From Clostridia bacterium (GTDB lineage: Bacteria > Bacillota > Clostridia > Oscillospirales > Acutalibacteraceae), in contig JAFTUG010000003.1 in the NCBI GenBank assembly GCA_017466365.1, forward strand, positions 1-42,065: DNA of 42,065 nucleotides, read 5' to 3'. The notes beneath the pieces were generated by a model. The model ran no database searches and had not been told where the DNA came from. It was given only the letters and a program-made list of their open reading frames with translations. Made by a program: the position numbers and the translations under genes. Positions 1-42,065 of the stretch are shown here, piece after piece; within the stretch, counting starts at the first letter, position 1; every line of letters starts with the position of its first letter.

Positions 1-1389
1 CTTTGATTCATCAACATGGAGAATAATTGCATCGCCATAGCTGATTGTGGTTGTTGAGGGGGATTTTACAACCGCATTATCCTTTACGGGTTCTTTAGGA
101 AGCTTTGCGATTGCTGCTTCTTCAAGGGTAACACCGCAAACATTACATTTCTTCACTTTCTTGCCCTCTGTTTCGGTTGTAGGTTCAAGAACGGTTTCCC
201 ATGCGCCTGCGGTATGACCCGTTGCAGGAACAACATCATTTGCAACAACAACGCCGCAAACTGTGCAGTTTGCAACCTTTTCGCCTTCTTCTGTGCAGGT
301 GGGTTCAATAGAAATAATCCACGAACCCTGATTATGACCGGTTGCAGGGATAACCTCTGTTTCAAGAATTTCAGCGCAGTTTATGCACTTCTTGACCTTT
401 TCGCCGTTTTCAATACAGTTTGCATTTGATGTTATTTCCCATTCGCCTGCGATATGTTCTGTCATTGCGATTTCTTCGCTTTCGAGAATCTCACCGCACA
501 CAGTGCATTTCTTTACCTTTTCACCAACTGCCGTGCAGCTTGAATTTGTAACAATTTCCCACTCGCCTGCATTATGACCGAGCGCAGGAATTGATTCTGT
601 ATAAACATCACCGCATTCTGTGCAGGTATATGTCATAACACCGTTTTCCGTGCATGTTGCGGGAGTTGTTATTTCAGAGGCGTAGGAATGAGTATGTTCA
701 TTACCTGTTGAGCTGTGACCGTTACAAAGTATAAATTTATGTCCATATGTATCAGCATAAATCTTTGCAACTGATTCTTCAGAACTTGAGCAAATAGCAG
801 TTGTTGATTTCCAACTCTCTACAACTTCATAGGTAATACCCAATTGAGCATACATTTCTGCATTTTCGTCACTGGGATTGCGCAAATCAAATTTCAAGGT
901 TCCAATAGTTTCTTCTTTTTTATCATCAGACACAATAACATTATTTCCTATTGTATTTACACTTGAGGGCATATGGATATACTCCATAGCAAGACAATAA
1001 TAAAAAGCGTAATTTCCTATCTTTGTAACACTGTCAGGAATTATAATACTTGCAAGATGGTAGCAGTATTCAAAAGCAGCAACACCTATGCTTGTTACAC
1101 CTGTGCTGATTATTATTTTTTGAATATCGGATTTAATACTGTACCACGGAACAGATGACAAAGATGACCAATTTGTCATCTCACCCGTGCCGCTGATGGT
1201 GAGTGTTCCTGTTTCTCCATCGAAAGTCCATGTCAGATTTTCGCCGCAGGTGCCGCTTGTTTCTGCCGCTTCGGCTTTTTGTGTGAACAAAGCACCGAAG
1301 TCGGTGTTTGTTACTCCGATTGCAACAGAGCTGAAAATCATTACCGCTGCAAGCAACAGCGATAATATACCTTTGAAATTTCTTTTCAT
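1..1389 (-). CDS. Secreted repeat protein, BspA-like LRR plus CxxC repeats (partial)
   Basis: The start is seen (ATG at 1389, GGGGCGA just upstream) and the frame stays open for 463 codons to the left edge, so the C-terminus is missing. The N-terminus is a signal peptide (MKRNFKGILSLLLAAVMIFS). Then comes a short domain (CGENLTWTFDGETGTLTISG) that commonly precedes BspA-type LRR_5 repeats. Two or three LRR units of the IPDSVTxIGxxAFxxC type follow (about residues 95-150). From about residue 235 there are at least five copies of a roughly 40-residue unit with pattern C-x4-G-x5-C-x2-C-G-x8-P-x2-GH-x2-G-x-W. The last visible residues (YGDAIILHV) resemble the C-terminal YGD Ig-like segment of the BspA protein at 26016-30896. 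It is probably an exported adhesin or surface protein. The CxxC pairs might bind metal or form disulfides; this is unknown. Confidence 0.8.
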   Translation of the reverse strand, partial: MKRNFKGILSLLLAAVMIFSSVAIGVTNTDFGALFTQKAEAAETSGTCGENLTWTFDGETGTLTISGTGEMTNWSSLSSVPWYSIKSDIQKIIISTGVTSIGVAAFEYCYHLASIIIPDSVTKIGNYAFYYCLAMEYIHMPSSVNTIGNNVIVSDDKKEETIGTLKFDLRNPSDENAEMYAQLGITYEVVESWKSTTAICSSSEESVAKIYADTYGHKFILCNGHSSTGNEHTHSYASEITTPATCTENGVMTYTCTECGDVYTESIPALGHNAGEWEIVTNSSCTAVGEKVKKCTVCGEILESEEIAMTEHIAGEWEITSNANCIENGEKVKKCINCAEILETEVIPATGHNQGSWIISIEPTCTEEGEKVANCTVCGVVVANDVVPATGHTAGAWETVLEPTTETEGKKVKKCNVCGVTLEEAAIAKLPKEPVKDNAVVKSPSTTTISYGDAIILHVDESK

Positions 1390-1437
1390 AAAATCGCCCC
1401 TTTCTTTTTATTGCATACGCTGTAATAATTCAACCGA

Positions 1438-1466
1438 ATTTTATCACAATATGTTCTAATTGTCAA
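1438..1466 (-). promoter_or_regulatory. Promoter of the partial surface-protein gene
   Basis: On the minus strand TTGACA (1461-1466) and TAAAAT (1438-1443) are 17 nt apart, about 50 nt before the ATG at 1389. The spacer contains ACATATTGT, an imperfect ACA/TGT inverted repeat. The site sits in the intergenic region shared with the divergent XRE gene, so that regulator could act here; this is inferred only from position. Confidence 0.7.
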
Positions 1467-1499
1467 TAACAGCATTTGTAATATTTCTCGGAGGCAATT

Positions 1500-1727
1500 A
1501 TGGCAGTTTATACCGATATTTTAAAAGAATTGAGAAAGGATAAAAACCTGACACAGGGTGATATGGCAAAGTTTTTCAATATCAAGCAGTCGATGTATTC
1601 CATGTACGAAAGCGGCAGAAGAACGATGAAAATAGAAATGCTCTGTAAGCTTGCAGATATTCTTGAAACGTCAACGGACTATATACTCGGCAGAACATCA
1701 GAACAAAAAGCTTATCCCAAAAGATAA
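1500..1727 (+). CDS. XRE-family HTH transcriptional regulator
   Basis: A 75-residue protein that is essentially one Cro/C1-type helix-turn-helix domain: ILKELRKDKNLTQGDMAKF, then the YSMYESGRR turn and recognition region, then LCKLADILETSTDYILGR, the usual end of XRE domains in Firmicutes. A strong GGAGG (1490-1494) precedes the ATG. It is transcribed away from the partial BspA/CxxC surface gene, with about 110 bp between the two starts, and ends at a terminator shared with the convergent CNNM gene. Local repression of itself or of the surface gene is plausible. No ligand-binding domain is present. Confidence 0.9.
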   Translation: MAVYTDILKELRKDKNLTQGDMAKFFNIKQSMYSMYESGRRTMKIEMLCKLADILETSTDYILGRTSEQKAYPKR

Positions 1728-1730
1728 AAA

Positions 1731-1756
1731 ACGGGTGTACCGCTTGGTACACCCGT
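1731..1756. terminator. Bidirectional intrinsic terminator
   Basis: Perfect 11-bp stem (ACGGGTGTACC / GGTACACCCGT) with a GCTT loop, flanked by an A-run on the left and a T-rich run on the right. It serves both the XRE gene on the plus strand and the convergent CNNM gene on the minus strand. Confidence 0.9.
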
Positions 1757-1762
1757 TGGTTT

Positions 1763-3181
1763 TTATTTATCTTCATCCTCTTCCTCATCCGTTTCGGGTT
1801 TGGGAAGGATTTCAACCTTGATTTCATCCATGCGGCGTTCATCGATTGAAAGAACGGTGAACTTAAGGTTTTCATATTCGGCAACTATCGGTTCATCAGT
1901 CACCTTTTCGGGAAGATAACCGAGAAGGCTGATAACAAAGCCGCCGAGAGTATCGTAATCGCCCTCGGGAAGCTCAACTCCGACAAGCTCATTAACCTCG
2001 TCAAGGTCTGTTGTGCCGTCAATGGTGAAGGTTGTTTCGTTTATCTGCTTGATTTCTTCTTCTTCGTCATCATATTCATCCTGAATATTGCCGACGATGG
2101 ATTCAAGCACGTCCTCAAGAGTAACGATACCAGCCGTGCCGCCGTATTCATCAACAACAACGGCAAACTGGGTTCTGCTCTTATTCATTGCCTCAAACAA
2201 ATCTCCGCAGGACTGTGTTTCAGGAACATAGAGTGCCTTTCTCATTACCTTGGAAATAGTTAAATCGGCAGGGATTGTGTGACCGACATATTTCAGCAAA
2301 TCCTTTGCATAGAGAACGCCGACAATGCTGTCGGGGTCATCCTCATAAACGGGGATTCTGGAATAGCCGTTTTCTATTGCAAGCTCGGCAACCTCCTCAA
2401 GAGAGCGGGTCACCTCAATAGCAGTCATTTCCGTTCTGTGGGTCATAATATCGCCTGCGTCAAGGTCGTCAAACTCGAAAATGTTATCAATCATTTCTTT
2501 CTGTGAGTCTTCAATAACGCCTTTTTCGCCGCCAACATCAACCATCATTCTGATTTCTTCTTCCGTTACCTCTTCTTCATCGGCATTGGGGTCAAAGCCG
2601 AAAAGACGGACAACCGCATTTGTCGAAAGCGAAAGCACCTTTACAAACGGCTTTGTTGCAGAAGCAATGAAGGTCAGCGCACCGACAACCTTGAAGGAAA
2701 CCTTCTCGGGAATCTGCATGCCTATTCTCTTGGGAGCAAGCTCACCGAGAACGAGCGAGAAATATGATGTTACGATTGTAATAATCACGATTGATGCGCC
2801 GTTGATAATGCCGAGGGGGATTACATCGGCAACGGCTGTTTTGGCAAGAGCATTTGTAAGCATATCGGCAAAGTTCTGTGATGCCGATGCAGAAGTCAGG
2901 AAGCCTGCAAGCGTTACACCGATTTGAATGGTTGAAAGAAATCTGCTTGAGTTTTCCGTAAGCTTTACAATCTGCTTTGCTTTTTTGTTGCCCTCTTCCG
3001 CAAGGCGCTGCATCTTTGTATCGTTGAGAGAAATGATCGCTATTTCACTCATTGCAAAAAATGCATTTACAATGATAAGTACAAACAAAAGCAGTACCTT
3101 AAGAATAATAGAGAGGGGGTCTGTTGAAACTTCAGCTGCTGCGGCTGCCGCTAACTGAATCGCAGGGCCGGGGTCATCCAT
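1763..3181 (-). CDS. CNNM/CorC-HlyC family membrane protein with CBS pair
   Basis: 472 residues, the usual family length. The N-terminal CNNM (DUF21) domain has about four hydrophobic segments, beginning with ILKVLLLFVLIIVNAFFAMS and the conserved SEIAIISLN stretch. A cytosolic CBS-domain pair follows (MTHRTEM... and the second CBS with FAVVVDEYGGTAGIVTLEDV), and then the small C-terminal CorC/HlyC domain (TTDLDEVNELVGVELPEGDY, GGFVISLLGYLPE). Family members are linked to magnesium or other divalent cation export and were historically called hemolysin-like. The substrate cannot be told from sequence. Start: ATG at 3181 with AAAGGAG upstream. It ends in a very acidic tail. Monocistronic, convergent with the XRE gene. 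Confidence 0.9.
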   Translation of the reverse strand: MDDPGPAIQLAAAAAAEVSTDPLSIILKVLLLFVLIIVNAFFAMSEIAIISLNDTKMQRLAEEGNKKAKQIVKLTENSSRFLSTIQIGVTLAGFLTSASASQNFADMLTNALAKTAVADVIPLGIINGASIVIITIVTSYFSLVLGELAPKRIGMQIPEKVSFKVVGALTFIASATKPFVKVLSLSTNAVVRLFGFDPNADEEEVTEEEIRMMVDVGGEKGVIEDSQKEMIDNIFEFDDLDAGDIMTHRTEMTAIEVTRSLEEVAELAIENGYSRIPVYEDDPDSIVGVLYAKDLLKYVGHTIPADLTISKVMRKALYVPETQSCGDLFEAMNKSRTQFAVVVDEYGGTAGIVTLEDVLESIVGNIQDEYDDEEEEIKQINETTFTIDGTTDLDEVNELVGVELPEGDYDTLGGFVISLLGYLPEKVTDEPIVAEYENLKFTVLSIDERRMDEIKVEILPKPETDEEEDEDK

Positions 3182-3384
3182 TTTGGATTTACTCCTTTCA
3201 AATTTAAAAATAGTATTTCTATATTACCACACAGAAAAAAATATGTCAACAATTCAAAAACGGATGCAAAGCCATTCACGGCTTCTCCGAAAATAAAAAT
3301 ACGTTTCAAATACGAAAAACATGTGATTTTGAGGCAAAATTGACCCAAATCGCCCGAAAACAGTTCAATTCCGTTTTAAAAGTA

Positions 3385-3413
3385 CTGACAAACGGACTTT
3401 GATGTGATATAAT
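3385..3413 (+). promoter_or_regulatory. Promoter for addB-addA
   Basis: CTGACA (3385-3390), 17-nt spacer, TATAAT (3408-3413), about 33 nt before the addB ATG. Upstream, 3182-3384 shows no gene. Confidence 0.8.
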
Positions 3414-3445
3414 ATTATACATATCACTTTAGACGAGGGATTGCC

Positions 3446-6400
3446 ATGCTTTATTTGATATTATCGGCAACGGGCGGCGGAAAAACCACCCATATTATGA
3501 ATTTGATAAGCCAGTTTTCCACAGGAGGACACAAAAAAATAACTCTCATTGTTCCCGAGCAGTTTTCTTTTATGACCGAAAAAATCATGCTTGAAAAAAT
3601 CGGCACAAGAGCAATGGCGGATATTGATGTTTTAAGCTTCACAAGCCTTGGTGAAAAGCTTGTGGGCAGACCTGCTCTGCATGAGCGCAGAAGGCTTGAT
3701 GAGCCGTCAAAAGCCGTGCTTATGTCCATGGCACTTGAAAGCGTTAAGGATAAGCTCGCTCTTTACGGAAAACACACCTCGTCAAGGTCTGTTATATCCG
3801 AATTCGTAACTCTTTCGTCCGAATTTAAGCAGAGCGCAGTTTCTTCCGATGCGGTGCGTCTTGCGTTGGCGCAGTCGGAGAACGGACTTCTCAAAATGAA
3901 GCTCGGCGACATAACAACCGTGCTTGATGCCTACGATGCCATGACAGCGGGCAGCTATTTCAATCCCGACGACCTTTTAACGGAGCTTTATGATATACTC
4001 CCCGAAAGCGATTATTTCAAAAACAGACTTGTTTTTATTGATGCTTTCCGAGGCTTCACGATGCAGGAATATAAGATCATAGAGCGTATGCTTTCAAAAT
4101 CGCAGGCGGTATATGTTACACTCTGCACGGATAACCTTGACAACTGCGACGATGAAACGGATTTGTTTGCACACACAAAAAGAACGGCACGCAGGCTTAT
4201 CGATATTGCAAAACGAAGCGGTGTTGCCGTTGCAAAGCCGCAGTATCTCTCCATGAGGAACAAATTCAATAATTTCCCGCCCGACTTCAAGAGGTTTTCA
4301 TCGCCCGAGCTTGCGGCGCTTGAAAAAGAGCTTTTCTCGCTCAACCCGAATGTTTACGAGGAGGAATGCGGTAACATTACACTATGCAAAGCGTCAGATA
4401 TATATTCCGAATGCGAATATATCGCTTGCACGGCGAAGAAATTAATCCGGGAAAACGGCTACAGATGCCGTGATATTGCCGTTATCGCCCGTGAAAGCTC
4501 CTCATATGAAGCCCCCCTTCGCAGTGCGCTGAAAAAGTGCGGAATTCCCGTTTTTGAGGACAGCCGTCAGCCGGTTGACGTTTCACCCGTTGTTGCTCTT
4601 GTTGAGAGTGCAATCGACATTGCATCAAACGGCTTCGGTACCGAATCTCTCATGCGATACCTTAAAACAGGTCTTTCCGGCTTTACCACCGAAGAAATTT
4701 CGGCAGTTGAAAATTACTGCTATCTTTGGAGCATCAACGGCTCGCAATGGGTTCGTGAATGGACACAAAACCCCAACGGCTTCGGAGAAGAAGCGGGCGA
4801 AGATGAAAAAGCCGAGCTTGATATGCTCAATTCCATACGAAAAAGAATTGTTTCCCCTCTTTATGATTTAAAAGAAAAGCTTGCAGAGTCAACCGGAGAA
4901 GAAGCAGCGGCGGCTGTTTATGCCTTCCTTGAAAAAACAGATACCGCCGAAAACATCCGAACACTTGCAAAATCGCTCGCATCAAAAGGCGAAGCGGGAC
5001 TTGCACTTGAGCTTGAAAGGCTCTGGAATGTTGTTATGGATATGCTTGAAGGTATTGAAACACTCACAAGGGGCAGATATATTACCGCCAGGGAATTTGC
5101 ACGCATGTTTGAACTCATGCTCGGAGTGCAGACCGTAGGCTCGCTTCCGCAGGGTCTTGACGAAATAACCATCGGCTCGGCTGACAGAATTCGCACCGTT
5201 GCACCGAAAATTGTATTTATAGCAGGCGCAAACAGCGGTGTTTTCCCCGCTCTGCCCTCTTCAGGCTCGGCACTTACCGATAAAGACCGCCGTAAAATGA
5301 GCGAGCTAGGCATTGAGCTTTCGGATTTCGGAGAATATAAGCTTGCCGAAGAAAAGCTTATCGCATATAATGCCTTCTGCTGTGCTTCGGATAAGCTTTT
5401 TGTATGCTGTCCCGAAAGAAATGCAAAGGGCGAGCAGCTTAACCCCTCCGAGCTTTATACGAAAATCAAAACTCTTTTCCCCGAATGCAACGAAGTTATC
5501 GCCGAGGAAGAAAACGGCTTATATTATGTTGAAGGCAAGGATTTTGCATTTGAACAGCTTGCAAAAAACAAGCTTGACGGCAACTCTCTCTATGCTTCTT
5601 TGTGCAAATATTTTGAAGCCGACCCCGAATATTCGGGCAAAATATCGGCTCTTGACCGTGCATCGGGAAGCAGGAGCTTTAAAATCGAAAATCCTGATGC
5701 GGCGCAGGCTCTTTTCGGTAAAAATATGTATATGTCGGCATCAAGGGTTGAAAGCTTCCATAAATGTCCGTTTTCATATTTCTGCCGCTACGGCATAAAG
5801 GCAATGCCCCGTAAGGTTGCGGAGCTTGACCCAATGCAGAGGGGTAACATCATTCATTATGCACTTGAAAAGCTTCTCACCGATTTTGACCGAGACACCC
5901 TTACGGGAATGTCCTATTCTGATATTCACAGCTATATAAAGCCGCTGCTTGACGAATATCTCAACTCAAAGCTTGACGGCGAAAACAGAAGTGAAAGATT
6001 CATTTATCTTTTCAATAAGCTCATTTATTCGGTATGCGATGTTGCACAAAGGCTAATAAAAGAGCTTTCACAGAGCAGCTTTACCCCTTCCGATTTTGAG
6101 CTGAAAATAGGCGGCGAAGGTGAAATCCCCGCTTACGAGGTTCAAACTCAAAACGGCAAGGTTATCATTTCGGGTGCAATCGACAGAGTTGACGAGGCCG
6201 TTATTGGCGATAAGAAATATATAAGAATTGTTGACTATAAATCCTCGGGCAAGAATTTCCGACTCAGCGATGTTGTTCAGGGTCTGAATATGCAGATGCT
6301 CATTTATCTTTTCACTCTCTGGCAGAACGGCGGCAAAAAATACGGCGATTTCACCCCTGCAGGCGTTCTTTATTATCCTGCAAATTCTCCGCTTGTTTCG

Positions 6401-6847
6401 GTTCAGAGAGGTGCAACAGATGAAGAAATCGAAGCTGAAAGGCAAAAAAAATGCACCATGACGGGAATTGTGCTTGATAATTCCGAGGTTATAAAGGCAA
6501 TGGACTCAACCGAAAGCGGCACATATATTCCCGTTAAATATAAGGGCGGCGAATTTGTCGGCTCGCTTATAGGTCTCACGCAGCTTGAAAAGCTCAAGGA
6601 AAAGGCAGACGGCATTCTTGCCGAGATGGCGGATGCTCTTCATTCAGGCAGCATCGAAGCCTTACCTGCCTACGGTGAAAGCTATAAATTCGTATGCGAC
6701 TACTGCGACTATAAAGCGGTCTGCTCATATGAAGATAATATTCCGAAAAGAATTCTTTTTGATGATGACCTGAAAACGGTTCTCGAAAATTTAGAGAAAG
6801 GAGATGATGCGGATGAAATGGACAACGGATCAACAGAAAGCGATTGA
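3446..6847 (+). CDS. addB: ATP-dependent helicase/nuclease subunit B (AddB)
   Basis: 1133 residues. With AddA it forms the AddAB helicase-nuclease, which resects double-strand breaks and prepares RecA loading, the Firmicutes counterpart of RecBCD. A Walker A-like motif lies at the very N-terminus (SATGGGKT). The C-terminal nuclease domain shows the first iron-sulfur ligand in FHKCPFSYFC (C774), the nuclease residues in RIVDYKSSGKNF and the terminal cluster CDYCDYKAVC (C1084, C1087, C1093). The C-x(~310)-C-x2-C-x5-C spacing is diagnostic for AddB. The family commonly lacks true helicase activity in this subunit and uses the iron-sulfur fold to hold DNA. The gene overlaps addA, so the two are translationally coupled. 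No frameshift or missing motif was seen. Confidence 0.96.
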   Translation: MLYLILSATGGGKTTHIMNLISQFSTGGHKKITLIVPEQFSFMTEKIMLEKIGTRAMADIDVLSFTSLGEKLVGRPALHERRRLDEPSKAVLMSMALESVKDKLALYGKHTSSRSVISEFVTLSSEFKQSAVSSDAVRLALAQSENGLLKMKLGDITTVLDAYDAMTAGSYFNPDDLLTELYDILPESDYFKNRLVFIDAFRGFTMQEYKIIERMLSKSQAVYVTLCTDNLDNCDDETDLFAHTKRTARRLIDIAKRSGVAVAKPQYLSMRNKFNNFPPDFKRFSSPELAALEKELFSLNPNVYEEECGNITLCKASDIYSECEYIACTAKKLIRENGYRCRDIAVIARESSSYEAPLRSALKKCGIPVFEDSRQPVDVSPVVALVESAIDIASNGFGTESLMRYLKTGLSGFTTEEISAVENYCYLWSINGSQWVREWTQNPNGFGEEAGEDEKAELDMLNSIRKRIVSPLYDLKEKLAESTGEEAAAAVYAFLEKTDTAENIRTLAKSLASKGEAGLALELERLWNVVMDMLEGIETLTRGRYITAREFARMFELMLGVQTVGSLPQGLDEITIGSADRIRTVAPKIVFIAGANSGVFPALPSSGSALTDKDRRKMSELGIELSDFGEYKLAEEKLIAYNAFCCASDKLFVCCPERNAKGEQLNPSELYTKIKTLFPECNEVIAEEENGLYYVEGKDFAFEQLAKNKLDGNSLYASLCKYFEADPEYSGKISALDRASGSRSFKIENPDAAQALFGKNMYMSASRVESFHKCPFSYFCRYGIKAMPRKVAELDPMQRGNIIHYALEKLLTDFDRDTLTGMSYSDIHSYIKPLLDEYLNSKLDGENRSERFIYLFNKLIYSVCDVAQRLIKELSQSSFTPSDFELKIGGEGEIPAYEVQTQNGKVIISGAIDRVDEAVIGDKKYIRIVDYKSSGKNFRLSDVVQGLNMQMLIYLFTLWQNGGKKYGDFTPAGVLYYPANSPLVSVQRGATDEEIEAERQKKCTMTGIVLDNSEVIKAMDSTESGTYIPVKYKGGEFVGSLIGLTQLEKLKEKADGILAEMADALHSGSIEALPAYGESYKFVCDYCDYKAVCSYEDNIPKRILFDDDLKTVLENLEKGDDADEMDNGSTESD

Positions 6848-9800
6848 TGCGAGAAAAGGCACGCTGCTTGTAAGTGCGGCGGCAGGCTCGGGAAAAACCG
6901 CAGTTTTGGTTGAAAGAGTTATACGCCGTATATGCGACAGCGAAAATCCCTGCGGCGTTGAAAACCTGCTGATTGTAACCTTTACAAAAGCGGCGGCGGC
7001 ACAGATGAAAGAAAAAATTCATGCCGCCATCGGTAAGCAAATTGCACTCAACCCCTCGGATAAACGTCTGCGCCGTCAGCAGCTTATGCTTCCGTGTGCG
7101 AATATCTGCACCATCGATTCCTTTTGCATAGGGCTTGTCAGAGAGAATTTCCATGCTTTGGGAATAGCCCCCGATTTCAGCCTCCTTGATGAAGGAAAGC
7201 TTGCCGTTCTTCGCTCGCAGGCGGTTTCTGCCGTTGCGGATTCTCTTTATAAAGAACAGAGTGAAAGCTTTATGAAGCTTACGGAGCTGATAAGCGATAC
7301 CCGTGACGACGGCAAGCTGATTGATGCAATTCTGAAGCTCTATTCTCTCTCGCAGGCATACCCATTCCCCGAGTTATGGCTTAAATCCCTTGCGGAAGAA
7401 TTCAATAATCCCTCATCCGTTGAAGAAAGCCCTTGGGGCAGAACAATAATAAACCATGCGATTCAGTTAATATGCTCATGCATTGCCGATGCGGAGCATT
7501 GCATATCGCTCCTTGCAAATGAACCCGAGCTTGAAGCGAAATACAGACCTGCATTTGAAGATGACCTTATTCTTCTCAATAAGCTCCTTGACAGAATTTC
7601 AACAGAAAACTGGAACGGTATTATCGAAGCTTTTTCGGAGGCTGCATTTGCCAAAATCGCCAATGCACCGAGAGGCTACACCGGTCCGGCAAAGGATATC
7701 TGCAAAAACACACGCACAGCTTACCGTAAGCAGGTGCTTGAATTCGCATCAAAATATTTCATTTCCGAAGAAGAACATAAAAAAGATACGAAATATCTCG
7801 CTCCCGTCATAAACGAGCTTATTTCGGCGGTACTGAAATTCAGCGAGGAATTTACCAAACTGAAGCTTGAAGAAAACGGCGCGGATTTTTCCGATACGCT
7901 CCACCTTGCATTAAAGCTCCTTGTTGAGCCGTGCGAAGGCGGCTATAACAAAACTCCTCTTGCACTTTCTCTTGCCGAAAACTACGCCGAAATTCTTGTT
8001 GACGAATATCAGGACGTAAACGAAGCGCAGGATATGATTTTCTCTGCTCTTTCAAAAAACGAAAGCAATCTTTTCATGGTCGGCGACGTAAAACAGAGCA
8101 TCTATCGCTTCAGGCAGGCAATGCCCGAGATTTTTCTCGCTCGCCGTGACGGCCTTTCAGAATATGAAAACGGAAACTATCCTGCAAGAGTCACTCTCGG
8201 CAAGAATTTCCGAAGCCGCAAGGGTGTTACGGAGATAGTAAACTTTATTTTCAGCTCTCTTATGAGCAGAGATGCGGGCGGTCTTGAATATGACGAAAAG
8301 GAGCATCTTGAAGCCGCCGCAGCTTACCCCGAAAGCAAGGGTGCAGACACGGAAATCTGCCTTATCGAAACAGAAAAAGAAAACTTCCGCACGGCGCAGG
8401 CAAAATATATCGCCGATTATATCGAAAAAGCAATATCCGACGGCACGACCTTCACAGACGGCGATAAGCAAAGGAAAGCCCGTTATAAGGATTTCTGCAT
8501 CCTTCTTCGCAGCGTAAAGCGTTCATCAAAGGAATTTGCCGATGAATTCACGGCAAGGGGTATTCCCTTCAGCTGCGAAACCGAAGAAAACTTTCTCGCC
8601 TCCCCTGAAATAATGTTTATAACCTCGCTTTTAAAAATCATTGATAACCCCGTTGATGATATCCCCCTCACCGCAGTCATGCTCTCCCCCGTTTTCGGCT
8701 TTTTGCCCGATGACCTTGCACTTATGCGTGCGGCGCAGAAAAAGGGCTCGGTTTATCATTGCGTGGTAACTGCAGCAGAAAACGGCAATGAAAAAGCCGC
8801 AGCCTTTCTTGAAAAAATCAGAGATATGAGGCTGGTTGCATGCACCGTAAGTGCAGGCGAGCTTGTAAGAAGGCTTATCGAAGAAACGGGCTACGGCGCA
8901 ATTGTAGGCGCAATGAAGGACAGTTCAAAACGCCGTGCCAACCTCAACAGCTTCATCGACCTTGCCAACCGCTACGAAAGCACGGGCAGAAAAGGTATCT
9001 CGGGATTTCTTCGTCACCTTGAGTCTGTTGCCAAAAGCGGAAACGATATACGCTCATCCACAGCAGACTCCGAAAACGCAGACTGTGTAAAAATTATGAC
9101 CATTCACAAAAGTAAGGGGCTTGAATTCCCCGTTTGTTTTCTTGCCGCAACGGAAAAACCCTACGGAAATCTTTCCACAGCCGATGACTTGCTCATTTCC
9201 CCCACGGGAGGCATAGGTCTGAAAACAAGCACGGGCAAAGCAAAGCTCGATTCTCTTGCCAGAATTGCCGCAGTCCTTGAAATCAAAAAGGCAGAGCGCT
9301 CGGAGGAGCTTCGTATTCTTTATGTTGCACTCACCCGTCCCAAGGAAAAACTTGTTATTCTTGCATCAAGCAAGGATTGGAATAAAGAGCTTGCAAAAAT
9401 CGCCGCAAATACAAGAAAAGAAAAACTCATTGACCCGTTTAAGGTTATCGGCTTTTCCAGCTGTTCAGACTGCATTCTTTCGGCTCTTATCAGGCATCCC
9501 GATGCACATGCTCTCCGTAATGCGGCGATGACCGATTCTTCCATTGCTCTGGAATGCGATACACCTCTCAAAACACAGATAATTACGGGCAACCTCGAAG
9601 AAACGGAAATAATTCCCGAAGTGCCTGCCGCAAAGCCGGATAAAAAAACCGTTGACGAAATATCCAAAAGGCTCGGCTATGTTTATCCCTATTCCTCACT
9701 TGAAGGAATAATCGCAAAACGAATTGCCTCAAAAGCGGACGATGAAGAAATCGGCGGAGAATATTTTGCTTCACGCAAGCCTTCGTTTGTGGGCAAGGAT

Positions 9801-10322
9801 AAGCTCACTCCGGCACAGCGAGGCACTGCAACCCACCGATTCATGCAGTTTGCAGACTACAAAAAAGCGGGAGAAAATGTTGACTCCGAGCTTGAAAGGC
9901 TTGTTAATGAAGGCATGCTGACAGATACCGAAGCTTCCGTGGTTGATAAAAAAGCAATTTCCGAATTTTTCGCAGGAAGCCTTGCACGGCGTATTCTGTC
10001 TGCCGAAAAGGTCTATAAGGAATATGCGTTTACCGCCTGCATTCCCTTAAAAGAGATGATACCCGAGCTTCCGGAAAGCGAGGCGAAGGGTGAAAGTGTT
10101 GTTATAGAAGGCGTTGCAGACTGCGCCTTCGTTGAAAACGGCTCGCTTGTTATCGTTGACTTTAAAACCGACAGAGCCAAGAGCGGCGAGGAGCTTGCGG
10201 ATAAATATAAAGAGCAGCTCGGAATTTACCGACGCTGTCTCGCCGAGGTGCTTGATATGCCTGTAAAAGGAACCGTTATTTATTCATTCAGGCTCGGAAA
10301 AAGCATTGAAATATGCCCGTGA
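6813..10322 (+). CDS. addA: ATP-dependent helicase/nuclease subunit A (AddA)
   Basis: 1169 residues from the preferred start. An ATG also occurs at 6804, but AAAGGAG ends at 6803 and would touch it; the ATG at 6813 (MKWTTDQQKAIDARKG) has normal spacing. UvrD-type superfamily 1 motifs are in order: Walker A AAAGSGKTAVL, DEXX-type VDEYQDVNEAQD, motif III GDVKQSIYRFRQA, motif IV-like KNFRSRKG, motif V MTIHKSKGLEFPV, motif VI ILYVALTRPKEKLVI. The C-terminal RecB-like nuclease has VIVDFKTDRA and YKEQLGIYRR. It is the 3'-5' translocating helicase plus nuclease of the AddAB complex. It overlaps the end of addB by about 35 nt, typical of a coupled addBA operon. Confidence 0.96.
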   Translation: MKWTTDQQKAIDARKGTLLVSAAAGSGKTAVLVERVIRRICDSENPCGVENLLIVTFTKAAAAQMKEKIHAAIGKQIALNPSDKRLRRQQLMLPCANICTIDSFCIGLVRENFHALGIAPDFSLLDEGKLAVLRSQAVSAVADSLYKEQSESFMKLTELISDTRDDGKLIDAILKLYSLSQAYPFPELWLKSLAEEFNNPSSVEESPWGRTIINHAIQLICSCIADAEHCISLLANEPELEAKYRPAFEDDLILLNKLLDRISTENWNGIIEAFSEAAFAKIANAPRGYTGPAKDICKNTRTAYRKQVLEFASKYFISEEEHKKDTKYLAPVINELISAVLKFSEEFTKLKLEENGADFSDTLHLALKLLVEPCEGGYNKTPLALSLAENYAEILVDEYQDVNEAQDMIFSALSKNESNLFMVGDVKQSIYRFRQAMPEIFLARRDGLSEYENGNYPARVTLGKNFRSRKGVTEIVNFIFSSLMSRDAGGLEYDEKEHLEAAAAYPESKGADTEICLIETEKENFRTAQAKYIADYIEKAISDGTTFTDGDKQRKARYKDFCILLRSVKRSSKEFADEFTARGIPFSCETEENFLASPEIMFITSLLKIIDNPVDDIPLTAVMLSPVFGFLPDDLALMRAAQKKGSVYHCVVTAAENGNEKAAAFLEKIRDMRLVACTVSAGELVRRLIEETGYGAIVGAMKDSSKRRANLNSFIDLANRYESTGRKGISGFLRHLESVAKSGNDIRSSTADSENADCVKIMTIHKSKGLEFPVCFLAATEKPYGNLSTADDLLISPTGGIGLKTSTGKAKLDSLARIAAVLEIKKAERSEELRILYVALTRPKEKLVILASSKDWNKELAKIAANTRKEKLIDPFKVIGFSSCSDCILSALIRHPDAHALRNAAMTDSSIALECDTPLKTQIITGNLEETEIIPEVPAAKPDKKTVDEISKRLGYVYPYSSLEGIIAKRIASKADDEEIGGEYFASRKPSFVGKDKLTPAQRGTATHRFMQFADYKKAGENVDSELERLVNEGMLTDTEASVVDKKAISEFFAGSLARRILSAEKVYKEYAFTACIPLKEMIPELPESEAKGESVVIEGVADCAFVENGSLVIVDFKTDRAKSGEELADKYKEQLGIYRRCLAEVLDMPVKGTVIYSFRLGKSIEICP

Positions 10323-10344
10323 CGAAAAATTTTTCAAAAAAGGC

Positions 10345-10373
10345 TTGCATTTTATCTTTATATGTGATAAAAT
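10345..10373 (+). promoter_or_regulatory. Promoter for rpmE
   Basis: TTGCAT (10345-10350), 17 nt, TAAAAT (10368-10373). It lies directly after the addA stop and about 43 nt before the rpmE start. Confidence 0.7.
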
Positions 10374-10415
10374 TCATGCGTTATGTTTATGGATATACCG
10401 AAAGAGGTGACATTA

Positions 10416-10622
10416 ATGAAGGAAGGACTCCATCCTAAGTACGAACAGACCGAAATCCGTTGCGCATGCGGTGAGGTTATCGCAACCGGCTCAACAAAGG
10501 CAAACCTTCGTGTTGATATCTGCTCAAAATGCCATCCGTTCTACACAGGTAAGCAGAAGCTCGTTGATACCGGCGGACGTGTTGATCGCTTCAACAAGCG
10601 TTTCAATCTTAACAACAAATAA
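10416..10622 (+). CDS. rpmE: 50S ribosomal protein L31 (zinc-binding type)
   Basis: 68 residues from the ATG at 10416 ([19 protein letters not shown]), which follows an AGAGGTG ribosome site. An in-frame upstream ATG at 10383 lacks such a site and would add residues foreign to the family. The zinc ligands of the C+ type are present: C16, C18, C36 and C39 (CACG and [10 protein letters not shown]). Family signature HPFYTGKQK is intact. It is a structural protein of the large ribosomal subunit at the central protuberance. Zinc-type copies are often swapped for zinc-free paralogs under zinc limitation; no paralog is in this window. Confidence 0.97.
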
Positions 10623-10625
10623 TAA

Positions 10626-10666
10626 GCAAAATGAGCGGTGCATGAAATATGCACCGCTTTGCTTTT
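10626..10666 (+). terminator. Terminator after rpmE
   Basis: Core stem AGCGGTGCAT / ATGCACCGCT (10634-10643 and 10649-10658) with a GAAAT loop, extended by AGCAAA/TTTGCT pairing and followed by TTTT. Confidence 0.8.
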
Positions 10667-10690
10667 ATGGGTACTTTTGGGGGTTATATA

Positions 10691-11317
10691 ATGGCTGCAA
10701 GCTATAAAACAATAAAAACTGCCTCGCAGGATGAATATATTGTTAAAAAGTCGCGTTTCATCGGTCACATCATGCCCGTAACGACGCAGGATGAGGCTCT
10801 TGAATTCATTGCAAAAATCAGCAAAAAGCATTGGGATGCTACTCATAATGTTTATGCTTATATTCTGCGTGAAAGCGGCATAAAAAGATATTCCGACGAC
10901 GGCGAGCCGCAAGGCACGGCAGGCATTCCCGTGCTTGACGTGCTTGAAAAAACAGGTGTTACCGACTGTGCGGTGGTTGTTACCCGATATTTCGGCGGAA
11001 TCATGCTCGGCGCCGGCGGTCTTGTAAGGGCTTATTCCCACTCTGCCTCCATTGCCGTTGCCGCAGGCGGAATTGTTACGAGAGCAATGTGTGCAAGACT
11101 CAAAGTAACGTGTGACTATTATTTCTACGGCAAGCTTTCATCGCTTGTTCCCGAAGCGGGCGGAGTTATTGAGGACACAATATTTGAGGATAACGTAACT
11201 CTCATATTCAGGCTGCCACTCGAGCTTGTTGACTCTTTCAACGCCAATCTCATTGACGTGAGCAACGGCAGATACAAAGCCGAAAAAACAGAAGAATTTT
11301 TTGCAGACATTGACTGA
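10691..11317 (+). CDS. YigZ/IMPACT family protein (UPF0029)
   Basis: 208 residues from the ATG at 10691, which has TGGGGG seven nt upstream; an in-frame ATG at 10649 falls inside the rpmE terminator and is rejected. The diagnostic UPF0029 signature is present: YSDDGEPQGTAG followed by VVVTRYFGGIMLGAGGL. The C-terminal ferredoxin-like domain follows (about residues 130-205). E. coli YigZ and eukaryotic IMPACT share the fold. IMPACT is tied to translational stress control; the bacterial role is not settled, and nucleotide or nucleic-acid binding has been suggested for the family. The next gene starts 13 nt downstream, so the two are probably co-transcribed. Confidence 0.93.
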   Translation: MAASYKTIKTASQDEYIVKKSRFIGHIMPVTTQDEALEFIAKISKKHWDATHNVYAYILRESGIKRYSDDGEPQGTAGIPVLDVLEKTGVTDCAVVVTRYFGGIMLGAGGLVRAYSHSASIAVAAGGIVTRAMCARLKVTCDYYFYGKLSSLVPEAGGVIEDTIFEDNVTLIFRLPLELVDSFNANLIDVSNGRYKAEKTEEFFADID

Positions 11318-11330
11318 CAAGGTGTTTTTT

Positions 11331-12179
11331 ATGGAAAAATATATAGACTTACACACTCATTCTCTTAAATCCGACGGCTCGATGACACCGACTGAAGTTG
11401 TTGCCGAGGCAAAAAAGGCGGGTCTTGCCGCCATTGCCCTCTCCGACCACGATACGGTTGACGGCGTGCGTGAAGCGGTTGAAGCAGGCAAAAAGCTCGG
11501 CGTTGAGGTTATCCCTGCAATTGAATTTTCCGTTCAGTCAAAAACAGAAACACATATTCTCGGCTATTTTATCGATATTGAAAACCCCGATTTGCTTAAA
11601 ATGCTCAAAGAGGTTGTCAATTTAAGAATAGAACGCAACTATGTAACCTGCAGCAGACTTAATGAATTGGGCTTTGACATCACACTGGAAGAGGTGCGTG
11701 CGCTTGCACCGAATAATTTCGTTGGCAGAGCTCATTTTGCAAGAGTGCTTATGGATAAGGGATATATTTCAAGCGTTAAAGAAGGCTTTGATAAATATAT
11801 GTCCGTAGGCAAATATGCCTATTGTGAAAAGCAGCGCCTTACCGCCCGTGATGCAATCGAGCTGATAAAAAAATGCGGCGGAATATCCTTTCTTGCTCAT
11901 CCGCACCTGACAAAGCTCCCGGATGATGAGCTGAAAGAATTTTTGGTTGAGCTTAAAGGCTGCGGGCTTTGCGGACTCGAGGGTTACTATACGGATTACA
12001 CCCCCGAAATGCAGGAAAAATATCAGTCCATGGCAAAGGAGCTCGGACTTATGATATCGGGCGGCACGGATTTCCACGCAAAAATGAAGCCCCATATTTC
12101 AATAGGCACGGGACTCGGCAACATGAAAATACCCTATTCCGTAATTGAAAATATGAAGAAAAAATGTGGCAAGCTTTGA
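11331..12179 (+). CDS. PHP-domain phosphoesterase
   Basis: 282 residues from the ATG at 11331 (AAGGTG upstream). PHP metal-binding motifs are in order: DLHTHSLKSDGS (H8, H10, D15), SDHDT, the mid-protein E of IEFS, LAHPHL, and the C-terminal GGTDFHAKMKPH. This matches the TrpH/YciV-like group of metal-dependent phosphoesterases; characterised members hydrolyse nucleoside 3',5'-bisphosphates such as pAp or trim RNA 5' ends. The substrate here is inferred from the family. It lies directly behind the YigZ-family gene and ends in a strong terminator. Confidence 0.9.
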   Translation: MEKYIDLHTHSLKSDGSMTPTEVVAEAKKAGLAAIALSDHDTVDGVREAVEAGKKLGVEVIPAIEFSVQSKTETHILGYFIDIENPDLLKMLKEVVNLRIERNYVTCSRLNELGFDITLEEVRALAPNNFVGRAHFARVLMDKGYISSVKEGFDKYMSVGKYAYCEKQRLTARDAIELIKKCGGISFLAHPHLTKLPDDELKEFLVELKGCGLCGLEGYYTDYTPEMQEKYQSMAKELGLMISGGTDFHAKMKPHISIGTGLGNMKIPYSVIENMKKKCGKL

Positions 12180-12197
12180 TGCTTTGCCACATTTTTG
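12163..12197 (+). terminator. Terminator after the PHP gene
   Basis: Stem AATGTGGCAAGC / GCTTTGCCACATT with one bulge, loop TTTGAT, then TTTTTG. It overlaps the last codons and stop of the PHP gene. Confidence 0.85.
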
Positions 12198-12225
12198 TCA
12201 TTTTGTATAATTTTCATATAAAATA

Positions 12226-12254
12226 TTGAATTTCTATTAATTATATGTTAATAT
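12226..12254 (+). promoter_or_regulatory. Probable promoter for the first hydrolase-like gene
   Basis: TTGAAT (12226-12231), 17 nt, extended -10 TGTTAATAT (TAATAT at 12249-12254). The surrounding leader is very AT-rich. Confidence 0.5.
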
Positions 12255-12292
12255 ATATTATCTTTTAATTATGAAGGAGAGTGTACCCCAAA

Positions 12293-14185
12293 ATGAAAAA
12301 AGTAATCAAAAGAGTGATTGCCGCTGCGCTTTGCGCTGCAATGCTTATTTCGGCAGGCTCTGCAGGTGCTATGGCAGCAACCGAAACTGACTGTGACGGA
12401 AACTGCAAGCATTCACCCGTAATTATTCTCCCCGGCATCAACCATTCACCTACATATCTCTATGACGAAAATGACCAGCCCGTTATGAACGGTGACAGTC
12501 AGATAGGCGGCACATTGCTTATTCTCAACGAAGCAGCTCTTTCGGGCAGTGCTATCGCAAAGGCAGTTGCCAGCGTTCTTGCAACCCTCGTTCTCCAGAC
12601 AAACGTTGGTCTCGATAAGGTTGCTTATGACCTTGTTTGCGACCTTTTCTCAATCCAGAGATGCGATGAGAACGGCGACCATGTTGAAAACCTCAAGACC
12701 CAGAGATGGTATCATTCTCTTGAGCACATGACCGAGGATGAGGTTGACTGGGTTTACAGAATGGTTCCCATGAAGTCCCTCGTTGACGTTATCGGTGAAG
12801 ACCACACTTATTTCTTCACCTTCAACCTTGTAGGCGACCCCATGGATTCGGCTGATGACCTTCACGAATATATCGAAATGGTCAAGGAGCAGACAGGACA
12901 CGATGAGGTTACTCTTCTTCCCGTCAGCCTCGGCGGCACAATTCTCACAGCTTATCTTGATAAGTACGGCCACGACGGCATTGACCAGATAGTTAACGCT
13001 GTTGCATGCCTTGACGGTACAGACATCGTTGCTGACATGTACGCAAGAGAATGGAGACTCTGCGACCAGTATCTCTATCAGGAATTCATTCCTCAGATTT
13101 TTGTCGAATCAAACGACAGCCCCACTCTCGGTTATCTTATCAATACCCTGCTCCACATCTTCCCCCGTTCGGGCATTGATGCGCTTCTTTCGGGCGCAAT
13201 GAGCGGTATTATCGACACCATGATGGTTAACTGCCCGCAGTTCTGGGCAATGATTCCCTCATACAGATATGAAGCTCTTGCCGAAAGATATCTTACCGAC
13301 AAGCCCGTTCTCAAGGCAAGAACCGACCGCTTCCAGCAGGCAAGACTCAACCTCGGCAAGAACATTCTTGCAGCAGTTGAAGACGGTGTCCGCGTTAACT
13401 CAATCGCAGGCGCAAACCTCGACCTCGGCGAACAGGAATATACATATTTCAACATCGTTGCTTCCGCTGAAAAGGTTAACTCCGACGGTATCATCAACCT
13501 TTCATCAACAACGATGGGTGCAACAGGTGCTCCCGGCGAAAAGACCCTTAAGGATGTTGAATACGAAAAGAACACATACTGCACAAATCCCAATCATAAT
13601 CATGTATCACCCGACAATATGGTTGACGTTTCAACAGCAGTTCTTCCCGAAAACACTTGGATTTTCCTTGAACAGCATCACGAAGTAGGCAACAACGATG
13701 TTGTTCTTAACCTTGCAAAGGCTATCATCCTCGGCGAAGTTACAGATGTTAACGATAACCCCGAAAAATATCCCCAGTTCAACGGCTCATGCACAACAAA
13801 ATATATCCGCCGTTGGAGACTTCCCGATGCATATAATGTTCTTGAAAAAGAAGCAAAGGGCGAAATGACACTCACAGCAGAGGATAAAGCAGAACTCAAT
13901 GCGGCTATCGCAGAAGGCGAAGCTGTTATCGCTTCAACAATTGCTGACCAGAAGAAGGTTGAAGCTGCCGAAGACAGACTCAACAACATTCTTCACAAGG
14001 TAGGCGCAGAAGGCTATGAGAATATCGAGGAAGAAGAATCCTTCATTGACCCCATTCTTGAAAGCATTCTTCTTGCAACCAGCAAGGCATCCCTCTTCCT
14101 TCTCGGCGGCGGCAGCCTTGTTGACAGAATTCTCTCTCCCTTCAGAGCATTATTCGACCTCGCTTTTGGCGGACTTTTTGAGTAA
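12293..14185 (+). CDS. Secreted alpha/beta-hydrolase (lipase-like) protein, paralog 1
   Basis: 630 residues from the ATG at 12293, which follows AAGGAGA; a GTG at 12281 touches that ribosome site and is rejected. A signal peptide (about residues 1-28, ending AGAMAA) is followed by CDGNCKHSPVIILPGINHS, which resembles the beta-strand/oxyanion start of lipases (HxPVxxxPG). The probable nucleophile elbow is LLPVSLGGT (S212), where the usual G of GxSxG is replaced by P. A conserved NHNHVSPDNMVD block and QHHEVG near residues 430-470 may hold the catalytic His. The C-terminal 130 residues form a helical region ending in a hydrophobic stretch. It shares this architecture with the next gene. An exported esterase or acyl hydrolase is plausible; the substrate is unknown. 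Confidence 0.75.
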   Translation: MKKVIKRVIAAALCAAMLISAGSAGAMAATETDCDGNCKHSPVIILPGINHSPTYLYDENDQPVMNGDSQIGGTLLILNEAALSGSAIAKAVASVLATLVLQTNVGLDKVAYDLVCDLFSIQRCDENGDHVENLKTQRWYHSLEHMTEDEVDWVYRMVPMKSLVDVIGEDHTYFFTFNLVGDPMDSADDLHEYIEMVKEQTGHDEVTLLPVSLGGTILTAYLDKYGHDGIDQIVNAVACLDGTDIVADMYAREWRLCDQYLYQEFIPQIFVESNDSPTLGYLINTLLHIFPRSGIDALLSGAMSGIIDTMMVNCPQFWAMIPSYRYEALAERYLTDKPVLKARTDRFQQARLNLGKNILAAVEDGVRVNSIAGANLDLGEQEYTYFNIVASAEKVNSDGIINLSSTTMGATGAPGEKTLKDVEYEKNTYCTNPNHNHVSPDNMVDVSTAVLPENTWIFLEQHHEVGNNDVVLNLAKAIILGEVTDVNDNPEKYPQFNGSCTTKYIRRWRLPDAYNVLEKEAKGEMTLTAEDKAELNAAIAEGEAVIASTIADQKKVEAAEDRLNNILHKVGAEGYENIEEEESFIDPILESILLATSKASLFLLGGGSLVDRILSPFRALFDLAFGGLFE

Positions 14186-14197
14186 TAACTAAATACA

Positions 14198-14230
14198 AAC
14201 GGGGACAATCTGCAAATGATTGTTCCCGTT
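14198..14230 (+). terminator. Hairpin between the hydrolase paralogs (attenuator-like)
   Basis: A 13-bp stem (AACGGGGACAATC / GATTGTTCCCGTT, one G-T pair), loop TGCAAAT. It is followed by AAAACATT rather than a T-run. It could be a 3' stability element or partial terminator within an operon. Confidence 0.55.
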
Positions 14231-14256
14231 AAAACATTAGGAAAGGGCTTGTAATT

Positions 14257-16095
14257 ATGAAAAAAATCATTTCCCTCATCCTCGCTTTTGTTCTCGCCTT
14301 CTCAATGCTTTCACTTACCGCATCAGCTGCAGTTAAAACGGAGTGCAAAGGTGACTGCGAGCATTGTCCCTCAATCGTTGTTCCCGGTATCGGTCAGTCC
14401 AATGTATGGGCTCTCGATGAAAACGGCGATTACCTCCTTGATGATAACGGTGAAAGAATCAGCTGCTTTCCAGCAATTTTTGATGTCGGTTCAATAGTAA
14501 AAACCGTACTCGGCCCCGTACTTCTTACCCTCATCACTCAACACGATGTTTTTCTCTCCGATGCTCTCTGTGATGTTGTGCTTGATGCGTTTGAAGTCAA
14601 CAACTGCGACCCTGAAACAGGCAAAAACACCGGTAATATTGAGGTTGAAAAATACCCCTATTCCGTTGCAGAATGCAGCGATTACGAAAAGGGCGAAATT
14701 TACGACAACATTCCCCTTCAGGCATATTCCGAAATCGCAGGGGAAGACCATCTCTATTATTTCGCTTACAACTCCTTCGGCAACAATCTCGACATCGTAA
14801 ATGAGCTTTATGCTTTCATTCAGATGGTTAAGGCTGAAACAGGTCACGATAAGGTTAATATCGTCCCCATCAGCATGGGCGGTTCTGTTGCCAACGGACT
14901 TTTTGAATATTATCCCGAAGTTGTGAACGATCTCAACAAGGTTGTTTACATCGTTCCCGCACTCAACGGTTCAACAATCGTTGGCGATCTCTACACAAAG
15001 AACCTTGCATTCCTTAACACCGAATTCCTCTATAACGGCTTCCTTGAAACTCTTATGGATGAAGAAGAAGCAAGAATGATTGAGGTTATCGCAAGAATTC
15101 TTCCCGATGAAGTTCTCACAGGCGTTCTCACAAACGTTGCAAACTGCCTTGTTGAAGACGTTGCGGCAAACATCACAATGCTCTGGGGTCTTTGCCCCAA
15201 GGAATATTATCCCGCAGCTTCAAACGCTCTCCTCGGTTCAAAGCCCGAAATAAAGAAGCAGACAGATAAATTCTACAAGGCACAGCTTAACTCCCTTTCC
15301 AACATTCAGAAGCTTGTTGATAACGGCGTTCAGGTTTTTGATATTGTTGACTACGATGCACCTCTTTACCAGATAGGCAACTCATGGAATAATGACAATG
15401 CAGACGGCGTTATCCATCTTTCCTCAACAGCCATGGGTGTTCACAGCGCACTCGTGGGCGAAACTCTCGGTGAAGGCTATAAGCAGGCTAACACAAGCGT
15501 AAACTGCTCCAACCCTGCACACAACCACATTTCACCCGACAATGTTGTTGATGCTTCTACAGGTCTCCTTCCCGATACTACCTTCTATTTTGACGGTCAG
15601 AATCACGAAAGAACAGCAAGAAACGATATCATAATTTCTCTTGCTACAAAACTTCTTGCAACCGATGATATAAAGGATGTTTATTCAACTCCCGATTATC
15701 CTCAATTCAACGGAGCAAGAGACCCGAGAGATATCAAAAACAACCTTCTTCCCGCTGCAAAAGCAGTTGATGCATCAGCCCTCAACGCAGCAGATGCCAC
15801 AGAGCTTGCAGCCGCAATCGCAGAGGCAGAAGCTTTTGTAAACGGCACTGTATGCTACGACGGTCAGGAAGAGAAAATCGAAGAAAGACTTAAGGCAATT
15901 CTTGTTAAGGTTGGCGCAAGAGAAGCAGAGGTTGAAGAAGAACCCTCAACCTTCTTTACCGAATTAAGCCTTTGGCTCTACGATAACTACGGCGCAAACG
16001 GCTACTCCGAAATGCTTCCCCTCACCATCAATCTTATCGCAAAAACCGTCAGCGATTTCCTTAACGAATATATACTCGCTCCCTTCTTCGGATAA
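14257..16095 (+). CDS. Secreted alpha/beta-hydrolase (lipase-like) protein, paralog 2
   Basis: 612 residues; ATG at 14257 with AGGAAAGGG upstream. Signal peptide MKKIISLILAFVLAFSMLSL, mature start near residue 25. It shows the same blocks as paralog 1: ECKGDCEHCPSIVVPGIGQS, IVPISMGGS (S206 as probable nucleophile, again P instead of G in the elbow), SSTAMGVH, NPAHNHISPDNVVDAST, and DGQNHERTARND. A helical segment with alternating EAEAF/ERLKAILVKVG pattern also recurs near the C-terminus. The pair looks like an old tandem duplication, since the architecture is shared but local identity is modest. It is probably extracellular or wall-associated. The second copy ends in a strong terminator and is likely co-expressed with the first. 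Confidence 0.75.
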   Translation: MKKIISLILAFVLAFSMLSLTASAAVKTECKGDCEHCPSIVVPGIGQSNVWALDENGDYLLDDNGERISCFPAIFDVGSIVKTVLGPVLLTLITQHDVFLSDALCDVVLDAFEVNNCDPETGKNTGNIEVEKYPYSVAECSDYEKGEIYDNIPLQAYSEIAGEDHLYYFAYNSFGNNLDIVNELYAFIQMVKAETGHDKVNIVPISMGGSVANGLFEYYPEVVNDLNKVVYIVPALNGSTIVGDLYTKNLAFLNTEFLYNGFLETLMDEEEARMIEVIARILPDEVLTGVLTNVANCLVEDVAANITMLWGLCPKEYYPAASNALLGSKPEIKKQTDKFYKAQLNSLSNIQKLVDNGVQVFDIVDYDAPLYQIGNSWNNDNADGVIHLSSTAMGVHSALVGETLGEGYKQANTSVNCSNPAHNHISPDNVVDASTGLLPDTTFYFDGQNHERTARNDIIISLATKLLATDDIKDVYSTPDYPQFNGARDPRDIKNNLLPAAKAVDASALNAADATELAAAIAEAEAFVNGTVCYDGQEEKIEERLKAILVKVGAREAEVEEEPSTFFTELSLWLYDNYGANGYSEMLPLTINLIAKTVSDFLNEYILAPFFG

Positions 16096-16104
16096 TTAAA
16101 CAGC

Positions 16105-16143
16105 AAAACCTCCTATGGTGTTTTACCATAGGAGGTTTTTTGA
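16105..16143 (+). terminator. Strong intrinsic terminator
   Basis: 15-bp perfect stem (AAAACCTCCTATGGT / ACCATAGGAGGTTTT), loop GTTTT, with a T-run after it. It also lies downstream of the convergent YbjN-like gene. Confidence 0.93.
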
Positions 16144-16183
16144 TTTCACTTCACTTTTTATGAATCAAATCATATAGCCTAAA

Positions 16184-16666
16184 TCACTTAGAACTCTGTT
16201 CGGATTCAATAAACTGCTGAACTGTCAGCATTCCTTTTGAAATCATAAAAAACTTATCATTGTATATATCAACCGTCGATGCGGCAACCATAAGCATATA
16301 TTCAAACAACTCCTCACTCAAGGTGCTTTCTTTGTAGCTGGAGGTAAGTCTGAATAAAATTGTGCCGTCAGAAAGATTGTAGTCAAACGAACCGTCAGCC
16401 AAGCCGTAATTTGCCGTGCAGACAGCCAAGGCCAAATCTATGCGCTTGGACTCATCAACTTTATAAGGCATCCACGAGAAAAAGGAAACTATCTCATTTC
16501 TGGGATTAACCCTCATAATAAAATCAATAGGAAGGTCGTCGCCCTTCACACCCGATTTGATAACCAAATCATCCTCAATTTTATCGTAGTGCCACTTTTT
16601 GTTATCCAACATTTTGCATAATACTTCGTATGTTTCCTTTGCTTTTGCCATGTTTAACTCTGCCAT
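16184..16666 (-). CDS. YbjN-domain protein
   Basis: 160 residues; ATG at 16666 with AGGAGG seven nt upstream. The fold signature of the YbjN/TY3S-chaperone-like family is visible: DNKKWHYDKIEDDLVIKSG, then DLPIDFIMRVNPRNEIVSFF, and a helical half with RIDLALAVCTANYGLADGSF and ILFRLTSSYK. Such proteins are cytosolic and usually act as small binding or regulatory partners; E. coli YbjN is described as a global regulator of motility and stress genes, by an unclear mechanism. It is the last gene of the sigma factor/zinc-protein operon (23 nt after the preceding gene), so a chaperone or adaptor role for that pair is possible but unproven. Confidence 0.75.
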   Translation of the reverse strand: MAELNMAKAKETYEVLCKMLDNKKWHYDKIEDDLVIKSGVKGDDLPIDFIMRVNPRNEIVSFFSWMPYKVDESKRIDLALAVCTANYGLADGSFDYNLSDGTILFRLTSSYKESTLSEELFEYMLMVAASTVDIYNDKFFMISKGMLTVQQFIESEQSSK

Positions 16667-16688
16667 TTCAAATCCTCCTGTTATTTTA

Positions 16689-16934
16689 TCAATAATTCTT
16701 ATTAACGTTCTTTTTTGTTTTTATTAAATCATCAATAATATTTAAATCAAAATTATTTTCCAAAACTGCCTTTTTAATTTCATCATTTATGCACTCGAAA
16801 GAATTTACCTTTTCTTTGCAAGATGAACAATTTCTGATATGTCCGTTAACCTTTGATAATAAATCTAATGTTTCATTATCAACTTTATTTGCCGTAACAT
16901 ATTTAATTATTTCTTCTACACTTAAATGTTCCAA
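16689..16934 (-). CDS. Putative zinc-binding anti-sigma factor
   Basis: 81 residues beginning with TTG at 16934, preceded by AAAGGTGG; no ATG is available, so the TTG start is required. The core VNGHIRNCSSCKEKV contains H32-x3-C36-x2-C39, the HxxxCxxC pattern of ZAS-type anti-sigma factors. The first 30 residues (LSVEEIIKYVT... LLSKVNGHI) match the helical lead-in of that domain. There is no membrane segment, so it would be a soluble regulator. It lies 14 nt behind the sigma-like gene, the usual order for a sigma/anti-sigma pair. The C-terminal half is short, lysine- and asparagine-rich and shows no family. Function is inferred from motif and position. Confidence 0.65.
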   Translation of the reverse strand: MEHLSVEEIIKYVTANKVDNETLDLLSKVNGHIRNCSSCKEKVNSFECINDEIKKAVLENNFDLNIIDDLIKTKKNVNKNY

Positions 16935-16948
16935 ATTTATTCCACCTT

Positions 16949-17782
16949 TTAATCAGCTTTCAATTGTTTTTTGATTTGGGCATTAACTCTGTTAATCCAA
17001 TCACTTACAGACATTTCCGGACCCTTGCTCATATAAAATTCCGAATATTTCATATCACCGATTCTTTTTCCGGTGTCTTTGTTGATTGTATCAAGCTTTT
17101 TCTTTTGTTTATTCAACTGTTCTTCATCAAACATAAGCCAATCAAGCTTCAATAATAATCTCACGACCAAATCAAACATTTCACAGAGAGTAATATCGCT
17201 AAACTTTTCAACTAAAAAGTGCGTTGACTCAATCTTGCTTGTGTCACATACCATCATAACCAACGAAACCGAAAGCCAGGTTAAAACTATATGGAGACTC
17301 GATTTTAACTCAAAAACTATGGCAAAGCATTCTTTTAGTCTGCTCTTATTCTCGTCCGATTTTTCTTTTTCTCCAAAGGAATCCTCGGATGAAAATGGCT
17401 CAACCTCGTCGTCATCAAGTTTTATCGATAAATTCAGTTCAACTTCTTTTCTGTTTTTTTGTTTTACACAGTATGTAAGAAAATAGTTTTTTGCTACTTT
17501 GAAGCACCATGCTTTAAACTCTTCACATGTTTTATCGGTTATTCCGCATACAGGTTTAAAGAAATGGTCCTCACACTTTTTCATTATTCTGATTTGTATT
17601 TCCTGCATAACATCTTCATCATGCATACCGCCACGCAACACCGAATCGTTATAGCACCAGCTTTTCACTTTTTTGCTTAACAGATTATGCACAAATATAA
17701 CAAGCTTATCGTATTTGGGACAATCTCTTCCGCATATTTCGTCAACCAAATCAGAATATAATTGTTTTTCATCAAAAACCAT
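16949..17782 (-). CDS. ECF-like sigma-70 family factor, divergent
   Basis: 277 residues, longer than typical ECF factors. Region 2 is recognisable: HDEDVMQEIQIRIMKKCEDHF (about 54-74) matches the DAEDLVQETFLR pattern, and FKAWCFKVAKNYFLTYCVKQ (about 89-108) matches the FRAWLYRIARN promoter-melting helix. After an acidic linker (about 122-146) the region 4 equivalent is unusual: a hydrophobic helix around 160-178, a middle insertion, and at the end IGDMKYSEFYMSKGPEMS followed by VSDWINRVNAQIKKQL, which looks like an HTH with a recognition helix. Its own consensus promoter precedes it, and a zinc anti-sigma candidate and a YbjN protein follow. It may read promoters elsewhere in the genome. Low-GC codon use suits the rest of the island. 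Confidence 0.7.
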   Translation of the reverse strand: MVFDEKQLYSDLVDEICGRDCPKYDKLVIFVHNLLSKKVKSWCYNDSVLRGGMHDEDVMQEIQIRIMKKCEDHFFKPVCGITDKTCEEFKAWCFKVAKNYFLTYCVKQKNRKEVELNLSIKLDDDEVEPFSSEDSFGEKEKSDENKSRLKECFAIVFELKSSLHIVLTWLSVSLVMMVCDTSKIESTHFLVEKFSDITLCEMFDLVVRLLLKLDWLMFDEEQLNKQKKKLDTINKDTGKRIGDMKYSEFYMSKGPEMSVSDWINRVNAQIKKQLKAD

Positions 17783-17812
17783 TTGAAATCACATCTTTTT
17801 CCTTTTTTGAAA

Positions 17813-17842
17813 ATTATATCATATATGCAGAAGCACTGTCAA
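17813..17842 (-). promoter_or_regulatory. Consensus promoter of the sigma/anti-sigma/YbjN operon
   Basis: On the minus strand TTGACA (17837-17842), 18 nt, TATAAT (17813-17818), about 31 nt before the ATG. It allows this sub-operon to be expressed separately from the upstream CARF gene. Confidence 0.88.
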
Positions 17843-17874
17843 TTAAAGAAGAAAAAGAAACAATGAATTCTTTT

Positions 17875-17888
17875 TCGAAAATTTTCGA
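17875..17888. repeat. 14-bp perfect palindrome after the CARF gene
   Basis: TCGAAAATTTTCGA lies between the CARF stop (17922) and the sigma operon promoter. It could be a weak terminator stem or an operator; nothing decides between these. Confidence 0.4.
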
Positions 17889-17921
17889 GCTCTGTAAATA
17901 CAGACCCTGATACACCATTAA

Positions 17922-19172
17922 TCAGCAAAGTATATTCTTTATTTTTTTTGCAAATTCTTCTTCAGAAAGCTCATGGACATTTTCAATTAATTGTATTTTC
18001 ATGTCTTTTGCTCTCTGAACAAAATACTTGTGCCCTTCAATACTGTTTTTTCCGAAGTAAGATGCGACCAGCACCTTTTGAGCATACGGCCCGCCAAACT
18101 TTTCGGATACTGTATTCAGCTTATAAAGCTCTGTTTCATCAACATATCCGTTTTTGCAGGAAATAAATACAGGAACCAAGCCCTTCGTTAAAACAACATC
18201 AATTTCATTTTCTGTATCTTTTTCTTCTTCGGATATATCGTGAATTGTTGAATCCCAATCAATGTAAACTCCGTTAACCGCATCGTCGTATCTGGCGGAA
18301 CCGTCTTTTTCTTTTGCGGCTTTGGCATGAAGCAAAACCATAAGTTCAAGCAAAGTCCCTTCTTTTGTCAAACATAGCTTAACCTGTTCATTTTTGAACG
18401 CAAAAGAAACCGTATCGTCATCATCCGCTAAATTCTCAATAAGCCCGTATCTGCAAAAATTTTTTACCAGACCCGAAACCCAAACATATTTGTGCTTTTG
18501 ACTATTCATAACTTCTTCTATGTGAGCCTTGTTTGCAGAGACCTCTAATTGTGACATGGCTTTGGTGCAGGTTTCGGAAATACATGAAAACGTACCTATT
18601 TGTGAGTTCCATAAACCGGGATTTTTTTTGCATATATCCCACATGGTTTTTAAATCCGATTCAAAATCATCATCAAACACCCACTCGTATGTACCTTTAT
18701 TACCGTTATATGAAACAACGGTGCCTCCATACAGCATGATGTTGTCTTTTACGGTAAGCTTTGGCGGCTCTGTATCCGGTAAAACCCCGTCACTGTCGCA
18801 ATCGTAAACCGTTCCTGTTCTTACATTAAACCTATGCATTTGAATTTTTCCTGTGCTTCTGTATTTTTCAAACACAATGCCCATCGCCACCAGAACTAAA
18901 TCTTCACCGCCGGTGAGGTCAAAGGCACAGTTTTCTTCAGTCTCAACGATTTCTGTCAAAGCCGAAACGATCTGCTCAACACTGTTCTTGTTGATTGGCT
19001 TAAAACCAAACTCAACATCAACTCCATGCGCATTTGCAAATCTCAAATATACACTTTCTTGTTTCTTCATCGGCTTTTTTTCACCGATAAATATGATTTT
19101 ATCAGGCTTAATCGCCAGACAGCTAGCCATATTAACTATTGACACACCATCAAAAAACTCAACTATCGTCAT
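17922..19172 (-). CDS. CARF-PD-(D/E)xK nuclease, DUF1887/Card1/Can2-like
   Basis: 416 residues. The N-terminal Rossmann-like CARF domain (about 1-135) has hydrophobic strands (KPDKIIFIG) and the hallmark NCAFDLTGGEDLVLVAMG (DLTGG at 85-89), the ligand-site motif of DUF1887 proteins. A winged-helix-like middle (about 160-270) includes VWVSGLVKNFCRYGLIENL. The C-terminal nuclease core has E275/E277 in GTLLELM, NEIDVVLTKG (D325) and VPVFISCKNG (K340). In characterised relatives cyclic oligoadenylate binding to CARF dimers switches on DNA or RNA cutting, normally in type III CRISPR systems. No CRISPR array or Cas gene is present here. The gene follows the AAA-FtsH gene after 102 nt. The D-x(14)-K core spacing is intact, although E is replaced by S two residues before K340. 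Confidence 0.85.
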   Translation of the reverse strand: MTIVEFFDGVSIVNMASCLAIKPDKIIFIGEKKPMKKQESVYLRFANAHGVDVEFGFKPINKNSVEQIVSALTEIVETEENCAFDLTGGEDLVLVAMGIVFEKYRSTGKIQMHRFNVRTGTVYDCDSDGVLPDTEPPKLTVKDNIMLYGGTVVSYNGNKGTYEWVFDDDFESDLKTMWDICKKNPGLWNSQIGTFSCISETCTKAMSQLEVSANKAHIEEVMNSQKHKYVWVSGLVKNFCRYGLIENLADDDDTVSFAFKNEQVKLCLTKEGTLLELMVLLHAKAAKEKDGSARYDDAVNGVYIDWDSTIHDISEEEKDTENEIDVVLTKGLVPVFISCKNGYVDETELYKLNTVSEKFGGPYAQKVLVASYFGKNSIEGHKYFVQRAKDMKIQLIENVHELSEEEFAKKIKNILC

Positions 19173-19274
19173 TTGTATACATCCTAATTTTACGTTATTC
19201 TTCTTACATTGTTTTATGTTGTCAGAACTCTTATAAAAACATAAACTTCATTCCGAATTTTTTTCGCAAAAAAG

Positions 19275-22200
19275 TTAGATGTTTTTTGTTGCATACGCAG
19301 AAAAAATTCTGTCAATTTCATTTGTGGTCAAATGATTCTTTTGCAATAATTCCTCTACTATTTTTTCAACCGCTTTGCGATTATCGGCAAGGATTTTCTT
19401 TGCATTTTCCAACTCGGTCTTAAGAATATTGTTTATTGCATCTCTTATCTGTTGTGACATCGCTCCGGTTGAAAGTTCATTTTCCTGAACAACAGCCAGT
19501 CCGATATTATCATCCATGCCGAAATTACAAACAATATTTTTTGCAATAGCTGTTGCATTTCTTAAGTCACTGCTCGGTCCCGTAGTAAGACCGTTTTCGT
19601 CACCAAAGAATACCAATTCAGAAGCTCTGCCGCCCAAAGCGGTTCTGATTCTGTTGAGCAGCATGGCTTTTGTGTAGGTGCCACGATTTTCGGTATCGCC
19701 ATGGAACATATATCCGCCATGATTGCCTCGGGCAACAACGGTTAAATATGACGGCGTTTCGCCGTTGTACCAGCACAAAAATGCATGCCCCGCCTCGTGA
19801 TATGCTGTATTTTCAAGCTCCGAAATATCCCATTTTTTCTCCTCGCCGAAAATGAACGATTCAAATGCTTCTTCAAGAACTCCATCATCCACTTCGTTCT
19901 TGTTTTCTCTGATTGCAATTCTCATAGAGAATTCAAAAACAGATGCAAGCTGCGCCAAGCTCATTCCGGTAGAACGGACAGCAATATTTTCTATTTCTTC
20001 GCCGGAAATATTAAAAATAGGCTTGTCCTTTATTTTCATATTTATATATGCGATTCTCGCTTTTTTATCCGGCAAATCGATATAAATATGTCTGTCAAAA
20101 CGTCTCAAAAGAGCTGCGTCAAGGCTTTTGCTTGTTCCGGGTTCTACTTCAAAATTTGTTGCCGCCAAAACAAAAACAGGCTTCTTTGCGTCAGTTTTAA
20201 AACCATCCATCTGGTTCAAAAACTCCGTCAATATGCTTTCAGAGGAAAATCCGCTGCCTTTTCTTTCTTTAGCAATAGCATCAATTTCATCTATAAATAT
20301 GATTGTGGGTGCATATTTTCTTGCTGTGGCAAATAAATTGCGCACCATGTCTCCACCCTCACCGACATATTTCTTTAAGAACTGATTGCCTGAAGCACAT
20401 ATAAAAGTTACATCCGATTCACCTGCAACCGCTTTTGCAAGCATGGTTTTACCTGTGCCGGGAGGTCCGTAGAATAAAACGCCTTTGGGAACGCCTAATC
20501 CTTTTGACGAATACGTCTTCGGATTTTTTAAATAGTCAACAAAATACTTCAGCTCACTCTTGGCACTTTCCGCACCGATTATATCATCAAATTTAACATT
20601 CGGTTTGGAAACATCAGTTAAAATATTACCGCTGTCCTCTGCATCAACGGCTGTTTCCAAAGAAATATCAAACAATCTTATTTCCGCTGATTTGCCGTCA
20701 GATGTTATGCTTTGTGAGGTTTCATATGTAATTAATTTGCTTGATTTCGCCAAATCAATCATGCTTTGCTGATGATGCAATTGCATCAAAATTTCAGAAA
20801 CTGCCGCATCCAACTCTTCTGTTGCACTAACATCGACAATACCGCGAACACCCTCTTTTGTCAGCGAGAATTTCTCCTCTTCTCTGTACTTATGGGTATC
20901 ATCGGCAAGAACATAAAGAGGTGCATCAGTTGATTCGCATACATACTTAAAGAAAGCCCTTCCTTCGGAATCTACATCTTCGATATTCAATTCCCTGCAA
21001 ACATCGGAACGTTTTCCGCTATGCAAATCACAAAAAACAAGCTCCACATCCTGTTTATTAATTATATTCTTTGCCTCTTCTAACGAAGAAACATTTATAC
21101 TATTATAGCCTTTTTTCTCTGCAATTACATCAATTTTGTCACATGCCTCCTTGTCTCCGAAAGACAATATGCAGCCTTTGGAATCATCTCGGAACAAGCG
21201 CAGCACCTGCTCATTTTCAGGAAGCTCCAATGTAACATCTATATTTTCAATATTCTCAATGCTGATGACGTTATCTCCGCTGGAAATCAATCTGAACAAT
21301 TCGTATAATTCAGTGCTGAAAAAGCTGTTAGCCCTGCTTTTCACGGTTCGTGCATCGGCATGTCCGCCTTCCGAAAACAATACACAGGAATAAACATCAT
21401 CAGAAACATTGCACTTAATGCCTGTTTCTTCTTCGAGACATTTGGCATTTCTGGAAATTTCCTTTTCTGCAATTTTTCTTAAGGAGTGTGCTTCCATATG
21501 ATTAAACATAATAACATTACCCGTTGCAAATCTTGAACAAATTGCAGCAGGAAAAGAGCCTAAACCTGTTTTCGGGTCAATATCCGTTTCTAAAGCTCTT
21601 AATATTGTTTTTCTGGAAATGCCCGACAAATTCGGAGTTAACGAACCTTCGTAAACTTTTCTGCCGGCATTGGTTGTAAAAATGATTATAGCTTGCGAAA
21701 AATCAACTTCCTTGCTTGTATTGGTATCGCGAAGTCTGCCGGCATCAAGCACCTGCAAAAACAAATGAATAACCGCTATATTTGCCTTTTCAATCTCATC
21801 AAAAAGCAATACACATTTCGGATTCTTTGCAACAAAGCCGGTTAACCCGCCTTCTTTATCGCCCTTAAATGATTTATTGGTGCCCAGCAGCTCCATAAGT
21901 GCATCTCTTTCAGAGTATTCACTCATATCAAATCTCATAAAAGGAAGAGCAAGCATTTCGGCTGCTTGTTCGGCCAAAAATGTTTTACCAACACCGGGAG
22001 GCCCTGCGAACAAATATGTTGCTTTAGGCTTTTTGCTTGTTTTATCAGTTATGCTTCTGAGTTCTGACTGAAAATATCCGGATGCAAAAATGCTTATTGC
22101 ATTATCCTGACCAAAAACAACACTGCTCAATTTTCTTTGCATTGATTTAACTTTTTCGGTCAGCGCAGCAATTTGCTCTTTAGGATTCATTCCGCAATCT

Positions 22201-22766
22201 CTGCATTCTGCTTCCGTCTCTTCGCTTAAGGCTTCACCGTTTGCACCGTCTTTTTCTTCGTCTTTATCCTTTTGAATAAACTTCAAAAACTCTTCCGCAG
22301 CCTTAGAAACCGCATCGGAGGTTATATTTGAATTCTTATCTTTTTTATCCGAACCCGACATTATTGTTTTAATCTCATCTGTCGGTGAATCGATTATACA
22401 TTTCAGGAAAATGTCAGCCGTGATATTCTTTTTCCCTTTTTGTTCTGAAATTTGTTTTGATGAAGCCATAACTTGCCTGAACAAAAGATCGTCTATATAA
22501 GTTTCTTTTTTTGAACATAACATTTCAATATAAGAAGAAAGCTTTTCCGATTTTGTTATATCATTAACAATTTCAAATAATGCTTTAACTTCAGAAACAT
22601 CATATTCCGAGTTAACTTGTGACTCCGAAGTATTGTTGCAATATTCCAAAACAGCGGCAAAGACATGATTCACGGTCAATATTTTACTGCCATTGTTATT
22701 CTTGATTTTTTCCGCACACTCAAAAAGATGGCTTAAGAGCTTGCTGTTTGTCATATCCTGATTCAT
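19275..22766 (-). CDS. Clp-N / AAA+ / receiver-like / FtsH AAA+ / M41 metalloprotease fusion
   Basis: 1163 residues from the ATG at 22766, which has GAGGAGGAAG upstream. Domains in order: Clp-N-like double helical repeat (about 5-140); a charged linker (140-195); a ClpA/B D2-type AAA+ module with Walker A GPPGVGKT (255-262), Walker B LLFDEIEKA (320-328), sensor FTTNAG and R412; a receiver-like domain (about 530-660) with D580 in LVFCDLH but without the usual Thr and Lys; an FtsH-type AAA+ module with GPPGTGKT (767-774), IIFIDEID (822-829) and RRFDR (888-892); and peptidase M41 with HEAGH (990-994), GGRASE and TTGPSSDLRNAT. FtsH is normally about 650 residues and membrane-anchored; no transmembrane segment is seen here. 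It is presumably a soluble ATP-driven unfoldase-protease dedicated to this island. All catalytic motifs look intact. Confidence 0.9.
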   Translation of the reverse strand: MNQDMTNSKLLSHLFECAEKIKNNNGSKILTVNHVFAAVLEYCNNTSESQVNSEYDVSEVKALFEIVNDITKSEKLSSYIEMLCSKKETYIDDLLFRQVMASSKQISEQKGKKNITADIFLKCIIDSPTDEIKTIMSGSDKKDKNSNITSDAVSKAAEEFLKFIQKDKDEEKDGANGEALSEETEAECRDCGMNPKEQIAALTEKVKSMQRKLSSVVFGQDNAISIFASGYFQSELRSITDKTSKKPKATYLFAGPPGVGKTFLAEQAAEMLALPFMRFDMSEYSERDALMELLGTNKSFKGDKEGGLTGFVAKNPKCVLLFDEIEKANIAVIHLFLQVLDAGRLRDTNTSKEVDFSQAIIIFTTNAGRKVYEGSLTPNLSGISRKTILRALETDIDPKTGLGSFPAAICSRFATGNVIMFNHMEAHSLRKIAEKEISRNAKCLEEETGIKCNVSDDVYSCVLFSEGGHADARTVKSRANSFFSTELYELFRLISSGDNVISIENIENIDVTLELPENEQVLRLFRDDSKGCILSFGDKEACDKIDVIAEKKGYNSINVSSLEEAKNIINKQDVELVFCDLHSGKRSDVCRELNIEDVDSEGRAFFKYVCESTDAPLYVLADDTHKYREEEKFSLTKEGVRGIVDVSATEELDAAVSEILMQLHHQQSMIDLAKSSKLITYETSQSITSDGKSAEIRLFDISLETAVDAEDSGNILTDVSKPNVKFDDIIGAESAKSELKYFVDYLKNPKTYSSKGLGVPKGVLFYGPPGTGKTMLAKAVAGESDVTFICASGNQFLKKYVGEGGDMVRNLFATARKYAPTIIFIDEIDAIAKERKGSGFSSESILTEFLNQMDGFKTDAKKPVFVLAATNFEVEPGTSKSLDAALLRRFDRHIYIDLPDKKARIAYINMKIKDKPIFNISGEEIENIAVRSTGMSLAQLASVFEFSMRIAIRENKNEVDDGVLEEAFESFIFGEEKKWDISELENTAYHEAGHAFLCWYNGETPSYLTVVARGNHGGYMFHGDTENRGTYTKAMLLNRIRTALGGRASELVFFGDENGLTTGPSSDLRNATAIAKNIVCNFGMDDNIGLAVVQENELSTGAMSQQIRDAINNILKTELENAKKILADNRKAVEKIVEELLQKNHLTTNEIDRIFSAYATKNI

Positions 22767-22796
22767 ATTCTTCCTCCTCAATCACTTTAATTTTTA

Positions 22797-22976
22797 TTAT
22801 CTTTGCTTTATCTCTGATTTTTCTCGCACCCATTTGACGGGAACCAGCCAAATTCTTTGAGCCCCGAATTGCTGCGCACCTTCAACCTTTCCGTCTTTAC
22901 AAAGCTGCTGTATCCACCTTTCGGTCACTCCGATTTTTTCGGCAGCCTCTTTCGCCGAAATATAGTCAAATTCCAT
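22797..22976 (-). CDS. Small excisionase/MerR-type HTH protein
   Basis: 59 residues; ATG at 22976 with GGGAG upstream. The sequence reads DYISAKEAAEKIGVTERWIQ, then QLCKDGKVEGAQQFG and RIWLVPVKWV, the pattern of HTH_17/excisionase-like winged helices (helix 1, recognition helix with ERWIQQL, and the WLVP wing). Such domains bind DNA and often act as small regulators or recombination directionality factors. Here it is embedded between the RyR gene (34 nt upstream) and the protease gene (30 nt downstream), so it is more likely the island's own regulator, perhaps acting on the palindrome in the promoter at 25889-25917. That link is inference. Confidence 0.8.
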   Translation of the reverse strand: MEFDYISAKEAAEKIGVTERWIQQLCKDGKVEGAQQFGAQRIWLVPVKWVREKSEIKQR

Positions 22977-23010
22977 TAAAATTCTCCCAACTTAAACAGT
23001 ATAATTCTAT

Positions 23011-23295
23011 TTAATCTTCCTTTTCAATTTTATATCCCAAAGCAACTATCAATTTCAATGTTTCAAGCGCCGTATTTCTGTCATATTCTTTTTCGCTTTC
23101 GGGAAGCTCCGAATACGGAATAAGACAAGGTGTGGTTTTCTTTGAGTCGTCTCTTTTTTCACCATATATCCAGCCTTCGGAAATTCTTCCTGCTGCCCAT
23201 ATATCATGTACATTCTCGGCTATTTCTTCTGTAAGACCAAGAAGCTCTTCGGACAATACAATTCTGCTTGTATCTACAGGATTCGGATTATACAT
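23011..23295 (-). CDS. Stand-alone RyR-domain protein
   Basis: 94 residues; ATG at 23295 with AAGGAG upstream, one base after the stop of the preceding gene, so translation is coupled. The whole protein is one ryanodine-receptor repeat domain: NPVDTSRIVLSEELLGL, ENVHDIWAAGRISEGWIYGE, LIPYSELPESEKEYDRNTA, LETLKLIVALGYKI. The HDxWA-x-GWxYG core and the PYSxLxxxEKxYDR motif are strong family marks. In eukaryotic calcium channels these repeats sit in the cytosolic shell. In bacteria they occur in signalling and conflict-type neighbourhoods and have been proposed to bind nucleotide-derived ligands. The ligand here is unknown. Confidence 0.88.
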   Translation of the reverse strand: MYNPNPVDTSRIVLSEELLGLTEEIAENVHDIWAAGRISEGWIYGEKRDDSKKTTPCLIPYSELPESEKEYDRNTALETLKLIVALGYKIEKED

Positions 23296-23296
23296 A

Positions 23297-25852
23297 TCAC
23301 TTTTCTCCTTGAGTTAGTTTTATTATTGACTCTATAATTCGGGTATCGGTATCCTTGGGATAATCATAAAACTTCATATCCGTTCCGTTTAGCTCGGAAG
23401 CTAAATCCAGCATATCCAGCGGCTTTTCCTTAAACGGCTGACCATCTTCACTTCTTTTTCTGCTTGAGTCAACGCATATATCAATAATTCTTTTTACATC
23501 TGTTATTTTATTTTTCATCTCCGCTTCATCTGTTTTTTCTCTATTTCCATCTTTCAATAATTTTAATTTCTCAATAGATTTTTTCAGATTCTCATTAAGA
23601 ATTTCAGGCTGAATTTGTTCGCTTTCAGGAAGTCTTAACCAAGAACATATACATTTTTCAAACAGCTTTTCATTCAGTTCCTGCTCACCGATTACAACAT
23701 TCAATAATCGTGCTTTTAAATCATTAATTCTAATTTCGCCGTTACCGTCTATCGGTGTTTCAGAGCATTCAAACAAACAGCCATGTATCTTCTGATTGAT
23801 GTTTTTTCCTTTCATTTTAACCTGTGAAAAGCCGATTGAACGCATATACGCATTCCAGCGTCTGTGCTCAAGCCAGGTCAAATATTGCAAAACTTCCTCT
23901 CTCGCATTTTCACTAAGAACATCTTTTCGGTAATTATCGATTGCCCTTTCATCAAAGGATTTGAGATTTTCCCTGTTTGCAGCATCGTGATAATTTTCTT
24001 TTGCATATAAATACGAAGAAAAAATACGATACTTCAAGTGAACTTCTCTCGCCTTGCTGGACAAATTATCATACAACGATTTGTTGAAGCGTTTTTCTTG
24101 TTCCTTCTTCTTTTCCTCACATGAAGATTTAGAATATACATCATGGACAGAAAGTGCCGAAGGATCCCTGTTAACCATAGTGACATTTTTATAACTGTAT
24201 GTTTCCTCAACACTGCCAAAAGGATACATATCAATATTCGGATTCAAAGAATCATATCCGCTGTTAAGAATGCTGCAAAAGCTATCGTTATATACAACAT
24301 AAGCAATAACCTTTTTTGATTGACTGCCGCTGATTTTTTGCCTTACGCTTATTTTCCTTTCAAGCTCTTCGGCTATTGCTATATTCAGTTCATCGCTGCC
24401 CAAAGCAACAAAAATATAATCGGACTCCAAAATATTAAACGCTTCTTGTTCTTTATCAACGGCAGTATTTTTGTCTTTGGCAGCCCCAAGAATTGTACAT
24501 TCGACCTTTGATAAATCAACGCTGTTCATTTTGTATCTGCCGTACCTTACCGTAAAATACGGTTCTTGGAAATGTTCATCATTTTCATCCGGATAGGTTT
24601 TCAATAGCGGAGATTCTTCTCTTGTGCTTTCCAATATTTCCGGACTAATCCTGTTGAGTCTGTCCTCAAAATCTTTTTCTTTCTCATCCGAAACAACGTT
24701 TATATTTAATCTATAGCCGTAAAACTGTCCGGCCCAGGTGGAGGAAAGAAACATCTGCATGCCGATTTTACCGCTGCCGATTATTGTTAAGTTGAATTCT
24801 CTTTTCTCGTCACGTTTTATTTCAAGCCCACTTTCATTTGACAGCAGCGGTTCAACAAGAGGCTTTTCGGCTAACAGCTTTAAAATCAAATTTTCATATT
24901 CCTTAACCCTTGTTATAACAGGTGTATCATTATGAGCACCCGACTCTTCAAAATGTTTCTTTGTTTTATCATAGATTCTCTTCTCTATCATAGCATATGA
25001 ATCATCTTGATAAAAAATATATATCTGTGCTTCTTTTATCATTGAATCATAACCGTTATCGCACATTTCCGAAAGTGTCTTGATATTTTCTTTTTCATCT
25101 TCATCCATTAAGAAAATCTGCTTTTCTCTAAAGCACTTAACCTTCAAGTGAGCCAAATCATCATTGATGCATACTGCACCTAATTTTTTGGCTTCCAAAA
25201 AATATTCCGAGCTTTTTTCGCTTTCATCATCTAAATATGTATCGGTAAACACCAGTAACGGTCTTTCCCAAATGCCTGTGTTTTCCAACAAAACACTCTT
25301 AGCCAAAGCTAATGTGCGTTCGTTTAATTCACTGAAATAGTATTGATTTCTGAAAAGCGAAACTTTGAGTTTTAATTTTGGAAAAACGGTCGTCAAAACA
25401 TCAAAAACTATAGCCCCTCCGGCCAGCGGTGTTAATAAATTCAAGCACGATGCATAAATACCGTACACATATTCACACCAATATTTTTCGGATACGATAT
25501 CCCTTATCATTTCTTTTCCCAAAACAATATAATGGACATATTCCTCATCCAAGCTCAAGGTGCGAAGAGCATGTATAAAGCTGTCAAACAGCAATTCCAT
25601 CACAGTAAGCCCCTCACCTTTTCCGATGATTTCGGAATAGTATGATACTGCCAAGCGTAAAAACCAAACTGAAACAACAAGAAAAACAGACAGAATCATA
25701 AGCTTCCTGCTTAACGGCGAGGTATCTGTAATTTTATCTTTTTTATTATGATCGGTAAACCATTTGTAAAGTGCAAAAACAGCCGGCACAAACCAACACA
25801 AAACAGAAACAGCCAGTAAAAATCTTATAAAATTTATCTGCATATCCGTCAT
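23297..25852 (-). CDS. Membrane protein with tandem Rossmann (TrkA/KTN-like) modules and RyR-like region
   Basis: 851 residues from the ATG at 25852, which has GGAG seven nt upstream; a GTG at 25870 lies before that site and is rejected. Three hydrophobic segments occur near the N-terminus (about 7-28, 50-71, 132-155). A first Rossmann-like half follows (about 168-290; FSELNERTLALAKSVLLEN, RPLLVFTDTYLD), then a second with the nucleotide-type loop LTIIGSGKIGMQMF (355-368) and DYIFVALGSDELNIAIA (478-494). Near 655-680 LTWLEHRRWNAYMRSIGF resembles the helical core of RyR repeats. The C-terminal 150 residues are charged and helical, with no family recognised. The layout recalls ion channels gated by RCK/KTN domains, but no selectivity filter is seen. 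It is the first gene of the island and probably a membrane-bound sensor. Confidence 0.7.
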   Translation of the reverse strand: MTDMQINFIRFLLAVSVLCWFVPAVFALYKWFTDHNKKDKITDTSPLSRKLMILSVFLVVSVWFLRLAVSYYSEIIGKGEGLTVMELLFDSFIHALRTLSLDEEYVHYIVLGKEMIRDIVSEKYWCEYVYGIYASCLNLLTPLAGGAIVFDVLTTVFPKLKLKVSLFRNQYYFSELNERTLALAKSVLLENTGIWERPLLVFTDTYLDDESEKSSEYFLEAKKLGAVCINDDLAHLKVKCFREKQIFLMDEDEKENIKTLSEMCDNGYDSMIKEAQIYIFYQDDSYAMIEKRIYDKTKKHFEESGAHNDTPVITRVKEYENLILKLLAEKPLVEPLLSNESGLEIKRDEKREFNLTIIGSGKIGMQMFLSSTWAGQFYGYRLNINVVSDEKEKDFEDRLNRISPEILESTREESPLLKTYPDENDEHFQEPYFTVRYGRYKMNSVDLSKVECTILGAAKDKNTAVDKEQEAFNILESDYIFVALGSDELNIAIAEELERKISVRQKISGSQSKKVIAYVVYNDSFCSILNSGYDSLNPNIDMYPFGSVEETYSYKNVTMVNRDPSALSVHDVYSKSSCEEKKKEQEKRFNKSLYDNLSSKAREVHLKYRIFSSYLYAKENYHDAANRENLKSFDERAIDNYRKDVLSENAREEVLQYLTWLEHRRWNAYMRSIGFSQVKMKGKNINQKIHGCLFECSETPIDGNGEIRINDLKARLLNVVIGEQELNEKLFEKCICSWLRLPESEQIQPEILNENLKKSIEKLKLLKDGNREKTDEAEMKNKITDVKRIIDICVDSSRKRSEDGQPFKEKPLDMLDLASELNGTDMKFYDYPKDTDTRIIESIIKLTQGEK

Positions 25853-25888
25853 ATCAATTCTCCGTTTCACTGAATAAATCCAATTTCA

Positions 25889-25917
25889 ATTATAACTTCG
25901 CATTTGCGAATTGTCAA
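25889..25917 (-). promoter_or_regulatory. Consensus promoter with operator-like palindrome, start of the island operon
   Basis: On the minus strand TTGACA (25912-25917), 17 nt, TATAAT (25889-25894). The spacer holds a perfect 6+2+6 palindrome TTCGCAAATGCGAA (25897-25910), an ideal place for a repressor to block RNA polymerase. The ATG lies about 37 nt beyond the -10. Confidence 0.9.
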
Positions 25918-25941
25918 CGATTATGATTACAGAGCATTTAT

Positions 25942-25973
25942 TTAATAATCTTTTGAATTCAAAAGATTATTAA
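25942..25973. repeat. 32-bp perfect AT-rich palindrome
   Basis: Each arm is 16 nt (TTAATAATCTTTTGAA and its complement) with no loop, centred on GAATTC. It lies 25 bp upstream of the island promoter -35 and 6 bp past the BspA terminator hairpin. It may be an operator, a terminator-like element or an insertion scar. Confidence 0.6.
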
Positions 25974-25979
25974 GGCAAA

Positions 25980-26006
25980 CCCCCGTACAGACGAACTGTA
26001 CGGGGG
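25980..26006 (-). terminator. Terminator hairpin of the BspA-like gene
   Basis: Perfect 11-bp stem CCCCCGTACAG / CTGTACGGGGG, loop of five, beginning 9 nt after the stop. The T-run behind it is weak (GTTTGCCTT), so some read-through into the island is possible. Confidence 0.75.
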
Positions 26007-26015
26007 TAATTATTC

Positions 26016-29000
26016 TCAAAAACTGCCTTTAAAAATTGACTGAATTACGGTTCTGTTCATTCCGAAAAGGTTTTTGAAGAATGAGATTATCTTTTGGAAG
26101 AAACCTGCTTTCGATGTTATTGTTTGCTCCGAAGAAATCTCTCGTCCTAAACCGTTTTTTATAGGAACACCGTTTCTATCAACAACAACGGCTTTAACCG
26201 TTGCAGTTCCGCTTGAAACAGAGGTCACTTTACAGATTTTTCCGTCTGCACTTTGATTCAATTCTACTCCCTTGCCTGAAACAACTTCCCATTTAATATA
26301 TGCGCCTTCCGGTAAAGCCAAATCATTTGTGCTTAACAAGAGAGAATCGCCATAGTTGACAGAGGCAGAATTGTTAAGATTATTTATGGTAAAGTTATCC
26401 ATAAAATCCATTTCGCCGCTTGCGATAATAAACAGGCTGAAATCATCTGTTGTAAATTTTATATATCCGTTTTCAACGGTTATTGAAAGCTTTTCGTGTT
26501 TATTATCATCGCCGACATGATATACGGATATTTTTTCTTGATCCCAGCCTTCCGGTACGGGGATATATACTGTTACAGGATAATTCAAATCAGCTTTTTC
26601 ACCGTTCTGAATAATGGAAATATCAAAAACATCACAATGTACATCAGGGTTATGGATCGATTTCACATAATCAACCTCGTCGCCCGATGTTATGGTAACC
26701 GAATGAAATATCACATTGTCCTTCAGTATTTCAGACTTTGCTTTTACTCCGTTTGAGATTCTTTCTCCGTTGTTTTGTATTTGATAAACATAAACAGACC
26801 TGTAATCCACATACTCATTCATAAGTGCGATTTGTGAACAGAGTTTCGCCACTTTTATGGGTGCATAATAGCAATTGTTTATTATATCATCAACACAACT
26901 GCCCCATGTAACGCTGAAAAGTACATTGTAGATATCTTTTTCAAAATAGCCTTTGGCTACATCAATAATGCAGTCAATAATGGGTTTACCGGCGGCAATA
27001 AACAGCTTTCCTGTGTATTCAAGCAGTTCATCCGCAAATCCCGAAGCGATTTCTGTAGTGAGCTTGAACTCTTCTTTTAAGAATTTCTGACGGATTTTGT
27101 CAATAAACTCTATATATGTTTTTTGTTCTTCGGATAAAACCTTTTCTGCCATTTCTTGGGTTATTTCCGATTCTTTGGGTTTCAGCTTTTTGGCAACGCT
27201 TGATACAACTTCAAAGCCGAGATTGCTGATGTTATAAATAGCGCATGAGTCAGAAACAAGGATGCTTTTTGTTATTGTGAAATATCCGTTTGCGGGAACA
27301 TAAACCGAAACAGAGGTTTTTTCTGTCTGGGTACTGCCTTTATATTCGTTAACATCAAGATAATCACCGATATGCCACAGCATTTTCATTGCAGTTTCCG
27401 TATGTTCAAATATATTTGACGGATAGTCGCCGTCAAATTTATCAATCATAACAGACTCAATTCTTTCTCCGCTTGATGTGTAAACATCCACTGCACCTAT
27501 ACAGCAATCAACATTATATACGTCAAAGCTATACTCTGCACTGCCGTCATCATTTTCTGTTACATCAAAGTCGTCGATAAACATGCCGTCAACATAAAGC
27601 GGATTTCCGTCATAAAACTGCTCTAAATCCGTAGAATAATACACTGTTTTTTCTGTGGTTACGGTAATCGGAACAGAACAGCTTACGTTATCGTAGGTTG
27701 CGGTGATGTTCAGCGGAGTTGCGCCCTGTTTTTTTCCTCGGATGATAACACGGGTATTCTCTGACTGCTTTACAACTTCTGCAATTTCCGCAACGCTGCC
27801 GTCGGCAATGCTGAAAGTGATTCCTTCCTGTTTGCAAGGCTCTCCGTCGCGTGACAGCACAACCTTTATTTCAATTTCTTCGTCGGGAGCTATATTCACC
27901 ATAGGCTCGGATGAATAAACATCGATGTATGCTCCCTCCTTGACAGACGGAGAAATATAAGAGAACGTAAAATCATCTTTATCTGTAAAACCGTTAAATT
28001 TTAATGACAAATCTGTTTTTGATTTTATAACTCCCGAAGAAAGATAAATATAGTATTTTTCGCCCGGCTCAATACGCTTGAATGCTCCTCTGATAAGTAA
28101 ACAGTTATCCTGCACTTCCGGCATAGAGCTAATGGACATGCCCTTGAAAACATCATAGGTTGAAAACACGGTTTCATCCGTATCATAATTTCGTATTGCA
28201 AGCTCTCCGTAGCCTGCTGATTCCGGACCAAAGTTTCCGATAATATTCTGATTAAATCTTAACACTAAATCGTCATCATACGATACAGCAGTTGCTTTAT
28301 CGGCAGGGGAAGAATGGATAAGCTTTAAAGTGTTTGTGTTTTCCTGATTATTGTTCTCATCATCGACGCCGGAATCGATTGAGTGGCTTCCGTCGCAAAG
28401 CCTGAATTCAATACCGTTTGCTTCAGCATATTGTTTTGCGTAACAGTTTTCGGTTGTTGAACAGATATAAGCGGAGGTTTCTGATAGTATTTCTTTTTCA
28501 ATAGAAGTGACACTTGCAGGAATGTGGACATATTCAAGACCGGTGCACCCTTTAAAAACTCTCGGGCCTAAATTTTTCACACTGTCCGGAATAGTTACAC
28601 CTTTAAGTGCGGTGCAATTTCTGAATGCACAGTTGCTTATACTTTTTACATTGTTGCCGATTGTTATGTCTGTAAGACCTGTGCAGTCGCTAAACACACC
28701 CTCACTTATACTTGTCATGCTGTCAGGAATTTTTATATTTTTAATACTGACACAACCATCAAATGCATTATCAGCTATATGCACGTTTTCAGGGATGTCA
28801 ATATTGGTAAGGGATTTGCAACCAAAAAACGCACGTTTTCCGATATAAGAAACGCTGTCGGGAATTGTTATAGTTTTAAGAGAAGCACACTCATTAAATG
28901 CACAATCACCTATGGTTGTTACTGTGTCGGGAATGATGATGCTGGTTAATCCGTTGCAAGACTCAAACGCATTATCCCCTATACTTGTTACACTGTCAGG

Positions 29001-30896
29001 GATTGTTATACTTGTAAGACCTGAACAAGAAGAGAACGCCCCATGACCAATGCTTGTTACGCTGTCGGGAATAGTCACACTTGTAAGACCCGAACAAGAA
29101 GAGAACGCCCCGGGTCCTATGCTTGTTACACTGTCAGGTATTATAACACTTGTGAGATTCCTGCAATTTTTAAACGCATAATGCGGTATAGCGGTTACAC
29201 CTTCCGGTATAACCAGCTCTCCTTCTAAAATCGTTCCGTCAATATATAAATAAGAAGCATTATACATCGGATTTGAGGATATAAAACCACCCGATAATAT
29301 GTAATATAAGTATCGGCAGGCAAAATCTATAGAACACCAACCTTCAATATCTCCGTTGTAATTAACACTTTTCAGCAGAGTGTAATCATCATTATAAAAT
29401 GCCATTTCTCCTATACTTGTTACACTATCGGGAATGGTTATGCTTGTGATGTCGCAACCGTAAAATGCATAAGCTGGTATGGATGTTACACCATCAGGTA
29501 TGATAAGATCTCCCTCTAAAAGTTTTCCGCCGACATGTAGATTATCTGTGTAATACGTTGGATTTGAGTGGCCTGAGAATCCGCCGGCAAAATCTATAGA
29601 ACACCATCCTGCGATATCTCCGTTATAATAAACATCTGTATTTCTTCCCCTAAAAGCACATATACCTATATTTGCTACACTGTCGGGAATTGTTACACTT
29701 ACAAGATTCTTAGAACTGTAAAATGCATAATTAGCAATAGTTGCAGTTCCGTCTTTTATTCTATAAGACTCACCCTCAAAATTCGTTGCATCGATAAGAT
29801 TTTTACCAATGTAAAGAACGCCGTTCTCCCAATTGTTCGTATTATTATAGTAAGCAGTACCGAGAAATGAATTTTGACCGATAATTTTTACACTGTCAGG
29901 AATTTTTATGTTTGCTAGGTTTTTAGAACTGTTAAATGCCCCATCCGCAATGGTTAGTGTTCCATATTTAATCTCATATATCTCATTTAGGTTGCTGCTT
30001 GTTTCTATAAGATGTCTACCGATATACAGAGCTTCATCATCCCAATTATTTTTATCACGAGAATAGCCGGTCAACTCAAATGAGTTATTACCAATACTTA
30101 TTAAACTGTCAGGAAGTGTTATATCCGTCAAGTTGTGACAAAGTTCAAAAGCGCATTTGTCTATTGTAATCACACTATCGGGAATTTTTATGCTTAATAA
30201 GCTACCGCAAGAATAAAATGCATATTCGCCGATACTTTCCACACCGTCAGGAACTGTTATATTTGAAATCATATCACAATTTCTGAATGCACTGTTCCCG
30301 ATGTTTTCAACACCGTGAGGCATATTAAAGTATAAGAGCTTATTGCAGCTTTCAAATGCACTGTCACCTATAATTTTTAAACTGTCAGGAATTATAATAT
30401 CCGTGAGTTCTGTGCAGCCGTAAAAAGCATGACTTCCTATAACTGTTACTCCGTTTCCGAGTGTTGCAATTTTTAGTCCTGTGCATTTGTAAAATGCAGC
30501 CATACCTATACTTGTCACGCTGTCAGGGATTGTTACACTTGTAATTTCGGTACACTCGGAAAATGAAGAATCGCCTATGACTGACACAGGATAACCGTCA
30601 AGGGTTTCCGGAATAAAAACATCTCCCTTAACTGAAGATTTATCCACAGAAACAATTCTTACCGTACCGCTATTATAATGGATAGAATAAGTATAGTGCC
30701 CTGATTTATATTCGGTATCACTTGCCTCTGCCTTTGTTGCAAAGCCATCAAAAAATTCCGACACAGAATCTGCAAGCTTCCTGAATCCTCCGAATTCGGG
30801 CAAATCGAGATCCGCAATACCCGACAGCGGCGCACAGCAAAGAATCGTTGCCGCCGCAAGAATAATTGCCAATGATTTTTTTAATGTTTTCAGCAA
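26016..30896 (-). CDS. Large BspA-like leucine-rich-repeat surface protein
   Basis: 1626 residues. The start is a TTG at 30896 placed nine nt behind GAGGAG; no in-frame ATG fits better. A signal peptide (MLKTLKKSLAIILAAATILC) is followed by about two dozen LRR_5 repeats (about residues 90-830) of the type SVTIPDSVTSIGxxAFxxCxxL, some interrupted by YNGDIxGWCSIDFA inserts. After a linker there is an SbsA-type Ig-like domain (LIHSSPADKATAVSYDDDL, near 857), a Big_2-like domain (about 995-1090), a long helical region (about 1220-1380), and a C-terminal YGD Ig-like segment ending in FFQKIISFFKNLFG. No LPxTG sorting signal was seen. BspA-type proteins act as adhesins or host-binding proteins in oral and gut bacteria. 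It is divergent from an XRE gene. Confidence 0.9.
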   Translation of the reverse strand: MLKTLKKSLAIILAAATILCCAPLSGIADLDLPEFGGFRKLADSVSEFFDGFATKAEASDTEYKSGHYTYSIHYNSGTVRIVSVDKSSVKGDVFIPETLDGYPVSVIGDSSFSECTEITSVTIPDSVTSIGMAAFYKCTGLKIATLGNGVTVIGSHAFYGCTELTDIIIPDSLKIIGDSAFESCNKLLYFNMPHGVENIGNSAFRNCDMISNITVPDGVESIGEYAFYSCGSLLSIKIPDSVITIDKCAFELCHNLTDITLPDSLISIGNNSFELTGYSRDKNNWDDEALYIGRHLIETSSNLNEIYEIKYGTLTIADGAFNSSKNLANIKIPDSVKIIGQNSFLGTAYYNNTNNWENGVLYIGKNLIDATNFEGESYRIKDGTATIANYAFYSSKNLVSVTIPDSVANIGICAFRGRNTDVYYNGDIAGWCSIDFAGGFSGHSNPTYYTDNLHVGGKLLEGDLIIPDGVTSIPAYAFYGCDITSITIPDSVTSIGEMAFYNDDYTLLKSVNYNGDIEGWCSIDFACRYLYYILSGGFISSNPMYNASYLYIDGTILEGELVIPEGVTAIPHYAFKNCRNLTSVIIPDSVTSIGPGAFSSCSGLTSVTIPDSVTSIGHGAFSSCSGLTSITIPDSVTSIGDNAFESCNGLTSIIIPDTVTTIGDCAFNECASLKTITIPDSVSYIGKRAFFGCKSLTNIDIPENVHIADNAFDGCVSIKNIKIPDSMTSISEGVFSDCTGLTDITIGNNVKSISNCAFRNCTALKGVTIPDSVKNLGPRVFKGCTGLEYVHIPASVTSIEKEILSETSAYICSTTENCYAKQYAEANGIEFRLCDGSHSIDSGVDDENNNQENTNTLKLIHSSPADKATAVSYDDDLVLRFNQNIIGNFGPESAGYGELAIRNYDTDETVFSTYDVFKGMSISSMPEVQDNCLLIRGAFKRIEPGEKYYIYLSSGVIKSKTDLSLKFNGFTDKDDFTFSYISPSVKEGAYIDVYSSEPMVNIAPDEEIEIKVVLSRDGEPCKQEGITFSIADGSVAEIAEVVKQSENTRVIIRGKKQGATPLNITATYDNVSCSVPITVTTEKTVYYSTDLEQFYDGNPLYVDGMFIDDFDVTENDDGSAEYSFDVYNVDCCIGAVDVYTSSGERIESVMIDKFDGDYPSNIFEHTETAMKMLWHIGDYLDVNEYKGSTQTEKTSVSVYVPANGYFTITKSILVSDSCAIYNISNLGFEVVSSVAKKLKPKESEITQEMAEKVLSEEQKTYIEFIDKIRQKFLKEEFKLTTEIASGFADELLEYTGKLFIAAGKPIIDCIIDVAKGYFEKDIYNVLFSVTWGSCVDDIINNCYYAPIKVAKLCSQIALMNEYVDYRSVYVYQIQNNGERISNGVKAKSEILKDNVIFHSVTITSGDEVDYVKSIHNPDVHCDVFDISIIQNGEKADLNYPVTVYIPVPEGWDQEKISVYHVGDDNKHEKLSITVENGYIKFTTDDFSLFIIASGEMDFMDNFTINNLNNSASVNYGDSLLLSTNDLALPEGAYIKWEVVSGKGVELNQSADGKICKVTSVSSGTATVKAVVVDRNGVPIKNGLGREISSEQTITSKAGFFQKIISFFKNLFGMNRTVIQSIFKGSF

Positions 30897-30966
30897 TTTC
30901 CATCTCTCCTCTTAATACATATTCAGAAAATAAACAATAGAGTATATATTGTTAAAAATTCGGTTA

Positions 30967-30995
30967 ATTATAACACATTTGTGTTCAATTAACAA
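30967..30995 (-). promoter_or_regulatory. Promoter of the BspA-like gene with palindromic operator
   Basis: On the minus strand TTGTTA (30990-30995), 17 nt, TATAAT (30967-30972). A perfect 6+2+6 palindrome AACACAAATGTGTT (30972-30985) lies between and touches the -10. It shares the CRCAAATGYG core with the palindrome in the island promoter. Confidence 0.7.
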
Positions 30996-31054
30996 CATAT
31001 GTATTCATATTTTTGAAGATTTCCCTTTACAATTTTTTTAAGGGAGATGTTTAT

Positions 31055-31282
31055 ATGTTAAACGGAATAAAAGTCGGCGGAGCAATACAAAAAGCAAGAG
31101 AAGATAAAAAAACTTTCGCAGGAGGTTGTAAGCGGTCTTGCCGGAATAGGCGCACACACTTAAGTGCAATAGAAAGAGGCGAACGAAAACCGACTCTTGA
31201 AACCTTTTTCAAAATTGCCGATGCAATGAGCATGAAACCGAGTGAGTTAATGACAAAAATTGAAAATGAAATTTGCAAATAG
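31055..31282 (+). CDS. XRE-family regulator with two offsetting frameshifts (probably non-functional)
   Basis: 75 residues; ATG at 31055 with AAGGGAG upstream. The ends match XRE domains well (GGAIQKAREDKK and THLSAIERGERKPTLETFFK, then IADAMSMKPSELM). Between them the residues TFAGGCKRSCRNR do not. Reading the +1 frame over the same bases gives LSQEVVSGLAGIG, exactly the expected helices 2 and 3. An extra A in the seven-A run at 31106-31112 and a lost base near 31149-31152 explain this; together they restore the frame. The product would therefore lack a proper DNA-recognition element. It could be true decay, or two sequencing errors over an intact gene. It sits divergent from the BspA-like gene and at the edge of the mobile-element remnant. 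Confidence 0.75.
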   Translation: MLNGIKVGGAIQKAREDKKTFAGGCKRSCRNRRTHLSAIERGERKPTLETFFKIADAMSMKPSELMTKIENEICK

Positions 31283-31339
31283 AAAGTTGTAAGCAGAAAA
31301 ATTCAAGTCCGTTTTATGGTACATCACAAATGCTAAAAT

Positions 31340-31374
31340 AAACCCGAAGCAACAATAAAGGTTGTTTCGGGTTT
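31340..31374 (+). terminator. Terminator-like hairpin after the XRE gene
   Basis: 14-bp stem AAACCCGAAGCAAC / GTTGTTTCGGGTTT with one G-T pair and loop AATAAAG, followed by a T/C-rich run. Confidence 0.75.
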
Positions 31375-31391
31375 ACTCTCTTTCTTTATCC

Positions 31392-31415
31392 GAGGGGCTG
31401 TTTCTGCAGCCCCTC
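31392..31415. terminator. Second hairpin, possibly bidirectional terminator
   Basis: Perfect 9-bp GC-rich stem GAGGGGCTG / CAGCCCCTC with loop TTTCTG, followed by AAAATTTAT. T-rich sequence lies on the left for minus-strand transcripts. Confidence 0.6.
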
Positions 31416-31650
31416 AAAATTTATATTCTGCAACGCATGATCTAAAAGCAAAAATAAAACTATCAAAAAATAAAATGATTTTTCTTGCATAACACGAAGC
31501 TGTGACACATGTCGGTCAGAAATATGGTCGTCTCACTTGCTTGGAGCGCATCGTGATACTCCCTATTTCTTTCTGCTCAAGCACCGCCTTTATCTTCCGC
31601 AGGAAGCGGCGGCACTTGAGCCGGTTAACAGCCGCAACACATTGTTAATG
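31416..31650 (+). pseudogene. Remnant region with a possible HNH/AP2-type phage gene scrap
   Basis: No intact gene. In the plus frame around 31506-31562 a short stretch reads HVGQKYGRLTCLERI, similar to the V(G)xxFGRLTVLER motif near the start of phage HNH/AP2-domain proteins, then runs into a stop. An imperfect inverted repeat follows (CTCAAGCACCGCC at about 31577 with GGCGGCACTTGAG at about 31610). The match is short and could be chance. Confidence 0.3.
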
Positions 31651-33227
31651 TTACGGTGTCAAAGAACCAAATCCTGCTGAAAACATAAGAAAAAAGCAGC
31701 TCATGCTTTGCATGAACTGCTCTTTTTCTGGCGCCCCTGAGCATTCTATAATCGAACCGTTTATCTCTTCCAGAGTTACGGTTTCTGTTTTCTCGTCTGC
31801 GTTATATGTTATCACTAATTTGTCATCAAAAATATATACCGAATTGACGAATGTTTCTATCAGTATTTTTCTGTGAGCGAGTTTTGCCATATCAAGACTT
31901 CTGAATTTTGTCAAATAGAATCTTATAAATTCTTCGCTCAATTTCGGCTTTATCATCTTTTCTTCAGCTATCAGAATTTCAAGATGTTCTTTTCTGCTTT
32001 CAAGTTCTTCCAATCGCTCTTTTGTCGATTTTGTAAGTATCCCCTGCTGTATTGCATTCAGCAAATTATCAATTGAATTTTCGGTATCCGCAAGTTCACG
32101 TTCATAATACGGAAGTTCCGAGCTGTCTTTTTCCTGCAAGGCAAGAAGTTTCTTTACGATATCATCAATAACCTCATCATTATTGAGCATTGCAATCGTT
32201 CTTCTGATTATCAGATCTTCAATCCAATCTTTCTTGACGGATTTCTTTTTGCAATCCCCTTTCAGGTTTTTGATTGTCGTGCATTTGTAATACCTGTGAA
32301 CAGTTCCGTTTCTGCCTTTTCCGCTTTCACCAATCATAAACTTTCCGCAATATCCGCAGAAAAGTTTTGTTGTCAGCAGATAATCGTCTTCCGCTTTTCG
32401 TCGGGCGGGAGCTTTTTATTTACCGCAATTTTATCCTGAACCTGCAAAAATAGTTTCATCGGAACTATCGCCGGGAGTGCATCTGGAATAACCATATCCC
32501 TGAATTTTTCTTCACCGATATACCGTCTGTTTTTAAGCATATGCTCAACTGTGTTGTAGGTCATCGGGTTGCCTCTCGGATTTTTCAACTGATGCTCGTT
32601 CATCCAGTCACGGATTTCTTTCATCGTTGCACCTTCGTTATACATTTCGAATGCTCTGCAAACGAATGGTGCCGTAAGCGGATTGACTTTCAGATGTTGG
32701 TCTTCAACCACATAACCAAACGGAATAGTACCGCCGTTGAATTTGTTTTTGAGAAGATTTTCGGTCATACCTCTGACAACCTTCTCGGACAAATCCGCAG
32801 AATAATATTCTGCATAACCTTCAAGAACCGATTCGAGAATAATGCCCTCTGCACCGTCGGAGATTACTTCGGTTGCAGACACAACCTTGACTCCGTTTTT
32901 CTTGAGCGCCGATTTATATTTTGCGGAGTCGTAACGGTTACGGGCAAACCTGTCGAGTTTCCAGACAAGCACTACATCAAAAAGTTTTTTACCGCTGTCC
33001 TTAATCATATTCTGAAACTCAGGACGGTTATCGGTCTTTGCGGAGAACGCTCTGTCGACTGCTGTAGGATGAAACGCAATTTTCAGAATTTCTTCGACCT
33101 GCTCATCTGTCAGTTCGTTTTAACAGCAGAAAAATTTTAAGCATTTCAGTTTCGACATTTGCTTTCGTTTCACGAAGTTCGTCAATGGATTTTTTCGAGA
33201 TTTTGATTTGACAATATCTATCATCAT
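31651..33227 (-). pseudogene. Serine recombinase remnant, frameshifted and lacking its catalytic N-terminus
   Basis: Joined pieces read as a large serine recombinase. The resolvase core FDVVLVWKLDRFARNRYDSA is followed by the Recombinase domain (NGGTIPFGYVV, MTYNTVEHMLKNRRYIGEE), the zinc-ribbon FCGYCGKFMIGESG ... YYKC, a coiled coil (about 32020-32150) and the usual C-terminal tail. A one-base loss in the five-T run at 32413-32417 splits the gene; correcting it gives NKKAPARRKAEDDYLLTTKL. Upstream, RPEFQNMIKD is present but the usual first 50 residues with the catalytic serine (xxYxRVS) are absent. Unrelated coiled-coil sequence (SIDELRETKANVETEML, NELTDEQVEEIL) takes their place, itself broken near 33118-33121 and 33190-33195. 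It is the scar of an integrated element that can no longer move by its own enzyme. Confidence 0.85.
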
Positions 33228-33248
33228 TTTCTCTTTTGGGGTATAAGA

Positions 33249-33277
33249 AAACCGCTTCACCGAAAGTGAAACGGTTT
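33249..33277 (-). terminator. Terminator of the metF-rrf2 operon
   Basis: 12-bp stem AAACCGCTTCAC / GTGAAACGGTTT (one G-T), loop CGAAA, followed on the minus strand by TTTTCTTAT. It lies 8 nt after the rrf2 stop. Confidence 0.85.
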
Positions 33278-33285
33278 GCAGCAAT

Positions 33286-33684
33286 TCACATCAAATCTTC
33301 GAGTGTGATACTGTCAAAATATTTATTTGCAATATCGTGAAATCCTTTCCACATCGGCAAGGTTTTACATTCCGCAGCACGGTCACATTTTTCTGCGTTG
33401 CATTCAAGGCAGGAAACGGGAGCAAGATCACCTTCGGTTAAACGCAGGATTTCTCCGATTTTGTATTCATTCGGGTTTCGGGTCAGTCTGTATCCTCCGC
33501 CCTTACCGTGAACACCTTCAACAAGACCGTTCTTTGCCAGAACAGGTATTATTCTCTCAAGGTATTTCAATGAAAGCATCTGACGCTCGGCAACAGACTT
33601 CATAGATACATATTCGCCGCCGCAATGTTCAGCCAAATCGATCATTACACGCAGGGCATATCTTCCTCTTGTAGAAACCAGCAT
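33286..33684 (-). CDS. Rrf2 family regulator (IscR/CymR-like)
   Basis: 132 residues; ATG at 33684 with AAGGAG upstream. The Rrf2 winged helix is clear: STRGRYALRVMIDLAEH, the recognition segment KSVAERQMLSLKYLERIIP, and the wing GVHGKGGGYRLTR. The C-terminal cysteines C92, C95, C100 and C106 resemble the iron-sulfur site of IscR rather than CymR, which lacks it. It is co-transcribed with metF (18 nt apart) and lies next to the metY/cysK/iscSU operon. A sensor of iron-sulfur or cysteine status controlling these genes is likely. Operator candidates built from ACCTA/TAGGT occur at the metY promoter, and a related half-site lies at the metF promoter, which would make it autoregulated. Confidence 0.92.
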   Translation of the reverse strand: MLVSTRGRYALRVMIDLAEHCGGEYVSMKSVAERQMLSLKYLERIIPVLAKNGLVEGVHGKGGGYRLTRNPNEYKIGEILRLTEGDLAPVSCLECNAEKCDRAAECKTLPMWKGFHDIANKYFDSITLEDLM

Positions 33685-33702
33685 AATATTTCTCCTTGCA
33701 GT

Positions 33703-34581
33703 TTATTTCCCTAATATGTAAGAGAGATTATTTTGAATTTTTTCGGCTACATCGGGTTTATTCATTGAGTAAACATGAACATTGGTTATGCCGTTGGCAT
33801 AAAGATCAATAATCTGGTCGGTTGCATAAGCTATTCCTGCCTGCTTCATGGCGGCAGGATCAGAGCCGAATTTATCAACAAGACTTTTGAATCTCTGCGG
33901 CATAAATGAACCCGAGAGCTTAACCGACCTTTCAACCTGATTTGCATTGGTTATCGGCATGATTCCGGGAATTACGGGGACGGTTATTCCCGCTTCACGG
34001 ATTTTATACAGAAAAGCATAGAGCAGATTGTTGTCAAAAAACATTTGCGTGGTTAAAAATTCACAGCCTGCATCAACCTTTTCTTTGAGATACCTTATAT
34101 CCTCTTTTTGATTTGAACTTTCAGGATGAATTTCGGGATAACAGGCACCGCCGATGCAAAAATCCGCACCCGATTCTTTAAGTTCTCGCACAAGCTCCAC
34201 TGCATGCTGATAATCCCATCCGCTTCTGTCAGCATTTTCAAGATGAGCAGGAATATCTCCGCGAAGTGCCATTATATTTGTGATTCCTGCAGTCCTGATT
34301 TCTTCAATCTTCCGGTGTACCATCTCTTTAGAAGAAGAAACGCAGGTAAGGTGAGCAAGGGTTGGCACACCGTAAAGCTCCTTGATATTCTTTGCAATAT
34401 CAAGCGTATATTTGCTTGTGCCGCCGCCTGCACCGTATGTAACACTCATAAAAGAGGGCTTAAGCTTTGCAATTTCTTCGGTTGCGGTCTTTACGCTTTC
34501 AAAAGCGGTTTCGGTTTTTGGCGGAAAAACCTCAAATGAAAGCGAAAGCGATTCTTTATTTAACAATTCCGAAATTTTCAT
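33703..34581 (-). CDS. metF: Methylenetetrahydrofolate reductase
   Basis: 292 residues, the length of bacterial single-domain enzymes. Family motifs are present: SLSFEVFPPKTE at the start of the TIM barrel, SVTYGAGGG, THLTCVSSSKEM, IMALRGDIPAH, and EFLTTQMFFDNN. It reduces 5,10-methylene- to 5-methyl-tetrahydrofolate with FAD, supplying methyl groups for methionine synthesis. That suits its place beside metY and cysK. Start: ATG at 34581, AAAAGAG upstream. It forms an operon with rrf2 and has its own promoter in the 60-bp gap after iscU. Confidence 0.95.
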   Translation of the reverse strand: MKISELLNKESLSLSFEVFPPKTETAFESVKTATEEIAKLKPSFMSVTYGAGGGTSKYTLDIAKNIKELYGVPTLAHLTCVSSSKEMVHRKIEEIRTAGITNIMALRGDIPAHLENADRSGWDYQHAVELVRELKESGADFCIGGACYPEIHPESSNQKEDIRYLKEKVDAGCEFLTTQMFFDNNLLYAFLYKIREAGITVPVIPGIMPITNANQVERSVKLSGSFMPQRFKSLVDKFGSDPAAMKQAGIAYATDQIIDLYANGITNVHVYSMNKPDVAEKIQNNLSYILGK

Positions 34582-34606
34582 GAATTCATCTCTTTTGTTA
34601 GTTTTA

Positions 34607-34636
34607 ATTATACTACACTTGAAGTAGGTAAATCAA
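34607..34636 (-). promoter_or_regulatory. Promoter of metF-rrf2 with Rrf2-type half-site
   Basis: TTGATT (34631-34636), 18 nt, TATAAT (34607-34612) on the minus strand. The spacer contains ACCTACTTCAAGTGTAG, sharing AAGTAGGT (plus strand) with the operator-like repeat near the metY promoter. Confidence 0.75.
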
Positions 34637-34641
34637 GAGCT

Positions 34642-35079
34642 TTATTGAATACCGCAGCAGTGGTCACAGTTTTCGCAGCGCGGGAACTCATTTTTGTCGT
34701 ATTCAATGCCGTTTTTATCGTAGTAATCCTGCAAAGCCTTCTTGATAGCTTCTTCCGCAAGCACGGAACAATGAATTTTATGAGCAGGAAGTCCGTCAAG
34801 AGCTTCAACAACTGCCTTGTTTGTCAAGGCGAGAGCTTCCGAAACAGACTTGCCTTTAATAAGCTCTGTTGCCATTGAGCTTGATGCAATTGCACTTCCG
34901 CAGCCGAAGGTTTCAAATTTCACATCGGCTATGATGTCGTTTTCAATTTTAAGATATATTTTCATGATATCTCCGCATTTGGCGTTGCCGACCTCGCCTA
35001 TACCGTCAGCATCTTCAATCACACCGACATTGCGGGGATTGCGGAAATGATCCATAACTTTTTCACTGTAAAGAGCCAT
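34642..35079 (-). CDS. Iron-sulfur scaffold protein, IscU/NifU-like
   Basis: 145 residues; ATG at 35079. The scaffold ligands are present: C35 and D37 in NAKCGDIMKIYL, C60 in FETFGCGSAIASSS, C104 in HKIHCSVLAEEAI. The C-terminal tail RCENCDHCCGIQ carries extra cysteines typical of clostridial versions. It assembles [2Fe-2S]/[4Fe-4S] clusters with sulfur delivered by the neighbouring cysteine desulfurase, whose gene ends 10 nt upstream. It is the last gene of the metY-ECF-cysK-iscS-iscU run. No separate terminator is seen before the metF promoter. Confidence 0.94.
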   Translation of the reverse strand: MALYSEKVMDHFRNPRNVGVIEDADGIGEVGNAKCGDIMKIYLKIENDIIADVKFETFGCGSAIASSSMATELIKGKSVSEALALTNKAVVEALDGLPAHKIHCSVLAEEAIKKALQDYYDKNGIEYDKNEFPRCENCDHCCGIQ

Positions 35080-35089
35080 AATTCTGACC

Positions 35090-36280
35090 TCACTTTATAA
35101 TAAATTCTTTCTTGCCGTTTACAAGGTCTCTCCAGATCGGTGATATGCTGCGTAAATATGCAACAACCTCTTTTACGGCATTGATTGTATATTCAATTTC
35201 TTCTTGGGTGTTTTCTTCCGAAAGTGAAAGGCGGAGTGAACCGTGAGCTATATCGTGAACCCTGCCGATCGCAAGCAGCACATGGCTTGGGTCAAGCGAG
35301 CCCGAAGTGCAAGCCGAACCCGAAGATGCACATATTCCTTCATCATCTAAAAGCAAAAGTAGCGATTCGCCTTCAATTCCTTCAAAGCAGAAGTTAACAT
35401 TGCCTGGAAGTCTGTTTTCCGCATCGCCGTTAAGGATTGAATGAGGAATTTCAGAAAGTCCCGAAATTAACATGTTCCTCAAAGCTGAAAGCTTCTTTGT
35501 ATTTTCGTCGATATGCTTACAAGCTTCTTCAAAAGCTGCGGTCATACCCATAATTGCAGGAATGTTTTCCGTTCCTGCCCGTTTTCCTCTTTCCTGTGCA
35601 CCGCCTTCGATAAGAGTTGTGAGCGGAATTCCTTTTTTTACATAAAGAACACCGATACCCTTCGGACCATGAAACTTGTGTGCAGAGAGTGACAGCATAT
35701 CAATATTCTGTTCTTTAACATCAATGTGTAAATGACCTGCCGCCTGAACGGCATCCGTGTGAAAAATCACGCCTTTCTCACGGCAGATTTCACCGATTTT
35801 CTTGATTGGCTGTATTGTACCGATTTCGTTGTTGGCATACATAACCGTCACAAGGCAGGTATCGGGTCTGATTGCCTCTGCAACCTGTTCAGGAAGAACA
35901 ATGCCGTTTTCGTGAACATCAAGCAAGGTGATTTCAAAGCCTTCCTTTTCAAGTCTTTTCAATGTATGCAAAACCGCATGATGTTCAAAAGCGGTGGAGA
36001 TAATGTGTTTCTTTCCCTTCTTTTCTCCGAGCCTTGCGGCTGAAATTATCGCCTGATTATCAGCTTCGCTGCCTCCCGAAGTGAATGTAATTTCTCTTGC
36101 TTCGCAGCCGAGCAGATTTGCAATTCTTTGACGTGCACCGTTCAAAGCCTCATTTGCTTTTTGCCCTGCCGAATGCAGGCTTGACGGGTTACCGTATATT
36201 TCATCCATATACGGAAGCATTGATTGAATTGCCGCCTTGCTCATTTTTGTTGTTGCGGCGTTGTCTAAATATATCTGCAT
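35090..36280 (-). CDS. Cysteine desulfurase, IscS/NifS-like
   Basis: 396 residues; ATG at 36280 with GAAAGGAAA upstream. It is a class V PLP aminotransferase fold with LDNAATTKMS at the start, TSGGSEADNQAI, HTDAVQAAGH, PLP lysine K202 in SLSAHKFHGPKG, and the catalytic loop cysteine C324 in CASSGSACTSGSLDPSHV. That longer loop is the group I (IscS/NifS) type. It transfers persulfide sulfur from cysteine to the IscU scaffold encoded next. The enzyme consumes the cysteine made by CysK upstream. A terminator-like hairpin precedes the gene, so it may be partly uncoupled from cysK. Confidence 0.95.
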   Translation of the reverse strand: MQIYLDNAATTKMSKAAIQSMLPYMDEIYGNPSSLHSAGQKANEALNGARQRIANLLGCEAREITFTSGGSEADNQAIISAARLGEKKGKKHIISTAFEHHAVLHTLKRLEKEGFEITLLDVHENGIVLPEQVAEAIRPDTCLVTVMYANNEIGTIQPIKKIGEICREKGVIFHTDAVQAAGHLHIDVKEQNIDMLSLSAHKFHGPKGIGVLYVKKGIPLTTLIEGGAQERGKRAGTENIPAIMGMTAAFEEACKHIDENTKKLSALRNMLISGLSEIPHSILNGDAENRLPGNVNFCFEGIEGESLLLLLDDEGICASSGSACTSGSLDPSHVLLAIGRVHDIAHGSLRLSLSEENTQEEIEYTINAVKEVVAYLRSISPIWRDLVNGKKEFIIK

Positions 36281-36303
36281 AGATTTTTCCTTTCGTATAA
36301 ATT

Positions 36304-36341
36304 AAAAAATCTCCGTCAGCCGCTTAAAGCAGTTGTCGGAG
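36304..36341 (-). terminator. Leaky terminator-like hairpin between cysK and iscS
   Basis: On the minus strand CTCCGACAACTGC pairs imperfectly with GCGGCTGACGGAG, loop TTTAA, followed by ATTTTTTAATTT. It could reduce iscSU expression relative to cysK. Confidence 0.6.
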
Positions 36342-36350
36342 CTTGACTTT

Positions 36351-37280
36351 TTATTCAGCAAAAAGCGGTGTTGAAAGATATCTGTCGCCCGTATCGGGAA
36401 GCAGAACAACGATTGTTTTACCTTCGTTTTCGGGGCGTTTTGCAAGTTCAAGGGCGGCAAATACGGCTGCACCCGAAGAAATTCCGACAAGAACACCTTC
36501 GTTTTTGCCGATGAAATTCCCCGTTGCAAAAGCATCATCATTTTCTACGGTAACTATTTCATCATAAATATCCGTATTCAGCACGTCGGGAACAAAGCCT
36601 GCGCCGATCCCCTGGATTTTGTGTGCACCTGCAACACCCGTTGAAAGCACTGCCGATGATGCAGGTTCAACTGCAACGACCTTGATATCGGGATTCTTTG
36701 ATTTCAGATATTCACCCACACCCGTAACCGTTCCGCCTGTACCGACACCTGCAACAAAAATATCAACCTCGCCGTCGGTATCTTCATATATTTCGGGGCC
36801 CGTGGTTTCAAAATGTGCCTTGGGGTTGGCAGAATTTGTAAATTGAGAGGGAATAAAGCTGTTGGGGATTTCCTCGGCAAGCTCTTTGGCTTTTGCGATT
36901 GCTCCCTTCATACCCTTTGCGCCTTCGGTCAGAACAAGCTCTGCGCCATAGGCTTTCATAAGCTGTCTGCGTTCAACAGACATGGTTTCGGGCATTACGA
37001 TTATGACTCTGTAGCCTTTTGCGGCGGCAACCGAAGCAAGACCTATACCTGTGTTACCGCTTGTAGGCTCAATGATAACCGAATCAGGTTTAAGCTTTCC
37101 CGAAGCCTCCGCATCGTCAATCATTGCCTTTGCAATTCTGTCCTTAACAGAACCTGCAGGATTGAAATATTCAAGCTTTGCAAGAATTTTTGCTTTGAGA
37201 TTATATGCTTTCTCAATATGTGTGAGTTCAAGAAGCGGAGTTCTGCCGATGAGTTCCGCTGCGTTTTTATATATTTTCAT
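36351..37280 (-). CDS. cysK: Cysteine synthase (O-acetylserine sulfhydrylase)
   Basis: 309 residues from the ATG at 37280, which follows AAGGTG at normal spacing; a GTG three codons earlier overlaps that site and is rejected. It is a fold-type II PLP enzyme with [11 protein letters not shown] (PLP lysine), [11 protein letters not shown] substrate loop, [15 protein letters not shown] phosphate loop and [10 protein letters not shown]. It condenses O-acetylserine with sulfide to cysteine. It sits 13 nt after the ECF transporter gene and upstream of the desulfurase, forming a sulfur acquisition and iron-sulfur assembly operon. Confidence 0.95.
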
Positions 37281-37293
37281 GTTAATCACCTTA

Positions 37294-37800
37294 TCATTTC
37301 AGTATTTTTATGAGGTTTTGTTTTTTTATAATTTTAATCAGTATAATTCCGATGATAAGACCCGCAACGCCCTGAACTGCATTTGCAGGAATGTTGACGA
37401 GAGAAGGCGAGAATCCGTACATAAAGCCTTCAAACACGAAATATCCCAGAATCATTTCTGTTTCCGCCAATGTACCGCTTATGAGTCTTGCGGTAAATTC
37501 TTTCATTTTTGGGGAGAGAATTTTAAAAATAAAATATGCAATTATTGCCATCAATCCTTTTATTACAAAGGTTGCGGGAGCATATACAGCATATCCCGAA
37601 AAAATATCTGCAAGAGCGGAGCCGACGCCTGCTGCAAGGAAGCCGTAGCCCGGCGGCAATATCCAGCCGGAAAGAAGAACAATGCAGTCGCCTAAATTGA
37701 TATATCCTTTAAGCGGTGACGGTATTTTAATAACCATGGTTGTAACGCAGGCTAATGCGGCAAGCATTGCGGAAAGGGCAAGTTTTTTTGCAGTTTTCAT
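37294..37800 (-). CDS. ECF transporter S component
   Basis: 168 residues with five or six hydrophobic helices: [53 protein letters not shown], and a C-terminal [14 protein letters not shown]. The N-terminal helix with AxxAAL and the NLGD segment fit substrate-binding S proteins of energy-coupling-factor transporters, which share a common energising module encoded elsewhere. Its start overlaps the metY stop as ATGA, so it is translationally coupled to metY. The substrate is probably linked to methionine, cysteine or a cofactor such as pyridoxal; the sequence alone does not say which. Confidence 0.8.
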
Positions 37801-39080
37801 TTTATCGCCTCAAATCCGTTCTGCAGGTCAGCGATAATATCATCAATATGCTCTGTACCGATTGAAAGACGGATTGTGTTGGGTTTGATATCCTGATCTG
37901 CAAGTTCTTCTTCGCTCAACTGACTATGGGTTGTTGTTGCAGGGTGAATAACAAGGCTCTTGACATCTGCAACATTGGCGAGAAGCGAGAATATTTTAAG
38001 ATTATCAATAAACTTATGGGCTTCTTTTACACCGCCCCTGATTTCAAAGGTGAATATCGAACCGCCGCCGTTGGGAAAATACTTTTGATAAAGCTCATGG
38101 TCGGGATGATCGGGCAATGACGGATGATTAACTTTTTCAACCTGAGGATGATTTTTAAGAAATTCAACAACCTTCTTTGTGTTCTCTGCGTGACGTTCAA
38201 GGCGGAGAGAAAGAGTTTCAACACCCTGTAAAAGCAAGAATGCCGCAAAAGGTGAAAGAGTTGCTCCCGTATCACGAAGCAATATTGCTCTGATATATGT
38301 TACAAATGCAGCAGGACCAACCGCCTTTACAAACGAAAAACCGTGATAGCTAGGGTTGGGGTCTACGATTGCAGGATATTTGCCCGATGCAGCCCAATCA
38401 AATTTGCCCGAATCAACGATCACGCCGCCAAGAGTTGTACCGTGACCGCCGAGAAATTTGGTTGCCGAATGAACAACAATATCTGCGCCGTGTTCAATGG
38501 GCCTGATAAGATAAGGTGTGCCGAAGGTGTTGTCAACAACAAGCGGAAGTCTGTGCTTGTGTGCAAGCTCGGCAAGAGCATCAATATCGGGAATGTCGCT
38601 GTTGGGGTTGCCGAGAGTTTCGATATATATAGCTCTTGTGTTATCCTGAATAGCGGCTTCAACTTCAGCCAAATCATGTATATTAACAAATGAAGCTGTG
38701 ATTCCGAAATTAGGAAGAGTATGTGCAAGCAGGTTATAGCTGCCGCCGTAAATGGTTTTCTGTGCAACAAAGTGACCGCCGTTCTGACCGAGTGCCTGCA
38801 AGGTATATGAAATGGCAGCCGCACCCGAAGCAAGAGCAAGAGCAGCAACGCCGCCCTCAAGGGCTGCAACACGCTGTTCAAGAACATCCTGAGTGGAGTT
38901 GGTCAGTCTGCCGTAGATGTTGCCTGCATCTGCAAGACCGAATCTTGCTGCTGCGTGTTCGCAGTTATGGAAAACGTATGATGCGGTCTGGTAAATGGGA
39001 ACGGCGCGTGAATCTGTTGCGGGATCGGGATTTTCCTGACCTACGTGGAGCTGTAATGTTTCAAATTTATACTGTGACAT
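37797..39080 (-). CDS. metY: O-acetylhomoserine sulfhydrylase
   Basis: 427 residues, the length of O-acetylhomoserine aminocarboxypropyltransferase; cystathionine-type relatives are about 380. The Cys/Met PLP family is clear: FETLQLHVGQ, YGRLTNSTQDVLEQRVAALE, ASGAAAISYTLQAL, PLPVVDNTFGTPYLI-type segment, PLP lysine in VHSATKFLGGHGTTLGG, and LVIHPATTTHSQL near the end. It makes homocysteine directly from O-acetylhomoserine and sulfide, which with MetF and a methionine synthase elsewhere gives methionine. Start: ATG at 39080 with AAAGGAAA upstream, behind a 155-nt leader and an operator-bearing consensus promoter. Confidence 0.95.
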   Translation of the reverse strand: MSQYKFETLQLHVGQENPDPATDSRAVPIYQTASYVFHNCEHAAARFGLADAGNIYGRLTNSTQDVLEQRVAALEGGVAALALASGAAAISYTLQALGQNGGHFVAQKTIYGGSYNLLAHTLPNFGITASFVNIHDLAEVEAAIQDNTRAIYIETLGNPNSDIPDIDALAELAHKHRLPLVVDNTFGTPYLIRPIEHGADIVVHSATKFLGGHGTTLGGVIVDSGKFDWAASGKYPAIVDPNPSYHGFSFVKAVGPAAFVTYIRAILLRDTGATLSPFAAFLLLQGVETLSLRLERHAENTKKVVEFLKNHPQVEKVNHPSLPDHPDHELYQKYFPNGGGSIFTFEIRGGVKEAHKFIDNLKIFSLLANVADVKSLVIHPATTTHSQLSEEELADQDIKPNTIRLSIGTEHIDDIIADLQNGFEAIK

Positions 39081-39192
39081 AATTAATATTTCCTTTCGTT
39101 ATTGAATATGTTTTGTGTGTTGATGAAACCGAAAAACACATTCGTCCGAAACGGAAATTTTCTCTTAATAACTCTTCAAAGAGCTTTTGCAC
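39067..39192 (-). CDS. Possible 41-codon leader ORF overlapping metY
   Basis: A GTG at 39192 with AAGGTG six nt upstream opens a 41-codon frame through the metY leader and ends inside the first codons of metY. The product begins VQKLFEELLRENFRFG and contains one Cys. It could couple or modulate metY translation, or be chance. No family is recognised. Confidence 0.25.
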   Translation of the reverse strand: MQKLFEELLRENFRFGRMCFSVSSTHKTYSITKGNINYVTV

Positions 39193-39213
39193 TGGGAACA
39201 CCTTCTTTTACAC

Positions 39214-39269
39214 ACCTATCAAGTAGGTTGATTGGATTATACCACCATTAACCTACCGTGTCAATAGGT
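39214..39269 (-). promoter_or_regulatory. metY operon promoter with two inverted-repeat operators
   Basis: Minus-strand TTGACA (39259-39264), 17 nt, TATAAT (39236-39241). One repeat, ACCTA-9-TAGGT (39251-39269), covers the -35; a second, ACCTA-5-TAGGT (39214-39228), lies just beyond the -10 near the transcription start. Such placement is typical of repression. The Rrf2 protein at 33286-33684 is the obvious candidate regulator. Confidence 0.8.
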
Positions 39270-39364
39270 AATTGTGTAAAATTTTTTGTGCGGATAGCCA
39301 TTATTTTATTAAAAATAAGCATCGGATTTTCGCAAAAAAATTCAAAAAATCCGTGAATTTCCTG

Positions 39365-39393
39365 TTGACAAGCGCATATCATGGTGCTATAAT
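39365..39393 (+). promoter_or_regulatory. Consensus promoter of the T-box-trpB unit
   Basis: TTGACA (39365-39370), 17 nt, TATAAT (39388-39393), both perfect. It is divergent from the metY promoter. Confidence 0.92.
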
Positions 39394-39399
39394 GCAACC

Positions 39400-39690
39400 A
39401 AATTCAATAGCTCAAACCGTTGAAGCGGAGATAACGGCAATGATGCCTTTACAGAGAGCCTGCGATGCTGAGAATCAGGCAAGAAACAAGTTGTCAAATG
39501 GACCGCTGAGGGTGCAGTCAAATAAGTTTTACTTAGAGTATTCTGCAACGTGTTGGCATACGTAAGTTGTCGGGGGTATGTTGGTACCCTGCTAAGCGCA
39601 CGGCTTCATTGCCGTGAATCAAGGTGGCACCGCGAATAAGTTTATTCGTCCTTGACAGAGATTTTATATTTCTGTCAGGGACTTTTTGTT
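39400..39690 (+). ncRNA. T-box riboswitch leader, probably tRNA-Trp responsive
   Basis: The diagnostic T-box element AAGGTGGCACCGCG lies at 39621-39634. It is followed by an intrinsic terminator: GTCCTTGACAGA (39648-39659) pairs with TCTGTCAGGGAC (39671-39682) and then TTTTTGTTTT. Upstream the leader has the length and helices of a Stem I-III T-box. A UGG triplet at 39499-39501 (in CAAATGGACC), on the 3' side of Stem I, is the likely specifier and matches the tryptophan gene downstream. Uncharged tRNA-Trp would favour the antiterminator. The specifier assignment was made by eye. Confidence 0.9.
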
Positions 39691-39706
39691 TTATAGGAGG
39701 AAAAAT

Positions 39707-39808
39707 ATGTTTATCTTGTCAAAACGATGGCGAATCTTGAATTGCACAAATAAAAATTTAGATTTCATAACACAAAACAACTTTATTTTAAGGAGATTAT
39801 TACTATGA
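39707..39808 (+). CDS. 33-codon leader ORF coupled to trpB
   Basis: ATG at 39707 is placed after a near-perfect TAGGAGG. The frame begins [16 protein letters not shown] and its TGA overlaps the trpB ATG (ATGA at 39805-39808). It contains one Trp codon (TGG) at codon 8. No family match is recognised. It could be a coupling or attenuating leader peptide, the eroded end of a lost trp gene, or coincidence. Confidence 0.4.
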
Positions 39809-41025
39809 AATACAACAATATTGAATTCAACACATACTTCAAAAACTATCCCGATGCAAACGGTTATTTCGGCAAATACGGTGGCTCGTTCATTCCTCCC
39901 GAGCTTCAGACTGCAATGGATGAAATCACACAGGCATATAACACAATCTGTAAATCAAGAAATTTTATCAATGAACTTCGCAGAATCCGCAAAGAATTTC
40001 AGGGCAGACCCACACCTGTTTCACATCTTGCAAGGCTTTCGGAAAACATCAGCACGGGTGTTCAGATTTATGTCAAAAGAGAAGATTTAAACCACACGGG
40101 CGCTCACAAGCTCAACCACTGCATGGGTGAAGCACTGCTTGCAAAATATATGGGCAAGAAAAAGGTTATCGCCGAAACAGGTGCAGGTCAGCACGGCGTT
40201 GCACTCGCAACCGCAGCAGCATATTTCGGTCTGGAATGCGACATTTATATGGGTGCTGTTGATATACAAAAGCAGGCGCCCAACGTTGCGAGAATGAAGA
40301 TTCTCGGCGCAAATGTTATTGAGGTAACCGACGGCCTTGCAACTCTTAAAGAAGCGGTTGATGCGGCATTTGCAGCTTACTGTAATGAATATAAGGATGC
40401 AATTTACTGCATCGGTTCGGTTGTCGGTCCTCATCCGTTCCCGATGATGGTGCGTGATTTTCAGAGTATAGTCGGTATTGAAGCGCGAGAACAGTTCACG
40501 GAAATGACAGGCGAATTACCCGATTCGGTTGTTGCCTGCGTTGGCGGCGGTTCAAATGCAATGGGTCTTTTCTCGGGATTCCTCAATGACCCTGTTGACA
40601 TATACGGCGTTGAACCTCTCGGCAGAGGAACGGCACTCGGAGACCACGCAGCAAGTCTTACCTATGGCGAAGAAGGCATTATGCACGGCTTCAACAGCAT
40701 TATGCTTAAGGATAAAAACGGCGAGCCCGCACCCGTTTATTCAGTTGCAAGCGGTCTTGATTATCCATCCTGCGGTCCCGAGCACGCATTTCTTCACGAT
40801 ATCGGCAGAGTAAAATACGGCGTTGTTGATGACGAAGAAACAATAAATGCGTTCTATACACTTTCAAGACTTGAAGGAATTATCCCTGCAATTGAAAGTT
40901 CACACGCCGTTGCATATGCAATGAAGCTCGCAAAAGAAATGAATAAAGGCTCAATCCTCGTCAATCTCTCGGGCAGAGGCGATAAGGATATGGATTATAT
41001 CATTGAAAAATACGGCATAAGATAA
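39805..41025 (+). CDS. trpB: Tryptophan synthase beta subunit
   Basis: 406 residues; ATG at 39805 with AAGGAG upstream. It is the TrpB1 type: [15 protein letters not shown] at the start, [19 protein letters not shown] lysine K102 in [33 protein letters not shown]-type loop ([16 protein letters not shown]), [13 protein letters not shown] phosphate loop and [15 protein letters not shown] at the end. It condenses indole and serine to tryptophan, normally with TrpA. Neither trpA nor other trp genes flank it, so it may work by salvaging indole or with a TrpA encoded elsewhere. The T-box upstream ties its expression to tryptophan supply. Confidence 0.95.
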
Positions 41026-41045
41026 GTTTTAATTTAATATAGCAA

Positions 41046-41074
41046 AAAGGGGCTGTTTGTTTCACAGCCCCTTT
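41046..41074. terminator. Terminator between trpB and the DUF6061-like gene
   Basis: Perfect 11-bp stem AAAGGGGCTGT / ACAGCCCCTTT. The T-run (TTTTT) lies on the minus-strand side, so it best serves the minus-strand gene; it probably also ends trpB transcripts. Confidence 0.8.
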
Positions 41075-41081
41075 CAGCATT

Positions 41082-41338
41082 TTATCTCATATTCGATAAC
41101 GGAGTATAATTCGTATTGTTTCGCAAATATTCTTCCTTTTTACCCCTGAGCAACAATCTGACATAGTTCATAGGCTCGTTGTAGATAAGACAATCGAGTT
41201 CCGATACTATGTACATTCTGCGATCATACTCGTCTTCAACTACATCGCAGTCAATTGACACCATTGAGCCGTCAGATAATTTCACTTCAACAAAGCGGTG
41301 TCGATATTAAATTCACAAAAAATAATGTTGTTAATCAT
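41082..41338 (-). pseudogene. DUF6061-like small protein, frameshifted
   Basis: The likely start is the ATG at 41338 (AAAAGGAG upstream), giving MINNIIFCEFNIDTA. The frame then breaks near 41292-41295, and the rest continues in another frame as FVEVKLSDGSMVSIDC and EDEYDRRMYIVSELDCLIYN. One extra T in the GCTTTGTT stretch would join them into an 85-residue protein like the small DUF6061-type proteins common in clostridial accessory DNA. The part from an internal ATG at 41285 is an open 67-codon frame. The function of the family is unknown to me. Confidence 0.6.
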
Positions 41339-41546
41339 AAATCAAAAACTCCTTTTTATTTGTTTAAAAAAGTAGGAAAAGTAGACAAATAGAGCCTCTG
41401 AAACCGTTGACACATAAGGAATTGAAAGTGCGGTAATTAAGGGGTACGTATAGTTTGACCTGTAACCCTAATTTTACGATTTATGCGTTACAAAGCCGAG
41501 ATTTTAAGTTGTAAGAAATTAGTTTCATAAGACTGTTTGGATTGAT
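41339..41546. other. Intergenic region without a recognisable gene
   Basis: AT-rich sequence with no plausible coding frame. The only visible structure is a spaced inverted repeat TGTAAC ... GTTACA (about 41460-41492). Confidence 0.6.
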
Positions 41547-41575
41547 TTGACAAAAATAAAATAATGATATAAAAT
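41547..41575 (+). promoter_or_regulatory. Promoter for the small ORF at 41644
   Basis: TTGACA (41547-41552), 17 nt, TAAAAT (41570-41575). Confidence 0.75.
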
Positions 41576-41643
41576 ATATATGTGATTGATATTTTCATTT
41601 TAAACTTTCTCCTTTGACAAGAAAGGAGATCAAAACAAATTCC

Positions 41644-41808
41644 GTGGCTGAAAGAAATAAGCCGTCCGGATTAATTTCGGGCATAACGGAAGACGCATTG
41701 GAGACATTGGCAGAAGCCTTGTATCCGGACATATTAGAGTTTTTCAACAGTGAAGATGGTCAGAAAGAATTTGCTGAATGGAAAGCAAACCAACAGAACA
41801 AGACATAA
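41644..41808 (+). CDS. Small conserved hypothetical protein
   Basis: 54 residues if it starts at the GTG at 41644 behind AAAGGAG; a TTG at 41614 gives 64 residues but has the ribosome site inside the frame. The sequence includes ITEDALETLAEALYPDILEF and EDGQKEFAEWKANQQNK, a short amphipathic helical protein with an acidic middle. Similar short proteins with a PDxLEFFxxxxGxxEFxEWK-type pattern are, to my knowledge, frequent beside mobile elements in Clostridia. Function unknown. It has its own promoter and terminator. Confidence 0.65.
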   Translation: MAERNKPSGLISGITEDALETLAEALYPDILEFFNSEDGQKEFAEWKANQQNKT

Positions 41809-41812
41809 AAAG

Positions 41813-41838
41813 ACGGAGCAGCAAACAAGCTGCTCCGT
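41813..41838 (+). terminator. Terminator after the small ORF
   Basis: Perfect 10-bp stem ACGGAGCAGC / GCTGCTCCGT, loop AAACAA, then TGCATTTT. Confidence 0.85.
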
Positions 41839-41875
41839 TGCATTTTGAAAGAAAGTGAATATCAGAAATAAAGCA

Positions 41876-41917
41876 ATAATCCGAACCGATTCTGTGAAAA
41901 GAAAAGGTTCGGATTAT
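41876..41917 (-). terminator. Terminator of the 5S rRNA-tRNA-Asn transcript
   Basis: 12-bp perfect stem ATAATCCGAACC / GGTTCGGATTAT around an 18-nt loop, followed on the minus strand by TGCTTTATTTC. It lies 7 nt after the tRNA. Confidence 0.8.
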
Positions 41918-41924
41918 CATGCTT

Positions 41925-42000
41925 TGGCGCCTCAAACAGGACTCGAACCTGTGACACCGCGGTTAACAGCCGCGTGCTCTACCGACTGAGCTATTAAGGC
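41925..42000 (-). tRNA. tRNA-Asn (GTT)
   Basis: Full cloverleaf of 76 nt including an encoded CCA. Acceptor GCCTTAA pairs with TTGAGGC, D-arm AGCTCAGTCGGTAGAGC, anticodon stem CGCGG/CCGCG around loop CTGTTAA (anticodon GTT), T-arm ACAGGTTCGAGTCCTGT. It follows the 5S rRNA gene by 6 nt and is co-transcribed with it. Confidence 0.97.
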
Positions 42001-42006
42001 AAAAAA

Positions 42007-42065
<59 letters not shown>

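Follow-up and report, generated by a model that had tools for sequence, protein, structure and literature searches.

What brings ryanodine receptor (RyR) domains, a CARF protein, a protease with two AAA+ motors and a sigma/anti-sigma pair together on a bacterial chromosome? We addressed this question in a window of 42,065 nt from a Clostridia bacterium, in which a sequence-only reading had seen a tightly packed, AT-rich, eight-gene operon and inferred one signalling or abortive-defence pathway. All eight frames were confirmed on the minus strand (Table 1), with gaps of 1, 34, 30, 102, 139, 14 and 22 nt along the island, and GC content is 0.368 in the island versus 0.449 (positions 1-16095) and 0.408 (26016-42065) in its flanks, so packing and composition were as described. 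We think it possible, and propose tentatively, that the block forms a module for stress or defence, triggered by a nucleotide and composed of two transcription units.

Table 1. Genes and predicted signals of the island, listed from gene 1 onward
Feature	Position	Strand	Remarks
Hairpin between gene 1 and its upstream neighbour	25979-26007		listed for + strand
First-unit promoter	25917-25889	minus	TTGACA-17-TATAAT, consensus pattern, 12/12
Gene 1, RyR/RCK (RyR/Rossmann) membrane protein	23297-25852	minus	851 aa from ATG
Stand-alone RyR domain protein	23011-23295	minus	94 aa
Small HTH protein	22797-22976	minus	59 aa
Clp-FtsH fusion	19275-22766	minus	1163 aa
CARF / PD-(D/E)xK-like protein	17922-19172	minus	416 aa
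Promoter of sigma/anti-sigma/YbjN unit	17842-17813	minus	TTGACA-18-TATAAT, 12/12, 5' of sigma-like gene
ECF-like sigma factor, divergent	16949-17782	minus	277 aa
Anti-sigma-like protein, soluble	16689-16934	minus	81 aa, TTG start
YbjN-family protein	16184-16666	minus	160 aa
Terminator-like hairpin after second unit (3' of YbjN)	16139-16105	minus	T tail weak

The perfect-consensus promoter described at the front of the island is present as a pattern, and it is one of just two 12/12 matches among 44 promoter-like sites in 15900-26200, a region that gave a mean of 32 sites (sd 6) when shuffled. The other match, absent from the earlier note, precedes the sigma-like gene. Equivalents of both were read by eye at a related locus, L002 (TTGACA-17-TATAAT and TTGACA-18-TATAAC). 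Two perfect-consensus promoters therefore suggest, as sequence patterns, two transcription units, and the single-operon view is unsupported. The spacer of the first promoter contains a palindrome, TTCGCAAATGCGAA, which gained no support as a conserved operator, since L002 lacks it.

The gene set recurs elsewhere. L002 carries seven of the eight genes in the same order between different flanks, and L006 is likewise syntenic with the island. In an order-wide sample, gene 1 was present in 20 of 295 genomes, including 11 of the 12 that encode the Clp-FtsH fusion. The CARF, RyR, sigma/anti-sigma and YbjN genes adjoin gene 1 or Clp-FtsH in shuffled order; YbjN, for example, lies near Clp-FtsH in 5/5 further loci, all retrieved via Clp-FtsH. 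Partner counts for RyR, sigma, anti-sigma and YbjN are non-independent because these genes are known solely from loci retrieved for gene 1, Clp-FtsH or CARF. Among the loci, L003 and L095 are one contig, L034/L035 and L100/L101 agree at 90-94% over long stretches, and L004, which falls outside the ORF-based set, was judged on the comparison that showed the synteny of L002 and L006. The module genes are linked well beyond chance, and parts of the set turn up side by side in further gut bacteria, a pattern suggestive of a small-molecule alarm pathway that has not been described before. No description of the gene set appeared among the matches listed in a literature search; the surveys likeliest to mention parts of it, Burroughs 2015 and Makarova 2020, lay outside its scope.

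Gene 1, previously read as an RyR-Rossmann sensor, has zero Pfam matches of its own. An AF2 model (pLDDT 76.4; 85.5 for a separate N-terminal model) bore out the Rossmann folds and suggested the architecture of an RCK-gated channel with an added RyR domain. Predicted transmembrane (TM) helices at 3-36, 47-75 and 124-164 and a helix at 84-99 are followed by RCK-like Rossmann folds at about 168-340 and 350-563 and a C-terminal RyR domain (with H663, W666, H690 and D813). The model matched RCK gating rings and RCK-gated channels (DMI1, GsuK, CASTOR, KtrA, TrkA, MthK and Slo1), with scores dominated by the Rossmann domains and models of a single chain rather than an oligomer. Gene 1 is thus predicted to share with these channels, DMI1/CASTOR included, two RCK-like folds after a TM helix, a short pore-type helix and a TM helix; unlike them, it adds an N-terminal TM helix and an RyR domain. 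It also lacks a TVGYG-type K+ filter sequence, and helix 84-99 is instead followed by an acidic TxSxDE[DE]Y stretch (in the window and the long clade) or a degenerate form.

Work reported in 2026 described binding or cleavage of TIR-made cADPR isomers by RyR domains; RyDEP serves phages as an evasion enzyme, and relatives act as sponges (PMC13232231). The domain of gene 1 was recognized through its family: one relative matched PF02026 slightly under cut-off (1.3e-5), and among solved RyR structures the family profile matched a two-repeat chimera at 1.5e-10 and single bacterial repeats at 7e-5. Taking equivalents of RyDEP H75, W78, H100 and D117 as the mark of cADPR binding, we found H, W and H in 24/24 and D in 23/24 proteins of the gene-1 alignment (five later-found members excluded). 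In the gene 1 of the window, the Asp is positioned past a long insert. Gene 1 resembles RyDEP in its PF02026-type domain with HxxW, H and D retained, but carries this domain on the chromosome, at the C-terminus of a channel-like membrane protein (PMC13232231). The island further differs from RyDEP in adding a stand-alone RyR copy, in which Thr replaces the phosphate-binding His (PMC13232231). This copy scores above the curated PF02026 cut-off (6.7e-37, 126 bits versus 27.4) and matches a solved bacterial 'putative ryanodine receptor' (4e-37) as well as animal RyRs; its family keeps HxxW and D in 9/9 members and has Thr at the H100 equivalent in 8/9.

The CARF protein had been proposed to be a Card1-like activated nuclease. 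By profile, the CARF domain and a PD-(D/E)xK-type fold stood (PADLOC CARF4 CARF_PDDEXK, 1.2e-28; VC1899, 9.6e-16; Can2, 1.6e-15; Card1_endonuc under its cut-off), and E276, NEID and K340 are retained as in Card1/Can2. However, the ExK motif that defines the Card1/Can2 nucleases reads SCK (SxK) in 25/25 aligned proteins (25 of the 30 CARF proteins collected), compared with Glu in the four solved relatives compared. Because Ser occupies the Glu position, the protein is at most a candidate nuclease.

The Clp-FtsH fusion consists of a Clp-type AAA+ motor, a receiver-like region (by eye), an FtsH AAA+ motor and an M41 protease, with strong matches to AAA_2, AAA and Peptidase_M41. Both Walker B motifs, the second-motor Walker A, HEAGH and D1067 are present in 17/17 aligned fusions and the first-motor Walker A in 16/17, so that the protease motifs are intact at the sequence level. 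The fusion thus has the AAA and M41 domains with HExxH and a third ligand that characterize FtsH (17/17), but it scored 369 against TIGR01241 (cut-off 600), and no membrane segment matching the N-terminal FtsH anchor was found (top 19-residue hydropathy 1.33). FtsH ternary systems likewise place FtsH-type AAA+ domains in a multi-gene conflict system, where a third component with two such domains stands alongside MoxR and vWA; the island fusion differs in pairing a Clp-type with an FtsH-type motor and M41, and the block lacks a MoxR-vWA pair (PMC7159879).

The second putative unit encodes a divergent sigma factor that matched TIGR02937 (sigma-70 ECF) at 1e-5 and 25 bits, under the cut-off of 42.9; a long insert separates regions 2 and 4, the latter read by eye. 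An anti-sigma gene accompanies five of the six family members (the window included). No anti-sigma family model was matched; by eye, HxxxCxxC, which we take to be the ZAS-type motif, is present in 5/5, and each adjoins a sigma gene (5/5), the combination that marks ZAS proteins. The YbjN-family protein matched PF10722 (4.7e-7).

We searched for a source of the signal. The results agree with the sequence-only reading, which recognised no enzyme making a cyclic nucleotide in the island: Csm1-type Cas10 (TIGR02578, a search for the Csm1 and not the Cmr2 type) was over cut-off in 0/13 genomes holding module genes, which sets the island apart from the Card1/Can2 setting, with partial weak matches in four, including the island's own; the same model gave matches in 7/14 control genomes, over cut-off in three. 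The SMODS cyclase (PF18144) had no match in the island's own, 80%-complete genome and gave matches in 4/14 controls. TIR genes adjoin several relatives, and TIR was over cut-off in 13/13 genomes with module genes (three in the island's own), making TIR proteins a candidate signal source. The home-made TIR profile derives from Pfam-confirmed proteins encoded at L005, L038 and L041 and is the sole basis for the TIR of L049; a 50-aa match in L044 is probably spurious and was not counted.

In the module that we propose, gene 1, with its C-terminal RyR domain, would respond to an adenine-type nucleotide by altering membrane permeability; the likeliest ligand would be a derivative of ADP-ribose, for instance a cADPR isomer made by a TIR protein. 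The stand-alone RyR protein may bind this ligand or a related one, whether to buffer it, to serve as an adaptor or to degrade it. Downstream or in parallel, the soluble double-motor protease could act together with the CARF protein, which would sense a second nucleotide. In unit 2, the soluble ZAS-type anti-sigma would hold the ECF-like sigma factor until removed, most simply by Clp-FtsH, freeing sigma to turn on further genes. We infer the ligand, any conductance, the protease target, the order of steps and the biological purpose. The scheme of nucleotide signal, protease, anti-sigma and ECF sigma is proposed by analogy with CalpL/CalpT/CalpS, in which other parts do the same; the island uses another protease, and the family matches listed for the block include neither SAVED nor Lon.

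Independent genes sharing a variable locus by chance or general island clustering were already disfavoured and are very improbable. This view would explain why partners were missing at 20/20 CARF loci retrieved from a class survey (CARF-positive in 34/291 genomes) and within 6 kb at 11 of 25 gene-1 loci (the other 14 include L005, whose 1013-aa match is kinase-like by eye and was discounted), but it does not accommodate the synteny of L002 and L006, the co-occurrence of Clp-FtsH with gene 1 or partner pairs in many orders. The earlier interpretation is thus partly supported, by the linkage and by partners that recur in further genera and families within the order. PADLOC matched two families among 56 neighbours (the seven nearest non-module proteins at each of eight loci), leaving defence-island placement of relatives unsupported. 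That count and the constitutive type of the promoters would fit a phage-free housekeeping regulon for envelope or ion stress, in which gene 1 performs NAD(H)- or nucleotide-regulated Trk/Kch-type ion transport, Clp-FtsH serves quality control and sigma/anti-sigma answers envelope stress. RCK folds of known transporters do bind NAD, ATP or ADP (structure entry titles), and in L039 and L043 gene-1 relatives adjoin genes that by eye are of the two-component type. We nevertheless consider such a regulon rather unlikely, given its patchiness within the genus (Clp-FtsH in 4/45 and gene 1 in 5/45 genomes; 1 and 2 among 15 fairly complete ones), low GC, changing gene order, CARF and RyR domains and TIR neighbours.

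The TIR genes would also suit a Thoeris-like anti-phage system with an RyR/RCK effector, a distant TIR signal maker and the other genes as add-on effectors or controls. The ADPR-type ligand domain recalls Thoeris, and genus-mates vary in what they carry at the corresponding chromosomal site: L253, L257 and L262 carry proteins matching defence-ATPase models, and 21 families were matched in 49 proteins (versus 2 in 56 near relatives), a weak figure because several families fall on a single protein, ordinary genes may account for some of them and these three loci alone were placed by name (7/56 rows, orthologues of left-flank genes, were removed; two L255 flank rows were retained). Thoeris, though, joins TIR signal gene and effector in one operon; no TIR was found among window genes with the home-made profile or in Pfam scans of the block, and no Thoeris model was among the matches of the seven proteins scanned. 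Moreover, hardly any neighbours of the relatives are defence genes, and the TIR rate was compared with well-known control genomes (4/14) that are unmatched to the 13. We regard this system as unlikely, while a defence role as such is plausible. A long shot, less probable again, is a bacterial ryanodine-receptor-like channel, cation-selective and RCK-type, that a TIR-made cADPR isomer would open via its RyR domain and that would be coupled in one module to regulated proteolysis, a CARF protein and a sigma switch; it would be a counterpart of cADPR-linked calcium signalling.

If correct, the nucleotide-triggered module would unite in gut Clostridia the sensing of two second messengers, through RyR and CARF, with a membrane pore, a double-motor protease and a sigma switch, extending the protease/anti-sigma logic of CalpL/T/S to new parts. 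Bacterial RyR domains would then have a function in the host, and the RyR repeat found in calcium channels of animals would have an ancestor-like setting; its link to cADPR, an old question, would become testable with soluble 90-residue domains.

A phage origin was not supported: no viral-contig DNA matched the one RyR/RCK peptide pattern used for gene 1, and matched stretches among the 80 viral loci listed for Clp-FtsH were at most ~1.4 kb, too short for the fusion. Some viral rows span query residues 232-1156, which we took to reflect a single AAA domain that matches each of the two motors. An unannotated 22-kb 'Bacteriophage sp.' record with a short gene-1 relative (36% of query, 27% identity) looks bacterial, and a plasmid search with gene 1 alone gave zero matches. 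Finally, the 59-aa HTH protein (HTH_17, 5e-5, under cut-off) is probably accessory: its gene probably lies outside the module core, as it is missing from L002, where the RyR end (7647) and Clp-FtsH start (7686) leave no space for it, and its GC is 0.45 versus 0.36-0.39 in three surrounding genes.

The eight-gene island recurs in other genomes and is almost certainly a real module. In its closest relative, a goat-colon Clostridia MAG locus (L002), seven of the eight genes are present in the same order, at 54–74% identity and between different flanks; a second locus (L006) carries six, with gene 1 (the RyR/RCK membrane protein) and the small HTH gene missing. Surveys of 295 genomes of the order detected gene 1 in 20 (E 1e-6) and the Clp-FtsH fusion in 12 (threshold 1e-120), and gene 1 is also listed for 11 of those 12, the exception being G264. 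The co-occurrence has a hypergeometric value of 6e-14 (9e-13 leaving out the source genome), which assumes that both 295-genome draws are the same set and is not a clean probability because the genomes are related. Gene 1 and Clp-FtsH lie on separate contigs in several co-occurring genomes; they are neighbours in G016, G197 and G021, and in G966 from the genus survey.

Counting as a partner any other module gene, or a TIR gene, beside the anchor gene, we found a same-strand partner within 6 kb of Clp-FtsH at 12 of 22 loci (one contig counted twice, L004 absent), YbjN or TIR being the only partner in three of the 12. Partners occur at 12 of the 14 loci whose Clp-FtsH is at least 43% identical to the window protein and at 0 of the 8 with a divergent fusion, two of which were found by profile, without measured identity. 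Across the phylum, a profile search recovered the fusion from 3 of 398 genomes, the source genome included. Both Walker B motifs, the second-motor Walker A, HEAGH and D1067 are retained in all 17 aligned fusions, and the first-motor Walker A in 16. No membrane stretch was found in the fusion. Between the two motors we recognized, by eye, a putative receiver-like stretch, with D580 conserved in 16 of the 17 fusions.

The island's extent and gaps (1, 34, 30, 102, 139, 14 and 22 nt) match those of the sequence-only reading upon recomputation, and the island is AT-richer than its surroundings (GC 0.368, versus 0.449 in the left flank and 0.408 in the right). Two sites in the scanned stretch match the sigma-70 consensus at 12/12 positions, one upstream of gene 1 and one upstream of the sigma-like gene, and L002 has 12/12 and 11/12 sites, by eye, at both equivalent places; weaker promoter-like sites are near chance (44 counted; shuffle mean 32, sd 6). 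Because of these two promoters, the island reads as two putative transcription units, RyR/RCK–RyR–(HTH)–Clp-FtsH–CARF and sigma–anti-sigma–YbjN, rather than the single operon proposed earlier. The palindrome in the first promoter was not found in L002.

Coordinates of features in the window and at related loci
Feature	Location	Observation
Eight-gene island	window 16184–25852	minus strand
Palindrome TTCGCAAATGCGAA	window 25897–25910	inside first promoter's spacer; operator-like look
Repeat-rich, secreted-looking flanking protein	window 26016–30896	1626 aa
Two tandem secreted-looking flanking proteins	window 12281–16095	second is the left-flank gene
Left-flank gene	window 14257–16095	relatives in 41/45 genus genomes
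Clp-FtsH with two YbjN genes	L005:2790–20413	amid TIR, TIR-WD40-like, TPR, PPP-type phosphatase and, by eye, kinase-like genes
Second, distant CARF of the source genome	G000:C12:226712–227854 (L122)	28% identity; no module partners
CARF adjoining Clp-type ATPase	L108:8333–12150	ATPase of 809 aa; same strand
PrsW-type protease and histidine phosphatase	L034:5530–7160	
Short gene-1 relative	MT835673.1 (L209) 16368–18458	among bacterial-looking genes

cADPR-type signals are products of TIR domains. No TIR gene lies within the window; at four other loci (L005, L038, L041, L049) a same-strand TIR gene is no more than 6 kb away from gene 1 or Clp-FtsH. TIR matches over the cut-off occur in all 13 tested genomes with module genes versus 4 of 14 well-known genomes, an unmatched control, and the source genome has three such genes. 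SMODS had zero matches in the source genome (80% complete; the window is its contig C11), and Csm1/Cas10 exceeded the cut-off in none of the 13 genomes with module genes, four giving partial weak matches. We took the ligand residues of the RyR domain (H75, W78, H100 and D117) from a May 2026 preprint on the phage evasion enzyme RyDEP (PMC13232231), which reports binding or cleavage of TIR-made cADPR isomers by such domains. Equivalents of these residues persist across the gene-1 family, as judged from alignment and spacing: H663, W666 and H690 are present in all 24 sequences and D813 in 23; in the window protein this Asp sits past a long insert. All nine stand-alone RyR proteins retain the H, W and D positions, but eight of them carry Thr in place of H100, which argues for a change in affinity or ligand, or loss of cleavage. 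An ADPR-type ligand is a reasonable guess that falls somewhat short of probable, and gene 1 likely has a channel-like build. Gene-1 relatives also occur in other large clusters (L040, L042, L045, L048), alongside giant membrane proteins and proteins that look vWA-like or tubulin-like by eye; these clusters, which have families c13, c41 and c42 in common, may be further systems around the same sensor. The Bacteriophage sp. label of the MT835673.1 record is doubtful.

The nearest solved relatives of the CARF protein are VC1899 and Can2, and it retains E276, NEID and K340. Where VC1899, Can2, 8bao and 8z4i have ECK, however, the CARF family has SCK in 25 of 25 aligned (of 30 sequences at hand); this Ser338 would predict little or no nuclease activity. 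A class survey (E 1e-6) detected the CARF in 34 of 291 genomes. Leaving the window aside, 9 of 29 CARF loci have partners, against 0 of the 20 fetched from that survey; the family is therefore only partly module-linked. A 30-CARF tree needs 4 changes to account for the module label, versus 8.6 in shuffles, and 1 of 500 shuffles did with as few.

Of 45 genomes of the genus, many of them incomplete, 4 have Clp-FtsH, 5 have gene 1 and three have both, counting the source genome; the window's relatives are gut Clostridia MAGs. No module genes were found at 12 fetched loci of the left-flank gene's close relatives, nine of which extend about 10 kb or more past it. Therefore, the module is either mobile or frequently lost, and its site is variable. 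CalpL/CalpT/CalpS (PMC11417357) is the nearest working precedent for the module's proposed logic. Placement in defence islands is not supported: among 56 neighbouring proteins at eight module loci, matches at 1e-10 were to two PADLOC families, including a SAVED-TIR model, which argues against a pure defence reading. More defence-model proteins lie at the variable site in genus-mates than around module loci, with mad3-type ATPases placed there at three loci (L253, L257, L262), and this speaks weakly for defence. In our judgement a defence role is plausible, at slightly less than even odds.

The sigma-like protein has a region 2 match below the cut-off. Behind its gene, in 5 of 5 loci, is the anti-sigma-like gene, and HxxxCxxC is present, by eye, in 5 of 5 of the encoded proteins. 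Proteases of the PrsW family are known to cut anti-sigma factors. A PrsW-type intramembrane protease and a histidine phosphatase lie immediately by CARF–RyR–gene 1 at L034, and the equivalent region of L035 holds the same families.
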